Positions 1 through 64,000 of a stretch of 64,000 nucleotides of DNA are shown piece after piece. The stretch covers positions 517,720 through 581,719 of the forward strand of contig PUQB01000042.1 of the NCBI GenBank assembly GCA_003024785.1. Direction: 5' to 3'. Under the pieces are notes generated by a model that was given only the letters and a program-made list of their open reading frames with translations, was not told the DNA's origin and made no database searches. Position numbers and translations under genes: made by a program. Positions within the stretch are counted from its first letter, which is position 1. The number at the start of each line of letters is the position of its first letter. Source of the stretch: Selaginella tamariscina (Eukaryota > Streptophyta > Lycopodiopsida > Selaginellales > Selaginellaceae).

Positions 1-208
1 GAACTAATCATATACTTAAACACTAAGTATATCACTCCAACTGTGTATCTATAGTAGTATATATACTATATATGTATGAGAACTGTATATACATGATATA
101 TATGGCATGACAATGTCCATGCATATACACATTAACTAGCTATGTATGTTGATTGATCTAGTTGTAGGACTTTAGTGTTTGAAAGCTAATCCGTTACGTT
201 TATTTAAA

Positions 209-561
209 GCCAACTGGAAATATTGGAGAATGGTTCAAGGCACTATGTACAAAGGACAATGGCATCTTATATGAAGACCTTTACGTTCAGGTTCACATAC
301 ATACATATGTACATATGTGTATATGTGTACAGATACACAACAACATAATACATACACACATTATTTGTATCTATTATTTATTATTTGTCAGATTGGCATC
401 AAAGCACGATGGCAAGGTCCACGTGGTGAGATGAATATGTACGTAGGAAATAAGCAAAGTGAGATTTTGACATTGGTTCGAGCCTCTATAGTGCCTGAAC
501 CTCATCTCAAGCTCGATTTTACTGGTCTCCCAAATACCATCAAAGCTTCTGAGCAGGTTTA

Positions 562-607
<46 letters not shown>

Positions 608-2007
608 ACAACATATATAGAGAGAGAGAGAGACTTATATATAAGTATAGATACGTACGTATATATGTGTATATGCGTAGACGTATTCACACGCACACGT
701 ATGTATTGCAGATGCCAGCCGTTTTTAAAGTACATGTTTGTATGCGGGCAGAACTGTACCTTTCTTTCATTTTTCTTATGTAGTTTCCGGCAACACAGTA
801 AGTTAAGAACTTTTTAAATAGTATTGTGCTTGTTTAATTTCATAAGCTTCTTATTTTTAATACTGCTTTTTTGATTTTTGAATTTGCGAAGGTTTCTGTT
901 AAGTTGAGGCTTCCTATAGTAATAAGCAAGTTTTTTCAGAAAACTGCACTTTCACCTAGTGATTTCTTTGCAAGCTGGAGAGCACTGGCTGTTGCCCGAA
1001 CAAGCTTCAAGAAGTGGTACATGATCAGTACAGCACGTGCACACGCAGAGAGAGAGGAGAGAGAGAGAGAGAGAGATGCTACACATACACAACTTCGTGT
1101 GTGTGTGCAATTCTTTTCTTGTATGCAGGTACGTGGTCTTCAATATGCGTCGGTATCTGAACTTGCTCATGCAATGAATAACCTTCACATTGGAGTGGCA
1201 ACAGGCCTTGTAAGTCTCATATATACACTTACATAGTAAATCTTGTTTAGTTTCGAGATTTTTTATGATGAATTGTGTGTGTGTGTGTATACGTATATGT
1301 CTAGATATGTAAGGTTCTTTTTCAACAGGATCCTAATCCCAACAATGTGGTAGCTGCGTCCACGTTTCATTCAGAGACTGGAGGAGCTTTACTTTGCATG
1401 GTAAAACAATAATTAACAAAACCAAAAATGTGGGATGTTTCTATGCTAAATGTACACGATAATAACAACTTCGTATGTTAATGATTTATCAACTATGTAT
1501 ATCCATGATCTATAGACACATACACACACGCACGCACAAACATTTATATATGTAACGTATATATGTGCAAACAACACTTCTATGCAGGTGAGGATTGAAA
1601 CTGATCCGGCGGATAAGACTCAACTTCGTTTAACGGTGGCCTCTCCAAATGCACGTTTGGCTATGGAGTGAGTTCTTATGCCATAATATATACACTATTC
1701 CTCAGTATCGTATAATAGTTTCAAGGTACTACACTATATAACAGTATATCTAATAGAGTTATACATTAATACTGTAATCCACACGTCTCTCTCTCTCTCG
1801 CACGCGCACACACACACACACAAGATTGTATTCATAATGCTCCAAATATAAATGAATATTAATATATGCGCTAGAAATGTATGACTGCGCGTTCTCTGGA
1901 ACTCAATATGACCTTATGTGTGAACTTAATACAGGCTCAAGGAATATATTAAGGAGCAGCTGCTGCCTGACCAACTTACGTCATTAACCACTAGTACAGT
2001 GGTTTAA
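209..2007 (+). CDS. AP2A: AP-2 complex subunit alpha (alpha-adaptin), C-terminal ear, 5' partial
   Basis: Large subunit of the AP-2 clathrin adaptor, which links plasma-membrane cargo and accessory proteins to clathrin during endocytosis. Only the appendage (ear) is in the window; the trunk lies upstream. Readable exons: about 209-290 (GNIGEWFKALCTKDNGILYED), 392-556 (IGIKARWQG..., GNKQSEILTLV), one near 712, about 868-1019 (VSVKLRLPIVISKFFQ), 1129-1209, 1329-1400 (DPNPNNVVAASTFHSE), 1588-1667 (RIETDPADKTQLRLTVAS) and 1935-2007 (ELKEYIKEQLLP), with a TAA stop. The ear/platform order and residues match plant alpha-adaptins closely. Introns are short and rich in CA, GA and GT repeats. The join between the exons near 712 and 868 is not clean by eye. 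Family is secure; the true stop is uncertain because a candidate tail follows. Confidence 0.85.
564..650. repeat. 30-base poly-C run followed by CA and GA repeats
   Basis: An uninterrupted run of 30 C (564-593) begins seven bases inside an AP2A intron (donor at 557) and passes directly into CA and then GA dinucleotides. Long C runs can form i-motifs, and G4 on the other strand; the exact length is likely unreliable in any assembly. Confidence 0.9.
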
Positions 2008-2011
2008 ACAG

Positions 2012-2432
2012 GATTCCATATCCATAAATCCAGTGGATAAACCAGGTTCTATTCGTCCGCAGACAGGTGTCTCTGCAAGTCCGACTGCTCCTAACATAGC
2101 AGTTACTCAATCATTTCCTCAGGTAGTATCTTTTACATATATATTTATATACATTTATGTATATATGTGTATACACACACGTGTGTGTGTGTGCAAATGG
2201 ATGCGTATGCATACACATATCTACAGATATACGTGTGTATGTGTATTGTATGCATGTGTGTGTGTCTAGACACGCATGTATATTTGTAGATTTGTGTATG
2301 TATACACATCATAGATGCCATCAATAATCTGTCAGGTGTGTATGTGTGACATGTACACACAAACTTAACTCGTGACTATGAATTCATCTGAGTATATATA
2401 GACACATCTGCACCTATGCAAACACACACACA

Positions 2433-2474
<42 letters not shown>

Positions 2475-2478
2475 ACAC

Positions 2479-2513
<35 letters not shown>

Positions 2514-3018
2514 CGCATGTATATCTGTAGATATGTGTATGTATGTATACACATCATAGATGACCATCAAGTAATCTGTCAGGTGTGTGTGACATGTACA
2601 CACAACTTAACTATGAGTTCATATCAGTGTATATATAAACACATCCATTTACACATGTAAATACGTACCATAAATATATTTGTACAGTACTTAAACGCGG
2701 TATTCCAACGTGGCAGGCTGCAGCCAATCAAAAGCCAGGAACTCTTCCACGTAGCTTAACTCAAAATGCAGCGCATCTAGTGACCCTCTTGCTGATTTAG
2801 CAAATCTTACAATAACTGCATCTAAGCCTGCTCTTAATCCTCCAATAAACCAGCCGATTGCCCTCACTAACCACGCAGTAAACCAGGCAGTTACTGGTAG
2901 TCCTTTGAACCAGCCTGATGAAGGTTTAGTAAACAATCCCTTTGCAGTAGCATTGTCTACAAGTGACACTCCTGTGCAACCTCCTCCAAGTTCATTCGAC
3001 TTTGAAGACCTTCTCTGA
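2012..3018 (+). CDS. Candidate C-terminal tail exons of the alpha-adaptin gene
   Basis: Downstream of the TAA at 2007 two more stretches read like coding sequence: 2012-2123 (ISINPVDKPGSIRPQTGVSA, ending SFPQ before a GT donor) and, after an AG at 2687, 2688-3018. The last part reads DPLADLANLTITASKPALNP, then GLVNNPFAVALSTSDTPVQP and ends SSFDFEDLL before TGA. It is rich in N, P, Q and T, like flexible tails of trafficking proteins, with an acidic phenylalanine motif at the end. One-base frame changes separate it from the ear exon and occur once near 2765, so the link is inferred. It could be an extended tail, an alternative 3' end, or a small unrelated gene. No homology is recognised. Confidence 0.35.
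2268..2645. repeat. Diverged direct duplication of about 135 bp flanking a CA/TA/GA microsatellite
   Basis: 2268-2407 and 2510-2645 share the same order of words (acgcatgtatat, cacatcatagatg, aatctgtcaggtgtg, gacatgtacacaca, gagtatatata). Between them is a (CA)n-(TA)n-(GA)n tract. It lies in the intron between the two candidate alpha-adaptin tail exons. Confidence 0.8.
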
Positions 3019-3154
3019 CCTTTGTAATCATATTGATATAATGTATAACGTGTGCATACCACATGGTACAGATACATATACGGTCATATATATTCATGTG
3101 TATATCAGAGTGAATAAACTTCTTCAACTTTAAAAAAAAAAACAAATTTGTTGT

Positions 3155-3480
3155 GGCATATTAGCTCAGTTGGTCAGAGCTCCCTGCTCCCCAAGGGAGC
3201 CTAAAGGGAGAGCGGTTAAGTCTGCTCGGGACTGGCACTAAGCTGGAATGCTAATGTGGATGGGGGAAGTACATGATGACGTGGCCCGTAAGGTGGAGGA
3301 CGACGTGGCAGAGGAGGTGAAGATGCAGGTGGTGACGTGGCTGATGACGTATGTGATGGCGTGGCCGCTGACTTATGTGATGACGTAGTTGCTGACTTAT
3401 GTGATGACGTGGCTGCTGAGGAGGCAGAACCAATAACACGAAGATTGCAGGTTCGATACCTGCGGAGCGTTTTTCGTGGT
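3155..3480 (+). ncRNA. tRNA-like element with A and B boxes separated by about 270 bp
   Basis: At 3166-3190 the sequence has a D-arm-like A box (TTAGCTCAGTTGGTCAGAGC), followed by an inverted pair CTCCC...GGGAG resembling an anticodon stem. At 3446-3464 there is a perfect T-arm (GCAGG TTCGATA CCTGC, B box GGTTCGATACC), then GGAGCG and a run of five T like a Pol III terminator. The interval is far too long for a normal tRNA and holds a GATGACGTGGC minisatellite. A 12-base A run directly precedes it. It may be a tRNA-derived SINE or a tRNA gene split by repeat expansion. No acceptor-stem pairing is visible, so a functional tRNA is unlikely. Confidence 0.5.
3268..3420 (+). repeat. GATGACGTGGC-type minisatellite inside the tRNA-like element
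   Basis: About ten imperfect copies of a 12- to 24-base unit built on TGATGACGTGGC and TGACTTATG. The core TGACGTGGC is also a classical plant bZIP-binding sequence, but here it lies between the 3' ends of two convergent genes, so a promoter role is not suggested. Confidence 0.75.
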
Positions 3481-3575
3481 GGGCATAGCATATGTTACAT
3501 AAAGTATATTCATATGAGATTGTCTCCCCAATTTCAATAACATGTACTGTTTACAATGTTATATAAAGAGTTGTA

Positions 3576-6500
3576 TCAATATCTAGTGTCATATCTGTTG
3601 TGAGGGGTACCACGGTTGTAACTCCTGCCATACGTGGTATGCCCATCACTCCTGTCAGAACTTCTATCGTACTGCTGGTACCCATAGTCATGCGTGGCAT
3701 ATCCACGTCCTTGTCGATCCCAGCCACTGCGAGCCCTGTATGTCCGGGGAGGAGGCACCATGGCAGCACTAGCTCGCCGCGGGGCAGCCTCGGAGGGGGC
3801 TCGAAGAAATGCAACTGGAAGTGCTGGATCAACTTGTCCGGGCTGTCAAAGTACCTCTGCCTGAACCGGAACCCTTTATGGGACACCGTCACGTACTCGT
3901 GGTGCACGTTAACGCTCCGTATGTGGAGAGAGTGAACACGCCGGGGTGCTCGTAACACAAGGAAACAAAGTAGGGTACGACACCCGGGTTTGCGTCCTTC
4001 GCTACCTTCAGTGCATTGTCGACCTCTTCACGCGTACCCAGCTTGAACTTGCGGTACGCAAACATGTTCTTCCAGTGGACCGTGAGAGGATCCACATATC
4101 GGGCAATCACCTCGTCGAGATCTTCAAACGACTCGCCCCCTATGGTAAGCTTCTTCCCCAACCGCATGAGGCTCATCATGTCCCTCCTGTCCTTCCCGCC
4201 CTCAACTATCTCCACGTGACAATACATGCCTGGGTAGAACTTGATGGTCATTGCGAGATGATACGGACCCTTGCTGCTTGGCCGGATTATCACCTCTCCC
4301 ACCTCTGCGTCCGACAAGTCCTGAGAAGAACAGAGAACAACATTAGATTCGGTGGATATACATGTGTTTATTTATATCACGTACGTGGACAGCCTCTTCA
4401 AGTGAGCAGTTCTTGAACCGAGGATGAAAGATGGAGCGTGCCTTGAAAGGCTTCTGCTGTTCCACTGGCTTTTGCTTCGCCTTGTCCTCCTTATCCGACT
4501 CTTGCTCCTCCGCGTAATACGGGTCCACCCGACGGTCGTTCTCCTGTCTGAGATCCCTGCCCCTGCTGCTCAGGTTCAAGAAGAACCTGGTCGCGTCTAC
4601 TCTCTCGATCATGCAGGTCAGAATGGTTCCCTCCGACACCTCGTCGGAGAGATCCTCCGTCCTAATGGTCCCTTGAAGACCGCACTCCAATGTACAGAGA
4701 ACCTTGTCAGGATATACTCTCTTAACTGTGGCCTGCACCAGCTTCCCTTCGCTCAAGGTGTCCCGGCTCTCCTGTGTCAGCATGTACAGAACCTCCTCCA
4801 TCTCCGGCTTCCGGTACTTCACACGGGGCTCCCTAAACCCTCTACAAACTCCCTCTGCATATCCTGTACAGTCTGCAGCTTACTGTTCACCATCGTAGCA
4901 AACTCGCGCACGTTAAGTCTCTCCATTTCCTTGGGGTTGTTCATGGCCTGCTCCACAGCCATCTCGTCATCCTCTTGCTCCGTGCCCATTACATATGCTG
5001 CCATCTTCTTTGCCACCTTGTAAGACTCCGGGTGGATCCTTGTAGAGTCAAGGGGATCATCCGCATTGGGAACCCGTAAACCCTGCACAGTTAACAAACA
5101 CGTTCTTTGTCCTTATGATGTCGTAGATGTCCTTACGACACCTGATGCTTCCCATCTTCTGAACCTCTCGTTTGAGAAACGCAGCCTTGCGAGGCCGAGT
5201 CCTGCGATAAACTGCAGGGGTGCAAGGAGCCATTCATGAGACGCTGCCGTGTTTATGTCCAGCCCGACCTGGTTGGTGACCGTCACCATCACTCTCTCCA
5301 GTGCCTCGTAGAGCTCATCCATACCGAGGAAATCCTGTTGGGGGTGTAACTTAAGAGAAGTTATCTCCTTGGACGGCCCGGAGAGCTGCAGTGACGGCAA
5401 GCGGATTCTGCAGAAACCGTCCCAGTGCAGCTGCGCGTCGCACAATCCCTTGCGTCTGCTCCTGAAGCTCACAGAGCTCGTACAGACCAGGAATGGTTTC
5501 ATCAACATATACCACGACAATGTCGCCTTCGCTCGCTACCTTCTTCGGGTGGTTCTCGACGATCTTGAATGCCACCTGCTGCACCGCATCGTATAGGTAC
5601 TTGCAGCTCACATTCGCTCCTCCGACCACCACGACATGTGGCTGATGGTCCATCATGAAGTTCATCACCCGCTCTCGGTCCTTCTTCTTCCTCTGCTCGT
5701 TCTCGTAGCTTCTGGTGCTCATTGTGAGATACCCTGCATGGAGCGTGTCTACAATCTCCCCTGTGGAGTCGAGCATGACAAACGTGGTCGCTGGGTTTCC
5801 AGGACCCCAACAACAGGCCATCACTTTCATGTCTTGCCCGTATGGTGCAACCGAGACGCGCCTCCACAGCTGCTCAGCGCACTCAGTCGCTATCCAGTCT
5901 CTGCATCTGCTCGTCAGTGATACACGCACCTCCTTTTGCATTAGGGGGATAAGGAAGCTCGAGAGTGCCTCGTTGAGTATCTGCTTGCGCTGCTCGTTCC
6001 ATAGCTGAGTGTTCTTGCTCACACCATCACTCAGATACAGCTTCTCAAACTCATGGACCAGCCAAGAAGCCCGGTCTCTCGGTATACTTATGGTTACCTC
6101 GAGCAGCTTCTCACCTCCGCCTTCTCGACGAGCAGCCACTGTGCGTCTTGAAACGCGTCCACGGGCTTGTCCCGGAGCCACTTGATCACTGCGTACTGGT
6201 GGAAGCTGTCGTGATCACACGCTTCCCCTCTGCAGTCGGCCTCGTGGAGACAAGTGCCTGCGGCAGCAATGTGTTCCGAACAAACTCGCGTACTGCCGGC
6301 TCCGTGCTGATACCCACTGCTGCCATGTGTCTCATGCCCTTTAACACCGATTCCACAGTCGAAAACTCCCCTGCTAGATGTGTGGAAGCCACCTCATCCG
6401 GTGAAGAGGTAGCATTCTCGATCTCTGCTTCTTGTACATGGCGTGCAGGTTCTCCCCAAACTGTTCAGGGGTCAGCCCTAGGTGTGCTACGACACTCTCC

Positions 6501-7658
6501 AGGTTGTGCTTCCGGCAGGCGCTGTATAGAGCCTACGCTGGCTAGGCCTCTTGAACATCGTGTTGAGCTCGTCGGGTGGGAACACGAGGTTGAGCTTTGC
6601 CTCAATGTCATCTAGGCAGACCTCGGATGTAGCATCATGCACACACTGCAGGAGCCTCTCTCGAGCTTCGCCCTCTAGTGTGCGCCTCTCAAAAGCACGG
6701 GAGAGTGCATTTCCTCTTCTGTAAAAGAAGCCACTTCTTATCCCAGGTCTGCACCTCCCAGAGAGACTTGTACCGCAGGAGAGAAGAATTGTTTTCCTCG
6801 TGGAGAAGCTCACTGCAGAGCTCCTTGCGGTATGCAGCTATGAAAGGCACTTCCTTGTTGTCATGCAAGAGACTTAACACATTTGCAATCTGCTGCATGA
6901 TATCCGCCTTCTCCTCATGCCCAACCGCATAGCCATCCGGGCATACACCCATTCTGCCTCTTGGCAACCTGATCAGCCTGTGGAAGTGCCATCTCCATCA
7001 TGTACTGCAGTCTCTCAGGGACGTCCATTTCACGTATCCGTTCGTCACTCTCGGTCAGGTACTTCTCCTCAAGGAGACTGGGTTCGTACTCCGTCCTGAG
7101 CTCTTCTTGTAGTCTTCTTCCTGCTTGTTCCCCTTTGTAACCATCGAGCGATGCTCCAAGAGCTCGGATACATCTCCGAATATCTCCCTTGCCTCTTGTA
7201 ACGCACTAGATGAAATCGTGCTGCTCTTTTTTGCCCTTCGTGCTCTTGAAGGTCTTCTGTATCCCCATCCATGTACGTGCCCTCCTCCTCATCTATTATG
7301 AAGTTTTCCATCCGTTCCTCTTCATCATCTACTATGAAGTTTGCTTCATCATCCTGTTCCGCTCCTTTCTTACATATACGCTTATACTGGTTGGATCTAT
7401 TCAGGTTTTCATTCAGAAGCTCTAAATCTTCTTCATCTAGCTCGCTCTCGACCTTCTTTCTCTTCCTCTTCTTATGTCTAGGGCGCTGCTCATCTTCCTC
7501 TTGTGGCTCCTCCTCTTCGTCTACAATGAAATCGTCCTCTCGAATTCATCAAGCTCTTCCCCGCCGTCTTCTTCTTCATCGTCTTCATGGTGCTTCACTA
7601 CTTCGCCCTCTTCCTCCTCTTCCTCTACTTCGTCGTCTACAAACTCGTTCCTTGACAT
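3576..7658 (-). CDS. SPT6: Transcription elongation factor SPT6
   Basis: Histone chaperone that travels with RNA polymerase II and reassembles nucleosomes. From ATG 7658: an acidic N-terminus (EEEEEEGEVV, later DLELLNENLN), the helix-turn-helix core (KADIMQQIANVLSLLHDNKE; ERPSQRR region about 6550), DAQWLLVEKAE near 6130, the RNase H-like YqgF fold (VMACCWGPGNPATTFVML, HVVVVGGAN), the HhH segment (DINTAASHEW...LQFIAGLG), an S1 domain (VKRVYPDKVLCTLECGLQG), the tandem SH2 (EVIIRPSSKGPYHLAM; IRSVNVHHEYVTVSHKGFRF) and a G/R/Y-rich tail ending YDTRY. One 60-bp intron is clear at about 4323-4384; the rest looks nearly intronless and is GC-richer than its neighbours. About ten one-base frame changes interrupt it, each inside well-conserved sequence, which suggests assembly indels or a recent pseudogene. 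A 5' UTR intron is likely at about 7665-7780. Confidence 0.88.
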
Positions 7659-8068
7659 GTTGCCCTAATCCTAATTCTTTTTCACCTATATATACACAGA
7701 CTAATAAGATTCGTCGACGTATACGATTCCAAATCCACACACAATATTTATATATGTATAATAACTAAATCTACTTACCTCAGTAATTTGGTTGACGGAA
7801 CCCTCAGAGTCAGATGCCCTAATTTTTTTAAATACCATTCAGGGCCAGGATCCGACGGCTACAAAATTTAAAGGGATTGAACCAATGAAAGGTTATTATT
7901 TAAAATTAAAGGACTTTAAAATGTATATATATATATATATATAATATATATATATATATTTATATTTTCCTTTAGGATATCACGAATGAGATTTTGTAAC
8001 GTACTTTGCCGCCTACGCAGATAGGGTTTATAGTGGAATTAGGGTTATTGGGAGGGAGGAAGAATGCG
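7659..8068. promoter_or_regulatory. Shared divergent promoter region, SPT6 / FAN1
   Basis: Only about 410 bases separate the start codons of SPT6 (-) and FAN1 (+). The interval contains a probable SPT6 5' UTR intron (GTAAGTAG donor near 7780 on the minus strand), a stretch at 7820-7915 and a (TA)n tract at 7925-7960. Co-regulation is an inference from geometry; no specific factor site is claimed. Confidence 0.6.
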
Positions 8069-9118
8069 ATGCTGCGAGGTCACGAGAGTCTATTGCGTCT
8101 TGTGGGGAAGCGGCAGAGGAATTTGAGCATTCAGGATGTTATTTCTTCTGCTGCGCCTTCTAATCCGGTAAGTAATTTAAGCAAATTCATCAGAATGCGT
8201 ATGCAATGTTTGTATAAGAGGATATATATATAACAAACAAACAATAATGGATAATTTGAAATAGATTAAAATATGTAAGAGTGTATGTGTGTCTGTATAT
8301 GATGAATGTATGTGTGTGTGCTGAGATATGTGGATGTATATATGTATATAATATGAATAGTTTCTATTTTGTAGTATCTCTGTTGATGTCACTTATGCAT
8401 TTAAATATACAATATATGTGTCATGTGTAATGCACATATATGGGTTTATAAACAAAAGCTATATGAGTATGAGAACTTATTCATCTGGTCATATGTGTGT
8501 TATCTTATTCCTAGATAACTAAAATTTTGTATAAGAATCCATATAAGATAGATGCATACCTTACAGACAGACTTTGCAATTTCACACTGTAAAATTGGAT
8601 CAGTTGTGGTTCTATATATTGTTTTCGCTCACACACACATAAGCTATACATATAGTATATATATTCCCGCAGCCTAACTATATAAACGAAAGAAATATCA
8701 CATGCCAAATTTGGTTCGTATAAGACTAATATGTATAATGTACCCGCACTATAACATTGTTGCAGTTATGATAATGTGCAATGTTATAAACACACGCGTG
8801 CGCGCGCGCGTCTGCTAAGAGGACATTTGATACAGGAGGTAACGGGTTCGAGTAGTTCCAAAGTCTCCATTGTTGTAGAGGAAAATTGGATGCCACTTTT
8901 GAATGGGTAGAATGCCCTGTTTGTGCAAAAAAAATACGAGGATGTGATGTGTATGTTAACTGTCACCTTGGTACGTGTTATATTACATATAACATGGATG
9001 TGTGCGTGCATCTCTTTGATGCTTGTGTATACCATACATATATACATATATACTAAAATCTTTATGTATGCATATATATATAACTTAAATACTATATGTA
9101 TATTGTTTTGTGTAATGC

Positions 9119-9163
<45 letters not shown>

Positions 9164-9396
9164 CACTCAGTTGCTTACATTTTGTATATTTATGCACAGA
9201 TTCCTGTCTGGACAAGCCAAAGAAAAGGAGCAAGAGGGTTCAACTGACACTACTTCAATTTAGCTCCTCGAAAATTAATAGGGAACCCTTTGAAGAAATT
9301 AATCAACAATCTGTGCAAAATAATCAACAAATTAACAAAGAAACTACACACATCGAACAACCAGAGACATTTACATACGTTTCCTCCAACAAGTAA

Positions 9397-9427
<31 letters not shown>

Positions 9428-11368
9428 GTGTGTGTCGCAAACACACGCGCACACACATCAAGTATGTGTAAATAACTATCAGTCGCTATATAAGCAGTTA
9501 AACTAGGTAACTAGACTATTATTTAGTTTAATGTACTATTATAATAACAGTTTTAACTATAGTCTTCAAGCCTCTTCAAGCGACCACTCTTTGAAAAGAA
9601 ATTCTACAGAAAAAAAATGAAGCGGAACTTGGTTCAAATGAAGCCCTTACAATGCCGGCAGACCGAGTTTTGTACAATGGCTGTCTGGAGACAAGAATTG
9701 CTGGACGTAAATACAACGGAGAAAGCCGTTGTGAAGTTGGAATGCAAGTTTCTCTTGTACGGGAGCCAGATAATCCAAAAGACCCATTTGCAATCAAGGT
9801 GAATATATATGTGTGTGTGTGTGTTGCACACTCGCATAACTTGTATGTGTATATAATAATTTCATATGGATATACGAATATTCATATAGCTATGTGAGTA
9901 TACGAACATATTTACTTCGTCACAGGTGATAGCAGTGGAATCTACGGGTGGGCCTTCATTGGACATATTCCAAGAAATGTATCATGCTACTTGTCTCCAC
10001 TCATGGATGAAAATGTACTTCACATTGAGGTGAATTATATATATTTGTATATATACATATATACATATATACGTGTGCATGTATATATTGTATGTCAAAT
10101 AATGGAATTTTGATGTCTGCTTGTATGTGTACTATCGTCTCTCTTACACACATACACACAGATTAACAGTAACACGCGCGTAAGCGTATATGCATATAAT
10201 GCATGTTATTGCAATCACAGGGACATGTAGCAGCTATATCCAAATCTGAAGAAGTTATTTTGAAGCTCAACTGTGAGGAGCTTCAGGATAGATTAATTCT
10301 AAGTCCTATTAAAGAGAAAATGCTTGCCACGAACTGGGAAAAAGCCATGTCCACATCCTTTGAGGTATATATGCATCATCTTACATCTAATATTGACATA
10401 TGTTTTAATAATCTACATTTATTAATCTTCTGTATGTACTCTATCATCTTTTTATGTATGTGTAATACTCCGTGAATATATGTACAGGCACATACTCTCT
10501 CTCTCCCTCTCGATATATATATATATATATATAATGGACGTCTCTTTATCTTTATTTCTTCTTCAGAATAGAAGCTCAAGATACAGAAGTAATTTTGTAT
10601 TTGCTAAACACGGTTCTAGAAAGAGACTCTCATCTTTTCAATAGCGGTGAACTCCAGTTTCTTAATGGTTTTTATTTGCTCTCAGAATGTGCACAAAGCC
10701 TTTTCGTAAGGCTTGTTCAACGTAAAGGTGTGTCTGTGCGTGCGTACACGCGTGTGTGGGGAGTATAACAGGGACACATTAGATCTACTTCTTTAGATAT
10801 ATTAACAAAGTTTTCTTTTCTCAGGTCCATGGTTTCGTGTTCAAAACATTGATTATGAGGATGTTGTTAATATGAGCTCTGCAGTACAAGAGCTTGTAGG
10901 TAATAACACGCACGCACGCACACAGAGAGATGTGTTTTACATATTTTTCTTTAGACAGAAGCTTCTTTCTCGAATCGAAGCTAGAACATACACCGGAACT
11001 TCTGGAGCTTCTCACGGTGCAAGAGCTTAAGCATTTAAACTACACGGCTAATCTTATGGTGTGTTCTATTTATTCACTTATTAATTATGCTTAACATCTT
11101 TCTACAGAAAGAAGAGTTGCGTTTCGTTAGCAAAAAAGAGTGAACTCATTTCATTGATCATTGACACTTTGAAAGCTCAGCAGTCCCTGCTTTCTGAGTA
11201 AGTATTAACACACAGAAATATACCTACATACACATACGCACTTGTGTGCATGTGCATGTGGTTAATATTCTTGTGGCAGGAATGGTCTGCTCACATTAAT
11301 ACTAGAAACTTTGGGTACATGCATTCGAATCTCAGACGAGACTATTTTCTTGCTATGGCGATTACAGG

Positions 11369-11436
<68 letters not shown>

Positions 11437-13004
11437 ACGCACGCACACACACGCACACGCACGCACGCACGCACACGCACAGTCACACATGTTAATATGT
11501 ATGTGGTAATTTATCATATTAACTATGTTTGATTTTATTTCAGAGGCTTTTCTTTCTTGATGGAGAACAAGAGCTCAACGTGTTTCTACTTGTGGACATG
11601 GAAGAGCTAAATATCCAAATTACAAATGCGCCAGTACAACCTCGGTTTTTGCAACTCGAGAAGCTCTTCTTGCTTATGAACAGGTAGAAATACAAGTAGA
11701 ACTACTTGTCAGTATGTATCTACATATGTTTGTGTGTAGGTAAGGATATTGAACCCAGTACACACACACACACACACACACATATGTATGTATAATGAAC
11801 ATAGAAGTTCATATATATGTGCGTGCGTGGGTGTATGTGCTTGTGTATGTGTCCAGGATGTGGCATGCTATTATATTATTATCATAACACCTTTGAACCA
11901 TTCAAAAGAGCCTTGTTCTTTGGCTGGATACACATACATGTATATCACATGTATATCATTTATATGTTTCATTTTATTATCAGAGATTCATGTTTGAATA
12001 TATATTGTTCATTTTACGGTAGATGTAAATGTGTAATTCTTATGTGTAATGTGTTACATGTGCACGCACACACACACGCACACGTCGATGTTTGTTTTAC
12101 AGGCTTTGAAGCTTGCACAAGCTGTGGACATGTCTATGGAGGCTAATGACAAGGATAGTTTAACCTTGTGTTTACAGAAAGCAAGGGATGAACTCGAAGT
12201 TATTACGAGATCAAACTCGAATGTGACACATCTGTTTTTGTGTCGTTTCTCAGCTGCATGGGTTTACACTGCAATCTGCACATTAGCAGTCTCCATTCTT
12301 GAAAAAGAACGCAGGTATGTGCTATCATATGTTTGTGTGTGTATTTAAAATTAAATAACCATTAATAACTAATATGTGTTTACCACAGATACGCAGAGGC
12401 AGTAGATTTACTTAAACAGCTATTAAGTACGGATTACTGTACAGGAAGGAGAGGGTACTGGACAATGAGGCTATCCATAGACTTGGAGCACTTGCAGAGG
12501 TGTGAAGAAAGCTTACAAGTTGCAGAGAAGGGATTAGAGGACCGCTTTATTCGAACCGGGGACCGTATTGGTCTGCAAAAGAGGGTCTTACGCCTTGGTA
12601 AGCCTCCCAGACGCTGGAGAGTACCCCCGTTTGCTTCTATGATGAAGATGAAACATAAAGTGGTATGCTTGTGTGTGTGTGTGTGGGTTTGTGTTTGTGA
12701 TAATATGATTATAATGTAAATATGCACGTAAACAGGGCTCAGATTTATATAGAAGTAATCATTGCGGGCGTAGTCGTTTGTGCGTGCATGCGTGCTCTTG
12801 TGTGTGTCTATACACATGCAAGATATTATATATATGCTATGTATGACTCTACAAGTAACACAATCAGTTTGTTTTCTTTTTCGTTTTTTAAAGGTTGAGA
12901 TTTTAGGAAGGCCTTTGAACAATACTATCGGGATGAAGAGTAGATTTTATGGGTACGATGGTAACCAATGCAGTGTTGAGGAACTGGCACTTCAATACTA
13001 CTTG

Positions 13005-13042
<38 letters not shown>

Positions 13043-13695
13043 AGAGAAGAGAGAGAGAGAGAGTAGACACACACACGTACATACATATCTTCAAATTTAC
13101 AAATAAATATCGATATATTCATACTATACTGGCTTTTATTGTCTTTCATCCAGAAAGCCTTAGTATACATATACTAAGAAATATAGTTGTAATTGGTAAA
13201 TATTATAGGAGATGAGGGAGGGGGCTGGAAAGGGATTCACTCGGAGAGTGGTGTTTGGCTTACATTGTTTGGGCTAATCATGTGGGATATTATTTTCATG
13301 GACGTCCCAGATGTGTTTCAAACTCCGTTTCAGGTAAGTTAAGACATAAATGGATATGTGTGTGCGTGTGCGGGTGTGTGTTTGTGTGCAATGGACCATA
13401 TATTAATGTTTACTGTTACTAACATGAAATAAGGCTATTAATGATAATGATAATGCTAATTATTTATGCAGAATGCACCGCTTGATCTTGACACAGATGC
13501 ATTTTACACAGTACGTAGTACACTCATAGAATCACGCCTAAAGCTCGTGCGTGAAGGTGGGGGAGTCGATATTCTCACGGACACGTGGCAGCAAAACTAT
13601 GGAACATTCTGTCGAGGTGTAAATTGGGAAAGATGCTCACTAGAAGATTTGCAAACCATAGCTTCTTGCATTGGTGGCCCAGGACTAGCAGGTCT

Positions 13696-13786
<91 letters not shown>

Positions 13787-14119
13787 GTTACACAGCATCC
13801 GGTACGCACTGTTTATATATAGTGTCTATGCACAACAGATGTTACATCCGGTGGGTGTGCCTCTATATATATGTGTGTATATGCCATGGCATGATATGCT
13901 GTAAATGCAGTTATATGCAAGCTTTTAGCAGAAGATCATGCAAATTGGGCGGCAGGAATGCCGGACCTTCTATTGTGGAGGCCAGACCACAGTGATGCAA
14001 AGCTGGTTGAGGTAAAGGGCCCCAGTGATAGATTGTCCGAGCAACAGGAAGCGTGGTTTATAATTCTCGCTGAAGCTGATGTGCATGTAGAGCTTTGCAA
14101 GGTCTCCAAACAGGTATGA
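8069..14119 (+). CDS. FAN1: Fanconi-associated nuclease 1 homolog (FAN1)
   Basis: Structure-specific nuclease for DNA interstrand crosslink repair, in the nucleus. ATG 8069 gives MLRGHESLLRLVGKRQR, the plant FAN1 start. Domains in order: UBZ4 zinc finger split by an intron (CPVC at about 8905, then CHL|DSC at 8970/9200); a basic LTLLQF segment that could contact PCNA; a HIRAN domain (ETRIAGRKYNGESRCEVGMQ, FIGHIPRNVSCYLSPL); the SAP/TPR-like middle (YLLNTVLERDSHLFNSGELQ; RLFFLDGEQEL; ALKLAQAVDMS); and the VRR-NUC nuclease (GMPDLLLWRPDHSDAKLVEV then KGPSDRLSEQQ), with the PD and ExK catalytic residues present. Roughly 16 exons; clear ones include 8069-8167, 9200-9391, 10222-10361, 12104-12314, 12390-12662, 13473-13691 and 13914-14119. 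One-base frame changes occur near 8885 and 11605. Several introns start with long (TA)n(GA)n tracts. Confidence 0.9.
11366..11482. repeat. (CA)n / (CACG)n microsatellite in a FAN1 intron
   Basis: About 50 bases of pure CA followed by CACG and CGCA variants, starting immediately after the donor of the exon that ends IFLLWRLQ. Open frames through it encode only TH or VC repeats and are not genes. Confidence 0.9.
12998..13062. repeat. (TA)n(GA)n composite microsatellite after a FAN1 exon
   Basis: TATATA followed directly by GAGAGA, with a short GAAGAGAA interruption. It begins at the end of the exon ending EELALQYYL, so the splice donor there is hard to define. Confidence 0.85.
13697..13787. 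repeat. (TA)n(GA)n composite microsatellite in a FAN1 intron
   Basis: About 30 bases of TA followed by about 60 bases of GA. It lies a few bases after the exon ending IGGPGLAG, between the two exons of the VRR-NUC domain. Confidence 0.9.
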
Positions 14120-14621
14120 ATGTAAACACTATTAACAGATAGTTATATAGTTTCAAACAAATGAAACTATATATATTGTTGCTTACACTTAGCATCTGTG
14201 TTATATAGCGTGTGTGCATGTGTGTTGTTGTTTAATATGCAAAATTCGTTTTAAACATATATATTTATAAACAAAGTTGCTTTATGCTACATGTGTGTGT
14301 GACACCTTAGCTTCCCATCTTTCAAATTAGAAGAATATACTTTCTTCTCTAGAGAATATATTCTCTATATTCAGGGACCAATATCACGAGGTTAAGGTGG
14401 GTTAAGGGCTGAACTTAGCGATGTTCTATTGACTCTAACAGTACATGTAAATTGATGAATATGTATGTCACAATGACAAACCTGTATTTATTAGTCAATT
14501 CTATATAGAATATTAATGATGTTTTCAGCTTCATACACTGTAGTTTAATTAATCTAATTATTTTCTTAATAGGGTCGCTTATAGACTTAGACCTGTGTTT
14601 AGGGCTTTTCACATCCACGAA

Positions 14622-16763
<2,142 letters not shown>

Positions 16764-16932
16764 TGATTTTTTTTGAATGTATATTAATTAGATTGTATTA
16801 TTACTTAAAACCATCTTCTAACTGACTCCATAGGATACTGTGTGGGTATGCGCGTGTGTGTAGGGGTGTGCGTGTGTTTGCGTGAGAGAAATTGTGAAAA
16901 CACTCGAATGTTTATTAATACAGAAAACGTTT

Positions 16933-17270
16933 TTAACCATCTAGTTTGCTGTGGAGGAAGTCACTCACATTAACAATGCGGTTCTTAACGGCATCAACCT
17001 GGTTGGATCCAACGGGATGTCTTCCCTTGACATACTTGTACACCCACGCAACGGAAGACACGAACACGCCGGTTGAGACGAGGCCACCGATTGCAAGGCC
17101 GGCCACGATCGCCAGGGGAACCAGAATCGGGCTGAAGAATAAGAGCATGGGGAGGATATGATTAACAGGAGAGTGGCGCCGCCCAGTAAAGTTGCTCCCG
17201 CTATGAGAACCACCGCCACGCTAAGCACGCGCTTGCGATCTGGAGAACGCTCCATGCGAGGATCCACCAT
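16933..17270 (-). CDS. Oleosin (oil-body structural protein)
   Basis: Small amphipathic protein that coats oil bodies in seeds, spores and other lipid-storing cells. From ATG 17270 it reads MVDPRMERSPDRKR, then a hydrophobic hairpin (VLSVAVVLIAGATLLGGATL, LLIISSP) with a perfect proline knot P-MLLFF-SP-ILV-P, then the returning arm (LAIVAGLAIGGLVSTGVF) and a polar C-terminus ending FLHSKLDG with TAA at 16933. About 112 residues, short but normal for non-seed plant oleosins. One one-base frame change lies just before the knot, near 17150. Intronless and GC-rich. The gene ends 170 bp from the convergent methyltransferase gene. Confidence 0.88.
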
Positions 17271-17289
17271 ATACACGAAGAGAACGATG

Positions 17290-18740
17290 TGAAAAAAAAC
17301 AAAGTATACAAAAATAGATTATTCTGTGGAGAATGAGGGTCTTTACATTGGAAGAGACACTTGGCACTGTGTGGTCACTGACACCTCAGCGGATGATTAT
17401 TAGTTGGTAATACATGCTGCATCAAGGCGTGACACGTGCATACAATTCATTATAATTAGCTAATTGTGTATTATATCATTTGTGGTATGGTATCATTAAT
17501 GTGGAAGCTAATAATGATTTTATGATATATATAAGAGATTATACTAAAGGAGAAAAAAAAGCTGGTTAATGAGTATAATAAGTTTAAAAATGTGAAGTTA
17601 AAAGTAATAAATTAAATAATTTTGGTAAGAACATGCGAAAGTCATTTGTATAATGTTTCAAAATTATATAAAAAACCTCTTTAGGTTATGAAAAAAACTT
17701 TTAACATTTGAATATAAATAATTTTTATGTTGTTCTAAGTTGTTTTATAATAAATTTAAAAGATTGATTAACTAATGAATGAAATAAATTTGTAATCATA
17801 ATAAATACATTTAATAATTTCAAAATGTAATTTATAGACTTATTTATTAATGTATAAAGGGTGGAACAAATGAAAAATTAAAAAAGATGAAGAATTAAAT
17901 GAGGATGTTTTATTATTTACTCTCATGGACAACCAAGATGTTGGCTTAAAAAAAGTAAATTGCCATGAAAAGGCCTTGATAAGTTTAGGTTCTTATTCCA
18001 AATAAAGTTAGTAGCCAAGGCCTTTACTACAGCTGCCTTGGTTATGCCACATTAGGGATTGGCGCTCGAGCATTTGCGAACTCATGAACATGTATGTTCC
18101 GTAGCCAATGTTAGGGATTGGCACTCAACATTTACCAACTCATGAATAAGTGTATTTTTGAGATTGAGTACCAAGAGTTAGACTTAAGGGTTTGTTAGAT
18201 AGCCCAAATTACTAACTTTGATTTCTTGTTTAATTTCTGACATGGATAAAAGTGAGTTAGGCAACTTATTTGGCATAGAGGTGTTTACCTAATAACATTC
18301 CACATGGCACAAAGTAAGAACTTTAACAACAATTGTTCTTCACAATATCACGTGTTGCTACACTTTCAACTTAACAATATTTAATCAGTAAATATTAAAT
18401 AGTGTAATTACAATTTCCTAATTATATTAAGTAGGAATGTATTAATGCATGACTATGCATACCCTTGTACCTTATACCCTCAAAAACACAAGAAATTATA
18501 TGAAAACAATAGTAAGTATGCATTCAAGTGAAAATAACACACTTGAAAACAAATAAAGAAAATATCACTAGGTCATAACATGACACACAATTGAGCATTT
18601 ACTACATGACTAATCCATACAATAAATACTCCACAACCAACAACACATTTGACATCTACTATTGATGTGCATTACCATCATTGATGAGCATTAAGAATAA
18701 TTTATTCTCTCAATTCTTTTCTTTCAAATCGCCATGTTAT
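17290..18740. other. AT-rich intergenic DNA
   Basis: No gene recognised. A degenerate direct duplication is visible at 18050-18090 and 18108-18150 (TTAGGGATTGGC, CTCATGAA). The rest is AT-rich with no convincing open frame. Confidence 0.7.
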
Positions 18741-18748
18741 GTGAATAC

Positions 18749-19100
18749 CATCTTAATAATAAAAATAAATAAGAATCATAACGCTATTAAATGCAAAGGG
18801 TGTTTTTATTTCTTAAATCATATGTATAACAATTAGATCCTTACAAATAACATCTTAATAATAAAAATAAATAAGAATCATAACGCTATTATATGCAAAG
18901 GGTTTTTTTTTTTTAAATCATATGTATAACAATTAGATCCTTACAAATAACATCTTATTTATTTTTATTAAATCATATGTATAACAATTAGATCCTTAAT
19001 AACATCTTAATAATAAAAATAAATAAAAATCATAATGCTATTAGATGCAAAGGGTGTTTTTATTTCTTAAATCATATGTATAACAATTAGTTAATTTGTA
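18749..19100. repeat. Tandem repeat, about 103-bp unit, roughly 3.5 copies
   Basis: Units start at about 18749, 18850 and 19003, with a shortened one near 18951. Shared words include CATCTTAATAATAAAAAT, AATCATAACGCTATTA, GCAAAGGGT and ATCATATGTATAACAATTAG. Copies are nearly identical, so the array is fairly young. Confidence 0.88.
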
Positions 19101-19439
19101 AACATCATAAATGTAACATCTTACATATGGCATCTTTTTAGTTTCATAAAAAGTATATTGAAACCGCTTTTAACCTATAAACTAATTAGTACTTAAAAAA
19201 ACAAACATAAAAATTGATTAATCATACTCTTCAGAATATAATTAATTTTATGAACAATGGTTTTAAGAATCGGATAAAAAGTGAATGTTGTGAAAAAAAA
19301 GGAAAAAAAAAAGATTACCTATAGAGTCACTAAAATGCATAATAAAAATGAAAACATTAATATTCAAGGTTGTAGTAAAAAAAAAAATCTTTTTTCAAAT
19401 TTAGACAGATTTTTGACATATACATAGTTGTTCTTTAAT

Positions 19440-19645
19440 ATTTACTTTGTTAATTAGAATGACTCATGAAATGAGACAGCTACTCACTTTATGAACAAAC
19501 TAGTTTATAAAATAAGAAAGGGCTTCACTTCGTCATTCGACATGGTCACGAAATGATATAATACCTCACTTTGTGAATTAACTTGCTCATGAAGGGAGAG
19601 GGCTCTTCACTTCGTGAACTGTCTAGGTCACAAAGTGAGGAATGA
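19440..19645. repeat. Decayed repeat of the imperfect palindrome CACTTCGTGAA
   Basis: Variants such as CTCACTTTATGAA, CTTCACTTCGT, GTCACGAAATGA, CTCACTTTGTGAA, CTTCACTTCGTGAA and GTCACAAAGTGAG alternate in both orientations every 20-35 bases. The same core returns in the array at 20,880-21,450. Confidence 0.6.
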
Positions 19646-19649
19646 AAAA

Positions 19650-20875
19650 AGAGACATGTATGCATATATACATGTATGGGGAACATGACATTACATTTAA
19701 ATGATGACTCAACACTTTTTAAAAAATGTCACTATACATGAAATCTACAATGAATCATTTGCATTTCATACATAGTTATCACATTATCACATATTTATGA
19801 TAAATTATATTTAAAAATTTATCTATTGCATTATACTTATATTATTTTATAAAATTATCATATTATAATAAATTGCAAAATAAAAGTTATGATTTTGATT
19901 TAATTTTATGTAAAACAGATTTACCTTAGTTCAAATTTTATATTAAAATATTTACCTTACCAAAGGTTTTTAAGTACATTAAAAGGCTCATATAAAGGTG
20001 TTGTATGCAATCCATTGCACCATACATGATGTTAAATAGCTCATGTGCGTTTCACATGAAAGAATGTAGTTGTCATTTTCAATATTTATGTTGAGATGAA
20101 CAATTTATGGCTTGAAAAATAAACTTTCATTTGTGGCAGCAATGTACACAACCATGTATAGCAGTTTATAATGGAAAATCATTGATGATAAACTGTACTG
20201 TAGCGTATAGAAAACATGGAGGGACATGTATGATCATGTTACATAGTTTTATAGGGACCTACTATATAAGCTAGAGGAATATAACATTCTAAATCTTAAG
20301 AATAAAATCCATATGAGTATAAACAACCCATGAAAGATTTATGTCCATTGAGAGGGAGTTCAAGTAATACTTATTCTTTCCCAACATTATTTACTATTTG
20401 TGTAGCATACATAACTAACATTTTGTTACATAATGATACCTTTTTTCACAACAAAAGTAAATATTATAATGGAGGTCACACCTATACAACTTTATTTTAC
20501 CTCATGAAAGAATAAAACAAACACAATTGATTGCATTTTCTCTATTTTCTTCTCATCTTTAATTTTTTTGCTAAGATAGAGGACTAGGTCAATTATTGAA
20601 ACTTAAAACAAAATAAGAGTAAATAACATGTATTGTTTACTTCAAATTGTTGTAGGAATATATGATATGCATGTATCCGATCTTGATAAGAAATACAAGA
20701 TCATCCTGGATCTCACATTAAAGTGTACACTAACCCAATATTTAAGAAGATCACTGAAGGAACACATTGCATATGTAATACAAGGAAATGATGAAGACTA
20801 GATAACTATTTGTGAAAGGTTACAAATAGTTATGAACTATGTAAATTTAAATTTGCATATAACTAATTTTGATTT
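19650..20875. other. AT-rich intergenic DNA
   Basis: No gene, RNA or intact repeat recognised. A 61-codon open frame at 20330-20515 has no recognisable features. Confidence 0.65.
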
Positions 20876-20879
20876 GTGA

Positions 20880-21450
20880 ACTTATTTGGAAACTAGTTTG
20901 ATGTTAAGTTCACAAAGTTATTATTAATCTTAAGTCGTGGATGCTAATCTTACAAAGTGATCACTAGTCTTACACATAAAATGTTAATTTCACAATGGAC
21001 ATTAACCGATCTTTAGCAACGGATGTTAAACTTACAAAGTTAACAATAATATTTAATAACGGATGTTAAATTCATGAAGTGGCCTTTAATTTCTACAAAA
21101 TAAATTAAATTCACGATTTATATTTTAATCTCATGTAATAACAAACTAATATCACAAATAAAACACTAATCTCATAGAGTGAACAGCTCACGCTGTGGAC
21201 TTTAATCTTAGTTGATGTTATTCTCACAAAGTGAACACTAACATTACATAGTGTAATTTAAGCTCATGTAATTAATGCTAATTTTATAAAGTGAACACTA
21301 ATCTCATAAAGTGAAAGATAATTTCATGCAGTGGATTTTAATATTATGAAGTATACATTAACTTACGAATTGTATTAGTGTTTGATGCAATGAAAACTAA
21401 TGTGCACTAATTTTATGAAGTGAATATTAAACTCATGAAGTAAACATTAC
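20880..21450. repeat. Strongly decayed tandem array, unit about 20-30 bp
   Basis: Some twenty degenerate copies resembling CTAATCTCACAAAGTGAACA (for example ctaatctcatagagtgaac, taattttataaagtgaaca, ctaatctcataaagtgaaa, aattttatgaagtgaat). Period and sequence vary, so the array is old. Its core AAAGTGAAC matches the motif at 19.4-19.6 kb and a single copy near 21,635 (CACGAAGTGAGAG). Confidence 0.7.
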
Positions 21451-21499
21451 ACTTGATGGTGTACCTATAATCTAAGCTGAGAAAGCACAATTTTGGCCT

Positions 21500-22185
21500 T
21501 CTTTATCATTAAATCCTTATAATATTATTAAATCTTTTTAATGAATTCTTAAAAGTATTTAATTATGCGTGTTTTGCTAAAAATTTGGTATAGGGTTTGG
21601 GTATTAGGGAGAGGTTGCTTTACTCTCGATCACGAAGTGAGAGTATTATATGGTGAGATTTCAATCATTTGGTTGTCATGAATCTCAAATGCAAATTCAA
21701 ACCCAAACATTTCACTTATTTTTTAAAGCCCAGAATGGCAAATGTTAAGATGATAGATTTACATGTAGAATCATCGATTGCTGTTGTTTGAACAACAATT
21801 GAAGATAACCCAAGAGTTCCAACTCCAAAAATTGTTAAAGAAGGATATAGATAAAGATAAATGATGTGGTTTTTAAACAACAATAGCCTGACAGTTAACA
21901 AAGAGAAGGTGACACTCAACTTGATCCCAGCTTCTAACAATTATGTAAGGTAGAACTCAAATTAGGAGATTGAATATTCAAAGGAATTCTAACTTGTAAG
22001 TATGTTAATTAGGATGGAGCTGATGGCTACAATGCATAATCGCCTTTCCTATGCAATCCCAATAGCTTGGGAGAAAGGGATTAATGTTGAAGTAGCATAA
22101 GTGATGATGATAAGCTATGGATTTGTGGTAGTAGGAGGGTTATAGTATGAAGAAGTGGACACTACAAGAACAAAGGTCATCAACA
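21500..22185. other. Intergenic DNA, nothing recognised
   Basis: No supported feature. A 74-codon open frame on the minus strand (21716-21940) is hydrophobic but matches nothing I know. Confidence 0.6.
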
Positions 22186-22189
22186 AGCT

Positions 22190-24300
22190 TTGGTGTGGAG
22201 GCATGTAGAAAAGAAAGCACACAATTGGGATATTAACATCCAATTATGTAAGCAAGTGTATGTTGATTTCTTTCTGGGACGCAAAGTTGATTACAACAAC
22301 GTCCACAACAAGCATACCAAGGGAAAGTGCGAAACAAAGAAGATGCACAATGTCAATTCATATAATGAGCTCATAATAATCATTGTCATGGCTGATGAGT
22401 TAAAAGCAATGTTGAAAGTTATCGGTTCAGCAAGCATTACAGATTTAAAAGAAAGGATTGTGATGTTGGAGGAGAGTGGGAACAATGCACAATATAGCAT
22501 AACAAGGAGATACAAAAGATGAAACAAGAGCTGGCCATTAAGGATAGGGAGATTGCTATGAAAGAGCAAGCAATGAACATGTTGTCTCAGGAATTACAAA
22601 TCTTTAAAGACATAATTGGTTGTCGGAGACTCCGTAGGCCAAATGTGAGGTGACTTTGGGTAATCTTGGTAGTCGTTAAAACACTGTTGCCAACACCCAA
22701 TCCCAGGGTTTTGAGTCGGGGTCTGATCGTTACTTCAAGATGTAAAAGGGAAGGTGTAGTGGTGACCTCTACTTGGACACTACGAGGGTCTGTGTACTGG
22801 TGGATTGGAGCTCCCCTCCTTCTGGTGTGTAGGCTCTCGCTGAGGAGGAAACAAGAGAAGAGAGAAAGGAGGGAGACTACGGTGGACAATGGTAAGAGAA
22901 GGGATGTATATATATGACATGTTAGAAGTGCAAGGTGGCCCCCTTTTCCAGAGCTAGCTAGAGCAAAACACACAAAGAAAATGGACTAGAAGGACCCTGA
23001 GTCACTGCTCGCCTGCCTGCTTATATAGTGGGTCGGGTGGTACTAGACATAGGCCGAGTGGTGCTCCCCCACTGGGCCTCCTCCCTATGACTGGACCTTG
23101 GCCTACTGACTTAATGCACCTCCCCCATGAGTGCTATCCTCAGTACTGTGGTGGTTGATCCAGACGATTGGATCTAGCATGCTATTAGTGTTGCTTGATA
23201 ACCATCATTATCAATTTGTACCTACTATAAGTCGTCCACTCCACTGTTCGGTCTTCCTTTTGAAAAGCCACTCATTTGTGTCTACTTGTCATTTGATGAT
23301 GGACAAACCACCATCAATCAAATGCCTAGACTTACATGTTGGCACGTCATCGAGCCATGCTTCCTTTATCCATGTCTTATGCTGTAGTGCTTGTGGTAGG
23401 TGGCAGCTTCCCTTTCTATTGCGGCCAACTTCAACTCCAGGGCGCAATCATTACATCCTGCAGCTTGGTGGCCCCTTGAAGTTTGGCCATGTTTCATGCT
23501 TGTTGCTCTTGGGTGTGTGCAAACTGGGCCTCCAGCTCCTGACTCGCTCGAGCCCGTGTTACAGCTGATGTTCCTTAATACTACTCTTGATGGTGTGCAT
23601 GCTCCTCTAACTCCTTGATGGTGGTCCATAGCTGGTCCAACTGGGCTTTGGCTATTCGAATGCCTCAACTTGTTGTGATGGGACTATCACCATCTGTCCT
23701 TCTAGTGTGGCCTCCTTGTGATTTGTCGCAAGCTTTGCACTAGCTTGAGTTAGCTCTTGATCCCGCTCTATAAGCTGGCTAGTGTGTTTAGTGCAGTTCC
23801 TCCATGACTACTACCAACTTCTCTTGGGCTTTCTTGAGCCCCCTCCTTCTAGTCAAGCCTTGTATTGAGCTCATAATTTGCCGCTCTTTCTCTGCTATGG
23901 CATGCTCGTGGTCACACCTGAGTTGGTCATGGCGCCATTGAAGGCCATCATATCTCTTTGTAGCTTGTCGAGGCCCATAGCTAGTGCAGTGTAGGCCTCC
24001 TCTACATGCTTTCTCTCCATCTTCATGGTCTCCCATTGTTGGACTCCTTGGAGGACATGTTCCTGTATCCCTTGGCTTCTTTCAAAGCTGCTAATAATAT
24101 TATTGTTCCATGAGCTTACCTATTATTTTGTCATGCTCTTTGGCCACTCTTGTGAGGTCCATGTTGTTGTAACCGCCATTGCTTTCCCAATTCAATTGAA
24201 GGCCTTTGAGTTCGATGTGGGTCGAAGAGGCCACCACCTATTAGCATGGAAGTGCTGGTAGGTGTCCTTGAGCCCATCTTCAGAATCTTCCCCCTCGCCC
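22190..24300. other. Fragments of coiled-coil coding sequence, origin unknown
   Basis: On the plus strand at 22390-22640 the frames read DELKAMLKVIGSASITDLKE and ELAIKDREIAMKEQAMNMLS, both coiled-coil-like. On the minus strand at 23650-24040 similar helical sequence appears (KHVEEAYTALAMGLDKLQRD, ELTQASAKLATNHKEATLEG). Base composition is much less AT-rich than the flanks. Frames are interrupted and no family is recognised; remains of a repeat-encoded protein are the likeliest reading. Confidence 0.4.
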
Positions 24301-24517
24301 ACCTGGTTGGCTAGTTATGACGGCCTGTAGGGTCTTTGGCCACTTTAAATCAAATTAATGAATTAATTTATTTTTAACAAGTTATTTAAATAATAAATGA
24401 ATAAAATTTAATTTGACTCATTAATTTAAATTAAATTGAATTTGTATGAATTATTAAATATCGTAGGAACTAAATAAATGTAAATGAATTAATCAAATTA
24501 AAAATTAATAAAAATCC

Positions 24518-24800
24518 ATTTAAATACAAATAGCATTTATTATTTAAATAAGGTTTAATTTGTGTGAATACTTTTTTAGTATTGAAAGTATAGAAGTTGA
24601 TGTATATAGCAATACTGTCGGTGTCAAATATGGTAAAGATTTAAATTAAAAGTTAGAACTTATGGGTATATATGCGTGTGTGTAAAACTTCATTGCATAT
24701 ATATAGTGCGTGTGCATGCAATGTGTGTATTGTACTTATATATCTATATAAACGAGATTAACCTTGAACCATAATAGTGACTATTGTGTGTTTATACATA
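24518..24800. repeat. Dispersed repeat, copy 1 (inverted partner at 58.69-58.99 kb)
   Basis: 24600-24790, read on the minus strand, matches 58690-58930 on the plus strand: CACTATTATGGTTCAAGG, TTAATCTCGTTTATAT, a GCATGCACACGCAC region, GCAATGAAG, then CCATAAGTTCTAACTTTTAA and ACCATATTTGACACC. A separate 39-base segment (24518-24556; CCATTTAAAT...TTATTTAAATAAGG) recurs at 58951-58990 in the same orientation, so the two copies differ by an internal inversion. Confidence 0.8.
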
Positions 24801-24804
24801 GATA

Positions 24805-25896
24805 GGCTAGGCGAAATGGCTTGCTAAAGCTTGCCTGTTATCGTACATTTTTATATAATTTTTGTAAATCCAAATAAAATGTTATTCTTGGTGCTGAGAA
24901 CATGTTTATGGCTTATTACATAGTTAAATATTTTATAATTCTCTCAGTATTGAGAATCAATAATTTTTAATAAAGACATAGTAGGTTGTAATATTTATAA
25001 ATTCATCTTTAACGAGATTTAGCACTTGTATATGCATAATAAGAAGAAATGTAATTGTAATTATTAATTATAAACTAAAAAACACTAATTTAATAATAAT
25101 ACTATACAAACTTTAACTATTTAAAATGAATTTAAAAATTTAAAATCTTTTTAAGGATTCTATATGTTATACATGAACGTGCATATAGATGGGCGGCACT
25201 ACTCGTACCTGTACAATGGTAAAATTATATAGATGCATATAATATAAATAAGCATAATGTCTCTAATTATACATATATAATGAATGTATCTCTTTATTAG
25301 TAGTCTGTTTGAAAGATTAATCACAACATAAAGCATAACATAGCAACTTATATATTAATAAATTACATACATTGCGTGGGAAATATGAAGTTTTTCATAG
25401 CTTTAATTTGTATTTTGATTACCTTGTTATATCTTTCTATTTATAAATTATATATTGTACTATGGTTTTTATTTTTATATTTTAAATTTTATATATACTC
25501 ATTAATATATTATATTAATTAATATTGTATACATACCATTACACATTGTGTACACATTCAAACATACCTTAATTTATATTAATATATTATAAATTGTATA
25601 TTAAAAATACATTACTAATTTTAAAATTATAATTTAAAAATTTATAATGAAATTTTTAATCTTCTCTCACTATTAAATTGAAAACTTATTACACTTTATA
25701 AATTTTCATTTTAAACTCAACTTATCATTAATACTATAATGAATTTGTTATTGGTGATTTAATTTAAGGGTTTCATTTATTGATTTTTGAGTTGCCCCAC
25801 ATTTATAGGTTAAATTTTATATTAATAATATTATAATTGATGTAAGGTAAATAATATATTAAATTCTATACGTATTCTTATTTTTAATCTTATAAA

Positions 25897-25950
<54 letters not shown>

Positions 25951-26220
25951 GCAAAACAACGTAATTTTATTAATTGATCACCTTCCACAAAGTTACAAAG
26001 ACAATGTAAATTTGATTATGCACCGTCAAATTGATAAGATGCAAGGCTTTAGTGGAGAGTGTGTATTATAATGTACTTACAATACTCAGCTCGCAAGAGT
26101 GATTATATTGATTGTGTGTTGTCACCTCTCACTCCGAGGTGTCCTCGGACTCGGACAGGAGTCCCACTTCCCGCCGCAACTGTACAAGTCCATTAACACA
26201 CTACGAAGTCCGTCCTAGTC
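24805..26220. other. Very AT-rich intergenic DNA
   Basis: No gene recognised. A (TA)n tract lies at 25900-25950. Sequence after about 26,100 is the 3' flank of the PPR gene. Confidence 0.7.
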
Positions 26221-26225
26221 TCTGC

Positions 26226-28320
26226 CTATAGAAGCTCTCCATCCTCTACCATGCCTAACTTCTCATGTATGTTCCTCATCAACACGTAAGCAGCTCCTAC
26301 ACTTCCCTCGTCCTCGTTAAGAGCCACCAATGCATTGAATGCAACCCCGGCAGTTACCACGTTTCCCCACTTCCTACATGCACCTAATAAGCTGGTCCAT
26401 ATAACACTGTTCGCTACAAATGGCATTCCTATGACAAGTAATAATGCCTCCTCTAATCTGTTAGCTCTTCCCAACATATCAACCATACATGCATAATGCT
26501 CCACAGTCGGTTTAATACCATACGTAGACATGGTATCAAAACACCTTCGACCCTCATTCACCATACCCGCGTGGCTACACGCTGTGAGTATCAACAGCAT
26601 TGTAACACTGTCCATTTGTAAACCACTCTCCTGCATTCTCTTCACCACCCTGAACACCTGTGATGTGTCTCCTAGCGAGGTGTATCCTCCCATCAAGGCA
26701 GTCCAAGATAGAGTGTCATGAGAATGCATCCTGCTGAATACATCCTCAGCCGCAGCCATGTTCACATTTCCCATAAAAGTCCAAGACAGAGTTTAGAATG
26801 AACTCGTCTTGCTCCCACCCGAGCTCACAAACTCGATTGTGAATCTCCTGTCCAGTTTCTAACGCTCCCATACATGCACAGGCCTTGAGTGCAGCAGCAA
26901 ATGTAGCAGGGGCTGGTGCACAGTTCATGCTGTTGAACACTTGAAGTGCCACTGAACTCTCTCCGTTCTCCACGTATCCAAGGATTAATACATTCCAGCA
27001 TACAGCATCCCTTTGCGGCATTCCATCGAAAACATCACGGGCACGTACCATGTCCCACATTTTCTGTACATGTCTACCAAGGTGCTTCCCACAACTATGT
27101 CTTTGTCAAAACCGAGCTCCGTGGCCTGTTTATGAACTGACAACCCCTTCTCTAGCTTATTTAACCCTCCACACGCCTTCAGTGCAGCAACACATGTAAC
27201 ACAGTTCGGGGCACAGTCCATATTGTCGAACACATCCAGTGCCACTAAGCACTGTCCATTCTCCACGTATCCAAGGATTAAGACGTTCCACGACACGACG
27301 TCCCTGTGGGTCATTCTATCGAAAACATCACGAGCCAGTAACATATTACCGCATTTTCTGTACATGTCAACCAAGGTGCTTCCTACGAGTATGTCTTTCT
27401 CGAAGCCAAACTCTCTGGCCCGCCTATGAACCGACACCCATTCTGCAGACAGATATCCTTCTCCGGTTTATTATCGGTTGCCGAGGCTGCAATGGCGTTG
27501 AGTACAGCAACAAATGTAACACCATTTGGTGCACAGTCCATTCTTTGGAACATCTCCAAGGCCAGTGAGTTCTGTCCGTTCTCTACATATCCGAGGATTA
27601 AAACGTTCCAGGATACAACATCCCGGTGTACCATTCCATCAAAAGCAGCACGAGCCTGCAGTATGTCCCCGCATTTTCCATATGTGCCCACCAGCGTGTT
27701 TGCCACAACGATATCTTTCTCAAAGCCAAGTTCTCTGGCCTGTCTATGAATAGAAACCGCTCTCTGCAGACAGACCAACTCTGCACATGCCTTGAGTGCA
27801 GCAACAAACGTAACACGGGTTGGTGCACAGTCGATGCTGTTGAACACATTCAAAGCGACTGAACTCTGTCCGTTCTCCACATATCCAAGGATTAACACAT
27901 TCCAGCATACAATATCCCGCTGCAACAAACTATCGAAAACATCACGGGCTCGTCTCATATCCCCACATTTTCTGTACATATCTACCAAGGTGCTTCCCAC
28001 AGCTATGTCTTGGTCGAACCCAAGCTCTGTGGCCTGCCTATGAACCAACATTCCCTTCTGCAGACAGATATTCTTACTACATGCCTTGAGTACAGCGATA
28101 AACGTAACACGGTTTGGTGTACAATCCATGCGTTCGAACACGTCCAAAGCCACGAAACTCTGCCCGTTCTCCACGTATCCAAGGATTAGAGCTGTCCAAG
28201 AAACCACATTACGCTCGATCATGTTCCCAAACACGTCCTGGGCCTCCCGCATGCTGCCGCATTTGCTATACATTGATATCAGTGTACTGGCAACGTATAT
28301 GTTCCTGTGACAAGCCTGAG
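26226..28320 (-). CDS. PLS-class pentatricopeptide repeat (PPR) protein, frame-broken
   Basis: PPR proteins bind organellar RNA for editing, splicing or stability. About six repeats of about 100 residues (P-L-S triplets) are visible, each with near-identical blocks: VVSWNVLILGYVENGQ, FERMDCTPNRVTFIAVLKAC, HRQARELGFEKDIVVANTLV, MYRKCGDMRRARDVFD. The C-terminus has the E-type region (KPTVEHYACMVDMLGRANRL, NSVIWTSLLGACRKWGNVVT, GAAYVLMRNIHEKLGMVEDG) and a TAG stop at 26226; no DYW domain follows. The first readable repeat starts near 28320 (YVASTLISMYSKCGSM); the N-terminus and targeting peptide are not found. Three one-base frame changes occur (near 27420, 27060 and 26765). Either indel errors or a recent pseudogene. 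Confidence 0.8.
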
Positions 28321-28329
28321 TCTATTGCA

Positions 28330-29980
28330 CAGAATGTAAGATTTTCCCTCGTTGTAAGTCTCTTCTCTTGCCACATTGCTTCAGCTCTCCAACCAGTGCA
28401 CTTGTGGTCCCTGGTTGACCTGAACACTGAGCATATAGGTATGTACATACATATGTGCATATTCATCAAACAAATCTACATGTGTAGAAATATGAATATG
28501 AATATACTATATAATATCTATTTGTATTATATTTTATTATATAGATAGATATAATATATAATATGAATATCTGAGTAATATATTATATTTATATGTCTCT
28601 CTCTACACACAGTTTTACTTATCAAGTTAAAATATTTTTAAATATTATTAATACAGATGCCCATCGTTGGTGGGTTTAACTATTTAATAATAATTATTAT
28701 TTACCTAATTATTATCTTTAATTTAATAAAGTGAATCTTTAATGCAGTTATTATCCTTAATATAATGAATTTATCCTCAAGCTTTTAAATGTAACTTAAC
28801 TATTTAATAATTCTTAATCTAGTTTCCCTTTAACTTAGTTATTATAACTTAACCGAGTTAAAACTCTTAACTTAGTTCTTATTCTTAATGTAATTAAGCT
28901 AAATGTTGATAAGTTTTAGGTGTTGAGAAAATATGATCGCTTAATGCACTTAGGTATTTAATAATGGTTCAACTGGGTATCGTTAAGTATTTACATGAAA
29001 CTCTAGGCTAAACTAGCATTTCCATTTAAAAAACTTTTAATCTCGTTTTTCATGTCTCGATTGGGTTATTAGTTAGTTTCGATAAGTTTGGTATGTTGAA
29101 TATGGGTAAGAACATCCTTAGGGTTAACTTAACCCAAGGGTTTCCCTAACCCCACATCGATGGGTCATTATGTTAAACTCACCAAGTATATTTTATTGAA
29201 AATGATATTTCATGTTAGCCCACTTTACGAAATAGGAAAATGAAGGGGACCTCTGTCACATATATTGAATAAGATATGTGGTGAAATTTTCTTAGGTTCA
29301 TAATTAAGTTCGTTATTCTTATACTAATGCAAGTTATAGTTTATATCATTAAGGCACAACCCTTTATTGTGATACATTTTAAACGATAAGGGTACATATC
29401 ACTTTCGAAGTAGTTTACCCTTAACGTTGGTGAATTCGTGCATGGAAGGTCTTGTTGAAATACATATTCCAAAGGTTAGAGATTGAGGCATGACTTCAAC
29501 CTCCTTTTTAACATCAAACTAAGAGCAACACTCGCAACTAAGCAAGACACATTTATATCCTTATCTAACTATAAACATGAGATTTTAGTTAACAAATTCT
29601 CTTTACTAAGTTCTTGAGGGTTCACAAAGAGGTTTTACGTTCGTGACATTAGAAGTAACTCTTAAATATGAGGGCTATGGCGAGATAACCCACATCTTGG
29701 GAAATAATTTCATATGAAGATGTGACATTAAGCTAAATGGCACATGGTACAATGCCCAAAACACGCCCTTTGGGGTTGTCTCATGAGCTTAGGGTTGAAT
29801 ACTATAACGCTGAGGGTTGGATACTCTAGCAAGCAGGCATGTTTGTGATCGACTAGGGAGGTGCTTGGGATCTAAGAGTTGAATAACCTAAGCTTATTAG
29901 CAAAAGTCCTTTTATGAGACACTTGATGTTACAATCTTTCGCTCTCCCTTATGCCAACTAGGCAAGGTGTTTATGAGAGG
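28330..29980. other. Intergenic DNA, nothing recognised
   Basis: AT-rich to about 28,950, then less so. No open frame of note and no recognised element, apart from short TA and GA tracts near 28,500-28,610. Confidence 0.6.
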
Positions 29981-29984
29981 GCCC

Positions 29985-30350
29985 CTGGAAAGTGGATGCC
30001 CTCGTCCACAGACTCAAGGGTTACTATTATGCTTTCCTCCTAGAAGGTGCAGCCAAAGGCGTTTATACTCATGCTTGGCTCGCACCCAGCTTAGAGGCGA
30101 TCCCCACATTGTGTGACCGCTTGGCTGTACTCGCATCACATGTCAATGGGGGCGAAAGGCGGCTCTAGTTGAAAAGTGGATGCCCTTATCCACAAACTCA
30201 AGGGTTGCTACTATGCCTTCTTCCTAAAAGGTGCAGCCAGAGGTGTTTCTACTCATGCTTGGCTCGCACCAGCTCAGAGGCGATCCCCACATTTGTGATC
30301 GCTTGGCTATACTCGCATCACATGTCAATGAGGGCCAAAGGCGATCCCAG
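29985..30350. repeat. Direct tandem duplication, unit about 180 bp
   Basis: 29985-30165 and 30168-30345 are near-identical (GAAAGTGGATGCCC, CTCAAGGGTT, AAGGTGCAGCCA, CTCATGCTTGGCTCGCACC, GAGGCGATCCCCACATT, CTCGCATCACATGTCAATG). Confidence 0.9.
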
Positions 30351-30366
30351 AGAGCCGCTTGGCTAT

Positions 30367-30590
30367 ACACATGTGATCGAAGGGTTTAGTTAGGCATTGG
30401 TTGTACACATGTGATCGAAGGGTTTAGTTAGGCAAGGACAAGTGCGCCAACCTTAGTGGCGTGAGCTTTACTCAAAGTTCATGTGATCGAGGGGTTTAGT
30501 TAAGCATTGGTTGTAATCGAGGGGTTTAGTTAGGCAAGGACAAGTGCGTCAACCTTAGTGGCGTGAGCTTTACTCAAAGTTCATTCCCTA
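30367..30590. repeat. Short tandem repeats (GATCGAAGGGTTTAGTTAGGC family)
   Basis: Four copies of GATCGA(A/G)GGGTTTAGTTAG(G)C, and a longer unit GGACAAGTGCG(C/T)CAACC...CTCAAAGTTCAT present twice (30436-30482 and 30537-30583). On the minus strand the sequence just downstream (about 30590-30635) contains GGTCCCGGATTCGATTCTCA, a tRNA B-box-like word. Confidence 0.8.
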
Positions 30591-30639
30591 ATGAGAATCG
30601 AATCCGGGACCACTCTAATACCAAATGTCAGAACCTTTT

Positions 30640-31415
30640 CCTCTCAAACTAGACAAAATAGGGTTATTCAAGTCTAGCCTTAAGGAGTTTACTTAGTAAA
30701 ACACTCATACACATTTGTTCTCATTAAGTATTAACCCTAGGTTTAAGATATGACTTGGCTACTCAAACCCTTAAAGGTTAGTCATGGTTCCTTGTTGCCC
30801 AAAATGGGTTGTACCCCGTATAAGGGTGATTTTCCAAGGGGTGTCATGATGCTTTAACTCTATCACGAGAGTATAAGGCATGTTTCCTTAGTGGGGTTAG
30901 TGCATAAGCATGTAAGTTCTTAGGGCAAAATCCTAAAGTTTACTGGAATTATTCTATAAAGTTTGAAGGATATTCATTTTAGGGATTTAAAAGTCTCGTG
31001 CCTATGTAATGAATTACACTCTTTGGGTTGCTTTAAAAGACTTAGCGTTGTTCACATAGAATATGACACGGAATAGTCACTTAACAGCCTCGTGTTGCCA
31101 TGTATTAGCCCTTCAAGTAAAAACTCTTACATCATGCTTAGGTTTAACCATTTGATTCAATTGTTATCACTTATGTATGGCATAACAAGGGGAAAAAGAG
31201 CTCCTTGTTAGAAGGACTATGAGATTAATATATTAATTGCTCTTTAAAGAGCACTTAAAAGAACCATGAGATTAGTGCATTAATAATATAGAGATTCTTT
31301 ACCAGAAACAATTACATGAGAAATTTGAAATGATTAAGATCAAATGAAAAAAGACTAATACAAAGTTGATAATGAAAGTGTTGAAGTGAGACAACATGCC
31401 ATATGGACCAGCTTA
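30640..31415. other. Intergenic DNA, nothing recognised
   Basis: No gene, RNA or repeat could be supported here. Confidence 0.55.
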
Positions 31416-31419
31416 TTAG

Positions 31420-31665
31420 GTGAATGTAGAAAATTGACAAACATGGTAATTACCGGGGTTGCATTCACTGCATTGGTGGCTCTTAATGAGGACAAGGGAA
31501 GTGTAGGAGTTGCTTATGTGTTGATGCGGAACATACATGAGAAGTTAGGCATGGTATAGGACCGGGAGCTGTTAAAGGCTAAAAGAAAGGCAACCAGGAC
31601 TTGGACGGACTTTTTGCTGTGTTTGTACATTTGCAGGGGAACGCTCTCCACTTATAAAGTATTGA
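31420..31665 (+). pseudogene. PPR C-terminal fragment, copy of the end of the 26.2-28.3 kb gene
   Basis: The plus strand reads VAFTALVALNEDKGSVGVAY and VLMRNIHEKLGMV, almost the same as the end of the PPR gene on the opposite strand at 26.2-26.4 kb, and homology continues past its stop (GGACGGACTT...TGTACA.TTGC). A stop codon replaces a residue in the copied segment. Downstream it reads LLKAKRKATRTWTDFLL, which may show how the intact family ends. Only about 80 residues are present, with no repeats upstream, so this is a truncated pseudogene in inverted orientation about 5 kb from its relative. Confidence 0.85.
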
Positions 31666-31689
31666 AGAAATGTTAAACCTTTTACTTTT

Positions 31690-32245
31690 ATCAAATAGAA
31701 AATAGCACACTTTTTTTTCTTAACCAGTTTATAGAAAGCACGACAATATTACAAACTGAAGACCTCCTTGAGTGCTTTTAGCACGTAACTTAGGTCTACC
31801 CCAAGTCCCATCCGTAGTATACGCACTATGTATAATCCCTACCGGTAAAAACCCTCTTCACTAAGTTAAACTATCTCTAGCAAAAGCTCCAAGTCAACCA
31901 TATTCTTGTCATTAAAGCTTAAAAAATTAGCTTAGCCAAATCGAGAGGCCTTGACTCCTTGTTTCGCACACATTTTATGAGAGTATTTCTTAGCCACAAT
32001 CCTACCATAGTGAAACAAGAAATTCTCCTACTATGGATGGTATCTAGTTCCATAAATATAACCTTTGGTAAATAAGTAGTTTTGAACTAGAGCTTCATTA
32101 TAGTGAACCATGGGATGATTCTCCTTACCCAACGTGTAAGCAAGGTACAAAAGATTTCACACGACCACCTGATCTTGCCATGGACAGTGCATGTCGAAGT
32201 ACACAAGCAAGTTACCTTTATATTTACATTGAGAAGGCTACTCTT
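31690..32245. other. Intergenic DNA left of the candidate transposon
   Basis: No gene or repeat recognised. Confidence 0.55.
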
Positions 32246-32270
32246 ATGCAAGTTGTAACTAAAATGGGCA
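32246..32270 (+). repeat. Left terminal inverted repeat
   Basis: Begins ATGCA and contains GTTGTAACTAAAATGGGCA. It pairs with 46764-46788 read on the minus strand, with two mismatches. It lies 476 bp beyond the stop of the DDE-like gene. Confidence 0.65.
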
Positions 32271-32745
32271 GCTATAGTCCCATTTCCTAATAATTAGCAA
32301 TTTTAGCTATTTAATTAGCATTTTCTAATATTAAAGGAATATTCTTTAGAATATATTTGAAAATAGAATATTCTTTAGAATATTCTATTTTGTATTCTAC
32401 CCTTTAATAAATTATAGCATTCATTGAACAAAAATTAATAACATTATAAAAGTAGAAGGTATTAAATTATATAATATATTGCCTAATATAACAATTAAGG
32501 AAGAGCATAAGAGGTACATTATATAAATATTGATGTTGTTATTAAAATATTAATATTTAAATATAACATTATTAATTAAAAATTTGTAGTAGTAATAATA
32601 TATATATAAAATCCTATAATAATATAGTCAATCTTCCATATCATTTTTTAAATTTATATAGTTAAGTAAACAATTTGGTACTATTATTAAAGAGTTTATA
32701 ATAATTATGAATATTAAAATAATATTTTATAATTTTGTAATTGCT

Positions 32746-35700
32746 TTAAGCTTCAGAAAACATACATTCCCTTGCAGTTTTGTTAATCGTGACTTTATCA
32801 ACGCTTCTTGACATCCACCCATATCGAATGGATTTAACATTTATAAAACATGCTGGGTCTTTTTGATTGGGAGACCATGTTTTCTCTAGGCATCCATTAT
32901 ATCTTTCGCTCTCCTTCTCGTGTCGCCTTTTTTGTGGTTTGAACCATGCAACCTTAACAATACTATTTTTTGTGATTACTTCAGGTGTGTCGATAATTTG
33001 ACCCATCCAAATAGGCTGATTATATGACGCATCTGGAGTAATGAGAACCATCATTAGTTTTTGAAGATCCTGGCAGCAATCAAAGTATGCTTTAGGTTTT
33101 TGGTTCCTTTGTCCAACAAAGTGTGGGGTTTGCACTTCCACATCACTACTGGCTTCTATGTCGTCTGTGCTCAGTGATGTCATTTCAATCTCCTCTCGCC
33201 ACCTTGTTTTAGGCCAAAAAGGGTGTTGCAATTCTGTACTTGTGACAGTAGGCCCTTCCAACTCTCGAACAACAGTCTCCCAATAGTCAACCACATGCTT
33301 ATATAGTTCTGAGTAACCAGTTGCCTTATCAGAATTCTTTGGCATCGATTTTTGAACCCATGCCACATATTTTTTGATGCCATCAATAATAACCTCTTGT
33401 TCCTTGAGCTGGGCACTCAATGGAATAGGGTCTGGTTGTCCTTCTGGGAGAAGTGGCTTTCCATTCTCTCCACTTTTGAAGAGCATTAACCCCTCTTTCG
33501 GTAACCACTCCTGCTCTGATGGCCGTAACTTGTACTGCATAATAGGTATACCATCTCGTATGGAGAAAAAGAATTGTAGCGGCACAAGGTGACCAACTAA
33601 AGAATCACTCCCCTCTTTTATATACTCCTTGAGAAATTTTTTGAAGTCTGGCACCTCAGTCACAAGCAAAGCACAACTTTTTTTGGAGATGCAATTTTCA
33701 AAAAGATTCATCATATGCGGTAAGGTAAGTGCACTTGTCCTTTTTGTAGAGTTGGAGACCTTGCTGAAGAACGCATCAATATCTTCATGAGTGTGACCAA
33801 CCATAAGAAAACTGAGCGTGATTGTTTCAAACACACCTTTGGCAACAAGCATTGACAAGTATGCTAGCACATATCTAGAAAATAAAAGTAAGTATGAGCT
33901 TGAGAAACCCTTAAGTAAAATGATTTACCTATTTTTGTTCTCGCCTGCACAATTATCCATCTGTAAAAGCAAATGACGAGGAAGCTTATTTGATGTTGAG
34001 GACACATGTACACTATTTGAGCTAGATCCCTCCACTGAACCTGAACTCTCAACAGGGCCATCTGTTTTTTGTGCAGGTTGCTGACAATGCCTCTCATATT
34101 CCCAAGTAGCCTCAAGTGCAGACGTGTTCATGAGAGCATTATGTAAAGGTTGAAGGTGTTGTTTCTTCACTTTGAGATCACCGATAGGACTTGTCTGTGA
34201 GTGGGCTTCAAGGTTTCTGAAACACATGGCCAACGACCCAATAGTGAAATTGGAGTCGCTAGACCAATGTGGAAGTGAAAAGTGTCCATATGATTCACAA
34301 CCGTGTCCATGTGTTAGCACACCTGTCAATGAAATCGGAAGTTTCATGACATTTCCAAGGCACTTTGGTGTTGCAACGAGCTTTGGAATGCTGGTCTTTG
34401 AATGATCCATCTTGTCATGGATCAAGCACAGGTACTCTGATGGGCGTGACACAGAAAGCATGCGGTGTGCATAGTACTGAGACCGGCAAGTTTGTTGCGC
34501 AATCATGTGGGCCTCCATCTTCTTTTGAATGGCAGTGATCTCCACCAAGGTTTTTGCACAAGCCTCTGCAGCCTTCAATGATGTACAAGTGTCACACTTG
34601 GAAAAGCTAGAGTGTTTTGCAATCTCCACATCCTTAAAATGAGTATTCCATATGTTGTTGAAGGTACCAGTGCAGATTGCTTGCAGCCCCATCAAGCTGA
34701 GGCACTTGTTCACATGTTCACACAGCTTCAATTGAGTGTAGATCGAAGGCAAAACCTTGAGATTTTCCCTGACCCCTGCATTTGTGGTTCGGCATTTGTG
34801 AGGCATCCTGTCTGCATTTGCTTCCACAAAAGCCTTGAGTATCTCTATGGCTGCCATAATGTGAGAGCGGGTTTTGACCAAGCCAGTGTTCCCATGTACT
34901 GAGGTTCGCGCTCCATCTAACCACTCATCCCTCCGACGTAGAACGTGGTCTTTGGGATCCCATATATACTGTACCAAGCTTTGAAGCAGATGGCCACCTT
35001 ATTAAATACCATGGATGTACTCTGATAACCTGTGTCCGAAGCCATTCCATCAATACACCCAGTTAGTGCAGCATATACAAACTCATGCCTTTGCTTTTGG
35101 GTGAGCGTACGAAAGACATGTCTACATTGGGTAATTTCATTCCGGTCTGCCATCTGACAACACTTCTTCTTGCAGCAGTCAATCGTGGAAATGCTCGTAA
35201 CACTTTCGGAAGATGTAGGATCCATCTTCATCCTCTTGCTGAAACATGTAGGGGAAGATCTGCAACCCATGAATCGCCTTTTTCTTAATAGGACCAATGC
35301 AAGGAACCTCTTCAAATATGAGTTGTTCTTCCGGGTTGTTATTATTGAAATCCAACCCAGAATATGTTGAACCATCTTGCCGTCTTAATTCAGATGTTCG
35401 CCACCTCACGAGGGATCCAGGATGCAAAGTGCCATTAGGTGAAACCTCTGTCACAACTACACCCACGAAGTCGGACCCTAGTTTCTCTTCTGACACTGCT
35501 TCCATTGGATTTATAGCTGTGATGATGCCTCTCCCAACCTCAATCTCATGAAGAAAGAGAATCACCTCATCCATCACAGCAGGCAAGCCATCATCTGGAA
35601 AACTCGTGCTACTGTTTGTTTGTGACTCTGTATATTCTGTGTCAGCCTTGACTTCATCCAAATTCCACAATACAGGAGAACCCTCCTCAAATTCCATTCC

Positions 35701-35874
35701 AGGAACCTCAACATGCTTGAAAATGGTGTTCACCCATACGTACACACAAGATCCTTGGGCAATATTGTGACATGATGCATTATCATCTCGAACTTCCACA
35801 GTTCCAGTGCCAACTATCTCGTTGTTCCGAAGAAGACATACTTTATCTCCAGTATTATACATATTGTCCTGCAC
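32746..35874 (-). CDS. DDE/RNase H-like transposase-type protein (DUF7869 class)
   Basis: Reading from 35874: an N-terminal part (VCLLRNNEIVGTGTVEVRDD...) resembling the DUF8039-like module found in plant transposon proteins; two PxV/WRTSEL-type small beta segments; a Cys motif DCCKKKCCQ followed by QCRHVFRTLTQKQRHEFVYA; then a large domain with CDTCTSLKAAE, IHDKMDHSK, LPLQ-like LLLQMDNCAGENKN and FLMVGHTHEDIDAFFSKVS, the DUF7869 signature. The conserved D (HDKMD), D (QMDN) and E/D (HTHEDID) fit an RNase H/DDE fold. A 54-bp intron (33875-33928, GTAAAT...TTCTAG) splits N-R|Y in NKNRYVLAYL. The C-terminus ends ARECMFSEA. One-base frame changes lie near 35200 and 34930. The DUF8039 resemblance is by pattern only. 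Likely the element's transposase. Confidence 0.75.
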
Positions 35875-36014
35875 ATAAATAATTGTGTTATTTATGATAT
35901 CTGTTTATGCAATATTTGTAAGAAATCATAACTGCAGTTGCTTAATAATATGCATGTGCAATAATACATAATTATATATAAAATAATATCTCATGCTTTA
36001 TTAATATAACTGAT

Positions 36015-36830
36015 GGGCGGGATTAATCCCGCCGCAGACTCTACCCCTTCAGAGTGAGTCGGCGGGATTAATCCCGCGCCGACTCTACCCCATTAATCCC
36101 GCCGCCGACTCTACCCCGTCGGAGAGGCGGCGGGATTAATCCCGCCGCCTACCCAGTCGGAGAGAGCGGCGGGATTAATCCCGCCGCGCTCCCTCCGACG
36201 AGGAAGTACCGGCGGGATTAATCCCGCCGGGCTCCCTCCGACGAGGAAGTAGCGGCGGGATTAATCCCGCGCGGGTCCCTCCGACTAGGAAGTACCGGCG
36301 GGATTAATCCGCCGCCGGATCTTCCTCGTCTGTGAGAGTCGGCGGGATTAATCCCGCCGCAAATTCCTCCGACGAGGAAGAGGGGGCGGGATTAATCCCG
36401 CCCACAACACTGACGACGGAGAATAGGCGGCGGGATTAATCCCGCCCACAACTCTGACGACGGGGAATAAGCGGCGGATTAATCCCGCCCACAACTCTCT
36501 CCGAAACTATGATTTCAAAGAGATTGGGATGAATTCTGCCCACAAATATTTAAAACAGGGAAGTAGTGGCGAGATTAATCCCGCCACCCCTTCTCTGCCT
36601 CCTAAAATGGTTGGCGAGATTAATCCCGCCGACAACTCTTTCTAATAAATTCAAGTAAATCATTATCAGTTGAGAGAGTTATCGCGGGATTAATCTCGCC
36701 GCTCTTTTTAAGAGGCGGAGAAGCATTGCCCGAACTAATTCTGCCATAGCTATGAAAGAGATGGTGGCGGGATTAATCCCGCCACCTCTTCAAAGAGGCG
36801 AAAAAAAATGGCCGGATTAATCCCGCCGCC
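36015..36830. repeat. Left array of the palindrome GGCGGGATTAATCCCGCC
   Basis: About 18 copies (counting imperfect ones) of an 18-bp perfect palindrome at intervals of about 40-60 bp. Spacers share GACTCTACCCC, CTCCCTCCGACGAGGAAGTA and ACAACTCTGACGACGG. GC content is far above the flanks. Copies farthest from the DDE gene (36,540-36,830) are more degraded, often GGCGAGATTAATCCCGCC. It starts about 140 bp upstream of the DDE gene's first codon. Confidence 0.95.
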
Positions 36831-36839
36831 CCGGCTAAC

Positions 36840-38020
36840 CGAGAATATTAAGTTAAAAGTATATTTAAACGGGATAAATCCCTAACAGAATATATTGTAA
36901 TCCTAATGCATTCCTAAATCCCTAAATTCTAAAATTTAAAGAGAATGTAAGAGAGTGAATCTTTATAAATATATCTAAATTTGTTTATAATACTTACTTG
37001 TAAACAGCACTGAAGGCGCCGTGCTTTCCTATAAACAATAGCGCACCCAATTTAATGTCGCTCCTGAGCTGATCACTAAGAAGAAAAAAGAAAATCTGAA
37101 GAGTGAAAATGAAGAAACCCTTGCCGGAGAAAGAACCAGATCTGAATTTGAGTGGGAAATTAAATGTATTTTCAAATTTACATGTCAGACTGATAATACT
37201 TATGTCAGAAATTCAAAATTTTTGAAAATAAAAAAAGAAAATTTAAGATGAGTTGAAACAAATAACCGACAGTCTGACATATATACTCTCCAATTCCAAT
37301 GAGTGTTTTAAAATTGCATTTAATGTCATTCAAGTGCTTCAAGCTGTTTAATATTACGAAATTTTTGTAATTATTCTACATTCTTAATATTCAAGTATAT
37401 ATTATTAAGTTTATATTATATATATATATACACTAATACAATAAATAAATTGATATATTATTATGTATCATTTAAAATATATTCATAGTCTGTTTATTAT
37501 TATTATTTTCTTAATTACTCGAGTAATTAATTTACATTTCCTACTATTAATGGGATATTCTTTATTATTTTCTTAATATTCAAAGAATATTCCAATATTA
37601 AACTGATTATCATAATTAAATTAGTCTTATTCTTAATTATCTCAGTAATTATTCTACATTTGTATATATTAATGGGATTTTCTCAATTAATTTGTTATTA
37701 TTTCAAGAATATTCTAGTGTTAAACCTTATTATCAATATTAAATTAATATATATTATTAAAACTATATATGGCTATATATTAGATAAAATCATATATTAT
37801 TATGTATAATTTAAAATATGTTCATAGTGTGTATATTAATATTATTTTCTTAATTATTCGATGTTTGTTTTGCACATATTATATAAACACAATCATAAAT
37901 TTATATATACATGTGCACACGCATTAGAAGCACTTACAGAGACACATATGCACACACATGCACATTGCCCTAAACCAAACTTGAGAAATTATATGTTGCT
38001 TCTTTATTGAAAAACATCAT
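36840..38020. other. AT-rich part of the central spacer
   Basis: No gene. 37000-37270 is moderately complex sequence without an open frame. 37500-37760 has two related stretches (TTAATGGGATATTCTTTATT / TTAATGGGATTTTCTCAATT, each followed by AAGAATATTC) similar in style to the element's sub-terminal DNA. Confidence 0.6.
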
Positions 38021-38024
38021 GTTC

Positions 38025-38910
38025 AACGCATGTATGATCTATATGTACTCAGTGTGTGTGTATGTAACACATTGAATTTACACATGTAATATATATGTAT
38101 GTCTGTGTGTATACACGTGTGTATGTATATATGTGTACTAATATAATATATGCAATGTGTACGATTTTCATTTGTTAACACTCTATCTCTTCTCTCATAC
38201 ATACACAGTGTCACCATGCATAATCCCTTCTCTCATACATACACACCATGCATGATCATGATCCATAATATGTAGCCTGTCTCTTCTCTCATACATACAC
38301 ACCATGCATGATCCATCCTAACCCTAAACCCTAAACCCTACATTGAATTTACACATGTAATATATATGTATGTATGTGTGTATACAGTGTATAGTATATG
38401 TGTGTACTAATATATCCAATGTGTATGAATTTAATTTGTTAACACTCTCACTCTTCTCTCATACATACACACCATGCATGATCCATGTAAATATGTACTG
38501 TCTCTCTTCTCTCAAACATACACACCATGCATGATCCATAATATGTATTGTCACTCTTCTCTCATACATACACATCATACATGATCCTGTACTCTGTCTC
38601 TCTAATATTAATATATACTAATATGTATGTATGTCTATGTGTATAATACTATGTGTGTATATATGTATCGCTGCATGTGAAACTTTAACACTCTCAATAT
38701 GTACTGTCTCTCTTCTCTCAAACATACACACCATGCATGATCTATAATATGTATTGTCACTTCTTCTCTCATACATACACACCATACATGATCCTGTACT
38801 CTGTCTCTCTAATATTAATATATACTAATATGTATGTATGTCTATGTGTATAATACTATGTGTGTATATGTATCGCTGCATATGAAACTTTAACACTCTC
38901 ATGGACACAC
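38025..38910. repeat. Nested tandem duplications with CATGCATGATCC motif and telomere-like repeats
   Basis: CTTCTCTCATACATACACACCATGC plus CATGATCC recurs about eight times. Longer blocks are duplicated: 38068-38170 with 38341-38455, and 38578-38700 with 38777-38905. At 38317-38340 there are three telomere-type units (CCCTAAACCCTAAACCCTA). No coding potential. Confidence 0.85.
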
Positions 38911-39139
38911 ACGTGTTAAGCCCTTGCATGATATTTATTCTTGGGGTGTATATGATACACCCACGCACATGCACACGCTGATAATATAATGAAAGAATAT
39001 TCATTTAGGGCGAATCTATAATTTATTCTTTTTAGGGTTTAAGTATATTCTTAGAAGGAATATTTGATTAGGGTTAATATATATTCTATTCCTTTTAGGG
39101 TTTAAGTATATTCCTAGGGTTTGTAAGGCGGCGGCGTGG

Positions 39140-39305
39140 AAAACTCCTTCTCTCTCTCACACAGGTGAGATCTCTCTCTCTCTCTCACACGCACACTCCT
39201 CTGAGTTTATTTATTTATTTTTATTCACATATATATTTATATGTGTGTGTATCTTAATAATATAATTTAGATCTCTATCTCTCGCACACACACGCACACT
39301 CGTAT

Positions 39306-39367
<62 letters not shown>

Positions 39368-39826
39368 CTGTATATTATATATATATATTATATATATATA
39401 TATAATATAATATAATATATTATCTCCTTCTCTCTCTCTTCTCTATAGATCTCTATCTCTTACACACACACGCACACTCGTATACATACACACACACACA
39501 CAATATATATATATATTATATATATATCTCCTTCTCTCTCTCTCTTCTCTATAGATCTCTATCTGTCGCACACACGCACACTCGTATACATATACACACA
39601 CAGATATATATTATATAATATATATATATATATCTCCTTCTCTCTCTCTCTTCTCTATAGATCTCTATCTCTCGCACACACATGCACACTCGTATACATA
39701 TACACACACAGATATATATATATATATATATATATATCTCCTTCTCTCTCTCTCTTCTCTATAGATCTCTATCTCTCGCACACCACACACTCGTATACAT
39801 ATACACACACAGATATATATATACAT

Positions 39827-39862
<36 letters not shown>

Positions 39863-39880
39863 TCTATTTATTTATCTATA
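39140..39880. repeat. Higher-order array of CT, CA and TA tracts, unit about 105-120 bp
   Basis: Five or six copies of a unit in the order CTCCTTCTCTCTCTCTC, TTCTCTATAGATCTCTATCT, CGCACACACACGCACACTCG, TATACATA, (CA)n, (TA)n. Simpler CA/TG/TA tracts continue to 40,284. Length is unreliable in assemblies. Confidence 0.85.
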
Positions 39881-40036
39881 TATATGTGTGTGTGTGTGTA
39901 TCTGTATAATTTTATTGATTTGTTAATTGTATCTCTCGCACACACATGCACACTCCTGTATATATATATATGTGTGTGTGTGTTTTGTTTATCTGTATGA
40001 TTTTATTTGTTTCACACACGCATACACACGATATAC

Positions 40037-40074
<38 letters not shown>

Positions 40075-40284
40075 CCTATGTATACATACATATATTATGT
40101 GTACCAGTATCTGTATAATTTTATTTATTTATCTATCTCTCGCACACACACGCGTATATACATATATATGTGTGTGTGTGTGTATCTGTATAATTTTATC
40201 TGATTTGACTATCTTTGGCACACACACGCACTCTCCTACACACACATATACATATATATATCTGTGTGTGTGTGTGTGTGTGTA

Positions 40285-41640
40285 GCGGCAGGATTAATCC
40301 CGCCGCTATATGGTGAGACGTGTGTAGTGGCGGGATTAATCCCGCCGCTATATAATTAGCCACTCGGCGGCGGGATTAATCCCGCCGCGTACGCATGCCC
40401 TGCGCGGAATCGGGCGGGATTTATCCCGCCGCCATTGGCCTGCCTGAAGGGCCTAGGCGGCGGGATTAATCCCGCCGGATTCCGCACAGGGCATTGGCAT
40501 CCGGCGGGATTAATCCCACCGCGTACGCATGCCATGCGCGGAATTGGGCGGGATTTATCTTGCCGCCATTAGCCTGCCTGAAGGGCCTAGGCAGCAGGAT
40601 TAATCTCGCCGGATTCCGCACAGGGCATTGGCGTCCGGGGATTAATCCCGCCGACTAAGGCCCGAGTGAAGGGCCTGGGCGGCGGGATTAATCCCGCCAC
40701 GTACGCATGCCCTGCGCGGAATCGGGCGGGGTTTATCCCGCCGCCATTGGCATGCCTGAAGGGCCTAGGCGGCGGGATTAATCCCGCCGGATTCCGCACA
40801 GGGCATTGGCGTCCGGCGGGATTAATCTCGCCGACTAAGGCCCGAGTGAAGGGCCTGGGCGGCGGGATTAATCCCGCCGCGTACGCATGTCCTGCGCGGA
40901 ATCGGGCGGGATTTATCCCTCTGCCATTGGCCTGCCTGAAGGGCCTAGGCGGCGGGATTAATCCCGCCAGATTCTGCACAGAGCATTGACATCCGGCGGG
41001 ATTAATCCGCCGCGTACGCATGCCCTGCGCGGAATCGGGCGGGATTTATCCCGCCACCTAGGGCCCAAGTGAAGGGCCAGGGCGGCGGGATTAATCCCAC
41101 TGCCATGCGCAGAATCGGGCAGGATTAATCCCGCGCCAAAGGCCTGCCTAAAGGGCCTAAGTGGCAGGATTAATCCCGCCCGATTTCGAGCAGGGAATTG
41201 GCGTCCGGCGGGATTAATCCTGCCACATAGGGACCGAGTGAAGGCCCTGGGCAGCGGGATTAATCCCGCCGAGCCTTCAATGCCTGTTGGAGGAATGAAT
41301 CCCGCCACCCTTCCTTTTTTTCTCCATTGGTGAGTCGGACCAATCCCAAACGTTTCTGTCTGAGACGTAGAAGGTTTACAACATACCAATGGAGAGAACG
41401 GGGAAGGGTGGGGAAATTCATTTAACCATCCCTTACATGGTGGGCGAGATTAATCCCGCCTCCTTTCTGGAGTCACTGAAGGGGTGTGCCAAATAAACCC
41501 TTCCCAGTTCTCTCTGAGACCGAGAAGCGTGGCAAGATTAATTCCGCACTCCCATTTAAGGCCTCCAGAAAGGTGGCGAGATTAATCCCGCCCACTCTTT
41601 CAGGAGGCATTGAAGGGGTGGCGAGATTAATCCCGCCGCA
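40285..41640. repeat. Right array of GGCGGGATTAATCCCGCC with a higher-order unit
   Basis: About 28 copies (counting imperfect ones), including GGCGGGATTTATCCCGCC variants. From 40,370 to 41,050 copies fall into a higher-order unit of about 180-190 bp with spacers CGTACGCATGCCCTGCGCGG, CATTGGCCTGCCTGAAGGGC, GGATTCCGCACAGGGCATTG and ACTAAGGCCCGAGTGAAGGG. Copies nearest the plus-strand gene (41,440-41,640) have decayed to GGCGAGATTAATCCCGCC. Because the repeat is palindromic, long open frames (GGINPA, AGLIPPP) run through it on both strands; they are not treated as genes. Confidence 0.95.
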
Positions 41641-41940
41641 CCTTCCATGTAAATATATATGTGTATTAGTATATATAAGTTACATATTTTATTTTATTTA
41701 CTTTTATCATCTTATCAGAATATTTCGAGTAAAAGCTAGGAAACTATGTAAAACTGTCCAGAGCTCACATTTGTGGTGGTTCTAAAACGAAATGTTATCT
41801 TTCCTTTGAACTAGCACAAAGGTGAGCTTTGGACAGTTAATTCCGTCTACTTCTCTCTGTGTATTATTTTGTATATTCGGGTTTATACAAGTGTGTGTGC
41901 GTTTTTATATGATTTGTATTCATAGTGTATTATTTTGCAG

Positions 41941-44900
41941 AAGGACGATTTAATTAAACAAGGAGATCGAGTCATTAGTACGGAATCGTCGTCAAATTCT
42001 GGGTAAGAATTAAAATAAAATCTTATACTCGGATATGTGCTTGAACTAATCATTTTTGTATTCAGATGTGAAATTGAGGTGACATTAAAGACGAGAGCAG
42101 GAGAAGAGATGGGCAGGGGATTCTGGAATCAACTTGGCCATATTTCAAACTAAACGGGAAGCGCATTGGAACAACCATAGTTGCTGTCAAACTAACCTCT
42201 GTCACATCGCATGGACAAGCAAAACAATGGAAAGTGGGTGTGCTAGTCAAGCATCCGAAAGCATGCTGTGAACCCATATTGAACGATGCTCGACACATAT
42301 GCCTTGTTCCATCCAATGTCACGTTCTCGGATCCGGAGGTCGCCAGTTACAACATTAATTTCGGGTGGTTTTGTCGACTTGTGGATAATGACGTTCACGT
42401 GTTCACTAATGATGTTGACCGTGGAGTTCTTCTTCAACTCAATGAAAGCCCATCTATGGAGGGGATCCAACTGGATGTCTACTTCAAAGATCTTCAGACT
42501 CATCGAGTAGGTGTATTCTCAGGAGATATTGCTTCACATACAGAAAATCCACAAGTGGAGCAATCGTCCCTCTTCACATTGAAGAAGAAACAGCGACATC
42601 ATAAAGGAGATTGAGAGGGTGGCTTGGTCTCAGGTTCTTTACAGATCACGTTCAATTTGCTTAGCAAATTTCGGGAGCTGGAAGAGTGTGCCGAGAACAT
42701 TAAACATCATCAATCGGGGATCACACATGTTGATTCGGATCCTAGAAGAAAATCATTAGTCGTTTTGTCAGCTGCACCTGTGGCGTCCCATGCTGCAATA
42801 AGCCACAAGGAAATGATGTTGGATGATAGGATTTACCAGTGTAGGGTTAAGTATTGCAGCGTCAACCCAAACTTCAATTACAGGCCCTGAATCAGGAACG
42901 TGTAGCTGAGCTCATGGAGAAGATGAAGGACGACAATTCTTACACCGTTCCACATAATGCTGTTTTGTGTGCATACTACGAGAGACACAAAGGCGCTGAC
43001 AAAGTGTGGATCACAACATCGGAACAAATGAGGAAGGTTCAGACAGAGAATAAAAAATCAGTTAAGTACTACATCATTAGTGGCTAGCACAATAACGACA
43101 ACCCAACGACTTCTGGACGAACACAACAAAGGAATGATGGCAACAAAACTTTCCGAGCATACCCGTGAGAAGCTGACAAAAAGATCGGCATTTTTAGCGA
43201 AGCCGAATCTCACAATCGAGCAGTACCATAAGTTATCGGCGGAATGGGACGCTGCAGACACCAACCACTACAACAGCAAAATATGAAAGAAGTTCAAACA
43301 CACGCGAGCCGTGTGGGAATCTCTTCAGCGACCCAAAGAGCTACTCCAGGGAATACACAATCTGCAGACTACCGGGTAAGCAAATTGTTTGGGCAAGATT
43401 TATCTCGCCGGTATATTAATTTGTTTTTTCTCAGAGAGTTGAAGAAATTGGAGCAGTTGATTTTGCCATGTGGGCGGGAAGGAAACATCCTTTTTGATGA
43501 TGTTGATTTCTTGTCCCGAGGATATGATCTTTGCGAAATGGTTGGGGATTATGGAATCCTTTGCAAAAGGAACATTGAAGAAGAAGCAGACAAGTGAAGT
43601 GGAGCCCTCAGAGAAGTCTGCAAAGAAACCCAGTAAGACGCCGAAGGCTAAGTCTATTCAATCTATAAAGGATGTAGACAACGATTTCAAGCTTACATGG
43701 TTAAAGCCTTTAAATGGAACAACGATGGAGGAGATGGAAGTCTTGGCTGATTTGGTGATTGATGGCAAATTACATATTAACAACAGCAGCCCCACCTCTC
43801 CTTTTCATCTCAAGGCAATGGAGTTGAAGACGGTCAGGCACTTCAAGGAGTGGTTGGGAATACACTGCCACAAACTGGGTTGGATTTCAGCTTCAACATA
43901 TGAAGAGGTCAACAAATATTTGCATGTGACAAATGATGATATGCTTGTCGAATGGGTGAATCAATCGGAAGATCTGGGCAAGAATCTATTGCACGCCAAC
44001 GCCAAAAAGGAGAACATTGCGATGACGCCTTCTCTTATGGCAGTCCTTCAGCAGCGGAGAACCGAGTTGAACCTTATAAAGGAGGATGCTACGAATCACG
44101 ACAAGCCTACAGATGTTTGTTGTTGGATTCGGAGACTTTATGGGGTACCTGCTGTGTAGGAAACCGTTTCAATTGTTTGTGATGGATCGGCGGGTTCAAA
44201 AAATCCTTCGACAGACAGGACACTAGAGGATTGGTGGAGAAACTTAGCCGTGCAAGCATGTACAAGAAGGTATTTATTATTGAATTCATACTTGCACTCT
44301 TGACTGATATCTACGTTTTCAGGTATTTATTTCTTGATTCTTGCTCATGTCACCGATACCTTTGCCTTCTCCTTTGCCAAGAGGAATAAACATCGTTGGA
44401 CAGGATTTTATATGAATGATGCTGATCCGAAGTGCATTGATTCGGTTGTTCACTTGGTTGTTAGGAATGCGCCAAACAGTTTCAAACTTCCAAATGACTG
44501 GCCAGGCATCTGTTTGCACTCCAACGGCCCTGAACCTCCATCCGATACACCGATAGGAGAGTGACGTATTCGGCAATGTACGTTATCCAAACATCAAAGT
44601 CAAGCGGCACGGAGCATCGTCAACTTGATCAGGGGTCCTCACAGTGATGCGTGGGTTTTTGACTACTGCACTAGGGGGTCCGTCTTGAAGGAGTGTTACC
44701 TTCGGCATACATGTGTATTTGCCGTTGAAAAGGATAAGACCATGGTTGAGGACCTGAACAAGTGGATAGATAGGTTCTCAACTGAGTACCCCAACGAATC
44801 CATAAAGGAGTATTTGAGAAAGTTCCCTCCAGATAAGTGCGATAGCTCTGAAGAATCTGGTTCAATGTCGGAGTCTGAGGACGAACTTCAATCAGATATT

Positions 44901-45086
44901 AGACCGGAAGTTATCTCGAGGAGTACAGAACATTCGCACACTCCATTACCCATGGAAACATCAATAGAAGATGCAGAAGATCTTGAACCATCTCACAAGC
45001 GGCTTAGACCTTCTTCGCCTCACTCAGAAGGTAATAGCGAAGAAGAATTGTTAATGAATTTTAGAGTGACGAATAGTTGTAAATGA
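41941..45086 (+). CDS. ParB-N-like plus amino-methyltransferase-like protein, cargo of the candidate transposon
   Basis: First exon 41941-42000 (KDDLIKQGDRVIST), GT-AG intron, then 42071 onward. Region 1 (42130-42610): IGTTIVAVKLTSVTSHGQAK, PSNVTFSDPEV, unrecognised. Region 2 (42890-43310): LNQERVAELMEKMKDD, KVWITTSEQ, VKYYIISGQHN-like, RLLDEHNKG; this order resembles a ParB-N/Srx fold. Region 3 (43590-44160): helical, KTVRHFKEWLGIHCHKLGWI. Region 4 (44160-45086): TVSIVCDGSAGSKNP, RYLFL (after an intron at about 44271-44322), HRWTGFYMN, then HGASS, LIRGPHSDAWVFDYCTRGSV and CVFAVEKD, matching the order of permuted N4/N6 amino-methyltransferases (motif IV, X, I) but with DPPY and FxGxG eroded. 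The tail is acidic. Several one-base frame changes occur. Boundaries between exons are approximate. Family assignment is by pattern, not by search. Confidence 0.45.
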
Positions 45087-45333
45087 GTGTAACATAAGGC
45101 ATTTTTGTATATTTCGTTTATATTTGTACAGAAAATAAATTCTCAAGGATTAATGAAGCTTTTAGTTCAAACATGGGTCACACATTAACAAGGTAAATAA
45201 TATACCTTGATAATTTTAAGGTCAGCTAATTATCATTTTGCAGATGTAATGAAACAATTGAGAACATGGATTTTCAGCATTGGCATGAGGTAAGAGAGGG
45301 GTTTGGCGACAATTTCTTGTGCCACATGTCAGA

Positions 45334-46254
45334 ATGACAGAGTTCATGCAGGAAATGGATAATAATGCAGCTCAAAACATCGTTACCATGGGGGCCACTT
45401 CAGTTTTTTCATCATCATTTTTATTGGCTTCAGTTCCGAAATCAATTTCTTCAGCGCATGCAATATCTGAATCTTGTAAGGATGATGTACAATTAAATGA
45501 TGAAGGGATAGGCAACGAGATAGTGGCAACGGATAAATGTGAAAGGGAGCAAACAAGTGATTTGCAAAGTATTCAAGAGGCAACGCTATCTCATGTTACT
45601 CATGGCCATATTGTGTTGTTGGATGTCAATGGTGTTCTGCTTCATCGACAAAGGCCCGAGGATAGAAAAAAGAAATCAAACAAGGAGATTTCATTCCTTG
45701 TCATGGTAAATTTCGATATGATATTATTTTTCGTCCAGGGTTGGATCGTCTCTTTCAAAAGCTTAAGGAGATGGGTGCGCTTGTGGGGATTTGGTCATGC
45801 ATGCAGATTCATAACTTAACACCGCTGTTGAATTTGCTTAAGAAACATTGTAGTGTTGCAGAAGATGATTCGTAAAGATTGGATTTTTGACCAGCGAATG
45901 TGTTATAAACCTCTCGAATTTCACAATATAAGAAAGGAAAGCAAGCCATACTTCTTCAAGAATGAAAGAATAATTGGGACTCATGGGGAGATCAGTCGCT
46001 TAAGGATAATGAAGAATGCACATATCTTAGTAGTAGACGACTCTCCTCAGAAGGCTATGCTCAACCAAAACATTGCTTGTATTCATCCAATCACTTTCGA
46101 TCCATATTCTGATACCGATATCATGGATGAGCTAGTGAACTACTTGGATACGTGCCTCAGAAAGAAGAATCTCGAAAATTTTTGTGAGCAGTATCCACCG
46201 TATCATACATTTCCTGAAGCTTTTCTTTCTCGTGATTTGAATTTTATAAAATGA
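45334..46254 (+). CDS. FCP1/NIF-like HAD-family protein, cargo of the candidate transposon
   Basis: HAD phosphatases of the FCP1/SCP group act on phosphoserine, classically in the RNA polymerase II tail. From ATG 45334 (MTEFMQEMDNNAAQN) an N-terminal low-complexity part leads to the first HAD motif HIVLLDVNGVLLH near 45605, then FRPGLDRLFQKLKEMGALVG and IWSCMQIHNLTPLL, CYKPLEFHNIRKES, and the last motif AHILVVDDSPQKAMLNQNIA, which is typical of FCP1/NIF. In motif I the second aspartate (DxD) is N (DVN), so catalysis may be lost. C-terminus: ENFCEQYPPYHTFPEAF, ending LNFIK. Frame changes occur near 45710 and 45870. A short 5' exon may lie at about 45243-45290. It lies 510 bp inside the right inverted repeat. 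Confidence 0.7.
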
Positions 46255-46763
46255 AGGATAGCAACCGGGCGCTTTATAATATTATTCTTAAGGAACGTCA
46301 TTTTTAGATGAGCCTTTATGCAGACCTTCTTATTACATCTTATGTATTAACAAGGATGGCAACTCCCAATTGCATTCGTGAGAGTGTTAGTGGTGGCAAC
46401 AACATCAAGATATTGACCAAAATGATTTGATTAATCCGGAGAGTGATGATTTAGACAAAATGAGGAGATTTCTCTTATGGTTAGGAAGAAAGTATTTATA
46501 AAAATTAACATGTTGATAAGAAAATGATTTCATTTGTAATTATGTTTGATAGTATTTCTTCATTATTGTAAACTATTTTTAGAATAATATGAATATTCTA
46601 AGATATTTTAGGAATATTCCTTACTAAGTAAGGTTATTGAAGGATTAATTAATTAATTAATTAATATTTAAGGCTTAATTACATATTAATTAAATGATTA
46701 ATTAATAATTAAAACTTAAGTATTAATTAGTAATTTATTTTATATTCCCATTTTCACGTATCA

Positions 46764-46788
46764 TGCCCACTTTAGTTACAACGTGCAT
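46764..46788 (-). repeat. Right terminal inverted repeat
   Basis: On the minus strand it begins ATGCA and contains GTTGTAACTAAAGTGGGCA; 23 of 25 bases match 32246-32270. It lies 66 bp left of the Copia fossil's 5' LTR. Confidence 0.65.
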
Positions 46789-46853
46789 TTTTCTTCTTGT
46801 GTGATATACCCCATATCCAAAAGATGGACGTGGAGATGAACATGGAATCAATA

Positions 46854-46977
46854 CGTTGACGTTTAGTATAAGCGTACAGCACTATACAATAAGACATCTC
46901 TCCACTTAGGGGTTGTTGGTGGAAAGCTCTGCATTCAATGCATCTTGAATAAAGCTTCACCCAAGGCTTGGATGGCA
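46854..46977 (+). repeat. 5' LTR of the Copia fossil
   Basis: Starts with GTTGACG and ends GGCA immediately before the primer-binding site at 46978-46989. Confidence 0.75.
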
Positions 46978-49900
46978 TGGTATTAGAGCATCAGGTTTGA
47001 GCTACGGTGACTTCCTCTTGCAGGCATATCTGTAACCCGTATCCGGAATCCTACATCCTGTATCATGTATCCGGAATCATGTGTGTGTGTTAATTCTATA
47101 ATTAAAAAAGAGTCTACTTTTTAACTCAAGATGGCATGCTTTTAGTAGAATAGAGGCATGCCCAACCAATAGGTGCTGCAAATATTGGCTTGGCATCATG
47201 AGCAGATTTGCCATTGGGGAACTATATCTAGCCATATTGACCTCTCTAAATCTTCGGTAGAGAAATGGAAAGCATTAAAGAGTGCCCTAGGCAAGGAGAG
47301 AATGTGTCAATAGGTTCCTTGAAGGCCAAACTGTTCAGGCTTGAGCAGGCTCCAAGAGAGACAACCGTGGAGTACATCAGTCGTTGGCATGCAATAAGCG
47401 AGCAACGTCCAAGGCACCCCAGTACCCAAAGGCTAGAGCTTGCACTAAGACCTTAAGGTGCCTTGCACTCATGTAGCATTGCTCGTGGTGGATTTAAACT
47501 TGACTTAACCTTCACAAATCAAAATGGTCTACCAAGAAGAGAAAGGTGGTTAGAAGCTGCTTTACTTAGTTTCAACTAAGGTAAATGAAAAACAAGAAGC
47601 AGATAATTGAGTAGAAGAAATTCATTTGAGACAGGGTTGGCTCCAAACTCACCACTAGGTGTAGATCCAAGTTTTGTAAAGCACAAGGGCTATTGCAACA
47701 AGTGTCATAGGCATGGGCAATATGGTCAAGAGGGCTCGAAGGCAAAAAAAAGTTGTTGATGCAACTACATCCTCAACCACTTACCTCTCGATGGTAAAGG
47801 GATCTTCATATGATGCAGGACCAACATCTATAATCTTTGGCTCAACTCAATAATGGGACAACACATTACCAACTAAAAGACATGTATTCGACAGTGCAAT
47901 GCACCAAGATAAAGTCATTATTAGCAATGGTGCACATTGACTATTCAAGGCCAACAACATATGAGAATTCAGCTTCCTTAGGAGCAATAAATCAAGTATC
48001 TCGCATGAAGTATGTTTTAGAAGCTATAGAAACTCTTTAATCTACGATATTTATTATGATCAAGGCGATTTTTTCACCATATCGCAGGAGTTTTCTATTG
48101 CATATCAAATGTGGGAGAAGTACAGATGCAACTTGGCAGGAAATTTCTTTAGGCTCAAATGTATTATCCAACTTGCCATTGATAGCATGGGTACAAAGTC
48201 ATTTGGCCTTGGTTCTTGATTAGCAATTGGTAATAGTTATATACCATGGTAAGCAAGGACAATAGCAAATATTAGCACATGGCATAGGCACTATGGCCAC
48301 TCATCAACAAATAAAGAGATGGTGGACGATATTAAAATACTTCCCTTTCAATTGGGGTTTTGCAAGCCTTGTGTCCTTGACAAGCAACATAAGTTTCCAT
48401 TTATTTTCTGAAGTGATCACTCGAGCTTCATGGCCTTTTGAGTTGGTTCATTATGATATTTGTGCACTTATGTAGACTCAAACCTCCAAGAAGAAGCACT
48501 ATTTTTATTTTTTTTGTGAACGACTATTCATGTCAACTTCTAGTTCATTGGTTTGAGGGTCTAGCATAGTTTAAGAAGTGGTACATAGCAGCATATGTAG
48601 AACCTAAGAAGATTCCATAGTGATGGCAAAGAAGAATTTTTATCAATGCATTTGCAGCTTATTATAGTAGTCATGGAATATAGAAGCAAGTTATTATGCC
48701 TCATACGTAAGAGTAGAACAATGTAGCGGAGAGAATGAACAGAACATTAGTGGAGTGTGTTTTGCAACATGCTCCAAGATTCATACGTCCCTAACACATA
48801 TTGAGGGACACATTGGTAAACAACTGCTTATTTCCGCAACTAGCTCCAATAGTTTATGGAGCAAGGCAAAAACCAAAGGAGTTGTTGACTAGTCGTAGGC
48901 CACATGTCTTTAGCTTAAAGTTTTGACTACATGGCATATGCTCTTGTACTTGAGGATGGGAGGCGGAAGTGGGACCCATTGTCCTCCTTGGTTACAGTGA
49001 GGATAGCAAGGCCTACGAGCTCCTTAACCTCAATCACACAAGTTGCTTGTTGCTAGACATTATTTTTAATGAGTCCCAAACTTATGATAACCAAACAAGG
49101 CAACAGAGTAGGACAATTATGACAACAGGAGGGATGGTGCCTCAAAGCTAGAGTTTTCAACAACATAATAGTTAGGGGAGCATTGGCTAGTAAAGGAGTA
49201 GGGATGAATCGAGTGCTAGGGGGAGTAGGATCGTAGATTGGCAATTCCAACGACCATGCCTCTTCTAGCTATAATCCTTTAGTGAGCAATAGTGTCCAGT
49301 AGCAAGAGCAAGAGTAAGGTCAAGGTCTTAGGAGGAAAGCTCCATGTTCTTGCAGCCCCAACTCCAGCACCTTGTTAGTTTTTAGGGATTCTCATCCCTA
49401 TGGAGGGAGGCCAATAGTACTATGAGCAGATAGCTACGTAAACAACTCTATTAGCATCTCATCGGGAGTCTCGAGAGCACTCACAATCAACACTAGGCAC
49501 ACAAAAGCCTTTCTACTTTGTAGCAGATGTCATTCTAGACATTGCGTGCCATAGACTTCTTAACTAGTGATGCAAAGCCTAAATACAACTATGTGGAAGG
49601 CAACAACAAACAATGAAATGAATGACATTATCAAGAACCTGAGGTCCACCAAACATGGAAGTAGTGGACATAAGTGGATGTTCAAGATCAAGCCAATGCA
49701 TGTTCTGATCGCCAACCTGAGAGATAAAGCTTACTTGTTGCACATGGATTTCTCATGTGAAAGAAGTGGACTTTACAAAAACTTATTTTGTCAATGGTTA
49801 AGCTTGCATCTATACATCTCCTAATGGCATTAGATGTGCAATTTAATTTGGAGGTGAAGCAGATAACGTTGCTTCACCTTAAGGAGGAGATGTACATCAC

Positions 49901-50325
49901 TATGCCAGAGGGTTTCAAGCTTGAGGGGAACAAGCAAGTACTACAAGCTCTTTGAAGTCCTTTTACAGCATGAAGCAAAGTCCACGAGTCTAGTACGAGC
50001 ATATTGACCACTTCTTCACCAAGCAAGGCTTCAACAAGATTAATGATGATACTAATGTTTATATTAAAATTGTTGGGGAATATCTTGTCATTGTAGCAGT
50101 TTATGTTAATAATTACATTATTTTATTGAGTAACTCGTACTCATGTTGGAGATTAAGCACGAGTTTGAGATGACTTACCTCAATATAAATATTGCTTGGT
50201 ATTCAGGTGCTGCAGGTGATCGGTCGTGGCCTTATCATAGCAGCAGTATTAGCTAGATTGGCACAGAGATTCATTGAGAGTTTGTCATTATACAGTAAGA
50301 TTCACTAGGAGTTTGTTGAGGGGAG

Positions 50326-50450
50326 TGTTGACGTGTAGTACAGTCGTACAACAACGTATAGTAGGATGCTCTCCACTTAGGGTTGTCGGGTGGAGAGCTC
50401 TGCATTCATCACATCTTGAATAGAGATCCGCCGGGCGTTCCTTTGCTTTT
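50326..50450 (+). repeat. 3' LTR of the Copia fossil
   Basis: Starts TGTTGACGTG after the polypurine tract; the 3' edge is approximate because the last part has diverged from the 5' copy. Confidence 0.7.
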
Positions 50451-50454
50451 CTAC

Positions 50455-51555
50455 AAAATATCAGGCCCTACGATGGAGTCCTTTCCAATAAACCAAACGG
50501 TTCACAAGACCATACATATAATTTACGTCTTCATCATGGGCTCACACAACAAAACAAACAGCAAAGAATTCTGGTGTGCCACGTGATTACTTTTATATTT
50601 CATTTGAAAGAAGGGTATAAAAATTATTAACGAGTACCTGTATATGTTTGTAATCGAGACTGACATGATAGTCAACCTTAATCTAATTTAGGCATTTTGA
50701 GTGTAATTTTTTTTAAAAGAATGAAACTTTAGAACATAAATCACAAATGTCAATTTTCTTTTGGTTGTAAATTGACATTTGTGCACACATTGTGTGGCAT
50801 ATAACACAAACGCACGCTCAGCAGTACACACGCACACGTAGAGGTTTGCGTATTACTCATAAAGCACGTTATTAAGTTTACATGTATTTGATGTATATTA
50901 GTAATTGCACTTGTTTTTTATAATATTCAAAGTCTATATGCACAAATGTATAAGGAAATTTCAGATATATGTTATCCTTTATATTTACAGAGACTTGTAT
51001 TAGTATTTATTGATACTGTATACTTTACATGTTTATTGCCATGTGTATACACACTTACTTACGTCTCTTCCAATTTCTCCTTCTAATGCAATTACCTGGT
51101 GGGTTGCATTATGTCACCGTTTTATTTAGACTTTTGTTTTAATTCATTAATTTATAGGACACTTCTAATTGAACGTGTTAATTCATTTAGAACATGTACA
51201 TAATTCAGATTGTTACGATCGCAAGAGAAGTCCAAGTAAAACATTGTACAGTTTGGGGACCCATACGCTGCTTGTTTTGTAACTTTTTAAATTTACTAAA
51301 AGATGTATTAAAATATGTTTGAATAAGTCCATTCATGGGTCTGTTACTGTTCGCTGTTTCTCAAACAACATGGGATTTAGGATTGCACAACAAACTCGCC
51401 AGTCTCAATACTATACACACCCGCATGCTTTCTGTATCACGCCCACCAGAGTCCCGTGGTTAGGAAGAACCCAAGGAAAGTTATTAAAGCATTTTCAAGG
51501 GATTACTGTTTTAGACAACGTGTGAGAAACGTTTGTAAGGATGGATCTTGTCCTC
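50455..51555. other. Intergenic DNA and upstream region of the terpene synthase gene
   Basis: No gene recognised. 51,330-51,540 is less AT-rich and may contain promoter elements of the downstream gene, but no specific site is supported beyond the TATA box. Confidence 0.6.
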
Positions 51556-51562
51556 TTTTGAT

Positions 51563-51570
51563 TATATAAA
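51563..51570 (+). promoter_or_regulatory. TATA box of the terpene synthase gene
   Basis: TATATAAA, 56 bases before the ATG at 51627, which leaves room for a short leader. Confidence 0.6.
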
Positions 51571-51626
51571 GAAGCAAATCTCACTGATTTTACATATAGC
51601 CTAAGCATTTCGTCTCTTTCATTGCA

Positions 51627-52745
51627 ATGGATGAAGTATATGCAGTACTCTCCAATCTCACAAAGTTCGAGCTGCCACCCAATACTTGCAGCATCCCTTT
51701 CGAATGCCATCCGAACTTTGAAGCTGTGAGTAGAGAGGCGGACGAGTGGATATTCAATGTATTGGGTCTCCGTCCCGAAGACGTGGAGAAGAAGTCGAAG
51801 ATCGGCAGACAAGGTTGGCCTTGTCAGGATGCCTGGTTATCCCAAGAAGTAAGGACGATCGCAGGCTCGTGTTAGCATGCAAGAACATGTGGGTTATTAC
51901 TAAAGCTGATGACTTCCTCGAATCGAGTGAAACTGAAGACATGGCAAGAGAGTCCGGCAGGAAGTACATCGAAATAGCCAAAGGGGCCATCCCTCGAGGC
52001 TTTGAAGACTCCCATTTCACGTTCAAGCCTTCGAGGAGATCAATTCTCAGTTTCGAGAGATGATGTCGCCTCGCCTGTTCTCTCGCTATGTAGAATCCCT
52101 CTCTGAATACATTGATGCTGTGGTTCAAGACATGAGATACAGACAAGCGGAGTATGTACCCAGCGAAGAGGAGTACGGAGACTTTCGTAAAGCTACCTCA
52201 CTTATTAAGGTCTGTACGTGTATTGTTGGTGAGTTCTGTATGGGACTGGACCTTCCCGATGAGATAGTGTCCTCTCAGGACTTCCGCGACTTCGTTGGGG
52301 CTGTTCAAGATTATATCGGTCTAGATAACGATATATTCTCTTTCAGGAAGATCTCTACGAGAAAACAGTGCATTACAACTGGCTGTTTGTCATGCTCAAG
52401 CATAGTCACAAGGGCAAGAGTTTCCAGGACGTGGTTGATCATGCGTACGAGATGCTTAAAGGTTTCGAAAAGGAGATTCTGAGGTTACAAGAGAAGTTTA
52501 TACAGAAAGCTAAAGAGGAGGGTCTCAACGATCTTATGGAGTATGCTGTTGCCATGCCGATGTGTATAACCGGAACCCACATGTGGAACTGCATAAGTGG
52601 AAGGTACCATGGTTATAATAACCCGCTTATAACAGGCGAGGACTTGCATGGTACGTGGTTACTGCACCCAGAGGCGACTATTGTTCTGCCCTATCGTAAA
52701 TGTCAGAAACATCCTTTACTAGTTGATTACAATGGAACGTCTTGA
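51627..52745 (+). CDS. Microbial-type terpene synthase-like protein (MTPSL)
   Basis: Class I terpene synthase that would ionise a prenyl diphosphate (often farnesyl diphosphate) to make mono- or sesquiterpenes. It starts MDEVYAVLSNLTKFELPPNT with CSIPFECHPNFEAVSREAD, the usual N-terminus of the non-seed plant MTPSL family. The aspartate-rich motif is ADDFLE near residue 93, and the NSE motif NDIFSFRKE near residue 235, completed after a one-base frame change. C-terminal ITGTHMWNCISGRY follows. About 370 residues and intronless. Three one-base frame changes (about 51840, 52030 and 52350) interrupt otherwise well-conserved sequence. This family is known from ferns, lycophytes, mosses, liverworts and hornworts and is thought to come from microbes. 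It sits alone between the Copia fossil and AT-rich DNA, with no neighbouring pathway genes. Confidence 0.88.
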
Positions 52746-52749
52746 GCAA

Positions 52750-53220
52750 GGTAAGCTGTTTTAGTATGTGAACTGAAATAATGCCAAGCATCGTTTGGTT
52801 TATTCTATTGGAAATTAGTTATTCAAACTTTCATTACATTTATTAAGAAATATGATCTTATTACAATGATTATGAAAAGTAATATAAGTCAGAAAATCCT
52901 TTAGTTAATAAGATTAAGTCTAATAGAACGATGGTAACGCATTTATTAATTGATTCTGATACTTATAAACAGAGTTGTATTCTATAGGGAGGTAATGTTA
53001 TGTTAAAATTACAGAGTCAATGACTTGTAGAGACACCTACAATTCAAAGCACTTTTCCCGCCATACACGGCACTTTGAAAGTTTTCCCTTGCCACCTATC
53101 AGTCCCTGTGTTGAAAGCTCTAGAAGGTTATTGAACCTGCCAATCCTTCCATAGCCAGGTCAAAAGGAACCACTGCCTACAGCACAGAAAGAGGAACTGA
53201 TGGTTTTGCATCAAGAAGTA
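52750..53220. other. 3' flank of the terpene synthase gene
   Basis: AT-rich, with no recognised feature beyond a possible 3' untranslated region. Confidence 0.55.
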
Positions 53221-53227
53221 CATAGAA

Positions 53228-53940
53228 GTGCTATATGTGGGCACTCACATAAGTAAGTTGAATTTATCCCGGTGTTATCCAAATGAACACAAATATAGCT
53301 ATTTATCAAGTCTTCTCCAACCTATATATTCAAGTCTTACCCTGTCTCTGAATATAATTAAGCTATGGCATTCTCATTTGACATGTTACCGCCCAAGTAG
53401 GAGTCTTGCATGTGTATACAATATACATATATTGTCCTACAATAAGCTTAAATACAATAATGAACTCAAACGCTCCTACACTGAATCGATGCGATTCAAA
53501 CCATCATCACAAACAAATCGACGATGTTGGGAGTGCAGTGTAATTGGACACAATGTAATAAGTGGGAACGATGACGCAAACAATGAGGAGATTCTCATCA
53601 TGGTCGTGGTGATGAAAGTCATTGGACTGGAGATCATCAATCTTGGCAAGACGCTTCATATAGGAAAGATTCACTTGTTGAGTTTAATACGAATGATGTA
53701 TATGGCTTTCCATGAGTTTAAATTGTTATCGGTGGATTGATTTAGATGCCACACCAGTGCTTATTTTTGAGTGCAAAATCTGCATTTCAAATACAAAAGT
53801 TGCGGGTGAGAGTTTACAAATTTAAAACACAAAAGCATTTATTGAATACATGCGTGCAATCTAACTTGGATGTGCTAGTTGTTTCACATGAAATTAAAGA
53901 TGGAAACATGTTTCTAAAAGTTTCAATTTTTATATAGACC
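53228..53940 (+). other. Open frames of unknown origin
   Basis: A 170-codon frame (53228-53740) contains NRRCWECSVIGHN, which recalls half of a retroelement CCHC knuckle but lacks the last Cys. A second frame (53746-53937) reads LRVRVYKFKTQKHLLNTC. No family is recognised; a retroelement remnant is possible but weakly supported. Confidence 0.25.
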
Positions 53941-53944
53941 ACAT

Positions 53945-56900
53945 CCTACAATTGGTCCATGCGAATCTATTTTAAAGTCATCAATGTTTTATGTTGTGGT
54001 TATTGATTATATGTATTTGTTGGATGTTTTTTTTTCTAAGAAAGTATTTAGAACAATTTAAACATTGGTATAAACTCGTGAAACATGTTGCATTAAATAA
54101 ATGACTTGTTTAATAAGACTTGAGAAAGCTCGACTTAGTACTAAGTGAAAGTAGTTGACGAGGATATTTATAAGGCAACTTATTATACATGATATAGTTC
54201 ATAAGAATTCTTAGTACTTGTGCAACGTCTCGATTACTTTATTTAAAAAGGAGATATTGACAATATTTTTATTTATAATAAATCTTTGGAGATCATTTGA
54301 AAACTCTTACAACATGTATTTACCAAAAAATAAAATAAATTATTATATATTAAACAAATGTGACAAAGTTAAATTTTGTAATAACATTTTGTAACTAACA
54401 CATTATTGCAATCTTATTAGATTAAGTAAAATATTTAAAAAATTTATTAAACTTGTTAAAAAATAATTTTTTCAGTTTTACTTACCAGACAATAGCAAAA
54501 CTTAAATATTGAAATGATTTTAAAATCCTTATTAATTATGACACATATCAACTAACATGTCAACATTTCTTATATGAATTGAAGAGTAATTCTTAGGGTT
54601 TATATTTATTTTTTAAGTTGGTTAATCTTTATTTATTTGTTTGAAAATCTTTTTCCTTTTATTGATACCACATCAAACTAGGTTAAAATCACAAAATGTT
54701 CTAAATACACATAAGGTTCTATTGTCATCATTCACTTGGAAGGATATTCTTTTAGAGGCAAATAAGAAATTGTAATTAATTGGTAAGAAAGTTTTTGTAC
54801 TTCATTTCATTAACACTTTCAAGAGATTTTAAATTTATAAATAAAATATATAACCAACAAAGTGTAACAAAAAGGAAACTGATTCAAAATGCACATTTTA
54901 TAAAAAAAAATAAATTGTAGATTTGTGTATTACAATGCATAATCATTTGTAGAGGAGCAACCAATTAATTTTTTATGTTTAATAGTAAAAGTAATGAATA
55001 ATATCAAAACAAATCTCCCAATTAACACCTAAGCTTTTGCTACTTATTTTGAAGGGTGTTCTCCCTCATTATTATGGACATATTTAAAAACATTTTATTT
55101 TTTTATAATTTAATCACAATTCCAATGTTATTATACCAATAATTTTTAGATGCTTTAAGATGTTAAAAAATGATAAGAAAATTAAATATATGTCAAAAGT
55201 TTTTACTTAGTTTTATGAGTGCAGCTTGTCATGTGTCAACTTTAAAATTCCTTACTTTATACTCTTAAGAAATTGATAAAGAGAACCCATATTAAAAACT
55301 TGATTACCAACTAGTTACACTTGGCCAATAGCATAAATAATGTTCATCTTATGAATTAAGATGCATGTTTAACTTATTATAAGTGTCATTATTAATTTGG
55401 TGTGAATGAGACAGTTGAAATAAGATCTTAATCACAAAATTAATGTACTCAATAATGCCTTATAAATGTGTTAAGAAATTATCAAACAAAAGAAGTTTGA
55501 TTAACTTTATAAATGTGATATAGTTAAACTTATCTTAATAGAGAGAAAATAATGCTCTTTTTTATTTGTCACATTTATTTTAATTAATTAATATTCATGA
55601 CAAAGAGTCTCTTATTATAAAAAGTTAATTAGGACGTGAGGCTAAGTCAATCCTAAGGGTGTTTTTAATCTTATATAAGTAGCTTAACTCATATGAACTA
55701 ATATGATCCTAAATTAGAACTTTGGTAAGAAGAAGAAATTTTTTAGAAGGTAAATTTTATTTTTATTTAGAGTTTTTCAAAGTATTTAATGATATTTAAT
55801 CAAACTCTTTTAAGGACTTAAGTACATTAACCATGAATTCATATTTAAAGATTCATTCTATTAAATGTTAATGCTTAAAATGTACAAAGTCCTATTTGTA
55901 ATAACAATGAAGCATGAATTTGTAAATGTAACTTTCACATTACAACCAACAATTATTAAAGGTGGTGAGACTTCCTTAATTAGATTGGATGCTTCAACGG
56001 TTATATATTAAACTCGTCATATTTCAAAAAATCGTTTAAGCACCTTTTATTATAGATGGATAATGGTGCTAATCAGAACAAGAAAAAAAAATTCTTAACA
56101 TAGATATGTTAGTTATTAAACATAGTTTTAATTCATCATAAGGAATGATTATATTAATAATTCTTTTTTCAAAAAATTTGAGACACTCATGAGGTAAAAA
56201 GTGTTACATTCATGTCACAATAATAGATATTTTATTTAATTGTGCTTTTATAAATGTATACGTACTCAATTTGGTGCCATTAGTTACAATATGGTTAGAA
56301 GACTTTTATTTGGTCCTCATCTTTGTCTAGAAAGGTGGAGAGAGCAATTATAATTTTATATCTTTGTGAAGGATAATTACAACTCTATATTTTCATGAAA
56401 AACATATTTTACATTTCATTACAAAATTGTGGTTTGACATTGTCCTTTTGAAGTTATTGAAGTTCTTAAGTGTAATGTATATGATATATGTTTTGAATTG
56501 GGGAGCACGATATAATAGTTGTTCAATGGGTGCAACTATTGGATTATTTGATGTTCGAATGTAACATTATTATCGTGAGTCATGGTTAGCATTAATGATT
56601 CTTCATGAATATGTCTTAATATTAATAATGTGTTCTTGAACGTTATCAAATTTACATGATAAACATGTTCTCATGTTTCATCAAATTGATAGTTTTGTAT
56701 AATAATATTTACTAATCAATCATTAAATAATCATGAGCACATTACCAAAGAGTCTATGTGCAAGCTCCTCCAACTTAGGCTTTTCCTCAAACACTATAGA
56801 TGTAGAATCACATAAATGTAGGAATTTCAAGGTTGTGCATGATTTTATTTTAATTTTTTTTTTGAAACCCTAATTTTAGTGAATGCCTTCTCAAACATTT

Positions 56901-57600
56901 GCAAATGCATGCGAACGTATTCGTTGGTAACCATGCTATGACTAAGAAAAACCAAGTAAATTTTTATTTATATTGTTCAATATGGGAGTCATCGCTATAT
57001 GACACATTGTAAGTTGCAAGTGAGTATGGGGCATTTAAGTCTAAGTAATTCTTTAATTTACATAAATCACTATAAGATTCATCATTACATAACACGGAAA
57101 ATGGGTATAAGGCATTTAGGTCCAAATAAATATTGAATTTACATTAATCATTGTGGCAAGTGGGTATATAGCACTTAAGTGAAGCAGCATAATGTGCATT
57201 GCACTAGCAAGGAAATTTGATGACTATGCAACTTGTGAAGGATGTGCATTAGTAAAGTGAAGCAACTTCATTTATGGCGATTACATTTGCCCATTAGCCT
57301 TTCAATGGAAATCTTTTGTCCCTTGAATACAAGGCTATAACAAGACCTTCTATAAAATGATGATATGTAAAGAGTTTGAGCCCATTCCATCTAAACACGT
57401 GCCTTAATCATTTGTCATTTCAATCTAAGTAGGTTGTGGTGTTAATTTTCAAAATTGCTTCAGAAAAAGAAATCATTTTGTGTGATGAAATATGTATTAG
57501 CATTTTTAATAACATTTGATTGATAGTGTTTCTTTACATGTTTATGGTGGCTTCAAATTATACTACAACACCCATGGACATGGAACCAACTATGCACACA
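53945..57600. other. Long AT-rich intergenic stretch
   Basis: No gene, RNA, tandem array or recognised mobile element. Open frames are short. Pairs of related phrases (GGGTATAAGGCATTTAGGTC / GGTATATAGCACTTAAGTG, near 57,000-57,180) hint at old duplications. Confidence 0.6.
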
Positions 57601-57628
57601 ATCCTTTGTTCACGACAATCCTTTGCTA

Positions 57629-57718
57629 CCATCCATGACACATATTACCTTGCCATCCTTTCAATACTCCACCATCCATGACACATGTTACCTTGTCATC
57701 CTTTCAATACTCCACCAT
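57629..57718. repeat. 45-bp direct tandem duplication
   Basis: Two copies of a unit starting ACCATCCATGACACAT and ending CATCCTTTCAATACTCC, nearly identical. Confidence 0.88.
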
Positions 57719-57719
57719 T

Positions 57720-58685
57720 TGCAGTTTGTCCAAGGTGTTTTAACTTTTGCATATTGCTTTTCAGCCCAAACCGCATTCATTTACTTGGTTGTAAACACAT
57801 TAAGAGTTCAAGTGGGTCAACTGAGCCTTCGAGGATGAAGAGGTAGCTTTTTGGTTTGGTGGCATCACATGTAAAGAAAGTTAAGGCCAAGAATAGCAAA
57901 TGTCGTTGCCCATTCTAATCTTGGCTTGGTTGAGCATATATGGAGTTGCTTATATTGGTCATACTCATTTTAGACTTGAGGTAGCATGCACTTGCTTTAA
58001 CTTCTATTCACTAGGTATAGCCTTTATGTCAAAGGACAAAACACCTTGGATGTGAATTGTTAGACTTATGTGGCACAATCACCATCCACTCAACCTATAG
58101 GTTCACTAATGACACCATGCTTTTTTGCATTTAATTAATCATTGGCCACTATATCTAGGTCCTTGAAATTTGTAAAGGGTTTGCAAAAGGTCTGCTTGGT
58201 GAACTCTTGTGTCCCATACCTCCTAAGGACCTATAGGCTTTTGGGGGACCTCTTACAAACCTCCTCTAGTCCTCTTGTAGACCTTCTAGTCCCATGGAGA
58301 TCTCTTTGGAGACCTTTTGCTCCTCCTATGATCTCCTAGACCTCCTATAGACCTTGGTGTACTAACCAGTGAGAGGTACATTCCACCCAGCTATGGGAGG
58401 TCCACAGGACATTAATTAATGAACTTATAAATTTTTATATTATAATTTTTTTCTCATGTTTTTAAATTATTTTTACTTCATTTTTGAAAATTTATCTCTT
58501 TAGTTTTATATAATTTCATGATAGCATGATTGGTGCTTTTTACTCTTGAACACTAGCTCTTATCACATGCACCGCCTACTTTATAGAGAGCTCTTATCAC
58601 ATGCATGCTCCTTGAACTACCACATGCACATGTTGGTTATTAACATTAGCCAAACATAATGTAATATAGTATTTTAATTTTCTAT
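57720..58685. other. Intergenic DNA with degenerate AGACCTC/CTCCTATAG repeats
   Basis: 58185-58360 repeats short words such as CCTCCTA, AGACCTT and CTCTTGTAGACC at irregular spacing. No gene recognised. Confidence 0.5.
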
Positions 58686-58689
58686 GTAC

Positions 58690-58792
58690 AAACACAACTA
58701 GTCACTATTATGATTCAAGGTTAATCTCGTTTTATATTGATATAGAAGCAACCAACACACACGCACATGCACTTTATATATGCAATGAAGCA

Positions 58793-58842
<50 letters not shown>

Positions 58843-58990
58843 ACATATATATGCATATATACTTACGTATATATACCATAAGTTCTAACTTTTAATTTAA
58901 AACTTCACCATATTTCACACCAATACATATTTAAGGAATAAATAATAATCCCATTTAAATGCACATAGCATTATTATTTAAATAAGGGTG
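58690..58990. repeat. Dispersed repeat, copy 2 (inverted partner at 24.5-24.8 kb)
   Basis: Contains CACTATTATGATTCAAGG, TTAATCTCGTTTTATAT, a 44-base CA tract (58795-58839), CCATAAGTTCTAACTTTTAA and ACCATATTTCACACC; see copy 1. The CA tract is expanded relative to copy 1. Confidence 0.8.
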
Positions 58991-59029
58991 GAATTTTAAA
59001 AAGAAAAAAATAGGTGAAAATATAAAAGT

Positions 59030-60060
59030 GTAAGATCCATGTGTACAACTACATGTATACATATTATTATTAGCATAGTGGGTTTTGATAGCTGTTGAAT
59101 TGGTTTCAATTTGGACCATTCGCTCCTGTATATAAGCTAGGGTTTTGGACTAATACGATATACTCATTTCTATATTCTGAGTTTTCACATTGGTGAAGGT
59201 GAGGGGCACCTCTAATTGTCCCTACGGAACGCTTGGATTTGTATTTTTTTCTTAAATTTTCCTTGTCTTTTTAGATTTAACTTTTCCATTGTCTAGAGTT
59301 TTCTGTTCTTGTAACTTTGTTCTTTCTTCTTTTTCGTCCATGGCTGCACAAAAAAAATATCCTTTGTCTGTGGAATAGCTACAATTGTTGGATGCTATGC
59401 GGGTCCAATTGAATAATCAGTCTCAGTTAATGGTGGCATTCACAATCCATAATGCTACTCCTCCTACTCCTGCTACAAATTCTTAAGTCTGACCAAATTT
59501 CTTTCGTAGAAGTCCTGAGGATGATGTGTACTATTAATTTGATCACTTCACTATGGTTGACACATATCAGTCATGGGATGATGTTTGATGTTTGCATGAA
59601 TTTCCTACTTGTCTTTAAGGGACGGCGTTGTAGTGGTACAATAATCTGGATGCAGCAACTCGGGGGGATTGGAGTATTCTTCCAACGATCTTCAAACATA
59701 CGTTCGGGTATACTGACAACTATGACTATGCTTTTAGCAGTTGCATCGTATTCATCAGGAACCATTTGAGTCGGTGATGCAATTTGACATTCACTTTCAA
59801 AGTCTTTTGCTTCATGTGGAGCCTAACATGTTGGAGCGCATTAAGTTAGGTATGTTGTGGCCAACACTTCTTCAAGACTTGGTGGGGCTTGTGCATGCAC
59901 TAGCTCCATTGACTCTTGACAATGTTCCGTGGCTGACACAACAATATGAGACATTGCTGCTCCCACTTGCAACTTCACATTCTTTAGTTAGTCCTGCAGC
60001 TGATATTGCCAACAGGATTGCCAATCATAGGTATTGCCAGTTGTTTTAGGTTAACTAAGT
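59030..60060 (+). mobile_element. LTR retrotransposon Gag fossil
   Basis: 59340-60050 carries retrotransposon Gag-like sequence (YNNLDAATRGDWSILPTIF, FESVMQFDIHFQSLLLHVEP, LDNVPWLTQQYETLLLP). Upstream, 59030-59240 has a TATA-like TGTATATAAG and could be LTR. No protease, reverse transcriptase or integrase follows. It is truncated and old, with several breaks, and abuts the Gypsy fossil at about 60.1 kb. Confidence 0.6.
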
Positions 60061-60198
60061 GTAATTGTTGCTCCATCCATGCAAACTAGACCACCAACAG
60101 GATTGTAAAACATTCAAACAAGGTATAAATTAGTTGGAATAGCCTTGAATAGGTTTAACCTAAAACTTAGTTAACCTAAAACAACTGGCAATACCTAT
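60027..60198. repeat. 33-bp perfect inverted repeat around a 106-bp loop
   Basis: 60027-60059 (ATAGGTATTGCCAGTTG...AACTAAG) is the exact reverse complement of 60166-60198. It marks the junction between the Gag fossil and the Gypsy fossil. Confidence 0.9.
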
Positions 60199-63100
60199 AT
60201 TAAAGCATGTCCTGCAGCTGTGTTGTCATGGCAGTGTTGGACATCTCGCAACCTCAGTTCTCTGTCCGGAACATATATTTGGATGTGGTGGTACAGCAAC
60301 CCATTATGAAGATGGAAAGCAGCATAATCTCGTAGTTGTGACCCTGAAGACAATGGTTGAACTCGTCGAACATGTGCAAGGACATCACGAGCAAACTTGT
60401 CTTGAGGGAGATTTTCTCGAATTAGATCCAAAAACGAAGTGTCAACTGGAGCAGAAGAACGGGAAAGCACGTTTACCAACAACTGGTCGGAGCTCAGAAT
60501 GACTTGTTCTTGTTTATCAAATCGGATTTCACTGGTACTAGAGCTAGGTAACTGCGACAAGATAAGGCATTTGCTTTGCCATTTAGACGACCGGGACGAT
60601 GAATAATCACGTATCGGAACCGGGACAAAGACTGTGCCCATGCGCCTGACGTTGATTGAGAACTTGTTGTTGCCTAGTACTGGAGGTTCTTGTGATCACA
60701 ATACACCTTAACCACATGCGGGGAACCTTCAAGGAATCTGTGCCACTCCTCAAAGGCATCGACGATCGCCATAGCTCCTTGTTGTAGACATCGTAGTTGA
60801 TCTCAGGTGCAGTGAACTTGCGGGAATGGAAAGCAATGGGATGGAGAAGATGATCTGGACCTTCCTGGGACAACACTCCACCAATGGCAAAGTCAGAGGC
60901 ATCAGCTTCCACGAAATATGGCTTCGCAGGGTCAGGATGGATAAGAACAGGTGCCGAGGTGAACGCCTTCTTTAGGAACTCGAACGCCTCCTCAGCCTCA
61001 GAGGACCAGACAAATGGAACATCCTTGCCAGTCAACTTCGTCAATGGCAATGCAATCTTGGAGAAATCCCGAACGAAACGTCGATAGAAGTTCGCAAACC
61101 CGAAAACATAACATCACGAACATTTGATCTCTCTCCCACTCCAATACAGTCCGGACTTTTGCAGGATCCATGTGAACACCTTCAGCTGAAATGATGTACC
61201 CCAGGAACTCGACAGACTGCTGACTGAAAGAGCACTTCTCCAACTTGGCAAACAAGTGGTGCTTCCGGAGCCTCTCCAAGACTAACCGTACATGTTGTTT
61301 GTGTTCTTCTCGAGTCTTGGAAAATATCAGGATGTCGTCTAGGTACATGATGACAAACAAATCCAAGAAGTCCCAGAAAATATCGTTAGCCATGTGCTGG
61401 AACACAGCAGGTGCATTTGTCAGGCCGAACGGCATTACTACGTACTCGAAATGTCCGTAGCGTGTATGGAAAGTTGTTTTCCACTCGTCCCCTTCTCGAA
61501 TTCGGATGAGATTGTACGCTCCTCTTAAATCGATCTTTGTGAAGTACCGGGCACCAGAAAGACGTTCGAGCATGTCGGAGACGAGCGGGAGAGGATACTT
61601 GTTTGGAATGGTGACCTTATTCAGATCTCGGTAGTCCACCACGAGCCGGAGACTTCCATCCTTCTTGAAACAAAGAATACTGGAGCACCAGCCGGTGATC
61701 GCGAATGACGGATAAATCCGGTGACAAGATTCTCCTCAATGTATTTCCTCAATGTCTCCAACTCTGTTGGTGAGAGACCGTAAATGGGACCGGAGGACGG
61801 CTGCTTACCCTCAACGAGATCGATAGGACAGTCGTACTCACGGTGCGGTGGCAAGGCAGAAGCTTTCTTTTTGTCGAAGACGTCTGCGAAATGGCATACT
61901 GCTTTGGTAAGGCAGGAGGAACAGAAACATCCTTAGCAGAGCAGGGATAGACTTTGATCGCGAACACGGATGCTGGGTCATGTCGGCTATCTTTCTTGAA
62001 CTGCTTCAAGGTGATATGCGAGACTCGAAGTGGAGGAGGAACTGGAACAGGATCGGAATCAAAGAGTGTGGCTGGAGTTGAAACAGCTGGGAAACGTTCA
62101 TGAAACGTTCTCTCCAACCAGGATCCACCAACTCGATCCACGGCAAACCAAGGATAATCGTAGAGTCTGGAATAGAAACAACACTGAAGGAGATGTTGCA
62201 CACAGCACCGCAAGCAACGACCTCAACGAACTCCGTGTCATTTATTACCGCTCCAGATTTGATATCTCGTCCATCAACGACCCGTACAGAACCAGGAGTC
62301 TTCAAAGGATGTAGACGGATCCCGTGCTTGACAGCAAAATTCTTGTCGATGAAATTTGCGTTCGCTCCGCTATCCACCAAAGCTTTACCAGAGAACTCCA
62401 CCTCTGGTGTCTTCAGCTGCACCGGAACATGGAACGGCTTGCACACCTTCGTGGATGGAATGGATCCAAGATGAGGAAGGGAAGATGTTATGAGTGAAGA
62501 GCCTTGAGGAACATGAGTTGTTCCACGGCAATAGCCGGACGGCTCCTATTCGGGCTGGATCTTCTTCGTTTCGACAGCACAGCAAGGGCCACTTCACGAG
62601 CTTGTTTTGGACGTCGATGACAATTCTCCAACTTGTGGTACGGGTCCCCACAGTACAAACAAAGCTTGTACTGAATCCGCTTCTGACGTTCGGTTGGCAA
62701 AAGCTTGCCTCGTGATCGCCCTAATTCCATCGGGGATGGTTCTACTGAGGAAGATGATGAATCAGCAGATGAGGGAACAGGGACTGCAGAAATGGAAGAA
62801 GACGGCACCAAGAAGAAAGAAGGATGCCGACGTTCTTGTTTCCGCTCGATCAACCGGTTGTCACAACGAATTGCCAACTCGATCATGCTGGTGAGGGTTT
62901 CGGAACCGCAAAATTCAGCAACATGTCTTTGACCTCGTCCTGCAACCCCGACCGGAAAACCTCCTTGAGAGCACGATCTCCCCATGTGACATCACAAGCA
63001 AGAAGTTGAAACTTCGATGCGTACTCTACTACCGACATACCCCCTTGGTGAAGCTGACGGAGTTTGGTGATGGCAGCACTCTCACGATCCACGTCACTGA

Positions 63101-63464
63101 ACATCGCCGTGAACCGTTCCACAAACTCGTCAAAATTCCCAAGGATCGGATCATTGTTCTCCAGCAAGGCTGAGAACCATGAAAGAGCAGAACCAGAAAG
63201 AAGCGACCCGATCAATCCAACCTTAATGGGTTCTTGTAGCGCCTCGGCTGCATCACGATCCGCAGACGAACTTGATTGAGAAAACCTCGGAACTTCGATC
63301 GGGTACCATCGAACTTTTCGGGCATGCTGATCTTCGGCTCTGGAGAATTCACACGCTGTCGGAGCTGATCATTCTCCAGGTGTAGTTGTTCGAGCTGCTG
63401 CTGGAGGGCAGCAACTTGCTCATGAAGAGCATGCTCGGACATGATGAGTCGAAGAAGAAAAATC

Positions 63465-63570
63465 AAAAAAAAAAAAAGAGAAGAAAATCAGAAAAGAAAA
63501 AGAAAAGAAAAAAGAAAAAAAAATCGAAAAGAAAATTGAAAAGAGAGAAAGAAAGAAAATGGGATCGATG
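63465..63570. repeat. Purine-rich A/GA tract in the Gypsy leader
   Basis: About 100 bases of A and G only, with few exceptions, lying between the LTR and the Gag start. Confidence 0.8.
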
Positions 63571-63611
63571 ACAAGCGGAAACAGAAGCTTGTCACTAAGA
63601 ATCATTCAAAC

Positions 63612-63890
63612 TGTCACGACCTTGTGCAAAGGGCGAAACCTTTAGAACAAGGGTGGAACCTTGAAAGGAGGAGATTGTATTCAAGAAAGAAATGAATACA
63701 AAATGAATACAAAATGAAAACAAGGCCGAAGACTGGTGTTGAATGATTCTGAGAAACCTGGAACTGGAACCCTGTTTATATATCTGAGGTTGAGGATTGT
63801 ATGGTCCACAACTGGTCTGGAATGTGTGGTCCACACTGGTCTGGAACATGCGTATGAATATACGCCTTGCTGTTGATGGTGTAGTTCACA
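63612..63890 (-). repeat. 5' LTR of the Gypsy fossil
   Basis: Starts TGTGAACTAC and ends GTGACA on the element strand (TG...CA). A TATA-like ATATATAAAC lies near 63775-63785. Boundaries are inferred from the terminal TG/CA and the position of Gag; no second LTR is available for comparison. Confidence 0.6.
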
Positions 63891-63898
63891 TCAGGATC

Positions 63899-63965
63899 AT
63901 ACGGACCAGTTGGTTAACACATGTGTGTGTTAGCCAAAAAGTCTCGGGTTCAAGTCCTGTGAAAG
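63899..63965 (+). ncRNA. tRNA-like sequence, probable SINE head
   Basis: GGACCAGTTGGTTAACACA resembles a tRNA D arm (A box), and CTCGGGTTCAAGTCCTG a T arm with B box GGTTCAAGTCC, at a tRNA-like spacing. It is followed by GGCAAAAAAATAACC. No acceptor stem closes, so a tRNA-derived SINE is more likely than a tRNA gene. It continues toward the window edge. Confidence 0.5.
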
Positions 63966-64000
63966 GCAAAAAAATAACCCATGATACTTATAGTATCGGC

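Follow-up and report, generated by a model that had tools for sequence, protein, structure and literature searches.

A 14,543-bp unit of the Selaginella tamariscina genome is identified by sequence comparison as a mobile DNA transposon, because its copies share exact ends, carry 4-bp target-site duplications (TSDs) above control and have matching empty sites. The unit occupies positions 32246..46788 of the window, the whole 64-kb stretch of contig PUQB01000042.1 that was analyzed. It very probably represents a high-copy transposon of about 14 kb with 25-bp terminal inverted repeats (TIRs; ATGCA...TGCAT), a 4-bp TSD and a DUF7869 protein as its transposase, suggesting a transposase function for a domain of unknown function. 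If all ends belonged to full copies, the family would make up roughly 6% of the genome (2,544/2 × 14.5 kb), a figure to be read with the facts that many copies are partial and that variant ends are left out of the count.

The unit is bounded by a left TIR at 32246..32270 (plus strand; ATGCAAGTTGTAACTAAAATGGGCA), the left-type end of a genome-wide family, and by a right TIR at 46764..46788 (minus strand) that matches the left repeat at 23 of 25 positions, exactly the repeats that the preliminary description had placed around a 14.5-kb unit. Right-type ends are told from left-type ends by C and G at two variant TIR positions. Elsewhere in the 64-kb window, no further site matched the 25-bp TIR at 18 or more positions. 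Other inverted pairs with at least 23/25 identity and a separation of 3–30 kb are nonetheless present in the window, within the palindrome arrays and at 26241/31538, 26371/31408 and 34437/51425; therefore, genome-wide evidence decides on the element's ends. The outer genes are divergent, with the DUF7869 gene on the minus strand, two gene regions on the plus strand and the palindrome arrays between them, so that gene strands and array positions bear out the outward-pointing layout described earlier. Reading of the open reading frames (ORFs) shows frame breaks in the genes of the window copy.

The TIR core has 2,544 exact matches in the 300.7-Mb assembly, compared to 0 for a reversed control. 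The match began at base 1 in all 40 left ends that were scored (from 646 candidates), and the three additional complete copies that were read end at identical bases; the copies share their ends exactly, while their flanks are unrelated. The expectation that further copies would end at the same bases was therefore confirmed. A DNA search with the right end gave 0 candidates in a tool that passes over simple and very frequent words, even though copies bearing this end are known. The copy on contig C1000 kept both ends although the part corresponding to window 41755-45584, where right gene 1 lies, is missing. It had also been proposed that occurrence of the repeat without the genes would count against the unit, and the outcome here is largely, though not entirely, in the unit's favour. 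In the first 100 places of the listing, the convergent end pairs at most 20 kb apart number 19, and each consists of one left-type and one right-type end, but ends with no partner within 20 kb are frequent. Another 12 neighbouring end pairs within this distance have other arrangements, including two right ends that stand face to face, 223 bp apart (C1:2394855 and C1:2395078).

We found an exact 4-bp TSD at 9 of 21 end pairs, as compared to 6 of 420 mismatched pairs (about 30-fold above control), and none at the other 12. Exact duplications of other lengths occurred at 2 (3 bp), 0 (6 bp) and 0 (8 bp) of the 21 pairs. The anticipated duplications are thus present in the family, but the window's own pair is imperfect, with TCTT (32242..32245) and TTTT (46789..46792) agreeing at 3 of 4 positions. 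The window, C1:3119 and C1:796442 copies were unclear in this respect, and a reading with no TSD was rejected once 17 more pairs revealed the 4 bp. TGCA was likewise rejected as the target site: the next base outward is A in 20/21 left flanks and T in 21/21 right flanks, and the 4-bp duplication sits outside ATGCA..TGCAT. TTAA was not found among the nine duplicated 4-mers.

Within the set of DNA that was compared, uninterrupted sequence fully spanned two of the nine junctions tested (C26 and C80) and partly spanned a third (C84). The C80 insertion (from C80:563981 to C80:578793) sits inside a sibling element; its joined flanks match window positions 46447-46638 (194/194 bases, 95.4%), where an uninterrupted TTAT at 46540..46543 (plus strand) marks the empty site. 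Empty sites were accordingly recovered for two insertions, one of them inside the window's own element. Fixed inverted ends in many copies, a TSD of constant length and empty sites are expected of a class II (DDE/D) TIR DNA transposon, and the common ends, duplications and empty sites together support the earlier claim that the unit moves as one block.

The left gene (32746..35874, minus strand) encodes the DUF7869 protein (PF25273; E = 2.9e-25 and 9.8e-13), the proposed DDD transposase. It was read as ORF pieces at 35874-35179, 35375-34917, 34977-33925 and 33870-32746, and its frame breaks near 35.2 kb and again near 34.95 kb. A putative 54-bp GT-AG intron (33875..33928, minus strand), positioned from the sequence itself, separates the second acidic motif from the third; relatives read through NKNRY uninterrupted at this place. 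Alignment of relatives puts the first acidic motif at the D-K-M-D codons of IHDKMD (34405..34416, minus strand), where D88 is conserved in 49/49 and D91 in 51/51 rows with a letter. The second acidic residue is the D of LQMDN (33955..33957, minus strand; 39/40) and the third motif is the D-I-D of GHTHEDID (33775..33783, minus strand; D295 in 32/36 and D297 in 34/36). A model of a relative predicts an RNase H fold with a modest best Foldseek match (E = 0.022), and absence from the VIA-align list does not count against a family; a second predicted model has a pLDDT of 53. The predicted fold and the conserved acidic residues agree with the RNase H/DDE signature originally attributed to this protein.

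Of the 40 DUF7869 matches listed on contigs C1–C91, 22 lie no more than 6 kb from an exact left TIR, and for 21 of these 22 the distance to that end is 1.27–1.36 kb. We inspected 10 of the remaining 18: six have a 24/25 TIR, one has a TIR with a one-base insertion, one has a degenerate-looking 13/25 stretch (by eye) and two have no TIR at the expected place. Gene copies not bounded by the repeat had been named as evidence against the proposal; 2 of these 10 lack it at the expected place, but 22 of 40 matches have the exact TIR. Because of the predicted RNase H fold, the conserved acidic residues and the nearby TIR in most loci checked, the DUF7869 protein appears to be the best transposase candidate. 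A Pfam search of 54 DUF7869 sequences (E up to 1) gave no match to a known transposase model, and their under-cut-off matches (e.g. Imm30 and Mut7-C) were taken as chance. We found no papers naming DUF7869 in the open literature.

Right gene 1 (41940..45086, plus strand), which is broken in the window copy, encodes an orphan protein. Its stretch YYIISGQHTITAAQRLL, from the C1:3119 and C1:796442 copies, has a ParB-like appearance. Queries that were composites with frame breaks gave no family over the cut-off in Pfam, PHROGs (best 0.031) or the PDB (best 0.96), and no relatives among 6,369 candidates in the protein database. The PHROGs match, a PH_BUD3_C match (0.053) and four PDB matches (E = 0.96–2.6) were taken as chance, and so, in the wider analysis, was an NCBIfam proline-tRNA ligase match (18.4 bits, cut-off 558). 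ParB/methyltransferase was consequently rejected as an established label, and this label of the preliminary description found support in none of the searches. A search of the open literature on ParB and fern genomes returned nothing relevant.

The FCP1-like protein fared better. Right gene 2 (45319..46254, plus strand; also broken in the window copy) is FCP1/NIF HAD phosphatase-like: a composite of two other copies matches PF03031 (E = 3.9e-12; 46.6 bits, cut-off 21.8), and the window piece alone scores 0.036, under the cut-off. The FCP1/NIF catalytic motif is DxDx(T/V). Right gene 2 departs from it, with DVNGV at this position in the C1:3119 and C1:796442 copies as well as in the window copy. 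The protein search returned no relatives among 615 candidates, and no papers on FCP1 with transposons in Selaginella were found in the open literature.

The left palindrome array (36016..36827) has 16 units around GGCGGGATTAATCCCGCC, mostly at 43–45 bp spacing, and the right array (40287..41637) has 28 units; the centre between them (36828..40286) consists of AT-rich repeats and microsatellites. All 18 perfect copies of GCGGGATTAATCCCGC in the 64-kb window lie inside the element. The symmetric 18-bp core is retained in the arrays while the spacers drift, making them a testable case of seemingly conserved internal palindromes within a transposon. The palindrome's half-site, GGCGGGA, is similar to a site of host E2F-type factors.

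These features suggest a mechanism whereby the DUF7869 protein would bind the TIRs, cut through a DDD active site on its RNase H fold and join both ends to the target at points 4 bp apart; the insertion is seen in the sequence, and the enzyme's role in it is proposed. The FCP1-like and orphan proteins would be passengers that may aid expression or transposition. The palindrome arrays, just upstream of the outward genes, would most likely be binding sites for a two-fold symmetric controlling protein. A bolder version, which we consider quite unlikely, has a DUF7869-driven giant plant superfamily with its own addressing, where an element-encoded dimeric protein (possibly the ParB-looking orphan) binds both arrays of 18-bp palindromes and controls or spatially organizes two divergent transcription units, while the FCP1-like protein acts on host RNA polymerase II.

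Could the repeat have spread without any transposase, as a segmental or satellite-driven unit amplified via recombination? The large internal palindrome arrays and microsatellites, the 12 pairs without an exact TSD and the 12 end pairs in other arrangements would fit such a history, but the exact common ends, unrelated flanks, duplications 30-fold above mismatched pairs and empty sites make it extremely improbable. A mobile block in which DUF7869 is cargo or an accessory protein, with the cutting done by the right-hand orphan or by a trans-acting protein of another element, is very unlikely. The orphan, which belongs to no known family, may for that reason be an enzyme, and the DUF7869 fold match is modest; however, the C1000 copy retains both ends without the right gene 1 region, the DUF7869 acidic residues are near-invariant in relatives and 21 of the 22 DUF7869 matches near an exact left end keep the 1.27–1.36 kb distance from it.

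It is somewhat unlikely, though a more serious prospect, that the element belongs to a superfamily named in Repbase or elsewhere and merely unnamed in Pfam. Repbase counts 23 superfamilies, 21 of them with DDD/E enzymes (PMC10045372), and our comparison was by description and Pfam. The N-terminal part encoded by the left gene also has a weak match to PF03017 (TNP1/EN/SPM; E = 0.096, 13 bits vs 21), under the cut-off. Against this prospect stand the 54 DUF7869 sequences without a known transposase model, and the ATGCA ends and 4-bp TSD, which disagree with Zisupton, EnSpm, IS3EU and GingerRoot; by description of ends and TSD, the earlier impression that no named superfamily is known to match therefore holds for these four.

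The KDZ (Kyakuja-Dileera-Zisupton) group comprises eukaryotic DNA transposons with TIRs, some with accessory genes, and Zisupton has an 8-bp TSD (PMC12730594). The present element is similar in its TIRs and additional genes, but its TSD is 4 bp, with no 8-bp duplication in 21 pairs, and no KDZ model is among the Pfam matches of the 54 DUF7869 sequences. TSDs of 4 bp are known from Chapaev, Sola, Ginger and piggyBac/Kolobok, which our element resembles in this length and from which it differs in having no Pfam transposase model in those sequences and no TTAA among the nine duplicated 4-mers. GingerRoot, another DNA transposon group of a Selaginella, was characterized from Selaginella lepidophylla, with a 6-bp TSD and ends that are mostly TA..TA and sometimes TG..CA (PMC10045372). 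The ATGCA ends and the absence of 6-bp TSDs in 21 pairs set our element apart from IS3EU and GingerRoot (TA..TA/TAYGG ends). The GingerRoot enzyme is integrase-related, unlike the DUF7869 candidate.

We know of no published description of this element in the open literature, and it is a candidate new superfamily of DDE/D transposons, set apart by group descriptions and Pfam rather than by Repbase sequences. CACTA/EnSpm transposons and relatives (CMCT) are large TIR elements of plants in which a protein of the element binds internal repeats, and our element is similarly a large plant TIR element with internal repeats. It differs from EnSpm in its ends (ATGCA..TGCAT instead of CAC..GTG) and TSD (4 instead of 3 bp). 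The 54 DUF7869 sequences gave no EnSpm-type transposase match in Pfam, and the N-terminal part encoded by the left gene gave the weak PF03017 match under the cut-off. The arrays of our element are internal, lying upstream of the genes, rather than subterminal.

We found that the 25-bp terminal arms at window 32246–32270 and 46764–46788 are 23/25 identical as an inverted repeat, bearing out the ends claimed in the preliminary description, and that the 64-kb window holds no further site matching the arms at 18 or more of 25 positions. A window scan for arms 3–30 kb apart also returned inverted pairs of at least 23/25 inside the palindrome arrays and at unrelated positions (34437/51425, 26241/31538 and 26371/31408). 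Because such pairs exist, the window by itself is not decisive for the element's ends, and the genome decides.

The assembly comprises 300,702,823 bases in 1,391 contigs (C numbers; the window is C749:517720–581719), and its DNA was sampled by position (L numbers; 20 stretches of 10 kb; 30 loci, 206.5 kb in all, overlaps counted). A genome search with the terminal repeat, a check proposed in the preliminary description, showed its core to be highly repeated (matched exactly 1,309 times in the forward and 1,235 times in the reverse orientation; the reversed control has no match in either); this end count is a lower bound, because the variant TGCATGTTG escapes the exact pattern. That variant accompanies DUF7869 loci at L088 (C1:910800–912900) and L089 (C1:929400–931500), perhaps a second subfamily. 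All 40 scored matches to the element's left 200 bp (of 646 candidates) cover bases 1–200 at 98–100%, and all 40 scored matches to a 270-bp left-array query (of 2,057 candidates) are full-length at 99–100%. Element pieces occur in L011, L013, L017, L022 and L029, and L008 matches over a short stretch. At L028:5865–6276 lies a relic with 74% identity to the left end, which suggests an older wave of the family.

Three further complete copies, read by extending sampled loci (C1:3119–16906, C1:796442–811239 and C1000:6247–18012), terminate where the window copy does, the result that the preliminary description had looked for. Kimura two-parameter (K2P) distances between three copies are 0.017–0.041 over the outer 3.75 and 5.1 kb. 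The C1000 copy (L029 and L036) is bounded, its left gene is largely without a DNA match and the right gene 1 region (window 41755–45584) is missing; by our reading, retrotransposon frames occupy its left part in place of left-gene DNA. Comparing 2 kb per side, we found no similarity among the flanks of different complete copies; C1:3119 has a repeat common to its own two flanks. By eye, the window also appears to carry SPT6-like transcription elongation factor exons (3551–7545, minus strand), decayed Copia-type phrases directly right of the element (47000–49000) and Gypsy-type reverse transcriptase, RNase H, protease and gag frames (60195–63368, minus strand). Translations at 26226–28321 (minus strand) look like tandem PPR-like frames, within which lies a repeat of 294-bp period (27498–28188).

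Among the first 100 terminal-repeat places listed, 47 are left, 48 right and 5 mixed ends; all 19 convergent neighbour pairs less than 20 kb apart join a left to a right end, and 12 other neighbour pairs within that distance are differently arranged. Two right ends face each other 223 bp apart at C1:2394855 and C1:2395078 (L037). We read the odd arrangements, including this one, as rearranged or partial copies.

For target-site duplications (TSDs) we compared the flanks of 21 pairs: 17 of the 19 convergent ones plus the four complete copies, of which C1:3119 and C1:796442 are the remaining two of the 19. Exact 4-bp duplications occur in 9/21 true versus 6/420 mismatched pairs, and the excess is restricted to this length (2 bp, 1/21 versus 38/420; 3 bp, 2 versus 12; 5 bp, 1 versus 1), with none at 6 to 10 bp in the 21 true pairs. 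All four completely read copies lack an exact 4-bp TSD, and the window copy and C1:796442 match at 3/4 positions. This absence very slightly lowers our confidence in the main reading, a DNA transposon with the DUF7869 protein as its transposase, and raises by as little that of the alternative in which the block is mobile, the DUF7869 protein is cargo or accessory and another protein does the cutting.

Empty sites, also called for in the preliminary description, were found when the flanks of the nine TSD pairs were joined, one TSD copy dropped, and compared with the window and sampled DNA. The C26 junction is spanned in L025 and L030 (83–85%), the C84 junction in part, and the C80 junction at six places in sibling elements (87–99%), including window 46447–46638. 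Therefore, C80 is an insertion of one family copy into another.

Left and right palindrome arrays have 16 and 28 units in the window, 17 and 20 in C1:3119, 14 and 26 in C1:796442, and 5 and 14 in C1000, at a median spacing of 44–45 bp. They are upstream of the outward genes, at a distance of about 140 bp from the left reading frame and some 300–440 bp from the first right-gene pieces. Units were selected on their central 8 bp; the 5 bp on either side, which played no part in selection, are symmetric and 85–95% conserved, and the next base falls to 53–64%. This pattern suggests putative bound sites of two-fold symmetry, although the units within one family are not independent.

Frame shifts break right genes 1 and 2 in the copies read, at positions that vary from copy to copy, compatible with either decay or assembly errors. 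The right gene 1 product is an orphan; its stretch YYIISGQHTITAAQRLL we took to be ParB-like in look, and the ParB/methyltransferase-like protein claimed earlier gained no support from any search run. The claimed FCP1-like protein is supported: its composite matches NIF (E 3.9e-12), but phosphatase activity is doubtful because DVNGV replaces DxDx(T/V) at what we take to be the motif's place in right gene 2. A protein search found no relatives of it (0/615 candidates).

The sequences establish that the family has fixed ends, that some of its copies carry a 4-bp TSD, that empty sites exist, and that the element is present in high copy number and has inserted into itself. In the mechanism we favour, the DUF7869 protein would be a DDD transposase, the palindrome arrays would be regulatory and the remaining proteins accessory. 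The element works like a cut-and-paste DDE transposon. We found no published description of it in the open-access library searched. Membership of Zisupton, EnSpm and IS3EU/GingerRoot fails in each case on the element's ends and TSD; we rank it as a candidate new superfamily within a known kind, the DDE/D transposons.
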